In this document: one piece after another, positions 1 through 64,000 of the stretch
Numbering within the stretch: position 1 is the stretch's first letter
Layout of the letters: the number at the start of each line of letters is the position of its first letter
NCBI GenBank assembly: GCA_030374765.1
Contig: JARGXX010000070.1
Span: forward strand, 55,081 to 119,080
Length of the DNA: 64,000 bases
Origin: Agarophyton chilense
Lineage: Eukaryota > Rhodophyta > Florideophyceae > Gracilariales > Gracilariaceae
Direction of reading: 5' to 3'
Notes under the pieces: model-generated
Told to the model about the DNA's origin: nothing
Database searches by the model: none
What the model saw: the letters and a program-made list of their open reading frames with translations, nothing else
Position numbers and translations under genes: made by a program

Positions 1-549
1 CACCAAAGTCAAGTGATGCGCCAGAGACACCCACAAGTCGTGTGGCAAGACAGAAACGGCGCATATGTGTATTGGAAAGTGGGTTGGAATGAAAATATTC
101 AAAGTTGTATTTTTTGAGTGGCGGCGTGTACTTGTCTTGATTGTGAGTATTGGCCGGATGTGCTGTTGTGGGATCTTGAGATCCTGTGATATGATGTCTT
201 CTGGACCTTGTGGACCTTCGGCGTTTTCTAGGTGCGTGAGAAGCGGTATTGCGCGTGCGTTTCACAAGTGCTGACTCTGTTTCTATTTTTGCGCGAGCGG
301 GCGGAGCACGACCGGGGCGTTTAGTGATGGGGTGCGGTGTGGGTAGTGACGGGTTGACCAGATTGCGATTGAGATGTACGTCGTCTATGTTGATCTGGGG
401 CCTTCAAACTGTTTGTGGTCATGCGCACGCGGGCGAAGAGCGAGGGGAGCGATGGGTGATGCAGCGTGGGGTGGAGGGTAGGCGGGTGAGTGGGTTGCGA
501 TTTGGAGGTACGCGGCGCGCTACGTTGACCTGGTGTGTTTGTTCTCCTT

Positions 550-1640
550 CTTGTTGCTAACATGGGAAACCTATTTCAGAGGCCCTCATGATGATGAACA
601 GGTGAGTTTGCTACGTTTTCTGCCATGAAATCTGGACGGAGACCTGACATATTTTTGACTGTGGCTGCGAAGCGACATAAAATTGGAATGGGCGGGCAGG
701 ATTCGTTGAGTTAAAGGTGAGGCGGAGTGCTACTGGTGTCTCTTAGAGATTTAGGAAGGATATCTGACATGTTCTTGTTTGCTGCTGCGAAGTGACGGAG
801 AGGAAAGAGTGTGTGGGGAGGGGAACCTCCTTGAAGGAAGTGAATCAAGCAAGCGGCTTAGGAGGTGAGTTCGTCGCTGAGGAAATTTCTTTCTGTTTTT
901 GACGGAGATCTGACTTGTATTTTTTTATTGTTACGAAAGTGCCGGCGACGTTGTATGAATAGGGAATGATGGAAGTGCGGGTAAGTGCGAGTGCTACTTG
1001 TGTCTGGTATTGTTTTTAGAATGAGTTCTGACATGTTATTTTTTGCTTCTGCGAAGCGACAGAAAGGAGCGATTGGGTGAGGAGGGAGATATTCTAGAAG
1101 GACTGGGCCAAGCAAGTTTCTTAGGAGGTGAGTGGGTCATTGAAGTAATGTGGTTTCGATTATTGGTGGAAGTCTGACTTATATTTCTTTCTTGTTACGA
1201 CAATGGTTGATCGGGAAATGGTGGCATCAAAGGTAAGTGCGAGCTTCCATCGTATCTTATATGCGTTAGGGAAGGAGATCTGACATGCCGTTGGGGAAGG
1301 AGATCTGACTTGCCGTTGTTTGCTGCTGCAAGAGAACAGGGGGGCAAGGTTGGACAAGAGATAGGATAAGTGGTCGCTATAGAGGTGAGTGGCGTGCTGG
1401 TGTGGTTTGGGTTTGTGTTGTGACGGAGATCTGACTTTTGTCTATTTATTGATGCGAATGAAGAAAGTGGAGGCAAGACGAGGAGCACATTTTTGACAGA
1501 GGTAAGTTTGTTTATATGGAATTTGCTTGCATGAAGAGAGGAATTGGGCTCTAACTTGTGTGATTTTGTGATGTCTATCTACTTAGATAGGAATTGGGGA
1601 TTGATGAAGGGTGAACTGGTGTACTGCTTGGACGGTTCTC
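550..1640 (+). other. Intron-dense transcript region with mini-exons, degenerate tandem repeat
   Basis: Strong 5' splice sites (GTGAGT, GTAAGT, one GTGAGG) recur at 602, 717, 865, 981, 1128, 1233, 1385 and 1502. Most are followed by a branch-like TCTGACAT/TCTGACTT, a T-rich tract and an AG, at 672, 792, 939, 1056, 1332, 1463 and 1586. This gives introns of 71-100 bases and exons of only 38-72 bases. Exons 793-864 and 1057-1127 are alike, as are alternate introns, so the array looks like a duplicated two-exon, two-intron unit of about 260 bases. Another acceptor precedes 580. The exons contain stops in several frames and I recognise no product; it may be a non-coding or untranslated leader RNA. 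The 3' splice site of the intron starting at 1128 is unclear. Confidence 0.5.
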
Positions 1641-2166
1641 GGAGAATGGAGGGTTCTTCGCGTCGCGCTTCGCGCGACGCGAATTGAAGCGCAACGATCG
1701 GGGGACGTGATGCAAAGCGGGTCACCGCATGCGAATCGGGAAGATCTCATTTCACGTGCAACGGGGACCCGTTTCGGGTTTCAGTTGCAGGATCGCCGTA
1801 TTATGCACTGGCTATTAGGGTCATTAGAGGAAATTAAATTGAATGTGCAGGTCATTTGAACGGCTCATACTCGCTATTATACCTTCGAGAAATGAATGAT
1901 CATGCGCTAGATAGCGTTCAGTATTCCTTTCATTGTCGACAGAATTCATGGTCTAGGATTAATGAGTATCGAAAGATATCTCCCAAGTTCTCTTCCATTC
2001 TTCCTAGTGTGCCGGTGTAAGTACAGATGATTGCTAGTTTTCCACATTCTCCCCAAAATTCACTTGGGCTAGTATTTTTGCGCTAGATATTCTGGCATCA
2101 AAAATCTGCGAATCTATGAATGCTAACCATAGACATTCTAGCACACCCAAACTAGAAATCTAGAAC

Positions 2167-2195
2167 CCAATACTAGCTTTCCGAAAACACAGACG
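2167..2195 (-). repeat. Tn1 terminal inverted repeat (right copy)
   Basis: Read on the minus strand it starts CGTCTGTGTTTTCGG and continues into CTAGTATTGG. It pairs with 32412-32440 over 29 bases with one mismatch. The core is nearly identical to the TIR of Tn2, so both belong to one family. Confidence 0.8.
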
Positions 2196-2197
2196 GA

Positions 2198-5100
2198 ATA
2201 CATAACCGTCGGGGGCGAGACGTGGCGGCAAGCGAGGGGCTTTGGTATCAAAGTCACGCTTGTAAGCGGCCTGGGCTCGGCCCGTTGCACGCCGTGCGGC
2301 GGGAACGAGCTTCTTGGGCCTAGTTTTCCACGCTTCGCGGTAAGCAGTCGGTGACGGAAAGGTATCCAGTGTGGGCTGTGGTTCCAGCGCCACGGGTGGT
2401 GGGGTACGGGACAGTACCAGCTCGAAGGGTGATAATCCAGTTGTCATGTGCACCTGCGTATTGTACACAAAGGTGAGTGCATCAGTGAACAAGTCCCACT
2501 CTTTGGGGTGGGCTGCAAAGTATGAACGAAGTGTGGCAAGTAATGTCCGGTTGAACCGTTCGGCCTCCCCATTAGTTTGGGGGTGGTAAGTGGTCGTGAA
2601 CAGGTTCTTAATGTCCAAGATGCGACACACATCCTCGAAGAAACGAGAGACGAACTGTCTCCCGTTATCGGAGAGGAGGTTGACCGGTGGACCGTAGACA
2701 ATGACCCAGTGTAGGACGAATGCTTGAGCCACGCTCATGGCGGAGATCTTCCGTAACGGTACGGTCCGGATCAGCTTGGAGAAGCGATCCGTAATTACGA
2801 GTAAGAACTTGTAATTCCGCTTAGTGGTAAGGAAGGGACCGAGTATATCGATGTCCACAAACTCCAATGGAGCGCGAGCTGGAAACAGCTTCAACTTCGT
2901 CGCATGACGGCGGAGTTTGACACGGTTCCCAGCGCAATCGGTACGAAACCGCACCGTTGCGTATCAGTCCACTGCCATGGCAGGCCAGTCGAAGTTACGG
3001 CGTAGGGTGACGTAAAGTTTCCGTCCCCCAACGTGGCCACTCAGTTTGGAGTAGGGCGACAACCGCAATTCTCTCGACTGGAGGTTATGTGGTACCATGA
3101 TTTGTGGGTGCGAGCTGACGGTCCGTACAAGGTATCCGGCGTCATTCACCTGAAAGGGGAGAGTACCTCCTCCATTGAGTTGAGCGCGGACCTTGGTGCA
3201 GAACGGGTCAGCGAATTGCTCCCGTGCCATCTCCTCTAGATTAATAGGCCCGAAGTTCCCTGGTAAGGGTTTCTTGGAATCTTCCGAGAGAAGAAATTCG
3301 CCTAATTCGGAACCGGAATATAAAGAGTGTGTGTCTCGTTCCCCGTCCTCGATGCTAGCGTCGTCGCCATTCACTGCAAAGCACAGTATTTCATTGTCTT
3401 TGACGGGTAGTACTTCGCCAGTAGTAACCAGGCTGGAGAGAGCATCGGCTTGGGTGTTGCACGATCCTTTTCGGTACTGCACGTCAAAGTCAAATTCCGC
3501 TAGACGGAGACGCCAACGCATCAAGCGCCCTGAAGGGTCCGAGATGGAGAGTAGCCATCTAAGTGATGCGTGGTCCGTAAAAAAGGTGAAATGATTACCG
3601 ATGAGCTAGGCGCGCAACGTTTGTAATGCCCACACTACTGCAAGGAATTCCTTCTCCGAGACGGAGTAATTTTTCTCGTGGACGTTGAGCGATCGGGACC
3701 AGTACCCTACGGGGCGTCTTTCCCCATTGGGTGCAGTTTGAAACAGTGCACAACCTACTTGGTAGTCGCTGGCGTCCGTATCTACGGTGAAGGGCCTTCC
3801 AGGCTTGGGCAACGAGAGGATCGAGGCGGAGACGACAGAATCCTTAAGAGAGTTGAAAGATTCCGTTTGAAAGGGGGTCAAGGGGTCCTGTTTTGGTGGT
3901 TGGCCTTTCGGCAAAGGCGCGTTTAACGGTGCAGCCTTGTCCGCAAAGTGCGGGATGAATCGTCGGTAGACGTTTGCGAGTCCCAGAAAGGAACGAAGCT
4001 CGGTTTTCGTCGACGGTTCTTTAGCCTCTGTGAGTGACTTAACACGAGTCTCCTCGATTGTAACACATCCTGGACGAAAAACATGGCAAAGATACTTCAC
4101 AGTGTCCGTGAAGAAGTCACATTTCTTCAACTTTAGAGTGACACCCGCATCTCGAAGCGTGGTCATGATATCCCTCACATGAGTGAGATGTTTGTTCAGA
4201 TTATCTGAGAAGACGATTATGTCATCCAGGTAGACCAGACAGGTACGCCATTTGAAGCGGGCCAACAGGATGTCGATGGCTCGCTGGGAAGTAGCGGGGG
4301 CGTTGGTACGACCAAAAGGCATCCGTTTGAAACGGTAGAGACCGGAGTGACACGCGAAAGCGGTTTTATCCTGGTCTTGCTTCCTTACCGGAACTTGCCA
4401 GTATCCCCAATTGGCTTCCAGGGTTGTAAAGACGGGGGCGGTGCCCAACGAGTCAATGTACTCGTCCATTCTTGGGATTGGATACACGTCCTTGACTGTG
4501 ACGGCATTCAACCGACGGTAGTCGACGCAAAACCTCCAGGAACCATTCTGCTTTGGAGCCAGTACTACTGGAGAAGCCCACGGCGACTGAGCCGGTTCAA
4601 TGATTCCTGCTCGAAGCATTTTATCCACTTGTGCCTTTTCCTCCGCGCGTGCGGCGGGTCCGGCACGGTATGGGTGCTGAGAGATGGGTCGGGTGTCCGG
4701 TAGCAAATCATTCCGCTGTTCCGTAGTGGCAATCTCACCAAGGGAGCCGTCCCACATAGTGGTGAATTCCCTTAAAAGTTCTCGCAATCGATGGCGGTAT
4801 GACTCCGGAACGTGGCTGAGATCCAAGTCCTCCAGCTCTTGGACTGGATCGGGGCGGTCACCACTCGTTGAAACGGGCTGCGTCCCTGATGTTACAGGTT
4901 TAGCCCCGGGTACCGGCGATTGAACGGGTTCCGGCGATGAAACGGGTTCCGGCGATGAAACGGGTTCCGGGCTTTCCTCCTCCTTGGAGTGAACGAGTCC
5001 GAGAACGTCAGCTGCGGTCAGCTTTACCGGCACCATAGCGATGGGGTGCGGCATGACGGACTCTATCACTTGGTTCTTCACCAGATACTGGGGTACAGTC

Positions 5101-5950
5101 CCTAGCTTGGCGATCAGCACGTGAAACGGTTGGTTTGGCTCCACATGGACGATTCCATCCGGAATTGCGATGCTGTGCCTGTCATGCAGTGACGACAATG
5201 GTTGTAAGACCCGGAGTCCGTGTTGACGGGAGGTTACTTTCACCATCATTTGGGACTCAGGCGGGACGCACAACGACGCTGCGACGCGGAGCTTATTAGA
5301 TTCACGGTTACCCGGTCCAGGTTTCTGTGCTGCCGGTAGCGGGACATGCTTCTTCGTGGCACGCCTAAGCGGACGACGATCGATCGGAGTGGACGATCCA
5401 TCCTCCATCTCGACACGCAGTTGGCCGGGGAAGATCGCTTCGACGAAGCGGTCGCAAAATTCGCAACCCAAGATGACTGGAGCGGCTAGTTTCCGACATA
5501 CGACGAAGTCGAGTTTCACCACGCGAGCGCCAACGCGGACTACCAGTTCTATGAACCCCACCGTATCCAACGGTTTGTTGTTCGCGTCAGCGACCTCCGG
5601 GACGTGGTCGCGGTGGATCCTAGACTGTAAAGCAGGCGGTAACACTTCCCCCACGACAAAGTTCGGACCGGCACAGGTGTCCAAGACGGTAAGGTGTCGC
5701 ACCATAAACTGGGGTGAAAGGCCAACGTCAGCATAGACCTTGTAGTTTCTCTTGACCATCACCAGAACTCTATCCGGGAACCGGTTATGGGAAACACGTT
5801 TCCACAGAAGACGCAGAACACTAAAACCTTCCGAGTTCACGTCATTGACGGCCTCTTTCCTTGAAAGGATTTTGACCGGGGAGCGAGGCTTGGACGCCTC
5901 GGGCGCCGTCGACCTCGACTCTGAGCGCGCCCCTCCTTGAGAGGAGACTC
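2198..5950 (-). pseudogene. Element B pol: protease, RT, RNase H, integrase (interrupted)
   Basis: One long minus-strand frame holds an aspartic protease, reverse transcriptase (YLDDIIVFS), RNase H and an integrase with its D, D, E residues (VDIDILG, LLSDNGRQF, AERFNR). It is broken by in-frame TAG at 3606-3608 and TGA at 2964-2966, then cut by Tn1 after the peptide DGYVF. The protease motif reads DTCAG instead of DTGAG, and the first RT catalytic Asp motif reads TLEANWGYWQ where element C has TLDANSGYWQ; both are probably inactivating. A CT-rich stretch at 4920-4975 encodes a short SPEPVS repeat. Pol lies in the -1 frame relative to gag and is open across the gag stop. The frame restores cleanly with the piece at 31126-32409 if Tn1 plus one GA is removed. 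Confidence 0.88.
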
Positions 5951-5956
5951 CCTCAT

Positions 5957-8017
5957 TTAGTTTTTCTGGGCCTGCTCCGCCGGAGGCTGCTGCTCAGGAC
6001 GTTGAGCAGGCCACGCCTGGGCATCAGGTCCTGAAGGTACCGCAGAAGCGGTGGGGTGACCGACCACGTCGGTGACACGGGATTCCGGTGTAGGTACCAC
6101 CCGAGTTCGGGGAAGCGACACATGAGGTGGAACATCCGTTCGAGCACAGATATACGATGCAATCGGAACAGCTGCTTTGTCCTCCGGGGATAGGGCCTCG
6201 TAATTGACTACGACTTGTGCCCATTCTTGGAGAGACAACACACATTGTGGAGAAGTATGGCCTGGTTTGTTGCAGAGATGACAAATCAGGCCAGAAGCCG
6301 ATGTTGGGTGGCGAGGCTCGGCGAACTTCACCGCGGGGCAGGTATCTCTCCAACCAGGACGCGAAAAGAGGACATGACCACTCTCGTGTGGGACGCATGG
6401 CGCACGGACGCGACCATTATCCGCATAGAGTAGCGTGTCGTCCTCAATCACGTATTGTGACTCGTCCAAGGTTGAGGGTGACTCCGTTGTCGGGATGGAA
6501 TCAACGTCGCTATGGGCTAGCTGCACGTTATCATAATCCCTTCGAGAGGCCTGTTCGTCGATCATCGAAGCTGACGGGGTACTCGGTTGTAACGTCAACG
6601 CTTTTGCAGACCTAACCCTGGATCCAGGAGTGCGCGCGCGCAGGGCTTCACCTTCTGCGCGAGCGAACTGCACTAGTTCCAAATACGTGGCTTTAGGTCT
6701 ATCTTCTTGAGGTCGAGCAACAAGAGTCCGGATCGCCTGGTCCAAACCATCGACAAACATGGTACAACGCTCTTCAGCGGGGTAAACATTGCCACAGCGG
6801 TGAACGGCCTTCTTAAGGCGCGACGAATAATCGGTTTCCGACTCGCCTGGACGTTGGCGAGTGTCCCGCAGGGCTATTATAGCCTGCTGAATGGCGGAGT
6901 TAGTAGCATACGACCTCAGGAGGTATTTAACTGCTTCAGTCCAGCATGTGGCCCCTCCTTCGGAGGCGCGTGATGAACCTCTGACAGAGTGATACTGGTC
7001 TTCTGCAAGAACACGTAAGAAGTACGGTACGGCAATGTAGGCCTGTCCCTCGTTCATTTCAAGGATGTCAGCTTCCGCGACAAAGCGTGCCAAGAAATCC
7101 AACACCAATATTGGGTCTTCTCCAGAAAACAACTGGTTGCGAAGTGAGAGCTGCATTCGCTTAATGCAGTCCTTAACTCTTCCCGTACCACGGGGTGTAC
7201 GATCCAAAGAGGAGTCCTCTAAACGGTAGTACCGGTATGATAAGATCTTCTTGAAGAGCGAATTGGTCGGTTTCACCTCCTTTAAACCTGTGTGCTTCCT
7301 TCCCTTCGTGCGGGCGCGGATCACACCATGGGTGGCTGTTGACCGCTTAGAGCGTGAGGAACGCTCACGGCGAGCTACTTCCATCGATGAATCGGAAGAG
7401 TCGGACTCCGAGGATGAGGAGTCTGAAGGTTCGAGATCCGTGTTCCTTCGCTTCTTTCGAGCCTGGCGGTTCTCTTCCTTTCTTCCCTTGTGGGATACTG
7501 CAAGCGGCTCGGCCGGATCATTCCCCAACATTAGGGTTTGTTCCAACGTCTCGAGACGATTTCGGACGCGCGAGAACTTGTCTGCGACGTCCTTGACAAA
7601 GGGCGAGGGTCCACCAAGGGACTCTAAAATCGATTTCTCATCCGCACGGAGGACACGGAGGTCCTCAGAAAAATCCGGCGTAGCAGTGTCATTTACCTTC
7701 TTGCGAAGGGAATCGAACTCCTTTGCAAGGATAACTTGAGCTTTCCGCATAGAGCGGAGTTACTCTTCCACAGCTGCAAAGCTGGGATGGAGAGTGACAT
7801 CCCTAGCAGAGGAGAGCATCTGGGCGGCGGCAGACGCCCGTCCTGCTCTACTTGCGGGGGGTGTCGAATGAAAGACAGGAGGTCTCGAGGTCCTTCCACC
7901 TGGCACGTCAGTCGATCCACCGGTATGAGACCGTGAACAGACCGGGATACGGGATGGTTGCGATGGTTCCGGTGCACTGTTTTGACTCCGCGTCCTCGGA
8001 CGGTCTTTGAACGACAT
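5957..8017 (-). pseudogene. Element B gag
   Basis: Two open stretches in one frame (8017-7763 and 7750-5957 by start codons) are separated only by a TAA at 7760-7762. The protein starts MSFKDRPRTRSQ, has an acidic serine-rich stretch, a retrotransposon-gag domain around the VAEADILEMNE region, and a canonical CX2CX4HX4C zinc knuckle (CHLCNKPGHTSPQC) near the C-terminus. It is clearly homologous to the gag of element C at 38561-40714, including the sequence around SYRYYRL and RCGNVYPAEE. It would form the particle core and bind RNA. The single stop suggests a recently inactivated copy. Confidence 0.85.
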
Positions 8018-8182
8018 GAGATCAGAATCCGTTACACGTGATTGTCCAAACCCGATCGGCTAGTGGGGCCAAGAAACTTCCTCAAAGAGGGCAACTGAGA
8101 TCAATCTCAATTTGTGAGTCCTCTTTCCGATTAATCGTGACTGAGTGTGGCCGACTCAAACTTCTAAGCCGGGAAATCAGTT
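8018..8182 (-). other. Element B untranslated leader between LTR and gag
   Basis: 165 bases lie between the 5' LTR end (8183) and the gag ATG (8017). A primer-binding site should sit directly next to the LTR, but the adjacent minus-strand sequence (AACTGATTTCCCGGC) has no TGG start and I could not match it to a tRNA 3' end. Confidence 0.5.
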
Positions 8183-9071
8183 TGTAGGACAACACTTGGA
8201 GCGGAGACACCACGAAGATGTTCGGGATCTTCCTCTCTTGAGAGACACGCCTCAGGCGGAGGAGACGCGTCCGAGCAGAGCACAGAAACAGAGCCACTCT
8301 GGAAAGGCACGACGCAGTCGGGCGTAAGACCGAAGCGAATCCGGCAGGATATACCTAGAGTGTTTAGGTGAGAACGGCACAGTCCGGGGTGTGACAAATC
8401 CTAGACGGAGCGGTATCACGGCGATTGTCGGAAAAGGAGCGAGGAAACACTCGTATGGGGGGACGAGCGAGGTGAGTGAGGCGGCCACTCACGACAGCCA
8501 AAAAGGAGAACAAAATAAAGACGGGGGCGAAAACCTATACAGGGGCGAGACTACGACAAGTGTTGGCGATTAAATATGAACCCACGGTGGTGGTAGCACT
8601 CTGATCGACAGAGGGGTGGATGAACTAACGTGCAACGGGCGCTCACGCAGTATGCGGTGAAGACGCGCCGAAGGCGAAAAGTTCAGAGCCAAGAATCCCT
8701 CCTTGGAATCTCCCAAGAGGGTGTTTACTGCGAAGCAGTGCTCAACCTCCTAAGTAGTGTTGCGCGCGGCCCCTGACAGTGGGCGCGCGCCCGAGAAATA
8801 GACACTAAATAGCGAGAGCGTAGCTAAATAAATACTGAAAATTACTAAATAATACTAACCATTAGGTAGAATCCGGGCCACGTGTGGCACGCCTCGCACT
8901 CGAGCGTCGGCATCCGTGCAGTCCACGTGTTCCACCAGTGAGCACTTCCGGTCCTAACCGGCAGTCGGCACGCAATAGCGGTATAGCTTGTCATAGACCA
9001 AGCTAGTTCTCAAGCGAGCGAAATCTCTAATTCCTGGGAAGAAACCCCCCCTTGAAGGGCATTGTCCTTCA
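8183..9071 (-). repeat. LTR of element B (5' LTR)
   Basis: 889 bases, nearly identical to 28122-29009 over the whole length. On the plus strand it begins TGTAG and ends CTTCA, so in element orientation it is TGAAGG...CTACA, with canonical TG...CA ends. It abuts AGCAT (9072-9076), the duplicated target in element A. Scattered substitutions and a small size difference separate the two copies. Confidence 0.9.
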
Positions 9072-11280
9072 AGCATATCCGCGCTGTCCTCTCTCGGCTC
9101 CGTCAACACCAGCTGTACGTTTCTCCTAAGAAGTGCTCCTTTATGACTACAGAAACCGAGCTCTTAGGTCTTCGAGTCAGCCGAGAAGGTATCTCTGTGC
9201 ATCCCGGTAAGATTGAAGTTATTAAGAACTGGCCAAAGCCCATCAGTATAACCGAACTACGGAGTTTCCTGGGCCTCGTTCAATTCTTTCGAAGTTTTAT
9301 CCCGCGTTTTTCCTTGCGTGCCGCCCCGCTCACGGCCTTCACACAGAAGAACTCTAGTCTCAAAGACTGGAATTCGGCTGCCAATGCGTCGTTTGTGGAT
9401 CTGAAGGAAGGACTGGTATCAGCTCCTGTGCTTGTACCCCCAGACTGGTCTCGGCCGTTCCACGTCCATATTGATGCATCGCAGCTGGCAGTGGGCGCCA
9501 CCCTCACGCAGCATGATGAGGATTCTCGAGACCGGGCCATTGCATATACCTCCAGGAAGCTGAATGCCGCTGAACAGAACTACACAGCTAACGAACCGGA
9601 GCTTTTGGGATTGATATGCGCCCTACAACGATTTAGATGCTACCTATAGGGGTCTACTTTCGATGTTTTTACGGATAATCAGGTTGTGGCTAATCTTTTT
9701 ACGAAGAAGTCTCTGAACCTCCGTGAGGCCAGGTGGTTAGATATTCTTGGCTCGTTCAACATTCGCGAGGTCAGCTTAGTCCAGGGGAAATTACATGTAC
9801 TGGGTGATGCTCTATCACGAATCCCGGACCGTCCGTGTATCCAGCAGATCCAATGCCTCACACCGTCGCTTGCGGAACTCGAGGAGACCATTGGACAATA
9901 TGACAGGGATCAGGTCTTTGGTCCGATCATGGCTGCTCTTGACGGGCGTTGGACCGCTGATGCCAAGGAACGCAATCGGATTGAGGTTTTGTTGCCTTCA
10001 TTTTCCAAGGAAGGCTCTCGTCTTTTATACAAAGGCAAGCTTTGTGTACCGGCACATTGTCGCTGAGAGATTATGAGCCTGGCCCATGATTCCAAAGTAA
10101 ATGGTCATTTTGCATTCGCGAAGACACTTGCACGACTTGCGGACTTTCATTGGAAGCATAAGGCCAGGCAGGTAAAGGAGTACTGCGAAGGTTGTGGAAT
10201 CTGTCAACAACAGAAAGATGCTGATGTATAGATGTTGAACGACCCTACACCTCTTCCTGTGCCTACGCGTCGGTGGGGCATCGTTGCCACTGACTTCAAA
10301 GTGAAGCTACCAAAGACAGAACGAGGGTTGGACTCTATCTCTACCTGGGTAGACAGGTTGTCACGGCGAGTTCGTTTCGTGGCATGTAAGGAAACCGATA
10401 AGGCGACTGATATCGCGCAGGTTTTCTTTAGGAACATTTTTCCCCACCACGGGCTACCGGACTCGCTCATTTTGGACCGGGATCCTCGGTTCGTTTCAGC
10501 ATTTTGGAAAGCGTTGATGGATCTATGAGGAGTCGAAAGCCGGATGTCTAGTGCACGACATCCCCAAACCGATGGCGCTTCTGAGGTCATGAATCGAATG
10601 ATAGAGAAATATATTCGTTGCTTTTGTTCATTCGAACAAACCGATTGGGACTTGCTACTTCCAAGTGCCGAGTTTGCGTACAACTCAGCGGCTTCAGAAG
10701 ATCTTGGAATGTCACCATTTGAAGTGGATCTTGGATGGAAACCGAAGGCTCCATTAGACGCTCTGTTTAGGCGTTCTACTACAGTGAAGTCCCTTGGCGA
10801 TTTTCGGGATCGGATGAAGATGGTATTGGAAGACGCCGCGTATGCCCATGAATTGGCAAAAGCCCGACAGACTGCGGAATCAAGCGTACATTGCCGCGTT
10901 CCAGACTGCAAGGTCGGAGATGAGGTGTGGGTTTCTCGAAAACTCTTTCGAGACTCCTATTCGAAGGCTCAAGCGTCCGCTAAGTTGTCCGCTCGTCGCG
11001 TTGGCCCGTTCCGCATATTGGGCCTGGTCGGAAACAATGCAGTGCACCTAGAATTTCCTTCACATATTCGGACCCACCCAATCGTGCATGTTTCCCACAC
11101 CAAGCCGCACTGCGTCCAGCCGAAGTGTATGTCTCACCTTGTCGTCACACACCGCTGCCTGTATCAGACAATGAGCGCCCTCTCTTCAATGTAGGCCTTA
11201 TTTTGTCTCACCGCAAACGGGGACGCGGTTATCAGTGGCTCGCTTTATTGGAAGGTTCAAACACACAAGATACATAATAG
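9072..11280 (+). pseudogene. Element A pol 3' part: RT end, RNase H, integrase, chromodomain remnant
   Basis: A single plus frame to 11194 carries the RT thumb (VSPKKCSFM, LRSFLGL), an RNase H (HIDASQLAVGA), an HHCC region (CEGCGICQQ) and an integrase with D, D, E candidates (VATDF, LDRDPRF, ASEVMNR). It is broken by in-frame stops at 9647-9649 (TAG), 10064-10066 (TGA), 10229-10231 (TAG) and 10526-10528 (TGA). After a likely frameshift near 11130, another frame encodes a chromodomain-like ILSHRKRGRGYQWLALLEGS. Dead copy. Confidence 0.85.
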
Positions 11281-11407
11281 AAGTCTACACGTGACTTTTT
11301 TGATAGTGACGGCACATTGAATAAGGCCTTCCACGAATACATTGTGCGAAACAACCTACTATCTCATTTGCATTGACGAGGACGTCAATAGAGTGGGAGG
11401 ATAAAGG
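11281..11407 (+). other. Element A 3' untranslated region and polypurine tract
   Basis: Non-coding sequence between the pol remnant and the 3' LTR. It ends in a purine-rich stretch (GAGTGGGAGGATAAAGG, 11391-11407) directly before TGCAAC, as expected for the plus-strand priming site. Confidence 0.55.
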
Positions 11408-11466
11408 TGCAACGACTAAATTTGACTACGACGAATGGTCGTCACCGAAGACAAACAGTCGACTAC

Positions 11467-11714
11467 TACGTATGTCGACAGAATACAAACAGATGCACGA
11501 GAGAACCATAATGCACGAGAGCACTGATATTACTTGCACCCGCATAGCTTAGTAATTTTATTACTTGTATTGTACATACATCTTGGCTGTCTAAGAGAGC
11601 ATATAAACACAAGGTGCTGCACCTCAAGGTCATCTGACTAATGCACGGCAGCTACCTCGCATACCTTAGCCTGCCTCAGATACCACCTAGTACCCGAATA
11701 CTGCTCAATACTTA
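11467..11714 (+). repeat. Copia 5' LTR
   Basis: 248 bases beginning TACGTATGTC and ending AATACTTA. TATAAA at 11602-11607 probably serves the element's promoter. The gag ATG follows only three bases after the LTR end, leaving no normal leader. Confidence 0.88.
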
Positions 11715-11717
11715 GTT

Positions 11718-14700
11718 ATGGGCCCAGGACCCACTTCTTCGTCGAACACGCCCTCGCGCCCGCGCTTCTCATGGGATCTCAAGAACGTCCCGTGGACTGA
11801 CGGGAAGGGCAACCAAGAAGACTATAGTAAATCCGTGTCCCTATGGGCTTCGTTTCATGACAAGCTTCCAGACAACAACTCAAACAAGATCGCTCAGTCT
11901 CTCCGTGGCATCATGCTTAAATCGCAGCTCTACGGACGTGCACGGGACTTATGCTCGACCATCTCAGATGACGTCATCGCCTCGGCCTCTGGCGTTGACT
12001 GCATAGTGAAAGCCATTTTCAAACGGGACTCACTCTCTGTCGTAAGTGAAGTTTATTCAAACTTTCTGTCACTGCTTCAGGTCAAACGTGCCAGTAACGA
12101 GTCTTTCCGTAATTTTGATCACCGATTCGATGCCCAGGCCACGAAGTTCAACTCCCAGTCAGGCACTGCCCAGTTGCCAGAGGCACTTACAGCGTTCATG
12201 CTGTTGGCCAATTCTGGGGTTGAGAACGGACAACGAGTCTCCGTGTTGGCTGCTGCATCCACCGACGGCACCCTTGGAAACGACGCAACCACGACTGACT
12301 ATTTGAACACTGTAAAATACGAGAAGATCGCAAGTGTCCTTCGGCAGTGTGACAATGTTCATACAAGTTCAGCGATTGAATCGCCGAAACTGCAACCCCT
12401 GGCTGCAAGTGCTTCAAACGTTCCGCCTCGCAACCATCTTCGCTCTGATCGCCGAGAAAAAAAAGTCTCCCCTACCCTCAAGTACCCCTGTGACTTGTGT
12501 GGCAAATTCGGCCATTGGAAAAGCAATAACAATGCCAACGGCTCACTGCCATCGCACGTACGTTGCCTCGATGCGCCTGTCACGTCATCGCATCAATCTT
12601 CTCAAAACGGAAATGGCACCGGAAGTAAGCCCGATCGCAACAAGAAGACCGTATCATTCAACTCCGCGACCTTGGTAGAATCAACCGGAAATGTCTCCAC
12701 CACTTCGATCCCCGAACGCCCTGGTCCGCTAGTAGACGACGGCGCTCCATATTCTGCAATTGGGACAGTAGAGCTACAGTTGCTCTCGGATGAGCTTGGA
12801 TTACTCTCCAACACAACCCTGGACCCGATTCCGGCAGTGTTGGCTGGCCACAGCAGATGGCAATATGGCACCGGCGCTCATTCCAGTCCATCCCGTGGAA
12901 TTCTAGGATCTATCGTGTTAAAGGTATAGTCTGACAATGGTAACCTTGTGGAGATCACCCACCTAGTCCTTGAAGGCTCCTCGCAGTGGGTGATCGGGAG
13001 GAATGTAACGCGTCGCTCAAACATTGTCCACATAGGCCAAAATGCTCTCTGCTTCCAGGCCTACGGAGAAAGTGACTCTATCTCGATCATAGATATTGGT
13101 TTTCTAAGTTTCATTCCTGCCGAGAAGTTCATGTCGAATGAAAAGTACATCGGCTCGACACTCCACTGTTTATCGGCTGTGACGTTGGACAATTCACCCT
13201 GGTCCGATGTCAAAGCAATCGTCGACATAGTTCACAAGCACATATGTGGACATGCTTGTTATTCAGATTTCAAGCTGCTACTTCAGAGAAACAGGCTCTG
13301 GAACAGATCAGTTGCGATGTACCTGGCAGATTTCGTTGCAAACTGTAATGCATGTCGACCCACGGCCGTTCCCCCGCCAACCAGAAAAGTCTCCATAAGT
13401 ACGCTGTCGCAAACCTTCAATGAGGTTGTTTGTATTGATCACTTGTTTCTTGATCAACTGTGCATCCTACACAGCATGGATATGGTATCCAGATACTCTA
13501 CGGCAGCGGTTGTGCAAACTACGGCTCTTGATGATGCCGTCACCGGATTTGAGGCGAGCTGGATAGCTCAGTTCTGGTATCCTCAGGCAATTAGAGGGGA
13601 CAAGGCATTTCTAGTTGGTGCGTTTCGCGATTATTGCTCATCGCTTGACATACCAATGCATGCAGTTCCACCCAGAAGACATGCAAAGAACTCAATTGAG
13701 TCTAAACACACAATCATTCGAAGTATTTTCATCAGGCTCAAGGCAGCTGCCAACGACAACTTCAATCCCACTCGAGCGGCCTACAGTGCAGTAACGATCT
13801 CGAACGATCTCTATGGTAATGACAAGATGTCAGCGTTTGAGATGGCAAAAGGTTTTACCAAACCTGTCACTAACGGGCCACATAACAATGTAATCCCCGA
13901 TGATGTCATTGCAGCACAAGATGCATTCATTGCGAGGCGCAAACTCAATCGCATATTGCACTCGAAGGCTATCCATGATGAGCTATTTCATCCTGGCAAT
14001 TCAGTCGAAGTATTCGTCGAAAAAGACACGGACAAGCGTGGAAGATGGACTATGCCTAAAACTGTGATCAGTGTTGACAATTCTGCGAGAACTGTCACTG
14101 TACCTGGAGTCAATGGCAGAACGATGAAAGCTGCTTTTGAAGACACAAGAATGTCACTCGAAGCTAACAGCCTGGCCAAGTTAATGCAAAATGGTCTTGA
14201 CACCATTGACATCTCAAATGGCACTGACGACTTGCTGCCACCTGATACGCAGACAACTACTGACACTTATGATGACTCTGAGTCAGTCTTTGTTGATGCC
14301 GAACACGGCAATGGCGCCGATATTGGGGATCGCGTCGAAATTTATTGGCCATTAGACGACACCTTCTATCCTGGTGTCGTACACAGTGAAGCCGAAAACG
14401 GACACGTCAATATTAATTATGACGATGGAGACACTGAGGTTTTGGATATGTCGAAGGAGGTGTGGAATCATACGGACAGTCTACCCGCCAGCTCAAGCAA
14501 GCTCGCTAAACCACTTCAAGTTGAAAGTCTAGAAACAACCGTGTTGAAACAAATGCTTGATCATTTCGGGAATAAACCATTCCTGCAACACCAATCACAA
14601 GGTTCTGATCAGTACCCTGTGCATAACGCATACGTCAAGGAAGAAGAGAGCTTCCTCAAAACGGCCAAACCAGTGCTCCGAAGGCATGTACCACCCGGAG

Positions 14701-16157
14701 CTAACATCATCAGCAGTCATACGCTGTATAAAGTCAAGCACAATGACGATGGGTCGCTTAAACTTAAAGCTCGGATCGCTCCTCACGGGAATGAGGACAA
14801 CTTAGAAGATGTCTTAAGCAAAGACTGTTCGACATGTCCTCCAACAGGCTTAAGAATATTGGAAAGCATTGCGTCCCTAAAAGGCCGGACTCTACATAAG
14901 GCAGATGTTACTGCTGCCTTCCTACAGACAGGGCAAGCCCAAAGAAACGTTTACGTCAGACCGCCCAAAGAAAGCACCATGAAAGCCACCCACGCTTGGC
15001 TGCTCCTCGCTGCTGCATATGGGCTAGTCAATGCAAACGCCAAATGGCAAGATGCATCTGACACAGTAATGAAGAATATTGGATTAGTGCAATCAGCACA
15101 TATACCTCAACTGTTCTATAAAAAGGACAAAGGAAAGTTGGTATTAATTGTCGCGAAAATAGTTGATGACCTGAAGGTAGCTGGAGATGGCAACAGAGCA
15201 CAAAATTTCATTGAATCATTTAATGACAAGTTCAAGTTTGGAGTTGTCAACAATGGCCCCGGAAAGCTCAGATTCTTCGGCATAAATACCATTCAGAACA
15301 GTGATATGACTATAGAGACGAATGCTGACGATAAAATGGAAGGTGTGATGGAATATCCTATATCAAGGCCAAGACGGAAAGAGTATGATGATATGTTGAA
15401 TCAAATTGAGAAAAGCGCGTTCGCGTCTGTGAATAGTTCGCTAAGCTGGATAGGAACGGCCGCCTCACCGCTTTGCTCCTTTTACAGCAGCTACCTACAG
15501 CAAAAGGCACCTGATATAAGAGTGTCACACATAATTGAACAGATCAATACTGTCAGAAATCTCAAGAATCTAGGCACCACGATTGCCTACCCCAGACCTA
15601 TGGATGATGCAGAATACGAGCTGAGTATATTAGTGTTCTCAGATGCGTCGCGTATAGACGACATTGGACCATTGGGAATACTAACTGGATCATTGATTGG
15701 AAAGATGAACAAAGATTCGATTTACCATGTCATTTCATGGATGTCGCATAGGGCAAAGAGACCAGTAAAAAGTGTACCGGCCGCGGAAATATTCGCTGCT
15801 GGAGAAGGAATAGTTGAAGGAAAAACTATCAAGAAGGCGTACGAAGAACTGCTAGATGCTGATATCAAGTTGAGAATATTAGTTGATTCAAAAGATTTAT
15901 TCAGATCTATGTCAACCCAAAAGAATTCGGTCGACAAGAAAATAAGAGGAGATGTGAGTAGCATAAGGTTTGAATTTGAAACCGGATCTGTAGAGTCCAT
16001 ATCATGGATACCTGGATCAGTCAACCTCGCCGACCCGCTGACGAAGAAAAACAGCTGCCTGACTGATGCCTTACAATTGACACTCTACACAGGAAGACTG
16101 AACACAGACTTCGGTAGCGTATCTGAAACCAAAAGTTCACAGAAGAATTTTGGGTAA
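11718..16157 (+). pseudogene. Copia Gag-Pol polyprotein with one in-frame stop
   Basis: One frame runs from ATG 11718 to TAA 16157, about 1,479 codons, broken only by TAG at 12927-12929. Gag ends near a degenerate zinc knuckle (CDLCGKFGHWKSNNNANG lacks the last Cys). Then come: aspartic protease (LVDDGAPYSAIG); integrase with HHCC (KHICGHAC, CNAC) and D, D, E (CIDHLF, RGDKAF, NSIESKH); reverse transcriptase (KADVTAAFLQ, KIVDDLKVAG); and RNase H (VFSDAS, PAAEIFAAGEG, LVDSKDL). The stop lies inside the protease region, after the catalytic loop, which is an odd place for programmed readthrough. It is either a single inactivating mutation or a sequencing error; everything else looks intact. Confidence 0.85.
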
Positions 16158-16159
16158 CC

Positions 16160-16172
16160 AAAAAAGGGGGAA
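16160..16172 (+). other. Copia polypurine tract
   Basis: The all-purine run AAAAAAGGGGGAA directly precedes the 3' LTR and is the expected plus-strand primer site. Confidence 0.8.
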
Positions 16173-16420
16173 TACGTATGTCCACAGAATACAAACAGAT
16201 GCACGAGAGAACCATTATGCACGAGAGCACTGATATTACTTGCACCCGCTTAGCTTAGTAATTTTATTACTTGTATTGTACATACATCTTGGCTGTCTAA
16301 GAGAGCATATAAACACAAGGTGCTGCACCTCAAGGTCATCTAACTAATGCACGGCAGCGACCTCGCATACCTTAGCCTGCCTCAGATACCACCTAGTACC
16401 CGAATACTGCTCAATACTTA
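16173..16420 (+). repeat. Copia 3' LTR
   Basis: 248 bases, equal in length to the 5' LTR, with TATAAA at 16308-16313 in the same relative position. Followed by the target duplicate ACTAC and then the rest of the element A LTR. Confidence 0.88.
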
Positions 16421-16737
16421 ACTACGACGAATGTTCGTTGCACCAGACAGTAACTGATCCAGTCGGGATGATGGGTGCGTAGGGAACTGAGATGGAAGCA
16501 GAGTGAAGGGTTGTAGGCCAAACAGTCGAATTGGAACCCGGAGGGGTGCGAGAAGAGTGAAGGTTTGTGGGACAAAGAGTAGAATTAGAACCCAAAAGGA
16601 TGCCAGGCGGCTGCTATAAAACCCACTGTAGAGACCAGATCGTTTGAAGGGATCTACGGCATCGGCCCGTCAGGGAATAGTTCCAATAAACTTGTCCGGA
16701 CTGCTGTCACCATTAACTACCTAAGGTCTCTGTTGCA

Positions 16738-17795
16738 ATATGCCTCCGCGACCGCTCTCACGAAAGCGGAGCCATACCTATCTTATGCTACAGAGCAATA
16801 CTCATATTACTGAATCAAAAGAGAAGTCTTCTAGACATAAACATACTAAAGACAAGATTAGAACAGGCTCAAACGCTCCGGTTGGTCTCTACGACGTGTT
16901 TCTTGCTACTCAAGAAGCAAAGAATGCAGCGATTGGAATCCAGGCCAGCCGCCGTCGGCGACCTGATGCGGAACCTCTCTTGACTTCCGTTGATAATCTG
17001 TTAGACAAGGTTAAGAGAGATTCACATTCAGGTCTCTGTGAGATTTTGCGAGAACACCAATTTGTCGGTGTAGCCTCGGAGAGATTTGTTCTGTTGCAAT
17101 ATGAAACAAAATTGCTGATGGCAGATGTGCCATCCCTACTGAGGCAACTGATATATCAGCAGACCTTGATTCGATTTGCAGATATGGAAGCATTTACTCT
17201 GAAACCCCCGGCGCCAATCATGAAGCTGTTAACCAATTATCTGTCAACCAATCCAGAGTGCTTAATCACTCGAAGAATTAACGCAGAGTCCTGTGCCATG
17301 GTACTACTGGAAAAGGGTCCCATGTTATCAGAGTATTATTCTCTCTCCACGGAAGGAGATACCCCGCAAACCCTCCACTTAAAAACGCTACCCCAGATCA
17401 TTCCCAATGTGCTGCCTGACCTTCGCTTCTTGGGCTCTTTTTTATATCATCTTGCTGTAGACACAGACTGGAATGAAGAGGAGCGGTGTTTTCGGTGTGT
17501 TTCAGAGGCCTTTGGAGAATGGTACGGCAGTCATTGGAATCCCATGTTAAGTCTCTCAGAGCGTGAAAGTCCAGATTGGCCGTGCGGAACCGATAACGAA
17601 TTTCCCCTTGATGATGAGTCCTGGAAGTCTTTGAAGGCTGAGAACGAGAGTCAAGGGCGAAATTGGGTTATTCGCCATGTACTGTTTTCCGCTATGCGCA
17701 GCAACTACCACCCTCCGAAAAAATTTCTTACTGAACGAGTCTTGAGAGAAATAACTACAACGTCACGTCTGTATAAGGTCTTTGAGCGATGCTAG
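16738..17795 (+). pseudogene. MLH1: MLH1 C-terminal part, separated from its gene by element A
   Basis: The 352-residue frame is the C-terminal (PMS-binding) domain of the MutL homologue MLH1. It contains LTSVDNLLDKV, a region equivalent to the conserved VGV...LVQHETKLYL block (FVGVASERFVLLQYETKLLM), NVLPDLRFLGSFLYHLAVDTDW, and the hallmark extreme C-terminus YKVFERC (FKVFERC in human MLH1). It opens directly at the 3' LTR of element A. The first five bases ATATG pair with ATATT at 25682-25686. Joining those flanks keeps the frame from the fragment at 25222-25686 into MPPRPLSRKR, with one TAA just before. In cells MLH1 works with PMS partners as a mismatch-repair endonuclease. As placed here it lacks the ATPase half and is unlikely to be functional. 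Confidence 0.88.
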
Positions 17796-18573
17796 ACTTT
17801 CAAGTTAGGCCAGAAATGAAAAGCCAGCGCAGTTTATTCCATTTGTCGAAGTTCGTTTCAACAAAGGATAGTATTGAGACACGGAAGACGGAGGAAGCTT
17901 CTCCAATTAAAGCTCTACTCTGCGTTCTATCTCTTGATATTCATTAGTGGTAGTTTTGTCAAGGATCTTGTAAACGCATCACCATTAATCTTTGTACCGA
18001 AATGCACCGCTGGTTTCGTGACTCCACTTCGTATTGCACCAGGCTAATCATCAAGTAATTAACAATTCTGAATGAGCCGAAGGGATAAAACCATTGCGAA
18101 GGCGATGGGAGTGCGATTTGAGCTCCAATCTTGTAAAGGTACGTAATTTTGTTGTTGACTTGACGCTTTTTCTCGATTGCGATCTTCAACTTTTGAAACA
18201 GCCGAAAACCAGCAGGTCTTTGAAGCTCCAGTCATCTGTGATCAGGGAACTATTCTAGTTCTGGACAAACGTAATGTCATTCCTTCTGCCTATTAGCACG
18301 AATAAAGCTCTTCGGTTCTGAATATGCAGTTGTGGCGACACAAGCTGACGTGATGATTGTCTTCATCGAATTGTTCTGATTTCTAGTTGTTTGCCAGAGA
18401 GCAATCCAGAATTCCAATTGACTGCAATCCAGTAGATTGCGTTACATCTCTCCTTAACTTGCTAAACATGGCCCTAGGCAGATTTCAAGACAACCCAGTT
18501 TTTACGTTTTTGTACATGTTAAAAGATAGTTGTGTGCAATAAGAAAGACTGGGCCCAAGCACTGAGAATCACC
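17796..18573. other. Intergenic, no supported gene
   Basis: AT-moderate sequence after the MLH1 stop. Only short open frames with no recognisable similarity; no repeat or RNA gene seen. Confidence 0.5.
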
Positions 18574-19587
18574 TCACGGCGTAAAACATTCTATTGGCAT
18601 CACTGATTCATTCGGGTTTTTTGTTTTGATGAGGACGTCATCAAGATTTTTTTCTTTGGGATTATCTTCGTCCCTCAAGTTGGATTCGCCAGTTACTTGA
18701 AGTTCGTCGGCGATAAGTGCTTTTATCCTTCGGAATATAAAGTTTATTCGGTTCAAGCGATTTAGAAGGAGAAACAATACGCCAGAGACAAGGATTGCGA
18801 AAATAATTGCGACGTGAGCTTTTGCCGCTCGAGCTCCTCCAACAATTGTGAAATCCAAAACACGATGTCCCCAGTCCCTGGTCACTGTGTACCGAATTCG
18901 TGCGAAAAGGAGCCATGCAGTGATGAAAGCAATCGCGACAAACACATAGGCAAGCTGAAACCCCATCCGCAACGAGAGAAAGAAATCCACAAAGAGAAGA
19001 AGAAAATTGACCGCGTGGACAAGTACGCGCGGCATTATCATCCCTTCCCTCTCTTGAAGCAAAAGCTAGAACGCAAGATCTGCTCCCGTAGAGAGTGATA
19101 GAAATAGTTGGTACGTGCAAACAGTGGAATTGGCCAAGAGTGGGAAGGACCATCGCCCAGACATGATTGAAGACGATTGTTCCGGGTACAAGCGATACAG
19201 CAATGAACTGATAGTCGCGAGAATCATTGTGCTAGTTACACCCAAATATATCCATGTGATGAACCATCCGTAATTGAATTGTCCACTCGGGACGAGCAAT
19301 CCGAGAGTAAATACAAAAAGGCATGTGCAACATAATCGCCAAAGGAGAATCACGCGCGAAGACACCCAAACGGAGCCTCCTGCTTCCGACAGAGTGTGAG
19401 ACTTGAAAGTAGGAAATGGATTATCCGGTGCCAACACGCGAGTTTCCAGCTGATGTTTACGTGCCGAATCTTGAGACTGAAAAGACCTGCTAGTGGATTG
19501 AAATGCACTTTTAGTGGACTCAGCGTTCGCATCGAGGGTACTGGAGATGACCGTTGTTTTGCAGTTCTTCTCCATGACGTAGAGCAC
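18574..19587 (-). pseudogene. Multi-pass membrane protein, rolling-stone/FAR17-like, one in-frame stop
   Basis: Two open stretches in one minus frame (19587-19069 and 19062-18574) are separated by TAG at 19066-19068, together about 338 residues. The N-terminal 75 residues are soluble. Six or so hydrophobic segments follow, including LLWRLCCTCLFVFTLGLLV, YGWFITWIYLGVTSTMILA, RVLVHAVNFLLLFVDFFLSL and AHVAIIFAILVSGVLFLLL, then a charged C-terminal tail. The pattern GQFNYGWFITW followed by a His/Asn-containing helix (LVHAVNF) resembles rolling-stone and FAR-17a/AIG1-like proteins; this is a weak family call. The stop may mark a pseudogene or a sequence error. It lies downstream of and convergent with MLH1. 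Confidence 0.5.
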
Positions 19588-21257
19588 TGGGAGGTATTTG
19601 GATGATTTCCATCGCGTTTATCCTAACGGTAAAGAACTAAATCAGTCTACAACCAGAACGGTCAGGAACCCGAACAAACCGAACTTTAGTACTTGGACAT
19701 GAAAGCACGGAGATGACAAATATGAGAATGAGGTTGTCAGTAGAACAAGGAACAAAGTCGTGATGGGGGGAGGGCGACTATTTGTTGAACAATATTGCAA
19801 GCGAAACGAGCCAGCTAGAATCTGATGGGAAACTCGGTCTCAGGAGCGTGTATGTATTCAGTCCATGAAAAAGATGCTGTAGCTTGTTAGAATTGCGGTT
19901 GAGCGTGCTCATGAGATGAGCAGGCTCATGAGCAGTGCGATGGGAGATGAATTGGCGTTGGAGGCCAGTGCGGGTACGATAGCCGTAGCAAGCACAGTTC
20001 TGTATTCATGGCCGAATGCATGGCCGAATGCATGGTTGAATGCATCGGTTCGCACGGAAGCCACCTAAGCAGCTCATTTACAGGCGGCGACAGGAAGATG
20101 TGCCACACGGCCACGCTCCTGAGACCATACGGCACAAGTCCACAACTCCAACGCGTCGCCGCCCCACTCGGAGTGTGCGCACCTCAACATCCAACCAGTT
20201 GCTGGTGTGTCGGAACATGTGAAGCACGCTGTCGCTGTCAAATCTTTCCACACGCGTTCCAATCGAGATTATGTGCAACGTTCAAATCACACACCCCTTG
20301 GCGCTTGCCATGAATGCGGTTTGCACGTACGCCACCCTACGTCACGTGGAAACCTGCTTCCTTCGATTCGCTTTCAGTGCCCTGCGGATACGAGTCCTCC
20401 TGCCAAATTATGCCCGATGCTGCAAGGGAACGAGCAGTTCACAATTTCAGACTCAATCGCACTCGCGCGTTGTCGATCAGAAAAGCAGTGTCTCTCTGCA
20501 TCTCATGCCGTGCTTTCGCTGACGATGGACGTGAGCTGTTGCGAGGCTTACAGCCCCGCACAATTGGAATCGTACGCAGATGCGGTATGCCAATTATCAT
20601 GATCACGAGGAAAGGTCCCCTCACGTGCTCTAAAGAGGTAAGCGAGTACTGGCGGCGGCTCTTTGCCGGATAGCGGCTCCTAGGCGCGAGAGTTGCGCGC
20701 GCGAGAGAAGACTGATTGAGAGGTATTGCGTGCAGGCGGAGCGTTGAGTGGAACGGAGATGCCCTTAGCCGGCGCTGTAGCGCAAGCGATGGAAACAAAA
20801 GTCGTTAGATATGGCGGCACGGCGTCAACGACGAAGAAGACGAGGCGGTGTATCATAATGTGGAGTGAGGTGGGAGCCGGCGAGGAGACGAAAGGCAGCT
20901 TCGCTGAAATTTTTGCTCAACAGTTGTTAGAATCCAGCGCAAAGCAAGCGCGCTTCGCACTTGCGCGCTTCGCACTTGCTTTGATTGGATCCTGGAACAA
21001 TGCGAAGTCAGCGCTTCCGCTTCCGTTGCAAGATTACGCCTGTTTTCGTCAAAGCTGAATTCAACCACCGCGGATGGTTCCAACGCCGCGCCTTTGTTTT
21101 CCATCAACCTCGAGACAATCACAGTGCCAAACCTGCGCTGAACTCACGAATCCTTTGACCATTCTCCCTCCTGGTAACCTACTCCGCTGCGGAGGGGAAT
21201 GACCACTCGCTTCTCGCACCTCTACCGTAGCGCTCAAGAGCCACGTCAAGGTTCACC
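19588..21257. other. Intergenic, short local repeats only
   Basis: Many overlapping short frames on both strands, none convincing. Small repeats are visible: three near-copies of CATGGCCGAATG (20008-20042) and a doubled GCGCGCTTCGCACTT with flanking complementary AAGCAAGC/GCTTTG near 20940-20982. The last 200 bases are the probable promoter region of the Uma2-like gene. Confidence 0.45.
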
Positions 21258-22421
21258 ATGTCTTATTCGTCGCGCATCCCCCCACCTCCGTCCCCGCCGG
21301 ACTCAGCTCTGAGCGACGATTCCAACCCTCAAGCAGCCCCGTTTTCGGCGAACCCCCAGCCTAGCGCATCCCCAAAGCTTCCCCTAGACAACAAACTGGG
21401 AGCACTGCACCTGACGCCTTGCTCACTGGAAGAATACTTCAACGTCGATCCTTCTGTGTTTGGCTTGTATGAGTACGTGGACGGCCTTCTTGTTGCACTA
21501 CCGATGGCCGATGATCATCACGATGAAATAAGCCACATGATGCAGGCCTCGGTTCATACTCGATATGTCGAAGGAAAGACATCACAAATACCCTTTCTAC
21601 AGGCAGGAACTGCTATTCCACCAGAGTCTCCATCTTCGTCGCGCTCTCCGCGTCGAAGACGTGTGAGAAGGCCGGATATTAGCACTGGTCGCTTGTTGAC
21701 GCAAGCAGAAAGACTTCAACTCTCTCCCAACTCCCAAAAAGTCACTCACCCTCTCGGTAGACCTCCGGAAACTGTTGTTGAAGTTACCAGCAAGAACGAG
21801 ACGACCGACACTGTGATCAAAGTACGCGAGTATGAACGAGCCGGTGTTAACCAGTTCGTCATCGTGAATAGAGATACCACCTGTGATGACGAAAAGAAAC
21901 GCGATCCACGCGTTGAAGTATACAAAATGAATCGGGAGACAGGTAAATATTATCCCAAACGCGTATTCCGTGGAGAAGAATCTGTTGATCTTGGTCCTTG
22001 TGGCGATCACAGGCCCAAGGATCTGTTCAAACCGGATCCGTCAAAAACGCTTGATGATCTCGCATCCTCTTTCCGTTCTAAAGACGCAGCGCTGGCTTCG
22101 AAAGACGCAGCGCTGGCTTCGAAAGACGCAGCGCTGGCTTCGAAAGACGCAGCGCTGGCTTCGAAAGACGCAGCGCGTTCGAAAGACGCAGAGAAGGAAG
22201 AGCTGGCTTCGAAAGACGCAGCGCTGGCTTCGAAAGACGCAGAGATAGAACAGATGCGTTTGGAATTGAAAAGTGGAACGTCCAAGCACAGAAGGCTCAG
22301 GGAAAAGGTGAAGAAAGAATACCCTAATGTGAGCTTGAGCAACTCCAGTGGAAGTTCGAGTGCAAGCCCCACAAACAGTCCAAAGAAAAAAAAGTCCAAA
22401 CGTCCACAACGGAGACACTGA
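21258..22421 (+). CDS. Uma2-family PD-(D/E)XK nuclease-like protein with heptad-repeat tail
   Basis: 387 residues, starting at an ATG in ACCATG context. After a proline-rich N-terminus (1-45), residues about 50-250 follow the Uma2 (formerly DUF820) pattern: LEEYFN, YEYVDGLLVALP, His-rich HHDEISHMM, RRPDIS (Asp 140), PPETVVEVTSKN (Glu 175), TVIKVREYERAGVNQFVIVN (Lys 188). The D, E, K spacing suits the PD-(D/E)XK fold. Residues about 272-325 are SKDAALA heptad repeats, probably a helix or coiled coil, followed by a basic tail (KKKKSKRPQRRH). Uma2 proteins are abundant in cyanobacteria and other bacteria and rare in eukaryotes, so transfer is plausible. Their cellular role is unknown. Intact and apparently expressed-like, unlike most genes in the window. 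Confidence 0.75.
   Translation: MSYSSRIPPPPSPPDSALSDDSNPQAAPFSANPQPSASPKLPLDNKLGALHLTPCSLEEYFNVDPSVFGLYEYVDGLLVALPMADDHHDEISHMMQASVHTRYVEGKTSQIPFLQAGTAIPPESPSSSRSPRRRRVRRPDISTGRLLTQAERLQLSPNSQKVTHPLGRPPETVVEVTSKNETTDTVIKVREYERAGVNQFVIVNRDTTCDDEKKRDPRVEVYKMNRETGKYYPKRVFRGEESVDLGPCGDHRPKDLFKPDPSKTLDDLASSFRSKDAALASKDAALASKDAALASKDAALASKDAARSKDAEKEELASKDAALASKDAEIEQMRLELKSGTSKHRRLREKVKKEYPNVSLSNSSGSSSASPTNSPKKKKSKRPQRRH
22075..22245 (+). repeat. 21-bp coding minisatellite in the Uma2-like gene
   Basis: Unit AAAGACGCAGCGCTGGCTTCG, repeated with few changes and two short variant units. Each encodes seven residues (KDAALAS), so copy-number change keeps both the reading frame and the heptad phase. 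Confidence 0.85.
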
Positions 22422-23023
22422 ACACAGTTTTGGACTCCACAATCATTAGATATGCTTTGTTGTGACATTTTTGGGCCCATTTGTTTGTGTTTCATTAAGA
22501 GGTCTGATTGTATTGCTTATCTCAACGGTACCAGAAGATCAAACCCAAGAACGCACAAATTTAGAACTAGGTTCACCCGCACGGAGTAAAGACTCAATTG
22601 TCGTTCTTGTTCATTACACTATTGCAACTCTTCCAAGTAATGCTATGCTGGTTGAGCTGATTCTGTGGACTTGCTGCAGCTCACGCACCATTTGTGACTG
22701 CAATGCGTGGGCGGACCAGTTCTGAGCATTGTACCGAGGATGTAGTGAAACTTGTTGGGAAACTATGGCATTCCCTACCATGATCAAGGATTCCCTTCGA
22801 TGACACCAGAGCCTATGTCGAGGCCTAAACAGACCTCCAACTTCTAGCCTAACTTACGTCGTCATCATTTTCACGTTATACTGTAGTACGAACACAATCG
22901 CCCCACATCATCACACACACTTGAGCAAGTCAATCCGGTGCACACAAACTTTGGCCTGTAGTTGTCTGTACGATTCCAACTTGCACAGCAGCTCTCTGTA
23001 TGCACATGTGCAGCGCCGGATTC
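22422..23023. other. Intergenic, nothing recognised
   Basis: Space between the Uma2-like gene and a convergent minus-strand gene remnant. No credible ORF, repeat or RNA found. Confidence 0.45.
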
Positions 23024-25182
23024 TCACGGTGCTGATTCAGGCGGTCTCGGTCCATGCATATCATGCATACCGTTTGATCCCCGTGGGTCTATGCTTGGAA
23101 GAGAGCCTCTGATACCTTTGCTCTGTTGGAGGGGATCAAACTGCTTACCGCCCAGGATCAAGTCGTGAGATATTAACGATCCTGTAGTGTTCTTTCCCAA
23201 AATCAACTCGTCTCTAGACGTATCGGTATGTAATCCGTTTTTAGGGATACGTGGCATGAGATCACCAACAGATGGGCCATTGGGAGCAGATGTGGCCAAG
23301 CGACTAGGCGACTTTCTCTTTGGAAATGCGGGAATTTCACTTCGGCGAGCTGCCGACGGTGGTTGGGGCTCAAGAGGCCGGCTAAGCGGTGAAGGGCCTT
23401 GCCTATGATATCCATCACTGCACTGCAGGTTGCTCAAGGCAGTGGTAAGGTTAAATGGGTCTCGCGAACGTATTGAGCGTTCCGGAGGTTCATGACACCC
23501 ATTGCGAAAAGGCGGAAACCTTCCAGGAAGGGGGCCCGTATCATCCTCGCCAATCAAGGAAGCATGAATCAAATTGTTATCCCTTCTATCCTTCGGCATC
23601 CATCCAGTGGTAAATGAAGGTGCAATAGCCGGAGGGATTGGCAAGATACCCGGTATGAATATCTATGGAAGTGGACCTACTGGAGCGTTTTTGATGGCAT
23701 CACGCAACCCCTCAGAGAGACCACTCACTTGGGCTGGAGCTAAACTTGGGGCAATCCCACATGGATGAGTTCGAGAAATGGGACAGGAAGATAAATCGGG
23801 GTCATTTAGAGCGCTACAGGCCCAGCATCGCCACCACCCAGCGCTTGACAATGCTTTGGTTTGTTCGTTACACACCTCAATACCTCTAGTTAGGCTTGCG
23901 TGCTGGTCTGGTGTTAAGTACGCCTCCCAAGGGATTGTCTCACGGGACACCAAACATCAACGCTTCTCCTTTGGACCTCTGCTCATCGCTTACCCAGCTT
24001 CTCTATCGGAGGAATCAGGCCATGAATCTCGCATAGTAGTCGCTGCCAATGTGTCTCGGTTCGAAAATGATGAAGCTCATGATAGGCTGCCCGACGTTTG
24101 GATGTTTGCATTTTTGAGATAGAGTCGAGTGCTTCCAGAAGGGAACGATGTAAATGACGTGGAGGAGCTGATGACGCAGAATCTTGGCTGACACACGTTG
24201 ACATCTTTGTAGCCACGGAAAAGAGAATTCTGACTCAGAAATGCGTTTTACGTTATGGATCTAGCTTCGCAGTTGAGCACGAGTAATTGATGCTGAGCCG
24301 CGATGAAGCGTTGTTGCGATCATTGAATGTACATGAGCCGCTTGGTTTTCGGGATCATGACTGGACACGTCAGCAGAGGGTGTTAAACTTGGAAGACCCA
24401 TGAATGTGGGCGCTTCAGCCGAGTCGTGTGATAATTTGTCGGGTATCGGGCATGGCTGTAGAGGGTAGGCTTCGTCTAAAGCGATTGTGCTTGTAGAAGC
24501 CGAATGCAGCGTTTCAGTCGGGTTTACAAGTGATGAAGTGATGTTTGAACGCTGTGGGTGCTGCTGTTGCGTTTCGATAAACAAGGCTTCTTCGGTGTAC
24601 GAGAGACGGGGATTGGGTTGAAAGTAGTGAATATGTGTCGGAGTTGCCACTTGGTTGACCTGAGGCTGTCGTGCCCAAGTCGTTTTGAAGAGGCAAAAGC
24701 TGGTTGGCGTCTGTTGCAGTAGTGTTTGTAGTATTTGGCAGAATGGGCAATGCGCCAGAGGATGTAGAAGGTGAGTGTCCGGAACCATTCCAAGTCCCAG
24801 CTACAAATAATGAGGGAACAGAAGGAGAGGTTGATAGCAATGGGGTTGAAAGGAGTTGAGATTAATGGGTGCTCGGCTGCGATTGAGTCGGAGGTTGCAG
24901 TTGCAGCTCATATGAGACACAGAAAGATTTTTGCAGGCGCATTGACTACCAGTCTTGAGTTATGTTGGCAAGGCGGGCTAATTTGTCATAGGAACGTCGC
25001 AGAGCGGGAAGAGATGAAATTGAATGAAGCAGAGAATCAAGATAGGCTGTGGTAGCAACATTTGGATGGGTTGCGAGCGCCTGAAAGTGACCAAGATTGT
25101 TGACAGTTCGCAGTCGCTGCGTCCATGTGTCGAGGACGATAGTTCGCAGAGAGCCGTGGGCGTACGCAGTGTTACCGGGCAT
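23024..25182 (-). pseudogene. Remains of an unrecognised low-complexity gene, cut at its 5' end
   Basis: Several minus-strand open stretches in different frames look like pieces of one gene: 25182-24946 (helical, [20 protein letters not shown]), 24840-24514 and 24788-24261 (Ser/Thr/Pro/Gln-rich), 24216-23983 (LLEALDSISKMQTSKRRAAYHELHHF) and 23953-23024 (with TAG at 23663-23665). Residues WWRCWACSALNDPDLSSCPISR resemble one half of a RanBP2-type zinc finger. Frames could be joined by introns or broken by mutation. Upstream it runs into a GC dinucleotide tract and then MLH1 sequence, so its start is missing. I do not recognise the product. Confidence 0.4.
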
Positions 25183-25203
25183 CGGTCCTCTTTTGAAACG
25201 ACT

Positions 25204-25219
25204 GCGCGCGCGCGCGCGC
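25204..25219. repeat. GC dinucleotide tract at a probable rearrangement junction
   Basis: CGCGCGCGCGCGCGCG lies exactly where a minus-strand host gene remnant stops and an internal part of MLH1 begins. Such alternating tracts can form Z-DNA and are prone to breaks; the junction role is inference. Confidence 0.6.
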
Positions 25220-25221
25220 GT

Positions 25222-25686
25222 GCAACGCGTGGCGCTGGCCCCGTTCGGGGCGTCTTTGCATCCGATCTAAATATGGACCAGAAAGATATTGATGTGAACG
25301 TGCACCCCACCAAGAAAGAGGTCCGTTTTCTTCACGAAATTTCTATCGTAGGGGCAGTTGTTGAAGCTTTGAGCAAAGAACTAAAGCATGCAGGATGCTC
25401 CCGGATGTTTTCAACGCAGACTCTGCCTTCTGCGAAATCCACGGGCTCTGGATTTGGTATTAAACCCATACACGGAGAAGGTAGTGTTCCTAATTCAGAC
25501 TCAGACCGTGCATGTACTACGCCGCAAGATCAAAACCACGTTATGTGGGCGAAACAGAGTTCCGTTTGTAAGTCAAATCGCCGTATAGAAAGTGGAGGAA
25601 CTGCTTCAAATGGGGACCCTCAACTTATGATAGATAAAAGTGCCAATGGAGATGTATCCAGGTAACTAATTGCAAAAGATGATATT
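25222..25686 (+). pseudogene. MLH1: MLH1 middle fragment, truncated at both ends
   Basis: The peptide around [21 protein letters not shown] is the conserved block at the end of the MLH1 ATPase/transducer half (human equivalent: [18 protein letters not shown]), followed by the SRMF/TQTLP block. The first about 290 residues (GHKL ATPase) are absent; the sequence starts next to a GC tract. After a linker it reaches in-frame TAA (25663-25665), then LIAKDD, and is cut by the 5' LTR of element A at 25687. The matching continuation is at 16738-17795. Either a nonsense mutation or a lost splice site explains the TAA. Non-functional as placed. Confidence 0.85.
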
Positions 25687-26057
25687 TGCAACCATTAAAT
25701 TTGACTACAACGAATGGTCGTCACCGAAGACAAACAGTCGACTACGACGAATGTTCGTTGCAACAGACAGTAACTGACACAGTCGGGATGACGGGTGCGT
25801 AGGGAACTGAGATGGAAGCAGAATGAAGTGCTATAGGCAAAATAGTCGAATTGGAACCCGGAAGAATGCGAGAAGAGTGAAGGTTTGTGGGACAAACAGT
25901 AGAATTAGAACCCAAAAGGATGCCAGGCGGCTGCTTTAAAATCCACTGTAGAGACCAGATCGTTTGAAGGGATCTACGGCATCGGCCCGTCAGGGAATAG
26001 TTCCAGTAAACTTGTCCGGACTGCTGTCACCATTAACTACATAAGGTCTCTGTTGCA
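25687..26057 (+). repeat. LTR of element A (5' copy)
   Basis: 371 bases, TGCAAC...GTTGCA. It matches the split LTR at 11408-16737 but has no copia insertion, giving the empty site near 25734-25750. Followed by a primer-binding site. Confidence 0.9.
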
Positions 26058-26058
26058 C

Positions 26059-26073
26059 TGGTATCGTCGCACC
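26059..26073 (+). other. Element A primer-binding site
   Basis: TGGTATCGTCGCACC starts two bases after the LTR. It begins TGG, the complement of a tRNA CCA end, and resembles initiator-Met-type sites (TGGTATCAGAGC). The exact tRNA cannot be told here. Confidence 0.6.
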
Positions 26074-26147
26074 AAAATGAAATTAGCAACCCCCCTGTGT
26101 TGATCAATTAAAAACCCAACAAGCCGGAGTCGTTCTGTGGAAAACGC

Positions 26148-26888
26148 GATTTTCTGGTATTGAACACGTGGTTATACAAATTGGAGCAATATTTTAATCT
26201 GGTACAGATCGCCAACGCCAATGTGGTCCTCACAGATGCCAACCGAATTTCATTTGCAACAACCCTGTTAACAAGCACAGCGGCTATATGGTGGTATACT
26301 TTGCTGAGATCTAAGGAAGCCTCAAAGACATGGGATTAGTTCGTTGCTGTAATGAGAAAGGAATTCGTAACAGAATATCACGAACGCAGAGCCCGAGACG
26401 CTCTGAGGTCCTGCAAGCAGAATGGTTCCGTCGCAGAGTATCTTTCCAACTTTCGGAATATTGTTCTCACTATCCCTAATATGAACACCAGCGAGAAGTG
26501 GGATAAGTTCGTCAGCGGTTTGATGTCCAAAATTCAGATTGAAGTTCGTAAGGCCAATTGCACGGAGTTCGAAGAAGCTACCAAGATTTCCATGCGTGTC
26601 GAGGCGGCGTTCGAACGTATTACTCTAGATCAGTGGACCAAAAAGGTATCTATTGCCGATCCTGAACCAATGCAGATTGATAACACCAAATTTCGTCGCT
26701 ACGAGCGCTCAAAGCAGCGTTTGTTAGACATCCGCAACAACGCATGCTTTAAGTGCCATAAACCGGGTTGCCGACCGTGGAAGCATCGTTCCAATGATCA
26801 ACGCAACGTCACTGTTTCGAATCTTGAGGCTAGTCTAAAGAATGAAAATGCAGTTGATGAAGTAGTTTCTGATAATTCGGAAAACTAA
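26148..26888 (+). pseudogene. Element A gag with in-frame stop
   Basis: The frame is recognisable from about 26148 (WLYKLEQYFNLVQ, TAAIWWYTLL) through a TAG at 26337-26339 to 26888; the ATG at 26352 is internal. It is a typical Ty3/gypsy gag domain (GSVAEYLSNFRNIVLTIPNM). The zinc knuckle reads CFKCHKPGCRPWKH, a CX2CX4CX4H order with the last Cys and His swapped relative to the usual CX2CX4HX4C. The true start upstream is not clear. Confidence 0.75.
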
Positions 26889-26941
26889 AGTGTCCTTCCC
26901 AAAGTAACAAAAGCACGTCGGAAGGGCTTTTTATCAATAAC

Positions 26942-28121
26942 GTGTCGCCGCATACAGGAAACAGTCGAGTTAGATGTATCCCTTTGATGGTCATGGAGGG
27001 TGAATTCGACAGGGTTCCGGCTCGAATACTGAAAGATGACGGCTGTTCATCGAATGTGATTTCACGGGATTTTGCGGAATCCCATCGATCTAAGTTCACC
27101 TTTCATCCGATATTGATGGACGTGTCTCACTCCAAACAAGGCTCCTGTGAGATTGCCACAGAAATGGTTCTCAATGGTACAGTCACAGTCGGCAATTATT
27201 CCTACGCTGGCAATTGGATAATCGCCGATGCAAGGTATGAAGTTCTGCTTGGTATGCCTTGGCATGTCGACCAAAATCTTGAGACAGATTATAATCAGCG
27301 AGTGGTGGTGGTTGGGGGCCATAGACTGTCGGGAGAAACCACAGCAAGACAGGGATTCTGTGCAGTACAGACTATGGGCGTCAAACAGTTCCGTCGACAT
27401 CTGCGCCGCCCGAAGAAGGGAATAGAAATTTTTAGGGTGGTGCAGGTTTCATCCTCTGAGCTATTGGGTCGACAGCCAGATTCAAAGGCGAAGCTGCTTG
27501 ATGAGGAGGATGAGGACTTACGGAAAATTCTAGAAGACCATGAGGCCGTATTCCAGTCTGAGCTTCCTTCCGGATTACCCCCTGTGCGGTCTGTTGATCA
27601 TGCTATTGAGACTGATCCAGTGTCACGCCCTCCTCATCGCCCGCTATATCAGTTGTCTCCGGCCGAGTTAGTACCTGCTCGAGAATACGTGGACAAACTC
27701 CTGTTGTCTGGTAAGATCCGTCCGAGTAAGTCGCCGTATGGCGCACCTCTTTTCTTTGTTTGTGAGCCTGGCCGGGAGTTGAGAGGTGTGGTGGATTACA
27801 GAGCTTTAAATCGGATCACGAAGCGCAATAACGGACCTATCCATCCCGCGATTGGGGCAGTCACAGTTCTTTTCTAAACTGGATTTGAAGACTGGGTTTC
27901 ACCAAATTCGACTACGACCATCAGAAATTGAGAAGACGGCATTTAACACGAAGTATGGTCAGTTCGAGTATTTGGTGATGCCAATGGGATTATGCAATGC
28001 ACCTGCTACTTTTCAGACCCTGATGAATGGAGTTTTTTCCGACTTCGTAGACCGATTCGTAGTTGTATATGTGGATGACATTTTGATTTACAGTCAAATA
28101 CGCGAGGAACACCTTGAGCAT
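26942..28121 (+). pseudogene. Element A protease and RT (5' part of pol), interrupted by element B
   Basis: Protease-like ARILKDDGCSSNVI and LLGMPWH, then reverse transcriptase RPLYQLSPAEL, FSKLDLKTGFHQIRL, MPMGLCNAPATFQ and VVYVDDILIYS. A frameshift with a small deletion near 27843 moves the RT into the next frame (27852 onward). The gene stops at REEHLEH where the LTR of element B begins (28122). It resumes in kind at 9072 (HIRAVLSRLRQHQLYVSPKK); the duplicated AGCAT is at 28117-28121. Confidence 0.87.
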
Positions 28122-29009
28122 TGTAGAACAACGCTTGGAGCGGAGACATCACGAAGATGTTCGGGATCTTCCTCTCTTGAGAGACACGCTTCAGGCGGAG
28201 GAGACGCGTCCCAACGGAGCACAGAAACAGAGCCACTGTGGAAAGGCACGACGGAGTCGGGTGTAAGACCGAGGCCAATCCGGCGGGATATACCTAGAGT
28301 GTTTAGGTGAGCACGGCACAGTCCGGGGTGTGACCAATCCTACGCGGAGCGGTATCACGGCGATTGTCGGAAAAGGAGCGAGGAAACACTCGTATGAGGA
28401 GGACGAGCGGGGTGAATGAGGCGGCCACTCACGAGAGCCAAAAAGGAGAACAAGAGGAAAACGGGGGCGAAACCCTATACAGGGGCGAGACTACGACAAG
28501 TGTCGGTGATTAAATATGAACCCACGGTGGTGGTAGCCCTCTGGTCGACAGAGGGGTGGATGACCTAACGTGCAACGGGTGCTCACGCAGTATGCAGTGA
28601 AGACGCGCCAAAGGCGAAAAGTTCAAAGCCAAGACTCCCTCCTTGGGATCTCCCAATAGGGTGTTTACTCGGGAGCAGTGCTCAACCTACTAAGTAGTGT
28701 GGCGCACGGCCCCTGACAGTGGGCGCACGCCCGAAAAATAGACACTAAATAGCGATAGCGTAGCTATATAAATACTGAAAATTACTAAATAATACTAACC
28801 ATTAGGTAGAATCCGGGCCACGTGTGGCCCGCCTCGCACTCGAGCGTCGACATCCGTGCAGTCCACGTGTTCCACCAGTGCGTACTTCCGGTCCTAACCG
28901 GCGGTCGGCACGCAATAGCGGTATAGCTTGTCATAGACCAAGCTAGTCCTCAAGCGAGCGAAATCTCTAATTCCTGGGAAGAAACCCCCTTGAAGGGCAT
29001 TGTCCTTCA
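28122..29009 (-). repeat. LTR of element B (3' LTR)
   Basis: 888 bases, near-identical to 8183-9071. It lies inside the RT gene of element A, directly after AGCAT. In B's own orientation this is the downstream LTR, followed (leftwards) by element A sequence. Confidence 0.9.
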
Positions 29010-29022
29010 TATCCCCCTCCTT
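29010..29022 (-). other. Element B polypurine tract
   Basis: Minus-strand AAGGAGGGGGATA abuts the LTR start TGAAGG and fits a plus-strand primer site. Confidence 0.7.
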
Positions 29023-29044
29023 AGGTGACGAACACGCCGTCGAC

Positions 29045-30913
29045 ATGGCCGGGAGGCAACGGTCCAACCGGCATAAAAGCGAGCCGCGAAACGCGTCCAG
29101 CGACCACTCGACTGTCGAAGGCAGAGCTGCACAACCGAACGACAAACGCACCAACGCGGTAACCACTCCTCGAACTTCGACCGTTCTTCCGCATCGTACG
29201 CCAACTTCCAGCGACCACTTTCCGATACCTCGGCGACCAATATTCCCGATGAACGGTGGTAACAATCCCCGCCGGGGTTACTTCTCCGGTTTCCATTCGG
29301 CTCCCCCTTCGCGGGGGAGTGCCTCGTCAGCCGCGCCGAGTCGATCCCGGGGTCCCGTTGAAGCTTCAAGCCACATCACTCCTGCGGAGGACACTTGGCC
29401 CACTTACGACGAACTCGTCCGGTTAAACCTGCGTCAACATGCGGCGATTCTCCGGAGAGCTCCGTGGTTCCATCCGGCAGCGGTCTTCGACGAAGAACTC
29501 GTGGCGGCGTATGCTGATGTCAATGCGCGTCTCACGGGCGAGCTTCCGGCTTTGATCACCACTTCGTGGGACTGGCGACGCCGTGGGGCGGTTCCCGTTC
29601 ACGCGATTCTGCGGCGAAGGCGCGAGTCGGCGGAAGAGGCTAATTGTATATTCGTCCGCATCGGCTACTCACGGATCAACCGGGCGAACTTCTAATACCC
29701 TATCCCCGACGAATTCGGCTTCGACCTAGGGATGTGCCGGACTCAGGGTGAGATCGGCTATTGTGACCGCCTTGCAGCGTTGGAAACTTACGCATGGCGC
29801 GGTCAACCGCGAGCGCGTCAAGAAGCGATCTGCTGGGCCCGTCCGATCATTCGTGCTGAGTTCCGTCACCTTCGTCGTGAGTCCCGATATCGGTGGTTAC
29901 AGAACTTCATCCGCGAGGAGCGTCGGGGCAGATCCCACTTTGGGTTCCTTGTCCCTTATCAGAACACGGAGATAAACCGGATTAGTCCCTTCTATCATTT
30001 CGGGCGATACTTTCCCCTGCCTGGATGGTGGTTCTCCGTTGAGGTGTGCCGGGGATGTTACGTGGAGTTGCCTCCAGTCGTCTCTTATCTGGGCTCGTAC
30101 CTCATCGAGGATCCGCACTCCGGCTTATGGTCCGTGGTCCTAACCGAATGGGCAGTCCGCGCCGCGGCGTACATCTTGTGGGAAGCCTACGACCAGTATC
30201 GACTGTGGTATCTTCCTCCGCGTTTGCGTGGTTACATCCGGCACCTGGACCTTCAACTCCCTCTTGGAGGTGTCAATAACGCTGATGAAGCTCAGGAGCT
30301 CATCGACATCATTGGGCGTGTCGACTGGGTTGTCGTGCCTGTCCGGCAGAGCGGCCGTGGTCATGAAGCCGGTGGGGCTGATCGGTCTCCGGGGCGTCGC
30401 ACGCCGTTGGCGGCAGATTTCATCTTCTTTAACCCATGGGAGCAGCAAGAGATCTCCGAGGCGGAGGCGTCGGCACTCCGGATGGCTCCGCGAGGCATAC
30501 CATACGGGCACCCTGTGGGGTTTGTCGACTCGGATGACTTCTACTACGCCTATGGCGGTGATGATCTCCCGGAGGAGGAGGGCGAATACCGTGGCGACGA
30601 GGTCATGGAAGACGTGGGAGACCCCGATGGTGCCGATACTACGGCGCAGCCGGCGCAGGGAGCGACTCACGCAGGTGCACTGGTCGATCCAGTGGCGGCG
30701 GCGTTGCCGGACGAACCGGAAGTTATCGAGGTTCCCATACGCCCAGAGGCGGCCGTGATCTCCCAATTTGTTCGGGGTGTTAGACTTAACGCGCAAGCGG
30801 CGAGCGGCGACATCGGTACGATGAGAGACGCCCTCGTGGCACGCCTGACCGGCGGGAGTAACTCCGCTAGCGATTCGGTTGGCGCGCACGGCAATCCGTG
30901 TTCTTCCAACTAA
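29045..30913 (+). pseudogene. Large antisense ORF between pol and 3' LTR of element B
   Basis: A plus-strand frame opposite to the element's own transcription starts at ATG 29045 and runs to 30913, about 622 codons, broken only by TAA at 29693-29695. The product is Arg- and Pro-rich at the N-terminus. It has an aromatic-rich middle (HFGRYFPLPGWWFSVEV, YILWEAYDQYRLWYLPPRL) and an acidic linker (DDLPEEEGEYRGDEVMEDV). No transmembrane segment or known domain is evident. Antisense ORFs in this position are known from some plant gypsy elements (for example RIRE2 and Grande). Its length, against one stop, argues that it was protein-coding rather than chance. Function unknown; it may regulate the element or be an acquired gene. 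Confidence 0.6.
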
Positions 30914-31125
30914 TCCCTTGTGATCTTGGTTAGTATATCCCGCTGTGCCGTAGTGTGTGCAGCAACTTCGAAAATAGTAAACTGCCTCCGTCTATGACGT
31001 ATTTGTTTTGTTCCTTCTCTTCCTCTTCTTCTGATTGTCCTTCTCCAGGTCTTCTGTGCATCTCCTCCTTCTTCCAAGGGTCCTCATCCAGATCTTCTGT
31101 TCTTTTATCCCCATCGGGTGTCTTC

Positions 31126-32409
31126 TTATCCCACTTGGGCTCGGTCTATGGTAGCCGGCAAAGCCGTAACAGTACGACGATGATACTGTACCACTTTTGA
31201 CCGAGGTAGGTGCTCTATCGGTTCGTCTGAATCCCATTCGGGGCCGTACTCGTACCAACGGACCAAGTATTGGATATACCCCTCTGGGTGGTAGGGGTGC
31301 TCCAAAATGCGTCCGACCACGAACTCTTGTCGGTACACTTCCAGGCCATCCCGTATGACGGTGTCGCTATTTCCGGGTGGTACCAGTCCTGAGCCAGGGG
31401 GTACCGAAGTGGTCACGCGTTGGGCGGCTTCGCTCCGGTCGGACCGTTTAGCGCGCAAGGCAGACCTCGGCTGAGTAGAATGTCGACCCGACTTCGGCGG
31501 TTTATCTTTTCCAAGTGCCTGGTTTGCTTCGGCGTTTCCCACTCCGGTTGGAGGGCCCACACCGGCGGGTAACCCGGGTGGTCGTTCCGCTAATCGGCGT
31601 GGTGAAGCTCGCTTCGACGGTGAGATTCGCTGGGGCGGTGGCGCATTGTCGCACCTCTCTGTCCCACGGCGAGGTTCCGTGTAGTCACGTGAGGGTTTCA
31701 ATGGCTGGCTGCCCGGCGTCGGCGCCGTGGATGTATCCTCCTCCCTGTGCGGGGTACTTGGCGGTGCGTCGTCCACTCGTACTGTATCAGGCTGCGGTGC
31801 GTCGAGCGCATTTGCATTCCGTGTTGCACGTGTGGTGACACCTCGTCGAGTGTTGGTGGCGTTATCCGCAGCTGCGTACTGAGGCTTGGATAGCGGCTGA
31901 GTCGAGTCGTGCAGGACGTCAGTATCAGGCACCCCTGATGGGCGAAGAATGACACGCGACGGTGCGGCTTTTCTAGCGACTGTATCGACCGGATTACGAC
32001 GGCTGTAGGGCGCCTCCCCCTCCTTAGACGATGCACCGGAGTTGGTGTCCGTCGGGTGGACTGGGGAGGAGCGACGGATGCGCGACACGATTCCTTGCGG
32101 GTTGGGCGCCGCGGGTAGCGGAAGGTCAGACAAACCCCGAGATGGGTGTGGTAACGCATAGGAACGCGGGTGGACCTGGGGTAAGGGGGTCGATGAATCC
32201 GTTTCAACGGGAGCAGTCACACCAGTAGGTTGGGATGATAACGGCTGAGGAGCCGATACCACGGGATCGAGGGAGATGCGTTCGTGAATACGAGCGAGGT
32301 CAACAACGACAGTGTCGGAAGCCACCGAAATAACCCGAAAGGGGCCGTCGGCAACGGGTGACAGCTTGTGGCGTTTCTCCTTCTCTGGGTTCCAATACTC
32401 CTTGCTGAT
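31126..32409 (-). pseudogene. Element B integrase tail and chromodomain
   Basis: Starts right at the Tn1 insertion (ISKEYWNPEKEKRHKLSPVADGPFRVIS, the usual post-integrase SH3-like segment). It continues through a long disordered Pro/Ser/Arg-rich linker and ends in a chromodomain (EFVVGRILEHPY, YLVRWYEYGPEWDSDEPIEHLP). The chromodomain would target integration to marked chromatin. The open part (32325-31126) is intact; the upstream join to 2198 is lost to Tn1. It is convergent with the antisense ORF, with 212 bases between their stops. Confidence 0.85.
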
Positions 32410-32411
32410 GA

Positions 32412-32440
32412 CGTCTGTGTTCTCGGAAAGCTAGTATTGG
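32412..32440 (+). repeat. Tn1 terminal inverted repeat (left copy)
   Basis: Begins CGTCTGTGTTCTCGG and ends CTAGTATTGG. It pairs with 2167-2195 with one mismatch and is preceded by the GA target duplicate (32410-32411). Confidence 0.8.
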
Positions 32441-32935
32441 CAGCTATTTTAGTATGCCGGAAGATATCCGGCGAAAAATCTGCGAAAAATGACCGATCGC
32501 GGATGCAGAGGTAATTTCTATAAATTTTTTAGAGTGCCAGCTAGTTTTGGCTTTCGATTCTATATCAAAATCCTGCACATTATGAATGGGAATCGAATAC
32601 ACAAGCCCCTGCTAGTTTACCACCTATGTTTGAATGCCAAACGCTAGATGTGAATGACAAAAGCCTGGCTAAAACACCCTCACACCAATCCATATCACAA
32701 TGATACCTCCCAGAACCACCATCCACAATACGACCTGGTCTCGCCCACCTTCCCCTTGCACCCCTCATCCTCCTCTCCACTCCCCGCAATCCCCGCTACA
32801 AACCCTCCTTCCTCCTTCTCCTCCTCCCCATCGATCCCCCTACTTTCAGCTCCAAAAACCGTTCCACCTACCTTTTGTTAGTGTCATGCATGGATACAGT
32901 TCGGCTCCTCATTTGCTCAAAAATGCCGTCAGACA
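32412..32935 (+). mobile_element. Left-terminal region of Tn1
   Basis: Contains the TIR, subterminal CTAG motifs (GCTAGTTTT, GCTAGTTTA, GCTAGATG) and a C/T-rich stretch like that ahead of the transposase gene in Tn2. No transposase frame follows, so this copy looks non-autonomous or truncated. The inner boundary is uncertain; host-like gene fragments begin soon after. Confidence 0.55.
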
Positions 32936-33465
32936 ATCATGAGGGGATGGGTGCCGTCATTCGCGGGTTGGTATGGTGAGCCTCATTTCGAGAATTGCCG
33001 TCGGAGGTAGATCACAAATGACAAGGATACTTTACTCTGGACGACGGAAAGAAACATGTAGAGTAAGTAGACCAGGTTTTAGAGCGGTTTATGCCTGAGG
33101 AGAAACTATATTAAACGAAAGCTTGGCTTCGAAAGCAGACCAGCTGTACGCGGGAGGAGATCAAAGGGAAAATAATCTTTACGCAGGGCGTGTTGGGTGA
33201 TGAAGGGACTACCAACGCAACCTAGCTATGATCCCTATGCATAGCATGGGCGAAAGTTATAGCGCACCATCGGGTCTGATTAGTAAGAAAGAGTTCTAGA
33301 ATACTCTCCTCTACTCGAAAGCTCGGTGGAAGGCTGATATGACTCGGCGGGGCAAATTGTAATAATCGAGCAAGAATACGGACCAAAGTGATGTTTTTGG
33401 TGAAAGACAAGTTCCTGTATCACTGACGTCTCGATAGGACGCTCCTTTCTCTGTTTCCACTTATC

Positions 33466-34345
33466 TCAGTAGAAGGTAGAAGATGTGCGGGCGGTATGGG
33501 CCGTGGAAAAATCACTGTTTAACCTTCCTAGATGAAGCAACCTTCTCCAAAAGTCCGCGAGCCAAGCTCCTCTTCTGGAGATTCTCTCTTGATTCGCTCT
33601 CATGCTGCCACGGGCAGCAGTCGAAGCACTTGCGCGCACGTCTTCGAGCATTGTCGTATGATTCCTCGCCCTCAGTCTGGCTTCTTTGCGAGCTTCCTCC
33701 GCGATGCGCTGTTCTCGTTTAACCGCCTCGGCAATGCCCCGCAAATGGGCTTCTCACTCCTTCTATATTTACTTCTGAAGCCCGTCGGCTCGCTTCATAA
33801 CGTCGTCAAGCTTGGAGGTCATTAACCGACTCGTCTCAAGCTTCGCATTTAGTCGCGCAATCTCACTCTCCTGAGCTCTCTCGACAACCTTTGATGTACG
33901 CAGTTTTTCTTCCAAATATTTCCGGGACCGCTCCAGATTTTCCATATGTTCGGGAAAGTTCTTGAGTTCTTGATTCATGACAGATAGCTCCTCTTCTCTC
34001 AATCGCAAAATTTTCTCAGAGTGCTTGATCAGTCTTTCCATCTCCTCGAGAACTTTTGCTTCGTCCTGGGCGTTCTTTTCTTCTCTGAGGCAAGTACATG
34101 AACCTCTCTCAGCAACAGGTCCATTTCGTACCGAAGGCTACCGCATTCTGCGTTTGAGTAATTTTGTTTGAGCGTGACTGAGCTGCTTCCTTGTGATATC
34201 TATTTGATTTACAAGGTTTCAAACGGACGTTGAGGATTGCCTCTCAGGGCGCATGAGATCCAACGTGATCTGTTAGGACAGCAGATCACTGTGAGTTTGA
34301 AGAACCAGCGTTTGGGTCGTGTCATACCTTGAATCGCTCACAGAC
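33466..34345 (-). pseudogene. Coiled-coil protein fragment, frameshifted
   Basis: Minus-strand stretches 34041-33769 (ILRLREEELSVMNQELKNFPEHMENL) and 33744-33466 (EQRIAEEARKEARLRARN) have heptad-like charge patterns and belong together if a frameshift near 33760 is allowed. A further helical piece lies upstream (AECGSLRYEMDLLLREV, about 34100-34160), and CDTNLKRNVCERFK precedes a GT donor-like site near 34330. Product unknown; looks decayed. Confidence 0.35.
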
Positions 34346-34888
34346 ATTCCGCTTCAGATTGGTGTCGCACATGCGTGGGTTGCTGGGTGGCTTTGTAATG
34401 GTAGCGTTCACCGTCTCATCTGCTGGTTCAGAGTCACCATCATCATCATCAGTTGCGCTAAGCCACGAAGTACCTCCTGCTGGGATAGGGGCCGTGTTTA
34501 TCCTTCATTGTGCGTGGGGCACCTCTGCTTGATGCATGCGATTCAGAGATATCTCTTCTACGTTTGTGTGGTTTGCTGCGTAGTCAAACTCATCTCCAGT
34601 ATGGCCCTTTTGAATCCTTTCCTGGTAGTCCATCACGACAAAATCCGGTAGCAGGCTCATTCTACATTCGGCATCGCTGCCTATGTAGCTAGCGTTTGTG
34701 TCTACGCTCTGTTTACTGAGCCGTGAGAGGACCCCGAGATTTTCAGAAGCCGAGAGGAATGGCTGGCCGTGGATCTCTGCCTCGCTGCTGCTTCCCAAGG
34801 AATGGCCTTCCGTACCTTCTATGGCATTAATATCATGCCAGGCATCTATGACCCCATTCACGCATTTGACAATATCAGTCCACTTCAT
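34346..34888 (-). pseudogene. Unrecognised host-like gene fragment
   Basis: Frame 34888-34505 begins MKWTDIVKCVNGVIDAWHDIN and ends in a stop. Another frame just after (GGTSWLSATDDDDGDSEPADETVNA) appears to continue it towards 34346. Acidic and Ser-rich, no domain recognised. Same orientation as the neighbouring fragments. Confidence 0.3.
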
Positions 34889-35024
34889 GCGAACAGTCCC
34901 AATCTAAAACGCAAGACTCAATAGAAGACTAGGATGCTGAGCTTCGCCTGTACGACATTTACGTCAAGCTGAAAGAAGGTGAGAGTGTGGAGGACTAGTT
35001 CCAGCGAACTCTCAAAGAGCTTTA

Positions 35025-35434
35025 CACGAAGCCCCCGAAACCGACATAGTCGGAATGCTGCTTGTCATCTTCATCGAGTTGGTCGACATCACCACCCTCG
35101 ATAAAGTCATCGTCGTAGTCGTACTCGTCAGCGACAGCGCGCGTGCGGGCGTGCGTCTGTGCCGCCGGCGACGAAGGCTGGTCGTCTTCGTCCTCGCTGT
35201 CAGACGGCGCGGCGGAGCGCTGCTAGCACGTCCGCAGAGCCTTACGGATGTTACTGGTAGCCGCCCAGGAGATTCGGACGAATTCGCACGCCGCTTTGCA
35301 TTCGGTTCTGCGTTCCTATGGCGGTGGCGGCTAATGGAGAGTGTGCGCTTGCGCTTCGGCGGCTTTTTGGTTGGCACAGCGCGACGCCGCGGCCGTACGA
35401 AGCATGAAATCTCACCAAAAGAGAACGTGTACAT
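35025..35434 (-). pseudogene. Fragment with basic segment and acidic C-terminus
   Basis: One minus frame gives a basic stretch (RPRRRAVPTKKPPKRKR, NLS-like). A shifted frame gives a clean acidic end: SDSEDEDDQPSS, then DEYDYDDDFIEGGDVDQLDEDD, stopping at 35025 after YVGFGGFV. The two would join by a short intron or a frameshift near 35230. It looks like the tail of a nuclear protein, not identified. Confidence 0.35.
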
Positions 35435-35639
35435 ATCTTCCCTTGCCCTGTACGGAGATTCAAGTTGGAGAGGATCTCCGGTTCTTGCGGCTCTCGCGAG
35501 TCAATGAAGCCGGCTTGGTGCTAAGCGCATTCACATACAACTGATATTGTTCCGTTATCACTCGTTCTGCTTCGGATAAGCCTTTTCCATTTCCTTTCTC
35601 ACAGGGTCTTGAATCCCTTACCGAACTAGAAATGAAAGC

Positions 35640-36178
35640 GACTCATTCGAATGGAAAGACAGTATGGGTTCCAAATGAACATTCCTGTTATACAGAGTAC
35701 ACATCTCGTAGGAATACGTTAACATCTTCTTGGATATTCTCCGGCGCTATCGCAACATATTCTACATTCTTCCGTTCGCTGTATGGTTCAAACCTACCAA
35801 AATTCTCCACCCACTCCTTCTTGTAGCCCACACACACTTTCGGAGGCTTGAGAGGAAATACGGCAGCAGATTTTCCCATGTAGTCGTTGATAGAAAGCGG
35901 ACCCAGTAAGCCGGGTAAGTTGTCTTTAGGTTCCCGGATAAGCTCGGGGTGAGGAAATTCCCCTGATCTAGTTTTCGAAAGCTTGGGTCCGCAAGCAAGA
36001 GACCCCAAACACGTCTTACACCAATGAATTGTTTCCAACGCTGGCGGCAACCCAAGAAGCACCCGTCGCATTGTAGCCGAAGAAACCTCATTCGTTTCAA
36101 AATCCACAGAAACTCTTTCCTTCTAGGGGAAGTCCATAGGATCATTCAAACTTCCCCGGAACAGAGACGGTTCATTCA
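35640..36178 (-). pseudogene. MED13: Mediator subunit 13-like fragment
   Basis: The minus frame contains ATMRRVLLGLPPALETI, PKVCVGYKKEWVENF, RFEPYSERKNVEYVAIAPEN, VNVFLRDVYSVY and, after a stop, QECSFGTHTVFP. This matches the conserved MED13 stretch known in human (EPY..QRDVAYIVVCPEN, FFRDLSAVYE.CRLGQH). MED13 belongs to the CDK8 module of the Mediator complex. The frame has stops at about 36126 (TAG), 35688 (TAA) and 35641 (TGA), so this is a decayed piece. Whether it is a captured copy inside Tn1 or a resident relic is open. Confidence 0.65.
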
Positions 36179-36272
36179 TTGAAAAGAGCTGCAATTCAAG
36201 TAAAGAAATAAGATAGTGAACTTCACCTTCTCTCTTGGAGAAAGGCCTTCCATTTGAAGATATTACCCAGTG

Positions 36273-37747
36273 TTAATTACGATACGCTGATAAAACATAG
36301 CACGCACTGGCACAATCAACGGCAATGGAGTCTGCCAACTTCAAGGCATCCATCTCAGAAGTACGATCCCCAACTGTAGCTTCTTGGTCCCGCTTTTCAC
36401 TGGCGCCCTCAGCGATGAGCTCATGCAAGAAACGCAACGTTGTGGGCGAGTATGCCTTCTGCTCGGGGGTTTGGGCCTTCCGTTCTTCGTCGTCATTTGA
36501 TTCTAATAGATCCCGTTCCGATTCTTTGCGAAGCAGAGATGGGTCCTTCACTTCGCCCTTAAGCAGAAGCCTGGAGAACCTCTCAAGTTTCCTCCGAGGA
36601 ATGTAAGATGATTGGCAGTTTTCCATATGGTCTTTCTGTCTGTTGCACGCTGACCAGTTCCCAAGAAACATTTCACATCATCATCCTTATACGTTATAGA
36701 GACAAAACTTCCATTGCGAATTATATAGTTTCGAAAATCTTCTTATCTTGCTGACGCCCTGAGAAGTGGACAATCGCACACGACGGCGTTCTGTAAAATC
36801 CTCTTTAAAGAACGCAGTGAGCTTTTCACTTACATATGAACTCTGCGGCCTGCGGTCTGTGAGTGGGGATTTAAAGTTCTTCAATGCTGCACGAACGATA
36901 TCTGTTGGTGATAGATTGAATAATTTTTCATCCGACTCAGACTGAACATTTCCTCCACTCTGACGCTCAATAGACGATTCTTGGAGTGCTCTAAGTCCAC
37001 GTCCATATTCGCGGTTTGTCCTCCTTGTTTTCCATCAGGGTGCTTGGAACCTGGATTCGCGGTCTGCTCTTCAGATCTTTGCCCGTTTTCAAAAATTGGT
37101 TGAATGGAATTCTTGTCGGTCCCAACATTATTCTCGTCTTGCTGCAAGCGTTCATAGATTCCGTCAGGGAAGAACTCTGCAACTTCATCCAACGTACTAA
37201 AGTCAGTCATGCCCATTCCTATGTGCATTCCTTGCCCACCATGAAGGAAATCATGTGCATTGGATTCATCTCCATCCAAGGAGAAAGAGTCAAGTCCACT
37301 GTTAGAGTTGATGGCAAACGTTGGCTCGCTTTTCACGTTCGCTAAAGGAATTGCCTCGTTCTTCGTCTCTGCTATATTATTCAAGCCAGTATTTCCAGTC
37401 TCATTTTGTTGCGTTCCAGCAAGACCTTGTGAAATAGTTATTCCGCCTTCTACGGAGTTATGCACGCCCGAATCAGCAAGGTCCGGAACCGGGAGTTCTA
37501 GGGAACACCCTTTTTCGACGAGTGGATGGCGCGTGGCGAGAGCAGGGTCTTGTTTTTTGTCTTTCTGAAGGGATCGAATGGCTGCGTTAAGAGAATCCGC
37601 AGTTGAGCCGTCGTCTTTGAATAGCACAGAAGCTTGCTGAGAAGGGGGTTCCATGGGAGAAGGGGTGCGGTTGGTGTTGGTGTAGTATTCTACTATGTCG
37701 GGGAATCCGATAGGTTGGTTTTTCGCGAAGTCGCGGTTGGAACTCAT
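36273..37747 (-). pseudogene. Possible 5' part of the MED13-like gene, broken frames
   Basis: An ORF from 37747 (starting MSSNRDFAKNQ, Ser/Asn/Gly-rich, disordered) runs to 36881. A second frame (IVRAALKNFKSPLTDRR, KLTAFFKEDFTERRRVRLS) overlaps its end, and a third piece (36671-36273) follows. They lie upstream of, and in the same direction as, the MED13-like fragment and could be its earlier exons. The link is inference; no MED13 motif is visible here. Confidence 0.35.
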
Positions 37748-38560
37748 AAGTGAGTGATATCATCAGCATTGTGATATGAAACGGCATCCCGCATAAAATG
37801 CCTAGAGGCAGAATGTCTTAGTGGAACACGTGGCGTCATGGGTCGAGTGGCTTGCAACGGTGCATGTAGTGGCCATCCACGTGGCTGCTTATACTACCCT
37901 TTGTAGATGTAAGTCCATTAGGGACCATACCCATACAGTAGTTTGGCTAAGTGACTGACCATTGGGTATTATTTATATATTTATTTGGGCACTCCCTGGC
38001 AAACAGTATATAGTGTACCAGAGGTGAGCGCCGACTCCAAGTAAAGGAGACAAAATGGGCATCATGACTATTCTGTTCCTCGCTTAGGATTCCTTAACCG
38101 GAGATCCGGACGAGCTATAATAGATAGTCAGCCCCCAACCACTTCACGAGCCGTCTCGTACCTACGTCCCATCAACGTTTTACAGTTGCACTGTTCACCC
38201 TCGCTGGCGAGTAGTGGCCTTACACCCCATTTCCAGCTCGCTGGTGTGGTAGCTCTACTACCCCTTTTCCTTCGCCGCAAGCGACCCATCGGCAGTCCGA
38301 ACGCTGTTTCATGTGTCTGCTCTCTCCGTTAGAGCGGATACTACAAGTGGTCTCCCGACTTAGAACCACTGTGGTCAGTTGCACTGAACAATTCGTTCCT
38401 GGAACGTGGAATCGATATCGATACTTGGAAGAAGTGTAATCACTACAGTTATTGTTTATCGTACCACCTCCAGCAATTGCGGAATTCATCGTAGTTGAAC
38501 ACGTGGTCGAGAAGTCGAAGACACCATTAGGTTCGCACCTGGACTCAGGTTTGGTCTAGG
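37748..38560 (+). repeat. Probable 5' LTR and leader of gypsy element C
   Basis: Non-coding sequence directly before gag C. It contains GTGGAACACGTGG (like the LTR of B) and an AT-rich stretch resembling B's. A plausible LTR would run from TGTCTTAG near 37810 to CACTACA at 38448. The 3' partner lies outside the window, so the ends cannot be verified. Confidence 0.4.
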
Positions 38561-40714
38561 ATGCCAAAGACCCGAAGCCAGTCGAGTACTGGTCGCTTCG
38601 GTCCTGCGGGACCACCCCCGAAACCGAGGCGCGCCTCATCTGTTGAAGCCGGAGAGCGGCTGTATCGTCAAGCAATGTCGCGCTCACGCTCGGTGAATGA
38701 TGAACGAGATCTCTCGGATGTATTGGCCCCTGTGGCAGCGGCAGTCACGCCCACCACAGAAGCCGTAGTTGACCCTGAGGTCGTCGGAACTCAAGAAGAG
38801 TATGATTTGCGCAGGGAAGTGCGTCGTCTCAAGTCTCAGTCAAGCGCTTCGCGTGTGCACATGTTTGCGTTGGAATCGCAGATCGCTGCTCTTATCGCTG
38901 ATGTCGAACAATTACGCAGTGCGCATCAAGCACTCGTTCGTCAAGACGATGAGAAGCAGGTCTCTGCATCAGTGAAAACACTACGTGAGGATTTGAACCA
39001 TCTACTGGAGAGGTACGGGAATACGCCCGACGCGCTACCCAGCTTAACCGTGGATGTAGAGGAAGTCTTCACTCGAGTTAACCCTCGTTTTCAACGCCTA
39101 GAGGCGGCAGTTCATGCGCAGACAGCTGCTAAACCAGTCGTGCTGGAAGAGGAAGGAGCTCCTTTGGAGGAAGCTCGTTCGAAGAAGTCGAAGTCACGAC
39201 GTGAGAAGCGGAAGTCCGCACGTGATTTGAGTAATGAATCGTCAATTACGGAGGGTTTCAGTTCCAGTACTGATGGTTCTGATGATTCAGATACGTCAGA
39301 TGACGACGACAGTGATGATGGTCATCGAAGGTCCCGATCTCAGAAGAAGAACACGTCTTCGTGGTTAATGGGAAAAAAAGGCTCACCTAACAGAGGATTG
39401 AAGGTGCTCCCGTGCACGAATCCGCTTTATCGGAAGGTCCTGAATTACAGGTACTACCGTCTGAAGGTGAAGATCAAGAAGCGCTCAGGACGCGAAACCG
39501 CGAAGGTGAAGGATCACATCAAACGATTGAAGGTCGGCCTTAATGATTTAACATTTAATGGGAAAACCCCCATTCTCGTTATCGAGTTTTTCACTCGATT
39601 CGTTGCCGAAGCAGACACTCTAGAGATGAGTGAACCACAAAGATTTGTGTCTTTGCCACACTTGCTGAAGGGTTTTGCTTTAGAGCAATACCGTTCCGTA
39701 TGCGCATCATTGACAGCCGATGAAGGCGGCGTTACCTCATGGCCAGAGGCGTTGCAGTGTTTTCTACGCAGGTACGCGACTTCAAACGCGATACGTCAGG
39801 CGATCCTGGACCTAAGGGATGTGACCCAAAAGCCTGAGGAGGGCGAAGCTGAGTACAGCTCAAGGCTTAACAAAGCTTCAGTCCGCTGTGGAAACGTCCA
39901 CTCGACGGAGGACAAGACTACCTTGTACATCGACGAGCTGGACCCGAGCATCAAGTCGTTGGTAGCTCAATATCGAGAGAAGCATAAAAGAGTCTCCTTT
40001 TTGGAGTTAGTTCTGTTTGCGAAAGCTGAAGGAGACGCGGCCCGAGCGCGTGGTAGCCCCCGTTGTTCAATAGCTTTTGGAACCTCAATGGGTAAAGAGA
40101 AGATCTCCGCCAGAGTAAATGAGCGCAGCAAACTGCTACATCTGGAATCTCTAGTTGACTCACGAGATTCGTCGTTGGCACCCAAAGGGAGTTACTCGCA
40201 TGAGGAGGCGGTCCATTTAATAGAATATACAGACTCTTCTGTACCTGCAGTGGATCTTTCACACTCGGAATCTCAGGACGAGGAAGCCCTAATGGATATG
40301 GAGGGCCGTCGCCCTATATACCGTCCCTACACGGTGCCTCCACAAGGAGGTTTTAAGAACGGGAAACCCGGATGGGTGGATACTCGCACGGCATACCGTT
40401 CACAACCTATGTTGACCAACCGTCGTGACGGTTTGATATGTTATTCATGTTATGGAAAACACCATTTGAGTGCAGAATGCACGCTTCCTGCAAAGGATCT
40501 GAGTCGTATCATGACGAATTATGAAGCACTCTCAAAAGAGGAAAGGAGCCGCATACCGGCGGGCATGTATTGGAAAGCCAAAAGTTGGTTTTCTCAGACA
40601 CCAATGCGCCGGACTGACAAGCCAGTTGCTCAGAATGCTGAAGTGTTACAACCCGGAACCCCGTTTGGAAGAGGCACCTTTGAGGCGAATAAGCCGGTGC
40701 AACCAGAAAGCTAA
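38561..40714 (+). CDS. Element C gag
   Basis: 717 residues, uninterrupted, from ATG after TCTAGG. The N-terminus is basic (MPKTRSQSS), followed by a coiled coil (about 80-140), a charged Ser/Asp tract (SSSTDGSDDSDTSDDDD), the gag domain (about 290-510, with RYYRL, FVAEADTLEMSE, VRCGNVHSTED) and a CX2CX4HX4C zinc knuckle (CYSCYGKHHLSAEC, about residue 628). It would assemble the particle and package RNA. The intact frame contrasts with the broken pol that follows. Confidence 0.85.
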   Translation: MPKTRSQSSTGRFGPAGPPPKPRRASSVEAGERLYRQAMSRSRSVNDERDLSDVLAPVAAAVTPTTEAVVDPEVVGTQEEYDLRREVRRLKSQSSASRVHMFALESQIAALIADVEQLRSAHQALVRQDDEKQVSASVKTLREDLNHLLERYGNTPDALPSLTVDVEEVFTRVNPRFQRLEAAVHAQTAAKPVVLEEEGAPLEEARSKKSKSRREKRKSARDLSNESSITEGFSSSTDGSDDSDTSDDDDSDDGHRRSRSQKKNTSSWLMGKKGSPNRGLKVLPCTNPLYRKVLNYRYYRLKVKIKKRSGRETAKVKDHIKRLKVGLNDLTFNGKTPILVIEFFTRFVAEADTLEMSEPQRFVSLPHLLKGFALEQYRSVCASLTADEGGVTSWPEALQCFLRRYATSNAIRQAILDLRDVTQKPEEGEAEYSSRLNKASVRCGNVHSTEDKTTLYIDELDPSIKSLVAQYREKHKRVSFLELVLFAKAEGDAARARGSPRCSIAFGTSMGKEKISARVNERSKLLHLESLVDSRDSSLAPKGSYSHEEAVHLIEYTDSSVPAVDLSHSESQDEEALMDMEGRRPIYRPYTVPPQGGFKNGKPGWVDTRTAYRSQPMLTNRRDGLICYSCYGKHHLSAECTLPAKDLSRIMTNYEALSKEERSRIPAGMYWKAKSWFSQTPMRRTDKPVAQNAEVLQPGTPFGRGTFEANKPVQPES

Positions 40715-43227
40715 GTGAGGGAGCCCCTAGGGGGTCGGCACTAGTCGATCCCGTAGAGCTGACCAGGGAGAGCTGGCCCCCCTGCTCCCGCGCTTTGAAG
40801 CCCAAGATTCTCTTGTGGCCTCCCAAATTTCCGCCGTACGGAATCAATCCGCCGGATGGAAAGCGAGTACAGTTTGACTGTGAGTTACATCGTCCTTGGA
40901 GACGTTATACTTGCCCGTCAAAACGGGAAAGTTACCTCATGGTAGTGTCTAAGAGAAACTATAAGGTCTATGCCGACATCGGCTCTGACAGGAATCTGTT
41001 ATCTCGTCGATTGACTATCCTGGACACTGGTGCTGGTCCGAACTTTATACGGGAATCGGAGCTCGCTCCTGCTGACTTAGAACGTATTCGATACGGTCCT
41101 TTACTGGACATCCAGGATGCCAACCAAAATGCTGTGAAGACACTGGGAACAGTTCGACTCGTGGTGCGTTTGGGACGCTTTGTAGTCCTAGTCGACTTCA
41201 TCGTCTGTAAGACGTTAGCTGCACCAGTTGTACTGGGATGTGATTATTGCGACAAGTTTGTCGAAGCCATTTGCCCGGGAAGAAAACTAGTGGAACTAGA
41301 TGATGGATCAATGGTACCAGTTGTTCGCAAGCCAATGCGTCGTTGCCCCGAAGCACCTCCACTTCCACCATCTATGGAACACGGGAAATCCCGGGTACGT
41401 GTCTCGCAGAGGATTTGAGTAGCGAAGAGTGCCATGCTGAAGGCGCAAACCCAAACTTGGGTTCAAGTAAGAACAGGACGACACGGACTCGTGGTAATTC
41501 AACCGAATATTCGGATGTACGAATCCCGTGGATTGCTAGTCGCTAACTGCACTGTTCAGGTTGATCCTGGTAGCCCCTTTTGGATACTAGTGAGTAACTT
41601 CACCGATAACGATTATCAGATACCGAAGAATCAAGTTGTTGCAATAGCTTTGCCTCATCCCACAGTGGTGGTCCCTACTCATATTTCTACTGCAGAAATA
41701 TTGGGATTAACCCATGTCGGTGATACAGAAGAAGAACTGCAAACTCCGTCTGAAGATCAATTGCAAACGGCAAAGGATCCAGAGAGCCCGGTCGATGAGC
41801 TAGACTTAGCACATGTGTCGGAACACTACAGAACGAAGATCAGGTCTATGCTGAAGAAGTATAAATCGATGTGGACTGGAAAACTAGGAGAGATCTCTGC
41901 TACGGAACACCACATTGATTTGGTCCCAGGGTCACGACCCATCTCCCAACCACCCTACAGAGCGGGACTGCGAACTCGCCAAATCGAGGAGGAGAATGTC
42001 AGCAAAATGCTGGAAGAAGGACTAATCGAAGCATCTGAATCTGCTTGGGCCTCACCAGTAGTGCTGGTTCCGAAACCTGATGGTTCTTTACGATTCTGTA
42101 TCGATTATCGAAAACTGAACGCAGTTACAGTTCGGGATACATACCCGTTGCCTCGAATGGACGAATGTATGGACCGCTTAGGAGAAGCGAACGTTTTCAC
42201 CACGCTGGACGCCAACTCTGGCTATTGGCAGGTGCCTGTAGCGGAAGAAGGCCAACATAAAACCGCATTTGCGTGTCACGCCGGTCTCTACCGTTTCAAA
42301 AGGATGCCCTTTGGCTTAACGAATGTATCGGCTACTTTCCAGCGTACTCTGGACATCTTGCTCTCAAGATACAAGTGGAAGACTTGTTTAGTTTATTTGG
42401 ACGATGTGATCATCTTTTCCCAGGATGTGGAAAGCCATTTACGGCATGTCGAGGAGATCCTCAAAACACTACAGAGCGCAGGTATCACCTTGAAGTTCAA
42501 GAAATGCGAATGGTTCGCTGGCACCGTCCGGTACTTAGGACATGTGATCAAGCCGGGACAGCTTGCCATTCAAGAGGCACAAACAGCAGCTCTCCGCGAA
42601 GTACAATCTCCGTCGACACAGAAGCAATTGCGTTCTTTCCTCGGCTTGTGAAAAGTCTACCGACGATTTGTGCCGCGATACTCGCATATAGCGGCACCAC
42701 TCAACGCAAAGCTGTGTAAAGGACAACGAGTACAGCTGGAACAATTCAGACAAGCTGAAGTGGAATCGTTCGATACGCTAAAGACAAAGATTATTACAGC
42801 CCCAGTCTTGGCGCTGCCCATCCCCAACCTGCCATACTCAGTGGATACCGACTCTAGCGAGTACCAAGTAGGGTGTGCCCTTTTTCAAACACACCCTGAT
42901 GGTGAAGGCAAACCCATTGGTTACTGGTCAAGATCGCTGAACGCAGCTGAGAAGAAGTATTCAGTTTCAGAAAAGGAATGCCTTGCAGTCGTTTGGGCTC
43001 TAACCACATTGCGACCTTATCTCCAAGGAGAACGTTTTACGACTCAAAACACTGGGCGAAACCCAAGGCGAAATCGATGAACAGATACCTTGCTTCTACA
43101 TGGAGACCCATTCACCATCTTTTCAAGAAGAGGAACAAGAGACACTTGATGATTATTCGGATGCAGACCCGTTCCTTGCATTAGCAGAAACTGACCCTTC
43201 AGTTCAACTCGAGCGAATCTCGTGCAC
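40713..43227 (+). pseudogene. Element C pol 5' part: protease, RT, RNase H fragment
   Basis: The pol frame is -1 relative to gag and open from the gag stop. Protease TILDTGAGPNF is intact. RT motifs: LRFCIDYRKLNAVT, FTTLDANSGYWQVPV, KRMPFGLTNVSATFQ, VYLDDVIIFS. In-frame TGA at 41416-41418 and 42649-42651. RNase H begins (VDTDSSEYQVGCALFQ) but a deletion with frameshift near 43035 removes its middle; another frame then carries ETQGEIDEQIPCFYM to the Tn2 junction. Frame across the Tn2 site is SCT|ELLNEQHADTF. Confidence 0.85.
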
Positions 43228-43229
43228 TG

Positions 43230-43252
43230 CGTCAGTGTTCTCGGAATGCTAG
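43230..43252 (+). repeat. Tn2 left terminal inverted repeat
   Basis: Begins CGTCAGTGTTCTCGG; pairs with 61870-61892 with one mismatch (A for T at position 5). The core TGTTCTCGGAA is shared with Tn1. Confidence 0.85.
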
Positions 43253-43744
43253 TTCAGTGGTCAAAAAAGGACGAATTGAAATGACCGAAAAACCCGTGAA
43301 TTTATCCAAATTTGGAGGTGTTAATTTCCGAAAATATTTTCATTCGTTCATTAGTGCTAGTTTGTATGGGAAGGAAAACTAGCAAATATCTGCAGTTTTT
43401 CTAGTTTTGATGGAGGTAAAACTAGCGTGAATCTTTCTGTCGCCGCAGTTTAAAGGTAAAAGTAGAGAAGTGGTGCAGGAGCAGATTCAATCTTTGTGCG
43501 CTCTAGATTGACAGATTAGTACAAACAACCGGTCCCAAAATGGACCTCAAAATAGAAATTGAACATTTAGTACCATCCATATCAATCGCAATAGAATCGC
43601 AGCCCGACCTGGCAGACCTCACGTGCCTTGCATTCTATATTATTCTCCACCGCCCTCCCCTGTCACGTGCCCTGTGTGCGCCATACTCTCTCTCCGTCTA
43701 CGCCCCCTACCAACTTCTTTTCCACCACCTCTCCTCCACCCACC
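43253..43744 (+). promoter_or_regulatory. Tn2 subterminal region and transposase promoter
   Basis: Repeated CTAG motifs in both directions (TGCTAGTTTG, AACTAGCAAA, TTCTAGTTTTG, AACTAGCGTG) within 200 bases of the end, mirrored at the right end (AACTAGCGCA, AACTAGCTATCTAGC). These fit transposase-binding sites. The stretch then leads through C/T-rich DNA to the transposase ATG in CCACCATGC. Confidence 0.6.
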
Positions 43745-46700
43745 ATGCCTTCCTGCTGCTTCAACGGTTGCTCCTTTTTCGCCCGAGAAATCCCCGCCCT
43801 CCAGCGGCACCAGAGAAGGTGCCCTCATCGCCTCTCCGCCAACAAGCGCTTCCTCTCCCCTGGCGGAAATGAACCCAACTTCCCCCCCCGCACAAAACGC
43901 CACAAGTCCACCTCACAACTCCCCCCTCATCCTCCTCCCTCACATCGCCCTTCCGACAACGTCCCTCTCGCACACCATGACTCCTATCTCCAAGACCAGC
44001 TCTCTCTCTCCCTCCACACCCAGGACGCCATCCACGTCGCCACTGCCCCTCTCGGTTCCCCCTCCTCTCTCGCTCTCTCCCCCCTCCCTCCTTCCACTCC
44101 CCCCGTCGACAACCCCCACCTGGAGAAAATGGTCCTCTACATCTCCTCCATCGCCTCCAAGCTTGGACAACGAAAGGCTGACGAACTCATCACTCTCCTT
44201 AATGATCCCCACTTCTCCGAATCAACATTCCAGAACTCAGTCTCCTCCGCAAAGCAATGCCTCGAGCTCCAGGCAGACCTCTTCCACCAGAGAATCAGGT
44301 CCATTGGTTTCGCCCCCTCCACCATCTTCGATCCCCACAAACGCTTCTCCGCAACCCTCTTCCAGAAAGACGCAATCCATGTCCTCAAACAACAGCTCGC
44401 CCTCGCACACTTCAAGAACACCTTTTTCCACCCCATCTCCCAAACATCCGCCTCCGGCTCCCCCGCCTTCGCACACCCCATGGCAGCCACCCTCGGCTCA
44501 AAAGTCGTCCCCGCACTCAAGACCGCCATCATGCAGTCCACAAAAGATAACATCGTCTGGCATCTCCCTCACTCCACCGGTATCGACTCCTTCATCGGCC
44601 TCGTCCAAATCTACTCCGATAAGTCCTCTACCTTTCTCAAATCTTCTTCCATCACCTCCTACCCCCTCCACATCACCCTTCTCAACTTCTCCGACTCCTT
44701 TCGCCGCAAATGCATCTCCGACAATCTCACACTCCTCGGCTATCTTCCCACCTCCTTCACCCCAAGCACTCCTTCTCCAGATGCAGATATCATCACTCAT
44801 TCCTCCTCCATCCCCCGCCAAACAAAAATGGAACTCATACAGCAGACCATCTCCTCCCTCCTTCAGCCTCTCTTCTCTTCCGCCCTCCCCGGTTTCCCCT
44901 TCCGCGACGCAGACGGCGTTCTTCGTCAATGCCACCCCATCATCGCCAGCTACTGCGCAGACATTCCCGAGGCAAAGGATATTCTCGCCATCTCCCACGG
45001 CACCCGCCCCCGGCACCCCTGCCACAGATGCTCTGTCCCTCGCTCACAACTTCACCAACACTCTCACGCCCATTCCGCTCGATCTCTTCCCCTCACCCTT
45101 GCAGCCCGCAACAAACACTTCTCCCTCCTCAAGGAATCCGAAGCAGCTCTCCTCGCCCGCAAGCCAAGAGTCACGCGCAACTTCAAGGAACAAGCTCTCC
45201 AAGCACTCCACTCCCTCTCCCTCGCAAAATACCCCTCCCTCTTCGAGTCTTACCCCTTTTTCAACATTACCCCCCTCCTCACCCCATACAACATCTTCCC
45301 CTTCGAACCCCTCCACAACTTCCACCTCGGCGTTTCCAAACTCATCAAGCTCGCCGCCATCGAACGTCTCAGATCAGAACACCTCTTCACCACCATCAGC
45401 TCCACAAACTCCCGCCGTTCCTTCCACTCCGTCCGCACCTCCATCCTCAAGCACTCCAACTTCATCCTCACCGCCATCGAAAATCATTCCCCAGCTACCG
45501 GCCTCCACATCGACTTCTCTACTTCCGAAAGCGGGCAGTCCCTCAACGGCTTCTTCACAACTGACGGCGTCCGCGGCATGCTAGAAGCAAAAGACTACCG
45601 CGCCCTCGACATGGTCTTCCCCTTCATCGGCGCCTTCTTCGACCGCTGCTGTGACGAAGCCAATTCCGCTCCCATCACAACTGTCTTCTCCAAGTACACA
45701 GACCTCCTCCTCACCTCCATGTGCTACAACTCCGTCCCCGAATGGACCACTTCTCGTCTTGCCAAACTCGCCTCCCAAATCCATTCCTTCAAGCACAGAG
45801 CTGTCGATGTTCTCGGTCCATACCATACCTCCAACCTTGGCACCCTCAAATTCCACCTCCTCGATCACATCGTAGACGACATTAGACGCTTTGGGGGTCT
45901 CCACTTCAACGATGCAGGCATCTTCGAACAAGCCCATACCCTCTTCAAAGCACATTACTCCCGAACCTCCAAGCGCAGACCCACCGCGCACAACGAAACC
46001 ATCCGTGCCATCGAACGCTCCGATGCCGTCAACAATTGGATTTATCTCTCCGCTGATCCTTCCGTCACCTCATCCTTCCATGCCCCTCCTCCTCCCTTCC
46101 AAGCCCGCAAACCAGGTTTCGTCCGTGATGGCAAGCACACCTCCTTTTCCGATCTCATCACCGCTCACAAATTCCTTCGAGAAAACCCCCACTCAACAAT
46201 CTCTTCCCTTCAGGACCTCTTCTTCCCAGACACTATCGCCATCATCTCACAGATTGGAACCCTCGCACTCCCCTCCTTCGTCACACTCACACTCGAAACA
46301 CTAGCTCTCAACCAGGACTCCCCAACTCTCCGCCAAACCCGTCTCACATTCGTCAATTCCGCATACGTCGTCGGCGGCTTCACCCCAACCCTAGACGACT
46401 ACATCGCCGATCGAAACGAGCTCGCCGTCAAAGATCCCCCTCTCCCACTCATTCAACGTATCTTCGCTGCTCCCTCCTTCGGTCCCTCTAAAACCCCAAA
46501 GTTCTCCCACATCCTCGTTGCCGGTTCCAGCTTCTCCAACCCCACTCCCACCGCCTGGGTCTGCAAGCTCAACTCTCTTCTTCGCTTCACCACCCCTTCT
46601 TCCCCTTCCACTCAAAACGAGTTCGCCTTCGTTCAGTTCCTCGAACTCGTTCCACCCCAGGATCAAGTCGATGTCTCTCTCAATTGCATCTGCCTCCGAT

Positions 46701-47041
46701 GGGCAACAGACGACGAACAAAACCACACCGCCCACCCCCTTCCTATCTCAAACACTTCCAACTCCGACAACGTCTCCCCCTGGTTCGGCCTCGTACCATC
46801 CTCTTCCATTCTCGGCCCCGTTCATGTACTTCGCCAAAACTACCCCGCACCCCCCTTCACCCCTCGATTGCACTGGCGCTTCCATCGATTTTACCTCAAC
46901 AGATTCTACCGAGACCCAACTGCCAAGCCCTACTTCTCCAACACCACCACTGGTGGCACAACACCACCACTGGTGGCACAACACCACCACTGGGTGGCAC
47001 CCATAATAATACCTCCCAAGGCACATGATCCAATAAAATAG
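43745..47041 (+). CDS. Plavaka-like (CACTA-related) transposase
   Basis: 1,098 residues from the ATG at 43745, chosen because a zinc finger (Cys 5, Cys 9, His 22, Cys 26) starts there. An in-frame ORF extends 39 codons further upstream. Diagnostic Plavaka blocks: LVQIYSDKSS (about residue 290), RRKCISDNLTLLGYLP, GVLRQCHPIIASYCADIPEAKD (about 390-412), HPCHRCSVPRSQL (about 425), and FEPLHNFHLGVSKL (about 520-533). In known Plavaka proteins the corresponding blocks are YSDKT.LS, DG..R.C.P..A.YIADYPEQ, C.RC..P and LH...LGV. The enzyme would cut and join the element ends in the nucleus. The frame is intact. The coding strand is extremely C-rich, unlike the gypsy genes around it. Confidence 0.85.
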   Translation: MPSCCFNGCSFFAREIPALQRHQRRCPHRLSANKRFLSPGGNEPNFPPRTKRHKSTSQLPPHPPPSHRPSDNVPLAHHDSYLQDQLSLSLHTQDAIHVATAPLGSPSSLALSPLPPSTPPVDNPHLEKMVLYISSIASKLGQRKADELITLLNDPHFSESTFQNSVSSAKQCLELQADLFHQRIRSIGFAPSTIFDPHKRFSATLFQKDAIHVLKQQLALAHFKNTFFHPISQTSASGSPAFAHPMAATLGSKVVPALKTAIMQSTKDNIVWHLPHSTGIDSFIGLVQIYSDKSSTFLKSSSITSYPLHITLLNFSDSFRRKCISDNLTLLGYLPTSFTPSTPSPDADIITHSSSIPRQTKMELIQQTISSLLQPLFSSALPGFPFRDADGVLRQCHPIIASYCADIPEAKDILAISHGTRPRHPCHRCSVPRSQLHQHSHAHSARSLPLTLAARNKHFSLLKESEAALLARKPRVTRNFKEQALQALHSLSLAKYPSLFESYPFFNITPLLTPYNIFPFEPLHNFHLGVSKLIKLAAIERLRSEHLFTTISSTNSRRSFHSVRTSILKHSNFILTAIENHSPATGLHIDFSTSESGQSLNGFFTTDGVRGMLEAKDYRALDMVFPFIGAFFDRCCDEANSAPITTVFSKYTDLLLTSMCYNSVPEWTTSRLAKLASQIHSFKHRAVDVLGPYHTSNLGTLKFHLLDHIVDDIRRFGGLHFNDAGIFEQAHTLFKAHYSRTSKRRPTAHNETIRAIERSDAVNNWIYLSADPSVTSSFHAPPPPFQARKPGFVRDGKHTSFSDLITAHKFLRENPHSTISSLQDLFFPDTIAIISQIGTLALPSFVTLTLETLALNQDSPTLRQTRLTFVNSAYVVGGFTPTLDDYIADRNELAVKDPPLPLIQRIFAAPSFGPSKTPKFSHILVAGSSFSNPTPTAWVCKLNSLLRFTTPSSPSTQNEFAFVQFLELVPPQDQVDVSLNCICLRWATDDEQNHTAHPLPISNTSNSDNVSPWFGLVPSSSILGPVHVLRQNYPAPPFTPRLHWRFHRFYLNRFYRDPTAKPYFSNTTTGGTTPPLVAQHHHWVAPIIIPPKAHDPIK
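46942..46998 (+). repeat. Triplicated 20-bp palindromic unit at the transposase 3' end
   Basis: The unit ACCACCACTGGTGGCACAAC occurs almost three times and contains the palindrome CCACCACTGGTGG. It adds a Thr/Pro/His-rich segment near the C-terminus without breaking the frame. Confidence 0.75.
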
Positions 47042-47115
47042 TCACCGCTGCTTTTCTTCCATAGCCGACCCCCATCTTGCTCCACCTCCTTACCCCCTTA
47101 TCCCCCCGTACCTTA

Positions 47116-49752
47116 TCACTCTCCCACTCCTTGCCTACTCCCCAACGCTAAGCGCTTGAACCGTGGTTCTTCTGGTCCACATGACGCTATATAGCAATCT
47201 AACACCGCTCCAAGTCTTCTCGTGAGATTCTCCATGAAAAACTCCTCCCTTATCGCCAGATAGATTTTCTCTCTCGACGGTATCCATAGCCCAACCGTCG
47301 CGATTCTCTCCTTATTCCCACTCACATCTCTACGATTCCCTCCACAGAATCCATCATTCTCAAACTCCTCAGCATACTCATCCTTCACCATGTTCCAGGC
47401 AACCCTCAATATGTCCTCAACAGCCAGTGGCAGAAACCTCCCAAACAGCGTCGAGAACAAAAGTTGCCTTTGGCCTCCCCGCCCAACGTCTCTATCCATC
47501 GTGGTCACCACACATCCAATCCATGCATCACCGTCCCATCCACATACTGCCTTTCTCCATTTCTGTGACTCTCTACCGCGTAGCCCATAAACTCCTCCAA
47601 CACTTTCAACGACACCTGATTTCGAAAATACATATCTGCCTCACCAAAGTCCTCCAAGTTCTCAGACACCTTCGATCCAGAATAAGTAATATCTTCAATC
47701 GCACTCGTCCTCCACGCACACAGCTTACCTCTCCCATCCTCCCCCGACCCCATCAACTTCTCCTGCGCCTCCTCAATCTGCTTCTTCAACTCCGCCCAAA
47801 GCTCCGTCCCTTCAGTCACCTTAGCTCGTTTCGCGATCAAATCATATCCAAGCATGGAAAACAGCTTATCACGCGCTGCTCGCTTCCGCACCCCAACCAC
47901 ATCGCTCAATGCTTGCTTCATCCTCTGTCTCAAGCACCGATCCGCACTTACATTTTCCACGCACTCCTCTCTCCTCCCCGCTTCCCTTATCGACTCCCAT
48001 TTCGCTCCCATTAACTCAGTCTCTACCACGTGCTTCAACAACAAATGGCTCCAGCCCTCTGTCGACGGCGTATACGGTCTCATCTCATATGCAACCTCAA
48101 TTGGACATCTCGGAACCATTTCCTTCTCTCCCACCACAAACATACTTTCCTCCCTACTCTCCCCAACCGCCTCACTTCTATTCTTCCAGCTTCGACCCAC
48201 ATTCTCGGTGTCGAAGCAAAGTTCCGATGCCTCCAGTTTTGCACAATGAAGAATCCTATCATACACACGACGTGCAAATCCATAAAAGCATTCCTGCACT
48301 CCAATGTCATACTTTCGTCGCCGCGTCACGCCTCCCTCCCCCCTCCCTTCCCCAGCGATTCTACTTTTCAACAACTCCCTCAAACTCTCAATCAGCACAT
48401 TCTGCTGCTTCATTTCCTCCCTCGCCCGATCCAGCTCCGTTTGCGTCATTTTCCAACTCACCATCACACTGTAGCTGTCTTCCTTCATACGTCCCATTTG
48501 TCCCTTCAACACATTCATCTTCTCAATTAGCATCGACCGCGGCAACAAACCTATGTCATCATCATTTGCTTCATCTTCCACTATACGGACGGCGTTCTCC
48601 ACGACATTAAAATTCGCATTCTCCCCGTTATCATTATTCCTTGTGAATACAATGTTTCTTCTTACTCGCATACCTTCCGGCGTCCTTTGCCTTGCTTTCA
48701 CCTCAAACCCTTAAACTCCCAAACCCACCCCTCTCCTCGGTGGCAAACGCTCGACATCTTCTCCCTGATGAGAAAGAACTGCTGCTCTTCCATCGCCTTC
48801 CTCCCCTGAACCACGTGTTCTCCCTCCAGCAAACCCCCTTCTCCCCCCCTCACTCACATGCACTTCTCTGCTTTCCCTTTCGTCTATCGCTCTTCTTCTT
48901 GTAACTCGAACACTTCCCATTCTTTCCCTTGCACGCTCTCTCCTTTCTTCTACGTGATCCAAGTTCACCCCCTCCCATCTTTCCGCCTGTTCCCCCGCGG
49001 TAACTCCAACACTCTCTCCTTCTGTTCTCTCTCGAACGACTCTTGCGCCCGCGATTAGACCACTACTGGGTCCACCTATTCTACCCTCCCCACCACGGCT
49101 ACTCTCTATTCTCCCTTTCTGTATCTCATCATCACCGTCCTCTTCCCTCATACCCGTAAACGATGCCCCTGCTTCTTCAACGCCTCTGAGGCGGGATCCA
49201 CGTTCTCCGATCATTCTCTCTCCCTCCTTACGCCCCTTCGTCCTCTCATTCGGAATCTCTTCACCTCCTTCAGGTGCAGAGCATGGATTTACCGGCTCCA
49301 CATCAGCTGAAGACGTGAGTACAGCACTTAGAGTCCGCTCGGATGCATCCCCTCTCCTTGTCCTCCCTGGAGCTCTGCTCGCCCTCCCCCGCAATCCACT
49401 TCTAGGTACACGCGTGCGGTTGCTTCGCACGCCATCCCGTTTTCCATCGCCGCTCCGCACCATCTCTCCCGTAGGCGACGTGATTTGCTCCGTACGCGAC
49501 GTGATTTGCTCCGCACTCTCCTCCGTCACCGTCTCCTTTGCGCGAACTGCCTTTCCTTTGCCCCCACTCGCCTCTCCTTCCCCACCATCTTGCCTTGATC
49601 TACCTCTCAGGCGCACGCCTCCCTTCTCTCCACTCGCGCCCTGGAGCCTACGCCCCTTGTCCCTTCCGCCCTCCGCATCCCCTCCATGCCGCCGTGATTT
49701 TGTACCGCGCCCGCTAGTGTTCTCGCTTCTCGATTTGCGCTTCGGAGCCATG
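47116..49752 (-). pseudogene. Basic, coiled-coil accessory protein of Tn2, one stop and one frameshift
   Basis: From ATG 49752 (MAPKRKSRSENTSGRG) a minus frame rich in Arg, Gly, Glu and Ser (possible nuclear localisation and nucleic-acid binding) runs to TAA at 48711-48713. It continues in the same frame with a coiled coil (LIEKMNVLKGQMGRMKED, LDRAREEMKQQNVLIESLRELL) and an alpha-helical domain (AKWESIREAGRREECVENVSADR) to 47505. A third part in another frame (LLFSTLFGRFLPLAVEDILRVAWNM) ends at 47116. Total about 870 residues if joined. CACTA elements often encode a second, DNA-binding protein beside the transposase; that role is a guess. No known domain recognised. Confidence 0.5.
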
Positions 49753-50075
49753 GTTGAAGAGAGAGAGAGCGATCGTGGTATGGTCTTCCACGCGTTGCAA
49801 TGCGATGGATGGGAGAGAAGCTTCGAAACATTCTGCTTCCAAAAATATACCTCCACCCTTTTCGTGTTCTCAGAAAACCCCCAAACTTTTCAGATATTTT
49901 AAATTTGCGCTCGAACGCACCAGATATTGGGAAAGTATTCACCTTCGGTGTACATGACTTTCCTTTAGCATATGTACTACGTCACGCTTTGACGTTATAT
50001 GTAGCGACAAACATAGTAAAAGCCCACAATATCTGGTACACTACAATGAAGTAAAGTAACAAAAGCGATGCACTT
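49753..50075. other. Intergenic between two minus-strand Tn2 genes
   Basis: Holds the presumed promoter of the basic protein gene (right next to 49752) and the 3' end of the methyltransferase gene. No distinct signal recognised beyond AT-rich sequence around 49980-50060. Confidence 0.4.
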
Positions 50076-53000
50076 TTAATCGATTACTATGACTGGCGTG
50101 TTATTCATACTCCAGATATACTCTGTCCCATAATCCGCGAACAGCTCCTCTCCTATTTTTATATCTCGAATTGCTTGCACAGAAAGCAATCTATAGTCTC
50201 TCAACTGAAATGGGGTCCGCCCCGTCCCCGGAGTTCTGATGACCCGAACATTTGCAGTTCGTCGTCTCATTAACCCGTCTTCAACCGCATCCCTGTCCCT
50301 ATCCCCTTCCACATACTTGGGGTCGTTAATTGTTCCCCCCAAGCAAAATGGAGCAGGGACAATCCACACCGGAATAAGAGACACCCCACTAATTCTTCCT
50401 GGTAGCTTGTGAAACACTTCCCCTCGGACGCTTATCTCCATCGCGTACTGCCGAAAACGATCAGCAGTCGCTTTCAATAGCCCCCCTCCGTATGCCTTAT
50501 GAACTTCCTTCCGTTTTGAAAGATCATGGTACACCAAAGTCCTGTAAAAGTAACAAACAGTCTCACCTTGTATCACCCGGCGTGTTGTGTACACACCAAC
50601 TCCAGCATTCGGGTGCCTTATCGTCGACTTTGCAATCCGACAACCACATACTGTCGCCTCCACTGCCAGAATAGCATTCCAATCCAACAGTGACATCTTT
50701 CCTTGAAAACTTCTTGGCCACTCATACAGCGCCTGCCGTCGCCCAATCTCCGATATATTCTTATCCTGCCACATGGAGGAGAGAAAATCCACGATATGGG
50801 GTGGAAACATCTGATGCTCGGGAAATCCGGTAGGTGTTTTCCAGGACTTCGAACGCTTTATGACGACGTCCGGAAACAAGCATGTCACTCGAGTCACAGC
50901 GTTCCGAACATCTTGCGTTATATGAATGTCCGTCTCGTTGTTCCGCATGCATGACGCAAATTTCACTGTAGCGGCGTGCTTCGCATGAGCAAAGCACTGC
51001 GGATCTGGCTCACACCCTAGAAACTGACGGTGCTTTTCCAGTTCCATGCATGCCATGGCCGTTGAAAATGTTCCGGCGAAGAGGTCCACCACTATGTCTC
51101 CCGGCTGAGAAAACCTGCTGATGAGCTCCTTCAGCAAAGCGCGTGACTTCTGTTCCGCCCGCACTTTCTGATACGTAACTGCTCCTTTGGCATTCTTCCT
51201 TCTCCATAGAAGTGTTTCACCATTCGACATGGGAGGCACTTGGTCAATCACGCTATGGTAACCCGGATATCGCGATGGTACATAGCTGAAGTTCTCATAG
51301 TTCACCATGCCATGTTGTTCGGCGTAGGACAACCCGCTGCGAACTCCATGAATGGCGTACTCTGTTCCGGGAAACAGGGAGCACGAACTACGTCCGGGAT
51401 TACGCATCGGATTGCCTTGAGAGCGAATGAAGTGCAGCTGGACCTTGTCCACGACAAACGACCTGCTCTTCTGTCCATTCTCATCCTTTGCACCAATTCG
51501 ACCCAACACTTCTTTCCATTCGTTCACCTGCTCAATCGCGCAGAATATAACGAAATGCCCTCCCGGACGCAGAAGTTTAGAGATGAGCTTCGCCGTCTTC
51601 ACCATGTCTTGCCGGTTAAGAACGTCGTACCAGCTGTTTTTCCTGTTCTTCTTCGCACGTATATTATACGGCGGGTCCGTGAGAACCAACTGCACTTTCC
51701 CTATCGGAGAGACCCCATTGCTGCGCAATGTCTCGTCAATCTCCACCAGGTTCTCGAAAGTACAATTGTACATTCGACAGTGCTTATCCATCTCCGACTC
51801 GCACTTTTGGAGAGACATTATATCATCCAGAGAGGTAAGGTCGTGAGGCGGCAGAATATCCACCGACTCAGATTCGACCGACCTTGGTCCAGCTGTGGAA
51901 GAATGCTGACCAACACCCATGTTCTCTTCCTCATTCCCGGTCCCACCCTCCACTCCCTCTCCACCCTCCACCGCCGGAGCCTCCGAATCTTTCTCAGGGG
52001 GTACAACTTCTATCTCGTCTTCTTCCATAACCATAGTAGGTTCCGCCTTTGTCGCAGCCACCACTTCCACCTCCACACTCCCTCGCAGCTTTAGTGGCGA
52101 TATGTATTCCGAGATGGTAGAGATAAGAGAGTTCGAGAAGCAGTCGAATCTCTCCGCAAACACTCTAGGCAAAGTGTATGTAAACGGTTTTAGAACGTCC
52201 CATCTTTCCGGAGCTGATATAGAGTAAAGCTGCTCATTCACCACCACTTTGTGCAGGTCAGCGAGAAACTCTTTGGCCAACATACGAAGTGGAGTGTCAA
52301 CGTACTCCGGCAGGTTCCACGCCCATGGGACGACATCCTCCTCCAATAAAGTACGGTTTCTACCAGGAAGGAGTCGTTGGGCCATGTCCTTGTGAGAGAA
52401 CCCATCCCTTCTGTTTCCGATTGCCTGGAACTGCATATCAGAATATCGTAGATGGATAAAGGGCAAAACCATGAATTCCACGCCAGGGAATCCCAAATAC
52501 TGGGCGAAGCTGTCCCACGCGTTATTGACGAGCTGCACACCAAAGCCCACACGCTGAGCTACTGGTTTGTCATAAATCGCCACCTTCGAAAATGGCGTAT
52601 CGTAGGTTCTGTCCCGCTTTCTTCGCTTACGGGAGACTCTTCTCTTCTCCATAGAGACCGACTGAATACAAATGAGGAACAGCAACCTCTGGAACATTGT
52701 CGGGAAGTCGGTCGCGAATGGAGCCCGGCTTTTGCTCGCCTTCTTTCGGGTTGTATCCAGACCTTTGAAGAACTCTGTCAAAGTGACATTCTTCGGGATG
52801 CCCTTGAACTCCACCGCCTCGTACGCGTTCCAAAAGTCCCTCACGCGCCTATCTGGGTCCCCATCCCTTATATCCAGCAACCTCGCCGAGAAATAATTCT
52901 GACAGTTCGAGCCCCTCATTCCTACAACTCGGAGCTCATCTTCTGTGTAATTGGTGTGGTCGGGACCTAGGAGAGTATAAAAAAACTTCGCGGTCTCCGG

Positions 53001-53207
53001 TAGGATGTGGCGATTGGCAATTGCGAAATCGATGAATGCAGTGTGCCCCACTTTTCGCGGCTCATCTTCCTCCCGCCTCGTTAATGCGTAACGATCACGC
53101 AAATCCAGACACGCCCTGATAACTTCATCCCCCGTACCAAACAGTTTACCCATTTCGAAGGTGTCTGCCGCAGGCGATGAAGAAGTTCTCGTGGGTTCTG
53201 GAGCCAT
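50076..53207 (-). CDS. DNA amino-methyltransferase fused to a SET domain
   Basis: 1,043 residues, ATG at 53207, no interruption. Residues 1-375: helical domain of unknown function with a very basic patch (VSRKRRKRDR, about 191-200). 376-450: acidic linker. 500-750: N6-adenine/N4-cytosine methyltransferase, catalytic DPPY at 511-514 and S-adenosylmethionine-binding DLFAGTFST at 708-716. DPPY before FxGxT is the beta-class order of CcrM-like bacterial enzymes. 858-1030: SET-like domain with GVGVYTTRRVIQGE, GGTINDP (in place of the usual NHS), TANVRVI and IGEELFADYGTEY, suggesting lysine methylation or a degenerate relative. The combination would link DNA methylation to histone methylation in one polypeptide. 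It diverges from the ParB-like gene across the palindrome array, so the two are probably co-regulated. The SET assignment is less certain than the methyltransferase. Confidence 0.8.
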   Translation of the reverse strand: MAPEPTRTSSSPAADTFEMGKLFGTGDEVIRACLDLRDRYALTRREEDEPRKVGHTAFIDFAIANRHILPETAKFFYTLLGPDHTNYTEDELRVVGMRGSNCQNYFSARLLDIRDGDPDRRVRDFWNAYEAVEFKGIPKNVTLTEFFKGLDTTRKKASKSRAPFATDFPTMFQRLLFLICIQSVSMEKRRVSRKRRKRDRTYDTPFSKVAIYDKPVAQRVGFGVQLVNNAWDSFAQYLGFPGVEFMVLPFIHLRYSDMQFQAIGNRRDGFSHKDMAQRLLPGRNRTLLEEDVVPWAWNLPEYVDTPLRMLAKEFLADLHKVVVNEQLYSISAPERWDVLKPFTYTLPRVFAERFDCFSNSLISTISEYISPLKLRGSVEVEVVAATKAEPTMVMEEDEIEVVPPEKDSEAPAVEGGEGVEGGTGNEEENMGVGQHSSTAGPRSVESESVDILPPHDLTSLDDIMSLQKCESEMDKHCRMYNCTFENLVEIDETLRSNGVSPIGKVQLVLTDPPYNIRAKKNRKNSWYDVLNRQDMVKTAKLISKLLRPGGHFVIFCAIEQVNEWKEVLGRIGAKDENGQKSRSFVVDKVQLHFIRSQGNPMRNPGRSSCSLFPGTEYAIHGVRSGLSYAEQHGMVNYENFSYVPSRYPGYHSVIDQVPPMSNGETLLWRRKNAKGAVTYQKVRAEQKSRALLKELISRFSQPGDIVVDLFAGTFSTAMACMELEKHRQFLGCEPDPQCFAHAKHAATVKFASCMRNNETDIHITQDVRNAVTRVTCLFPDVVIKRSKSWKTPTGFPEHQMFPPHIVDFLSSMWQDKNISEIGRRQALYEWPRSFQGKMSLLDWNAILAVEATVCGCRIAKSTIRHPNAGVGVYTTRRVIQGETVCYFYRTLVYHDLSKRKEVHKAYGGGLLKATADRFRQYAMEISVRGEVFHKLPGRISGVSLIPVWIVPAPFCLGGTINDPKYVEGDRDRDAVEDGLMRRRTANVRVIRTPGTGRTPFQLRDYRLLSVQAIRDIKIGEELFADYGTEYIWSMNNTPVIVID

Positions 53208-54396
53208 TTATGTACATGTTCAAACAACCTCACGGGCGGTCGTCACGAGAGCCTGAGTGAAAGAGAGCAGCGGGTGCGGGTGGGTGCGGGTGGGTACGGA
53301 AAGATTGTGAGTACGGTTGAGGAGCGCGCACGGAAGAACGGTTGTTGCGGAACGACTTCGCAGCTATCCTGGTTGCATTCTGTCGGCCGTCAGAGGTGCG
53401 CTCCGACTTCATCGGGGGTCCCGATGAAGTCCCCACGCACCTCTGTCGGCCGACATAATACATATAATTTTGTAATTTTTAGGACGCCCAGGTGTACACG
53501 GTGCATTCTGTCGGCCGACAGAGGTGCGCTCCGACTTCATCGGGGTCCCGATGAAGTCCCCGCGCACCTCTGTCGGCCGACATAATACATATAATTTTGT
53601 AATTTTAGGACGCCCAGGTGTACACGGTGCATTCTGTCGGCCGACAGTCGACCAACATCTCAGAAACGCATCATGCGTGATGTTATGGCGTATTTGTCGG
53701 CCGACAGGGGTGCCCTGCGACTTCATCGGTCCACCGATGAAGTCGAAGCACACCCCTGTCGGCCGACAATTCACCAACATGTTGTAGGGACACCATTCGG
53801 GCCATTTGTGGGCCGCCAGGGGTGTGCTGCGACTTCAGTCGCAGGGCACCCCTGTCGGCCGACAAATACCCCATAACCTCACGCATGATGCGTTTCTGAG
53901 ATGTCGGCCGACAGAGTGCACCGTGTACACCTGAGCGTTCCAAAAATTACAAAATTATATGTATTATGTCGGCCGACAGAGTGCACCGTGTACACCTGAG
54001 CGTTCCAAAAATTACAAAATTATATGTATTATGTCGGCCGACAGAGGTGCGCGGGGACTTCATCGGGACCCCCGATGAAGTCGGAGCGCACCTCTGTCGG
54101 CCGTCAGGATATTTTTAATTTTTTAATTTTATTTTCTTGTATCGCCTACCAAGCCAATAGGCGTGTTTGTGATGGAAAGAGACAAGGAGTTTCTTGAGTT
54201 TGAAACTAAGCGGACGTAGCTCAGGTTGAAACTAAGCGGACGTAGTTCAGGCTGATTGCAACGAACTGCTCTCGGGAGTGTTCCGGATAGTCGCCACCAA
54301 AGGAGCTCGATCTAATACGTCTTAGTCTGTATACCATAAAAGGCTCAAAGCGCTCTGCGACCATTTGCAACCTCGACCGACTACGATCCGATTCAA
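53208..54396. promoter_or_regulatory. Divergent intergenic region with palindrome array
   Basis: Separates the two large Tn2 genes. It contains the 726-bp array (53381-54106) with 173 bases to the left start codon and 290 to the right one. A doubled segment TTGAAACTAAGCGGACGTAG lies at 54200-54243. Both promoters must sit here. Confidence 0.6.
53381..54106. repeat. Nested palindrome array, 13 TGTCGGCCGACA-type sites
   Basis: Sites start at 53381, 53444, 53509, 53571, 53635, 53695, 53757, 53807, 53853, 53902, 53967, 54032 and 54095. Ten are the perfect 12-bp palindrome; the two outermost read TGTCGGCCGTCA and the central one TGTGGGCCGCCA. Spacing is mostly 60-65 bases. Several intervals are themselves hairpins (ACTTCATCGGG ... 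CCGATGAAGT). The left half is repeated in inverted order in the right half (for example GTGTACACGGTGCA against TGCACCGTGTACAC, and AATACATATAATTTTGTAATTTT against its complement), centred near 53810. This resembles an iteron/centromere or origin-type site. The 12-mer is a plausible binding site for the adjacent ParB-like protein. Confidence 0.85.
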
Positions 54397-57138
54397 ATGA
54401 TGACTCGAGGCAAAGCGAAAGCGAGGGGTACTCCGCGGGGTACTCCACGCGCCACTCCGCGAAAAGCTACATCGGGAAACAATCTGGCTGGTGGGGATAG
54501 GGTGGCGTTGTTCCTGGCGGATGGGACAGGGAAGAAGAAGGGTACTATGGTTGGCACTGCGGAGTTGAGAGGTGTTGGGGGCAGTGGAGCGGCCGGGAAG
54601 GCGCTTTGCAGAGCGATGCATGGCCATTCGTTGCGCGAGTCTGCGAAGCCGGGAGAGGACTTGGTGGCCATCTGGAGGACTGAAATTAAGGAGGGGATCA
54701 ACTCCAAGTATCCGTACTCCTTCAAGGGAGCAGAGGAGCCGCCGGAGTTGCTGAAGGATATGGTGTCGGCAGGTATATACGCATGGGATACCTCGATGAT
54801 GACACGCGTCTCCTCTGTGCTGACTCCAGGGCCTCCTCGGCCGGAGACTCCCAAAAGCGCGACCCCCTCGAAGGAGTCTGCTACGCCTTTGAGGGGGAAG
54901 AGGGCACAGCCAACAACAGTGCCGCCGGCCATGAAGCAACCCGTCAAGCCGAAAAAGAGGGTGACGATAGTGGATGATTCTGATGAAGATGTTGTGGAGG
55001 TGGGGTCAGCGGTGAATGTACGCGGGGATTCGCACACCGGTCCCGAGTTGGAGTTGTTCGATGACGGCGATGCCGTTCCTTCGCAGGAAGTGGATAGGAC
55101 TCTCGTGGAAAAGAAGATCTCTGCTTCAGACTATGACCAGTGCCGCTTGATTGTGGACATAGATGACATACAAATCCCCGAGAAGACTGTCAGAAGTGTG
55201 AATGCGGAACACAAGGCGGCGACGATGGCAAAGTGCAAAACGTTTGGCTGGCTTGCGTCGGCAGGGTCGATTGCTGTTGCCATCGTCGGGGGAATGGAAT
55301 TAGATTTCAGTGAAATTGTTCACAATGGGAGGGTAGTGGTGCCTGTCATACTCATTGACGGTCATCACCGCGTCTTGGTTCTGCGAGATCTGAAGAATGA
55401 TCCCTCTGAAGGGAGAAAGTGGTTGGAAATTGTGCGGTCTCTTGATGTCGTTCTTTGGAGACGAAAGGACCGGAAGCCTTTATCGCTGAACGAAGTGCTC
55501 GGTCTTGGTAATGTACTCAATGAAATGAGTTCAAATGTGTTGAAGATGAGTTTCGCCGACAAGGTTCATTCGACAGTGTCCTTCATTTGCAACTTGATTG
55601 ACGATAAGAGAACCAAGTTGGCTGACCTTACTCCGACACGGATAGCTGGGGCGCTGAAGACGAGCGAAGCTATAGGAATCTACAGCTTGCGCCACTTGAA
55701 TCGCTATGCGACTCTTGGGTTGAAATTCGTCAGGAGCGAAGGTCTCCTGGAGTTCTTTGAGAACGTATGCAAGGAGGGTCCAGTGCTAACGCTTGCGCAT
55801 GTGTCGAGTGACTTGTTGTTAGGACTCGAAGACGAAATATTCCGTTTCGCAATCCGTTGTTTGCAGCTACATGTGAGGGTGAGGATGGGTTCTACGGGGA
55901 ATATGGGACGTTTCCAGGAGACGCGAAAGCAGTTCTTCCAATGCGCCATAGGAATGTTCCAACTATGCGAAAGGGCGGGAAAGGAGAAGGGTCTGACGGC
56001 GGGGAAGGTTCTAGACAGCACAATTGTGATGGGAAAGAACGAGGTGTCTTTAAGGGAGTACCTTTGCATGCAAACGGCGAAGATGGAGCTCAGTGGTCCG
56101 AAGCGGTTGTGGCCGGGGTTGGTGTCGAAGAGGATGAAAATCGCACAAAGGCGGATTGAAGGCGGTCTGAAAGTGAGTCTGGCGTCCCCAAGTGCGGAGA
56201 AGGATGTGGTGGAGGTGCCACCTTCTGTGAATGTTCCTTCGTCTAGTGCTGGGGAGTCTGTACCCCACCAGGAAACCGTGGTTCCCAGACGCATCACACG
56301 AACTAGAAAAGGTACTGAGCGCGGGCTGGATGCTGCGGGTGAGAGGGTGATGGAACCTAGACAGAGAAAGGGAAAGAGAAAGGCTGTGGTCATTAGTGAT
56401 GATGAACGCGAGTATGAACAGCCTTTAAAGCGGAAGAGGAAGAGGAGAAAGACGGTGGGCACATCTGCGGCTCAAATACCGGCTGACGTGGTGGATGTGT
56501 TCAAGAAGATGAGCAGGAAAGAGCTGAAGCGCTTCTTGAAGGAACATGTACTCAATGTTTTCTCATCGAGTGAGGATGAACTGGATGATGACGGGGGGCA
56601 GGGTGCATTTGTAGGGGACGAAGAGGAGGAAGGTGTGCAAATGCGTGGCTTCGAAGACAATAATCCGGAGGGTGTTCCGAAGGGGCTGAAGAGGGCGGGA
56701 CCGTATGCGGGGGGGTCGGGTATGTCGTGGGTGTACTTGGTGAATGCACTTCCGAGCGAGTGGCCGGCGGGTGAAAATGGAGTGAAGCATCAGCACCTCT
56801 GGATGCAGATGATTTACCTACGGAACAAGCACAGGGCGGAGTGCTTGAGGGTAGAAGACTTGAAAAGTGTGCACCATGCGGTTTATTGGCGTGCTGCTCA
56901 TAACAGGCACAAGGAACTGGGTTCCACGAAAGAACCGGTTCTTGGGGTGATTCTACCGACGAAGGACCACCCTGTGAATGAAGAGCAGGCGATATGGATG
57001 GCAGCAATGGAGAGGGATGACTTGGCCCGCGAGTACTTCGCGACTAAGAGAAGTGAGCTGATGGAGAAAGGATTTTGTGTGCTGGAAGAGTTTGCCACGG
57101 ACGAGGGGATGGCGGATGAGGCGAAGAAGAGGGGGTAA
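54397..57138 (+). CDS. ParB-like domain protein, N-terminal part of a ParB-oxygenase fusion
   Basis: 913 residues from ATG 54397. 1-30 basic TPR repeats (GTPRGTPRATPR). 150-250 low-complexity. About 250-360: ParB/Srx-like fold (CRLIVDIDDIQIPEKTV, then VVPVILIDGHHRVLVLRDL; His-His-Arg at 323-325). In ParB the GxHR box binds CTP and acts on DNA. About 361-440: helical segment (MSFADKVHSTVSFICNL, TPTRIAGALKTSEAIGIYSLRH) that may be the helix-turn-helix half of ParB. 640-720: basic KRKRKRRKT and acidic patches typical of nuclear proteins. 730-850: second conserved-looking region (WVYLVNALPSEWPAGE, LRVEDLKSVHHAVYW). The frame ends at TAA 57138 right after a G5 run. One extra G would fuse it to the next frame, and the junction GFCVLEEFATDEG reads like the start of an oxygenase domain. 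Confidence 0.7.
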   Translation: MMTRGKAKARGTPRGTPRATPRKATSGNNLAGGDRVALFLADGTGKKKGTMVGTAELRGVGGSGAAGKALCRAMHGHSLRESAKPGEDLVAIWRTEIKEGINSKYPYSFKGAEEPPELLKDMVSAGIYAWDTSMMTRVSSVLTPGPPRPETPKSATPSKESATPLRGKRAQPTTVPPAMKQPVKPKKRVTIVDDSDEDVVEVGSAVNVRGDSHTGPELELFDDGDAVPSQEVDRTLVEKKISASDYDQCRLIVDIDDIQIPEKTVRSVNAEHKAATMAKCKTFGWLASAGSIAVAIVGGMELDFSEIVHNGRVVVPVILIDGHHRVLVLRDLKNDPSEGRKWLEIVRSLDVVLWRRKDRKPLSLNEVLGLGNVLNEMSSNVLKMSFADKVHSTVSFICNLIDDKRTKLADLTPTRIAGALKTSEAIGIYSLRHLNRYATLGLKFVRSEGLLEFFENVCKEGPVLTLAHVSSDLLLGLEDEIFRFAIRCLQLHVRVRMGSTGNMGRFQETRKQFFQCAIGMFQLCERAGKEKGLTAGKVLDSTIVMGKNEVSLREYLCMQTAKMELSGPKRLWPGLVSKRMKIAQRRIEGGLKVSLASPSAEKDVVEVPPSVNVPSSSAGESVPHQETVVPRRITRTRKGTERGLDAAGERVMEPRQRKGKRKAVVISDDEREYEQPLKRKRKRRKTVGTSAAQIPADVVDVFKKMSRKELKRFLKEHVLNVFSSSEDELDDDGGQGAFVGDEEEEGVQMRGFEDNNPEGVPKGLKRAGPYAGGSGMSWVYLVNALPSEWPAGENGVKHQHLWMQMIYLRNKHRAECLRVEDLKSVHHAVYWRAAHNRHKELGSTKEPVLGVILPTKDHPVNEEQAIWMAAMERDDLAREYFATKRSELMEKGFCVLEEFATDEGMADEAKKRG

Positions 57139-57140
57139 AC

Positions 57141-58082
57141 TTCGATGGGGATGTGACTGGGACTTTGCTAGAGTTCTTCCAGACGGATTTCTTGAACCAG
57201 CCGGACTTGACGATTGAAGGGAATAGAAAGAAATGGGACCCTATAATCAACGCTGGTGAGGAGAGAGACGCTGGAGATAGAATGAAGGGAGTTGGGCGGT
57301 ACATTACGACGAAGGTGGGGATTGTGGATTCTGTGGAGGGGGACGAGAACAACGTTTTAATGGTGAGGAAAAGGGCATTGTTGGATGCGAGGTTTGGACA
57401 GATTGCGGCCGCTCTTCGGTTGTGCAACAACAGGTCGGGGAAGAAGAGGATGTATGCCCCTGAAACAGGGGGGCGAGTGCTGTGTACGGCGGAGGGCTGT
57501 CCAAGGCAGGTGTTACATACGAACTTTCGAGGACTGACCGATGCCGAGAAGAACGTCGGAGAGGTTCCAGGGTTCTTCATGATGGCGTCGGGAGCGAGTT
57601 CGTTTATGCTTTGGGTTTGTGAGAGATCACATAACATGTACGTGCCCGACGACAGGAGCTTGAAGCGGCTGTCTCGGACGATGGTAGTGAGGAAGTTCAG
57701 GATTCCGCCGTACTCCATTTTTATTGGAAGAGGAGATGTGTTTCATGCTGGAGCTGGATACGAGGATGCATTGGTTAAGGAAGTTTGCATGAGGTATCAC
57801 ATGTACTTGGTACCGGATGGGTACAAGCTACCGGACGCAGTGCATAGGCAACCAGCATTTCGGCCTAAGTTCGAAGAGGATGATTCCAACAAGGGTGATG
57901 ATGAAGACGTCCAGGTAGATGAGGATGAGGAGTTGGATGAAGATTATAAAATGGAAGTTGTTGAAAGTGGGGAAGAGGAGTATGAAGAAGAGGATGATGA
58001 ACCTGGGATGGGTCTCAACTCGGCTAACACAGATGGAGACTATGAAGACGGCGGTATGATAATGGATGACGACGACGACTAG
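57141..58082 (+). CDS. 2-oxoglutarate/Fe(II) oxygenase-like domain, C-terminal part of the fusion
   Basis: Open frame of about 310 residues, +1 relative to the ParB-like frame; it has no convincing ATG of its own before 57282. Motifs of a double-stranded beta-helix oxygenase: RQVLHTNFRG (HxN in place of HxD, His at 57515), then IPPYSIFIGRGDVFHAGAGYE (second His at 57744) and Arg 16 residues on (MRYHMYL, 57792). The C-terminus is strongly acidic (EEEYEEEDDE, DDDDD). Such enzymes hydroxylate or demethylate bases, proteins or small molecules. TET/JBP proteins travel with KDZ transposons in fungi and algae, but this sequence is not clearly TET/JBP. The HxN variant leaves activity uncertain. Confidence 0.65.
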   Translation, partial: FDGDVTGTLLEFFQTDFLNQPDLTIEGNRKKWDPIINAGEERDAGDRMKGVGRYITTKVGIVDSVEGDENNVLMVRKRALLDARFGQIAAALRLCNNRSGKKRMYAPETGGRVLCTAEGCPRQVLHTNFRGLTDAEKNVGEVPGFFMMASGASSFMLWVCERSHNMYVPDDRSLKRLSRTMVVRKFRIPPYSIFIGRGDVFHAGAGYEDALVKEVCMRYHMYLVPDGYKLPDAVHRQPAFRPKFEEDDSNKGDDEDVQVDEDEELDEDYKMEVVESGEEEYEEEDDEPGMGLNSANTDGDYEDGGMIMDDDDD

Positions 58083-58163
58083 ATAGTATCTGTTACCTAT
58101 TGAACAATAAAGAGTACAATTTGAGGTAATATGTGGAGTAGTCCCCTTTTCTTGTAATAGTGA

Positions 58164-59632
58164 TCAGTCGTCTTTCAGTAGAAACTCCTGAACAACTGGA
58201 TTGAAACGCGTGAGAGTAGCACTTGCTTTCACTTTCTCATAGTGAATGACAACTGTCGAAGATATCAAGATTACGACATCCACTGTGTTACCAAGCAGTA
58301 TAGGAACACCAGGTCCCTCAATGCGAGAGGTGGAGAAGGCGGTTGAAGAGAGTGCAGCGAAAGTGCATGCCGACAGCCTCATACCGAGTAGTCGGAAGGT
58401 TACATCCGGACTGGATATGAATAAAGCCTGTTGAAAAGAGTGGGAGAGGGCGCCAAGCACGAGGTTCATAAAAGAGGTTCTCCGTGGTTCCGGGGTCATT
58501 GTGAACTTTGTGTTAAGATAGGACTCTGGAAAGAAGGATATAGAAACAAGCTGGAGAAGATATGCCAAAGCGCCAACTGCGGCCCCTCCTGTGGAGAAGG
58601 CGATACAATTTGTCTTCACGTCTGATGAAAGGGTACCGCTGACTGGAATGAAGCGGTGAACGAGGAAAAGTATGGCGTTGAGGGGGATGAGTAGAGTAAG
58701 GAGTAGAGCCCCGAATTCCAGAAAGGCTCGTTTCTTCCAGGTATATCGCTGGTTTGGATTGAACGGCGTAGTTTGTAGAGACCCGTATAACGCGTTTATA
58801 CATTGTACGCCTCCTTCGATTATGAGAATGTGTAGCAGGCTTTGGATAGAACACCTCAATAGCGTTATGAGAATGAACCGAAGGAGAGAGTTGAATCTGA
58901 ATGGAAGCGTATATTGCAGAGCTGGGTCTATAACTCCGAAGAGTGTAGTTAGTGTGATTGTGAACGTTAAGGTCGATGTGAAGAGTGTTTGCTAACTGAA
59001 CATCTTAGTAAAAGCGTTCCGGTTTGCTAGTCTTCCTTGTACGCTGCACATAGGTAACGATATGATACCGCTCTTTGAACAGTTGTTTCAGAGTATCTTG
59101 CTGCTGTAGGAGAGTTGCGAGTGGGGAGCCTCCTGGTGGTCGTACAAATGTCACGAATCTCGTCCATGAGCTCGTTGGTGATATGATTCTGGAACCCTCT
59201 GACTTCGACCACATTCTGGGTGGTTGGAAGTTTTATTTGAAGGACTTCGTCGATCGTGATAACCGTTCGTTGTGGAAGAATATCCACAGCTGCTGAGCAT
59301 TGGACAGAAGAACCAGGGGGTAGGGAAAGACGTGCTTCGTAGCGCTGCATGCTTGAGAAGGAGAGGAGAGTGTTGTGTAGAAAGGTATTTGTGAGGGACT
59401 GGATACAGTATGTTGAGCGCAATGAAGTAGGGTGGTCATCGGTGGATATATATATGTAGTGATCAAAGTAGTTGTTAGGTTGTTGCCGTATCTCTGTCGC
59501 GGAGTATGAATAATTGTTATGAATGAAAACCTTTGATAGGCTGTAGGAGCGGTTATTGGGTACAGACTTAATTGCAAAGTTGGAAGATTTATGAAGAGTG
59601 GTTGTAGTGATGATTTGTGATGTACGAAGCAA
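58164..59632 (-). CDS. Possible two-exon membrane protein of Tn2
   Basis: Exon 1 (59632-about 59040, starting MLRTSQIIT at the track's first in-frame start) encodes a Ser/Thr-rich soluble segment with VDILPQRTVITIDEVLQIKL. A short candidate intron (GTACAAGG ... GTTCAG, near 59040-58992) leads into a second open frame with at least four hydrophobic segments (FLEFGALLLTLLIPLNAILFLV, GGAAVGALAYLLQLVSISFF, DVVILISSTVVIHY) ending at 58164. No known family recognised; the start and the splice are inferred. It is convergent with the oxygenase frame (81 bases apart). Confidence 0.4.
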
Positions 59633-59765
59633 TTCTTAATATCGTTTCATATATTCTGACGTGGTGTCGTGCGGATAGCAGTCTTTATCGAGGCAGCGAA
59701 GGAGATGGACATATGCTTTAGAAAGGAGGACTTGTTTTTATTGGAAGGGGTATATGAATGAAGTA

Positions 59766-60590
59766 CTACCCATTGAGGAGGACGTTCAAGAAGTTCGTAT
59801 GGAAAGGGGCGGGGTCACGGTTTCCAATGGATTTTTGGGCGTTAGAAACGTTGTAGAAGTAGACGTTCCGGAACTCAAAGTCTGAGAACGAGGTGGGGAA
59901 CTGTGTAAGTGTTTTTCCGTGGGCCAGAAGTTTTTGGAGTGTTTCTGTTGTATTGTAGGCGATTCCTGTTTCGGATGTGACGATGGCGAGGAGCTCTTTC
60001 ATTATGGTTGAAACGACTGTGCGGTGTTGTACTGCAACTTCGTGCATTGTGATAAAGCCATAAGAGGAGCCGACGAGATTAAAAGCTGATATCCATACGA
60101 GTTTTTCGTAGTAAGCTTTAGAGAAGGAGGGCTGGTCGACGACATGACAAGTGAGGCCTGCGGTACTGAGGCGATTGGCGAGTGCGGGAGCCCATTTGCC
60201 GGTGGCAGTTGTGAGACCATGGGGACTGAGGAGGGTGACACCGTCCTCGGGGGGTGCGTTAAGGGAGGGGACGGCGAGGAAGAGAACGGCTTTGGTGCAG
60301 TTTTGGAGCCCATAGGTTGAAAGAAGTGGGAGAATGTTTCCGTTCTGAAGGAAGACCAGATCCTCTCTGCGGGAGGAAGGGCAGAATTGAATGACGTCTT
60401 CGAGTGAATGATTTCTGCCGCAGAAGAAAATGGGGCCGTCGGGGATGTATTGCGCGGAGATGAATTCTTGAGTTGAGGGAAAAGCATCTTATGGGGTGCC
60501 GTTGTTGCGAGGCAAAGTGCCCATTCGGCCTCTGCCAACAATAACGGCTGGGTCGGAGATGCAAGGGATGGCAGTGAGAGAGTCGGCCAT
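59766..60590 (-). pseudogene. Ketopantoate-reductase-like NAD(P) oxidoreductase, one in-frame stop
   Basis: From ATG 60590 the minus frame begins MADSLTAIPCISDPAVIVGRG, with Rossmann motif GRGRMG, meets TAA at 60489-60491, and continues uninterrupted to TAG 59766: DGPIFFCGRNHSLEDVI, EDLVFLQNGNILPLL, VTLLSPHGLTTATGKWAP, YYEKLVWISAFNLVGSSYG. The order (nucleotide loop, QNGN segment, substrate-side KLVWISAFN) follows the ApbA/PanE-type fold, which reduces ketopantoate or related acids. About 274 residues. Such a metabolic gene is unexpected cargo. The single stop suggests recent decay or sequence error. Confidence 0.55.
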
Positions 60591-61869
60591 GTTGATTGCG
60601 AAAGGTGTTTGGAGTGCGGTGTGCTTGGAATTGAAGAAGTGGTGGGGGTGGCGAGTGTGGAGATGTGATTAAATAGAGAAGGAGTATGGTTGTGGAGGAA
60701 TGGGTGTTAGGGGTTTTTGGGAAGGAGGTTAGATTTATGATATTGAATGGTGTTTATTGTGTTAAAAGTGTAGGAGTGTGTGTTTTTATGGAAGTCATAA
60801 CGGGAAAGAGGGCTTATGAGTAATCGGCGGTTTGTGTTACGAATGAGTGTGATTTATTATAAATGAGAAGGCTATGAAATTGGGAGTAGTGAGGGAGCGC
60901 TGAACATGATAGAAGGTGTAGGAATATGTATGGGAGTGTGTGAGTGAGCAATGAGTGGGGTGAAGGGCATCCGGAGCGTAGATGCAGGGGTGTACGAGGG
61001 TACTGAAATTGGGCGAGCGCGCGCGAAAAGCGGGTCAAAAAAAGGAGATAAAAGGCCGGAGGTGGGCGAGAGGATTTTCGAGGGGGGGTGCTGTGTGGGA
61101 GGCTGCGGGTACTACTGGCCGCACTAAGGTGAGTGCGCTTGCGCTTGCGGTGGCTCTTGTCGATAGCTTTCGCGGGCGTTGGCGATGTCGAGCGGATCCC
61201 CATGGGGCTGGAGATGGGGAAGCTGTGGAGGGCGAATGAGGAACTGAAGAGGCGTGTGAAGGTGTTGGAAGTGCACATGGAAGGGGTGGGGGAGATTTGG
61301 GGTGCGCGGAAGGTGTTGAAGGAGGTGTGGAGAGGAGAGGGGGAGAGCGAAAGGGTCGCCGGTGACGCCAGGGAGACTCGGGGAGCCGGCTGGGATGAAG
61401 AAGGGGAGAGAGGAATGGAAAGGGGGAGGAGTTGGAGAGAGTCGGCTGAAGAAGAGGAGGGTTGGTAAGGATGTGGAGAAGAAGGGTGGGAATGTGTGTG
61501 TGGTGGGGCAGCCGGGTGTGAGGAACTTGAGCAGTGGGGGAGGTGGACGAGGTTGAGAATGCGGTGGTGGACTTCTTCAACCTCAAATACCCTCCCGGTG
61601 GAACGCTGGAGCCTAGTAAGCAAAAGGGCCAGTAATGAGGTAGAAGGTACTGATGACTGCCTTGGTATGGATCTCCACCTAGAGCGGTCAAAAGTGACCA
61701 GTAAACTGCAAATGAAGATTAAACTGCATTAAGTGGTCCAAACACTAAGATGCATGGAGTTCTTATTTCCCAAAAATTTTTTTTTTCAGGTGCCGAACTA
61801 GCGCAATCTGCAAAATTCTTAGATTTTTTTGGCTTTTTATTTACAAAACTAGCTATCTAGCACACTTAT
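60591..61869 (+). other. Purine-rich right arm of Tn2 with a possible small basic ORF
   Basis: Strongly G-rich plus strand. A candidate gene starts at 60982 (MQGCTRVLKLGERARKAGQ), has a GTGAGT donor at 61131 and continues as a coiled coil (KLWRANEELKRRVKVLEVHM) to about 61468. The implied intron is very short and product unknown. The last 120 bases hold CTAG subterminal motifs. Confidence 0.35.
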
Positions 61870-61892
61870 CTAGCATTCCGAGAACACAGACG
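61870..61892 (-). repeat. Tn2 right terminal inverted repeat
   Basis: On the minus strand starts CGTCTGTGTTCTCGG. Followed by the TG target duplicate at 61893-61894. Confidence 0.85.
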
Positions 61893-64000
61893 TGAGCTCC
61901 TCAATGAGCAACACGCCGATACGTTTTATGGGTCGATACGCTCTCGTCTTAACGAGGGGGAGGAGCTCCCCTTTTCACTCGATTCACGAGGAATACTGTT
62001 AAGACATGTCGAAAAGCATGATCAAATCGTGATTCCACACACGTCTTGAAGAGTCGACTACTCCATCTGGCTACACTACAGCAGGCTGTCTTGTCATCCA
62101 GTAGAAACGAAGTTGTTCATGACTCTAAGAAGAGATATTTACTGGCCTACTTTGGCAATGGACTGCCATGCTACAGTGAGGTTGTGTAAAACATGTGCGA
62201 AGAATCGCGTGAGAGCTCTGCAGGAAGCGGAAACCGATGACGTTATTCCAGGCAAAAGCGCCCTTTACAATACGTCAGTATCGACATCCTAGGGGAATTG
62301 ATTCGCTCAAGGCGAGGTTATCGCTACCTATTGGTAATCACCGACCGCTTCTCGAAGCTAGTGCGGACTGTGCCTCTGAAGTGGATAACCGCAGCCGTAA
62401 TCGCACAGGCGTTTATCAAACACTGGGTATTTATATACGGACCACCAGAAGTTCCTGTTATCAGATAATGGGAAGCAATTCGTTGCGAAGTTCTTTCAGA
62501 ATTTTTGCCGCATTATGGGCATTTCAAACGTGTTTACCCCGACCTATCATCCGCAATGCAACGGTCAGGTGGAGCGTTTTAACCGCACGCTGATAGCAGC
62601 ATTACGACACTACATCGCGGACCACCCGAAAGAATGAGATATGTTTACAGATACTCTGTGCTACGCGTACAATACGCAAGTTCATACCTCTACAAAGACG
62701 GCAACCGTTCGACCTCGTTCTCTCACGTAAACCTCTGGCTTTACCGGTTGCGCTCGACGACGAGACAGAATTGGACGCGCCGACCCCGGTTAAACCACCA
62801 TCTGAAATGGAGGAATGACCTGAAGGCCAGAGCGGAAGAAGCCGCTAAGGAGTTATCAAAGACGCAAGCTCGCTATAATCGAAACTATGACGCCAGAAGG
62901 CGAAGAGGAAATCCGGCAATCCGAGTAGGAGGTCACGTCTTCGCGCGAGTCGAAAGACCGGACAAACAGGAAGAATCTCGTCATGAGTTGTTGCCGATAG
63001 CGGCCGGACCCTTCAAAGTGGTGGACCTTGATGAAGACACAGTGGTCATCAAGACAGGTGAGGACTTTGAACATGTATCGCGTGATCGCGTTGAAGTCGC
63101 GCCTGACCCGCAAGTGGAAGTCCAGGTATCTGGTAGAACTAAGGAAGCAAGTGCGACGGAACGTCAAGGCAAAAGCCCAAGTGACTCTGGGGAGAGTGAA
63201 CCGCCACCAATGGCTCGAGCGGAGGAGAAAGCTCCTGATCTCCCACCGCCGGCGGTTGCGTACGCTAATCACGGACAGCTTCCGAAGTATCGGGATATGC
63301 CCCGTGGCACGCACAACACCCCGTAAGTACAAAATTGGAACCTTAAAGCAGGAAAGATGTTTTTGAATGTGGCCCCAAGGGCTTGGAAACGAGTGCACGC
63401 GAAAACGCGCCGTTGCTGCTTCAGGCTGAACCGTCAGGTGAATCGCCACTCGCTGTTCCGCCGATATCCATCTCCTATCCTCTCGTGGGCAGGAAGAAGA
63501 AGAGCTATCGCCTCCTGTCGTGGTGCAAGCCACCATCATCCACCGAACAGCGGTCGGAATCGGATAAACCGAAGGAAGTTCATCCACGAATTGAATTGAG
63601 AAGTAGCAAGAAGTACGCTTCTATGAAACCTGAAAAAACAGGATAGCTCTTTATCTGAGAAAGGTTCTCAAGGAATGAGTACACTGCCCCTGCGGGTAGA
63701 ACGACAGGTAGTCGGGGAACGAACGCGTAGAGACGCTGAGACTGCTAACACAGAGACGCTTGGGTCAGCCCTAAGGCATTTCAAACCTGCTAACAGGAGT
63801 CTCGCGCCAACAGCGAAAGCATTGGGAAACGCCCAGGAATATGTTATGGATCGCATATGTGAACATGGCGAGCATGAAGATACTAGAGAATTACTGTATC
63901 GAGTCCGTTGGTACGGTTTTCCTCCGGAAGCGGATTCGTGGGAAACTATAGCTCATATCTCCCGTTCGCCACTCGTGCGATATCATCGACGCATGCGATT
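61893..64000 (+). pseudogene. Element C pol 3' part: integrase and chromodomain
   Basis: Directly after Tn2: ELLNEQHADTFYGSIRSRLNEGEELPF (linker before integrase), HHCC remnant (CKTCAKNRV), then integrase blocks scattered over shifted frames (VITDRFSKLVRTVPL, LLSDNGKQFVAKFFQ, TPTYHPQCNGQVERFNRTL), an SH3-like segment in 62634-63326 (GGHVFARVERPDKQEESRHELLPIAAGPFKVV) and a chromodomain in the last 165 bases (YRVRWYGFPPEADSWETI, RYHRR). Several frameshifts and stops; dead copy. Runs off the window. Confidence 0.8.

Follow-up and report, generated by a model that had tools for sequence, protein, structure and literature searches.

An array of palindromic 12-mers is a module of an 18.66-kb family of Plavaka-type DNA transposons. 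It is located near the middle of the element, between two divergent accessory genes and at the position where strand asymmetry switches. In the window, i.e. the whole stretch of 64,000 nucleotides that was analysed, the array-bearing element is 18,663 bp in length (43230–61892), and its GC skew is extreme and mirrored, with the sign flipping at the array.

The transposon and its palindromic array

The ends of the element were set by comparison of 30 left-end loci and 14 right ends. Homology starts at GTCAGTG in all 30 left-end loci, and the preceding C, taken as the first base of the element, is present in 29 of them. The inverted repeat of the element is CGTCWGTGTTCTCGGAATGCTAG. Identical 2 bp sequences are found at both ends in nine of ten end pairs (chance p = 1.4e-10); the sole exception, at C1:396.6k, has a left end that lacks the first base. 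The termini read CGTCA on the left and CGTCT on the right (minus strand), which are near to, but not identical with, the CATCA of PlavakaB. The features are as follows.

43228..43229, no strand: target-site duplication TG, left copy (end-pair comparison)
43230..43252, plus strand: left terminal inverted repeat CGTCAGTGTTCTCGGAATGCTAG (end comparison)
43628..47041, plus strand: Plavaka transposase open reading frame (PF18759, E 1.2e-21, 77.7 bits against a cut-off of 26.3)
47505..48701, minus strand: open reading frame that gave no Pfam match over the cut-off; its coding strand is G-rich
48711..49856, minus strand: open reading frame with no Pfam match
50076..53207, minus strand: N6/N4 DNA methyltransferase (DPPY) with SET domain (PF01555 3.4e-18, PF00856 4.1e-5)
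53381..54106, no strand: palindromic 12-mer array of 13 sites, 726 bp, inverted overall, with the GC-skew sign change
54397..57138, plus strand: first 913 residues of the ParB/Srx-fold-like protein, with a frame break at about residue 909
57153..58082, plus strand: out-of-frame continuation of the ParB-like gene
61870..61892, minus strand: right terminal inverted repeat CGTCTGTGTTCTCGGAATGCTAG, read on the minus strand (end comparison)
61893..61894, no strand: target-site duplication TG, right copy (end-pair comparison)

The gene order is thus transposase (+), two open reading frames without matches (−), methyltransferase-SET (−), array, ParB-like (+) and a right part, where three reading frames scanned with Pfam revealed no recognised genes. 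The transposase has a C(2)C motif, CHRC, at residue 465; C(2)C is found in four of five relatives and is absent from P0008. The histidines of its H(3)H motif, H743 and H747, are invariant in six aligned proteins. No relatives of protein P0001 were present among 7,994 scored candidates. The terminal stretches 43230–43550 and 61700–61892 contain several CTAG-centred motifs (GCTAGT/ACTAGC type, by eye), which are possible transposase sites. The left flank 43001–43229 (and locus L038) recurs at C86:1413.5k, 5.5 kb from the contig end; contigs C70 and C86 may overlap, which would slightly inflate copy counts. Outside the element, an open reading frame at 21258–22421 encodes a Uma2 domain (putative restriction endonuclease, PF05685) in this eukaryotic genome.

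The motif TGTCGGCCGACA is found at 13 sites between 53381 and 54106 when up to two mismatches are allowed: ten are perfect, two have one mismatch and one has two. In 100 shuffled sequences the mean was 2.36 matches and the maximum eight; none reached 13, and a chance origin is rejected. The start codons that flank the array, 53207 (methyltransferase-SET, minus strand) and 54397 (ParB-like, plus strand), are 174 and 291 bp away. Recount and shuffles thus confirm the preliminary description of 13 copies, ten of them perfect, between these divergent genes. Its spacing of about 60–65 bases holds for nine of the 12 intervals, the other three being 46–50; from start to start the spacings are 63, 65, 62, 64, 60, 62, 50, 46, 49, 65, 65 and 63. 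The region is inverted around its own centre, as had been proposed, with arms of 144 nt (53377–53520 and 53967–54110) that are 94% complementary. The hairpins described earlier are also present, as five GC-rich units that are 83–89% self-complementary and as a fold of the single DNA strand in which a long nested hairpin dominates (z = −52 against 20 shuffles). Four spacers between other sites are 63–64% AT. The preliminary description had noted neither the borders of the transposon nor the switch of its GC skew at the array.

The methyltransferase-SET protein also matches DpnA/CcrM chains and the phage DNA methyltransferase family phrog_67 (2.2e-26). Its motif order predicts a beta-class enzyme with 6mA as product.

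The ParB-like gene has a 1228-aa frame in some other copies. Intact copies (e.g. L007:1501-5184) have HTD, HAGAGY and RYHMYL motifs in the tail, while the window copy carries a frameshift and reads HTN in place of HTD. The series HTD...HAGAGY...R is, by motif, presumably reminiscent of 2-oxoglutarate/Fe(II) dioxygenases; profiles and structures gave this label no support, and the C-terminal model has a pLDDT of 34. The identity of the first domain, called ParB-like in the preliminary description, is favoured by the GxxR P motif, which is DGHHR in the ParB-like proteins P0010, P0002, P0003 and P0004, and by a low-confidence model that matches ParB, Noc, PadC, KorB and sulfiredoxin structures. 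On the other side, no curated ParB family in Pfam, NCBIfam or PHROGs was matched at the thresholds used, Foldseek alone gave no ParB among the 50 matches listed, and PDB profile searches with alignments of the ParB-like proteins gave nothing useful. Support from the modelled fold for the ParB-like label is weak, though specific. The only relatives among 7,991 scored candidates are two proteins of the red alga Gracilaria domingensis, P0003 and P0004, with 28–29% identity.

Among copies, pN/pS of the ParB-like gene is 0.72 for singletons and 0.86 for shared substitutions, and that of the transposase part is 0.86 and 0.50, respectively. Such weak coding constraint is as expected, since most copies are decaying. 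A second ParB-like family has ten similar copies with frames of 1233–1335 aa (C33:4375, C95:4917, C96:3882, C76:11660, C89:11903, C63:22924, C32:27910, C31:728378, C92:2421256 and C106:356475). Five of the ten lie no more than 12 kb from the beginning of their contig, possibly because of subtelomeric sites or assembly breaks.

The array across the genome

The genome scanned comprises 79.8 Mb in 135 contigs. The perfect 12-mer is found at 487 places, compared with five for the reversed control. On contigs C1 and C2, where sites are fully listed, all six arrays are within elements that have both ends; this confinement to the element rejects a host centromere or a genome-wide satellite. Three of the nine end-paired copies on these two contigs have no perfect site.

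With up to three mismatches, the end motifs are found 115 times (left) and 191 times (right). Pairing of the listed matches by script, using the nearest compatible end within 24 kb, gave 79 copies. A listed array motif is present in at least 53 of the 79, i.e. at least 41 of the 50 copies of 9 kb or more and at least 12 of the 29 shorter ones; the counts are lower bounds, based on 51 array-border matches, 78 of 248 centre matches and the array starts of C1–C3. Among the matches listed, 17 of the 29 short copies (<9 kb) are without the motif. At least 26 array places are outside paired copies. Twenty-five of the 26 are within 11.3 kb of a listed family end, and the remaining one (C105:1006.8k) adjoins methyltransferase-SET and ParB-like pieces.

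The preliminary description asked whether each 12-mer cluster in the genome lies beside a homologous gene. The listed arrays do belong to one transposon family. Arrays without the gene, the case that it named as refuting, do occur, but in copies of this element that have been shortened, L001 among them. Among the sites listed, a subset of all sites, no array lay at a locus unrelated to the family. Of 30 ParB-like loci fetched, 29 have at least one site (up to two mismatches) 5′ of the gene, often 302 bp before the ATG.

The array varies greatly in size, from 0 to 19 sites across these 30 loci, and its structure differs in all 27 copy pairs that are under 1.2% divergent. For example, there are 13 sites in L006 and 14 in L007, two copies that differ by 0.05% over 4,239 bp. 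The spacings of L030 are mirror-symmetric (63-65-63-60-62-50-62-60-63-65-63), and L012 shows this series minus its last interval; the right half of the window's array is shortened relative to this pattern. Site number is higher in copies whose matched ParB-like part is free of stop codons than in those where it contains stops (medians 12 vs 5.5, p = 0.036, n = 10 vs 20). Divergence from L007 is not significantly related to site number (rho −0.30, p = 0.11). Core positions are 0.79–0.98 conserved versus 0.34–0.73 in flanking columns, in 289 sites that were chosen by similarity, which makes the comparison partly circular.

In shortened copies the array is 0.3–1.3 kb from the right end (12 paired copies; also L001). 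An argument for retention of the array in cis, which would build on 12 of 29 short copies with several right-end distances, was dropped: by our rough estimate, multiple random deletions could leave a similar number. One copy (C77:798545-819177, ends L049 and L048) has two inverted left arms around a single array, 10.3 kb from each end, with a methyltransferase-SET gene in each arm. Its flanks show no matching 2-bp duplication, and it could have arisen by ordinary recombination between two elements.

Mirrored GC skew

At 4-fold sites the skew passes from −0.8 to −1.0 in the gene at the far left, through values close to 0 at the array, to +0.3 to +0.7 on the right. In plus-strand terms, the values left of the array are −0.94 for the transposase, −0.82 and −0.39 for the next two open reading frames and −0.39 for methyltransferase-SET; right of the array they are +0.47 for the ParB-like gene and +0.62 for the reading frame that follows. 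Six control reading frames, host or LTR, range from −0.09 to +0.15. The coding strand of the transposase is extremely C-rich, with C at 418 and G at 14 of its 4-fold sites. A skew caused by reading direction is rejected, as the transposase, which is oppositely oriented (it reads toward the array) and most skewed, keeps the sign of its side.

The whole sequence shows the same pattern. Left of the element the skew of the window is close to zero: over 72 bins the mean is 0.04 and the sd 0.12, and a single bin exceeds 0.4 in size. Within the element it is about −0.5 at 43.8–49 kb and weakens up to the array; beyond the array it turns positive, with the final two bins at +0.60 and +0.48, and the terminal 200–300 bp have hardly any skew. 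Cumulative skew reaches its minimum at 53156, which is 225 bp away from the array, and 30 of 31 bins have the outward sign. Outward skew increases with distance from the array (Spearman 0.85, 26 bins; p = 4e-25 for 1,200 sites). Inside single genes the rise is weak: it is present in the ParB-like gene (p = 0.03), reversed in the reading frame at 57153 (p = 0.03) and not significant in the other four. Steps between gene blocks and a smooth gradient therefore describe the data about equally well.

The skew extends to other copies. On the inner side of the left-end loci it is −0.55 to −0.57 in 29 of 30; the exception, L040 (−0.14), departs early. The outer flanks range from −0.17 to +0.20 in 28 loci. 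The other two, L050 (−0.52) and L055 (+0.45), abut a diverged Plavaka element, whose stop-broken transposase pieces are 39–51% identical (main pieces) and have coding-strand skews of −0.75 and −0.76. Five metagenomic Plavaka relatives, assessed from protein composition, show C-codon bias in at most one (P0005), and the skew is thus not a general Plavaka trait.

With single-copy substitutions taken as recent, left-arm singletons in 29 copies comprise C>T 142/740 and G>A 51/267 (0.192 and 0.191 per site, p = 1.0). Right-arm singletons in 28 copies comprise C>T 121/780 and G>A 217/1419 (0.155 and 0.153 per site, p = 0.90). L022 and L014, with 420 and 153 singletons, were dropped. Left-arm substitutions shared by two or more copies (C>T 31/740, G>A 5/267, p = 0.09) show no skew building. 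As single-copy substitutions are strand-symmetric, present chromosomal mutation is rejected as the source; together with the shared substitutions, this indicates that the skew is old and is not being made at current sites. It is found in a diverged family too, and it should erode in integrated copies. Past selection, or a phase in which the element was mobile or free, must be its source. We tentatively favour a copying phase, since the sign of the skew depends on the side of the array rather than on reading direction.

Possible roles and known systems

We tentatively favour the view that the array is both a protein-binding platform and the point where copying of the arms changes direction in a mobile phase, which is quite possible though short of probable. 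The array would offer many binding sites to an element-encoded protein, for which the predicted ParB/Srx-fold protein is the first candidate. Copying might proceed in two ways. In an origin-like variant, two syntheses would begin at the array and run outward; alternatively, in gap repair or end fill-in, two syntheses would begin at the ends and join at the array, a joining that the self-complementary units may aid. Such units would also account for the rapid change in site number and for the C77 copy with two left arms. In favour of this view are the excess of 12-mers over the reversed control, the location of all six C1–C2 arrays within elements, the sites 5′ of the ParB-like gene at 29 of 30 loci, the skew that takes its sign from the side of the array and the changes of array structure between closely similar copies. 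Against it are the strand symmetry of single-copy substitutions, shared substitutions that build no skew, the weak rise of skew inside single genes and the slight constraint on the ParB-like gene. A switch in the sign of strand asymmetry at the origin is expected of an autonomous replicon and is seen at the array. The origin proposed in the preliminary description thus has independent but indirect support from this sign change, while a copying phase and its direction are what we infer from it. Conventional outward replication predicts a flat skew, in contrast to the rising skew seen. Copies with no perfect site (three of nine on C1–C2) or, among the matches listed, with no array motif (17 of 29 under 9 kb) leave a need of the array for movement unsupported.

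A doubtful but possible alternative is that the array is an operator or bidirectional promoter, with regulator sites for the divergent methyltransferase-SET and ParB-like genes, the skew switch being a by-product of the layout. The position between two start codons 174 and 291 bp away, the many evenly spaced palindromes and the larger number of sites where the ParB-like part is stop-free (medians 12 vs 5.5, p = 0.036) all suit a regulatory region. This leaves unexplained that skew is strongest in the transposase, which is coded the opposite way yet has the sign of its side, and likewise that shortened copies such as L001 lack the ParB-like gene and yet retain an array close to their right end. 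An origin, a copying junction and an operator are all plausible roles, the last two being the likeliest pair.

It appears unlikely that the array is an internal replicon-like site, bound by a captured ParB-fold protein, where synthesis of the arms starts or joins while the element is free or replicating, and that the skew is a fossil record of this copying. Quite improbable is a true ParB-parS-like system or autonomous origin, with an extrachromosomal phase, outward replication and a ParB-like protein that holds or segregates the element. The ParB/Srx-type fold signal (low-confidence model), palindromes clustered beside the ParB-like gene, AT content of 63–64% in the spacers and a G-rich outward-synthesised strand in both arms would suit such a system; the rising rather than flat skew and the symmetric mutation of integrated copies argue against it. 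In addition, Pfam scans of nine element reading frames detected no ParA, and the ParA-binding motif (L/F/I)G(K/R)G(L/F/I) is absent from P0010, P0002, P0003 and P0004. ENxxR, which we take to be box III of ParB, was not found in the ParB-like proteins either. With no ParA in the nine frames and no motif for binding it, the partition site suggested earlier is unsupported. It is also highly doubtful that the array is a passive palindromic repeat, functionless and growing or shrinking by fold-back or failed gap repair next to a skew that is an old compositional trait: very fast size change (0–19 sites) and copies with both ends but no perfect site fit this, but a listed array motif in at least 41 of the 50 paired copies that measure 9 kb or above, core conservation of 0.79–0.98 versus 0.34–0.73 in the flanks (similarity-chosen sites, partly circular) and the mirror-symmetric spacings of some copies (L030) do not.

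The usual view of cut-and-paste transposons is that replication and repair by the host are all they depend on. Strong mirrored asymmetry that is confined to the element, with G nearly absent at synonymous sites of the plus strand in the far left gene, and that flips at a palindromic array beside the ParB-like gene, suggests that over evolutionary time the element was copied in a state that had a polarity of its own. If this is true, the accessory proteins now reported from algal transposons, ParB-like and methyltransferase, would gain a target site and with it a function.

In sopC of the F plasmid, some twelve palindromic sites at even spacing lie next to the ParB-type gene of SopB, and sopC operates with a ParA ATPase, in bacteria. 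The array resembles sopC in its dozen-odd spaced palindromes beside a ParB-type gene; it differs in that no ParA was found and that the copies examined are integrated in the genome of a eukaryote. Green and red algal elements are reportedly treated by Iyer 2011 and Petroll 2025, cited alongside Sola1-1_Ec32 of Ectocarpus.

Sola1-1_Ec32 has one 1104-aa protein with both domains, whereas here two divergent genes, methyltransferase-SET and ParB-like, have an array between them; the available part of its description mentions neither array nor skew (PMC12477816). In phages, the ParB-CTPase fold is often fused to the N6_N4 methyltransferase PF01555, and the fold is also present in eukaryotes, according to the excerpted text of PMC12704722. 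The element shares with these fusions a ParB fold together with PF01555 on mobile DNA, but here the two are separate eukaryotic proteins, with SET and a dioxygenase-like tail.

Plavaka elements, as outlined in the excerpts of PMC12730594, belong to the EnSpm-like (CMCT) clade, have 2- or 3-bp duplications and end in TGT..ACA (A) or CATCA..TGATG (B); SET genes are also found in other transposons, HarbingerS and MuDR of Phytophthora. The present element is similar in its transposase domain, its 2-bp duplications and the C(2)C and H(3)H motifs of its transposase, and its CGTCA terminus is close to CATCA but not the same; the elements in those excerpts are fungal, with TET/JBP genes, and ParB, an internal 12-mer array or skew is not mentioned there (PMC12730594). 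The giant repeats of Amoebidium likewise have a Plavaka transposase beside many intron-poor genes, over up to 50 kb, but many of these genes are tyrosine recombinases, and the excerpts give no ParB, array or skew (PMC11244446).

ParB-like and DNA-methyltransferase genes in algal transposons are, as far as these partial sources go, already published. The titles and abstract openings surveyed mention no GC-skew switch or palindromic array inside a eukaryotic DNA transposon; Petroll 2025 and Iyer 2011 may contain an earlier description. What is new here is an extreme mirrored GC skew that switches sign at the array.
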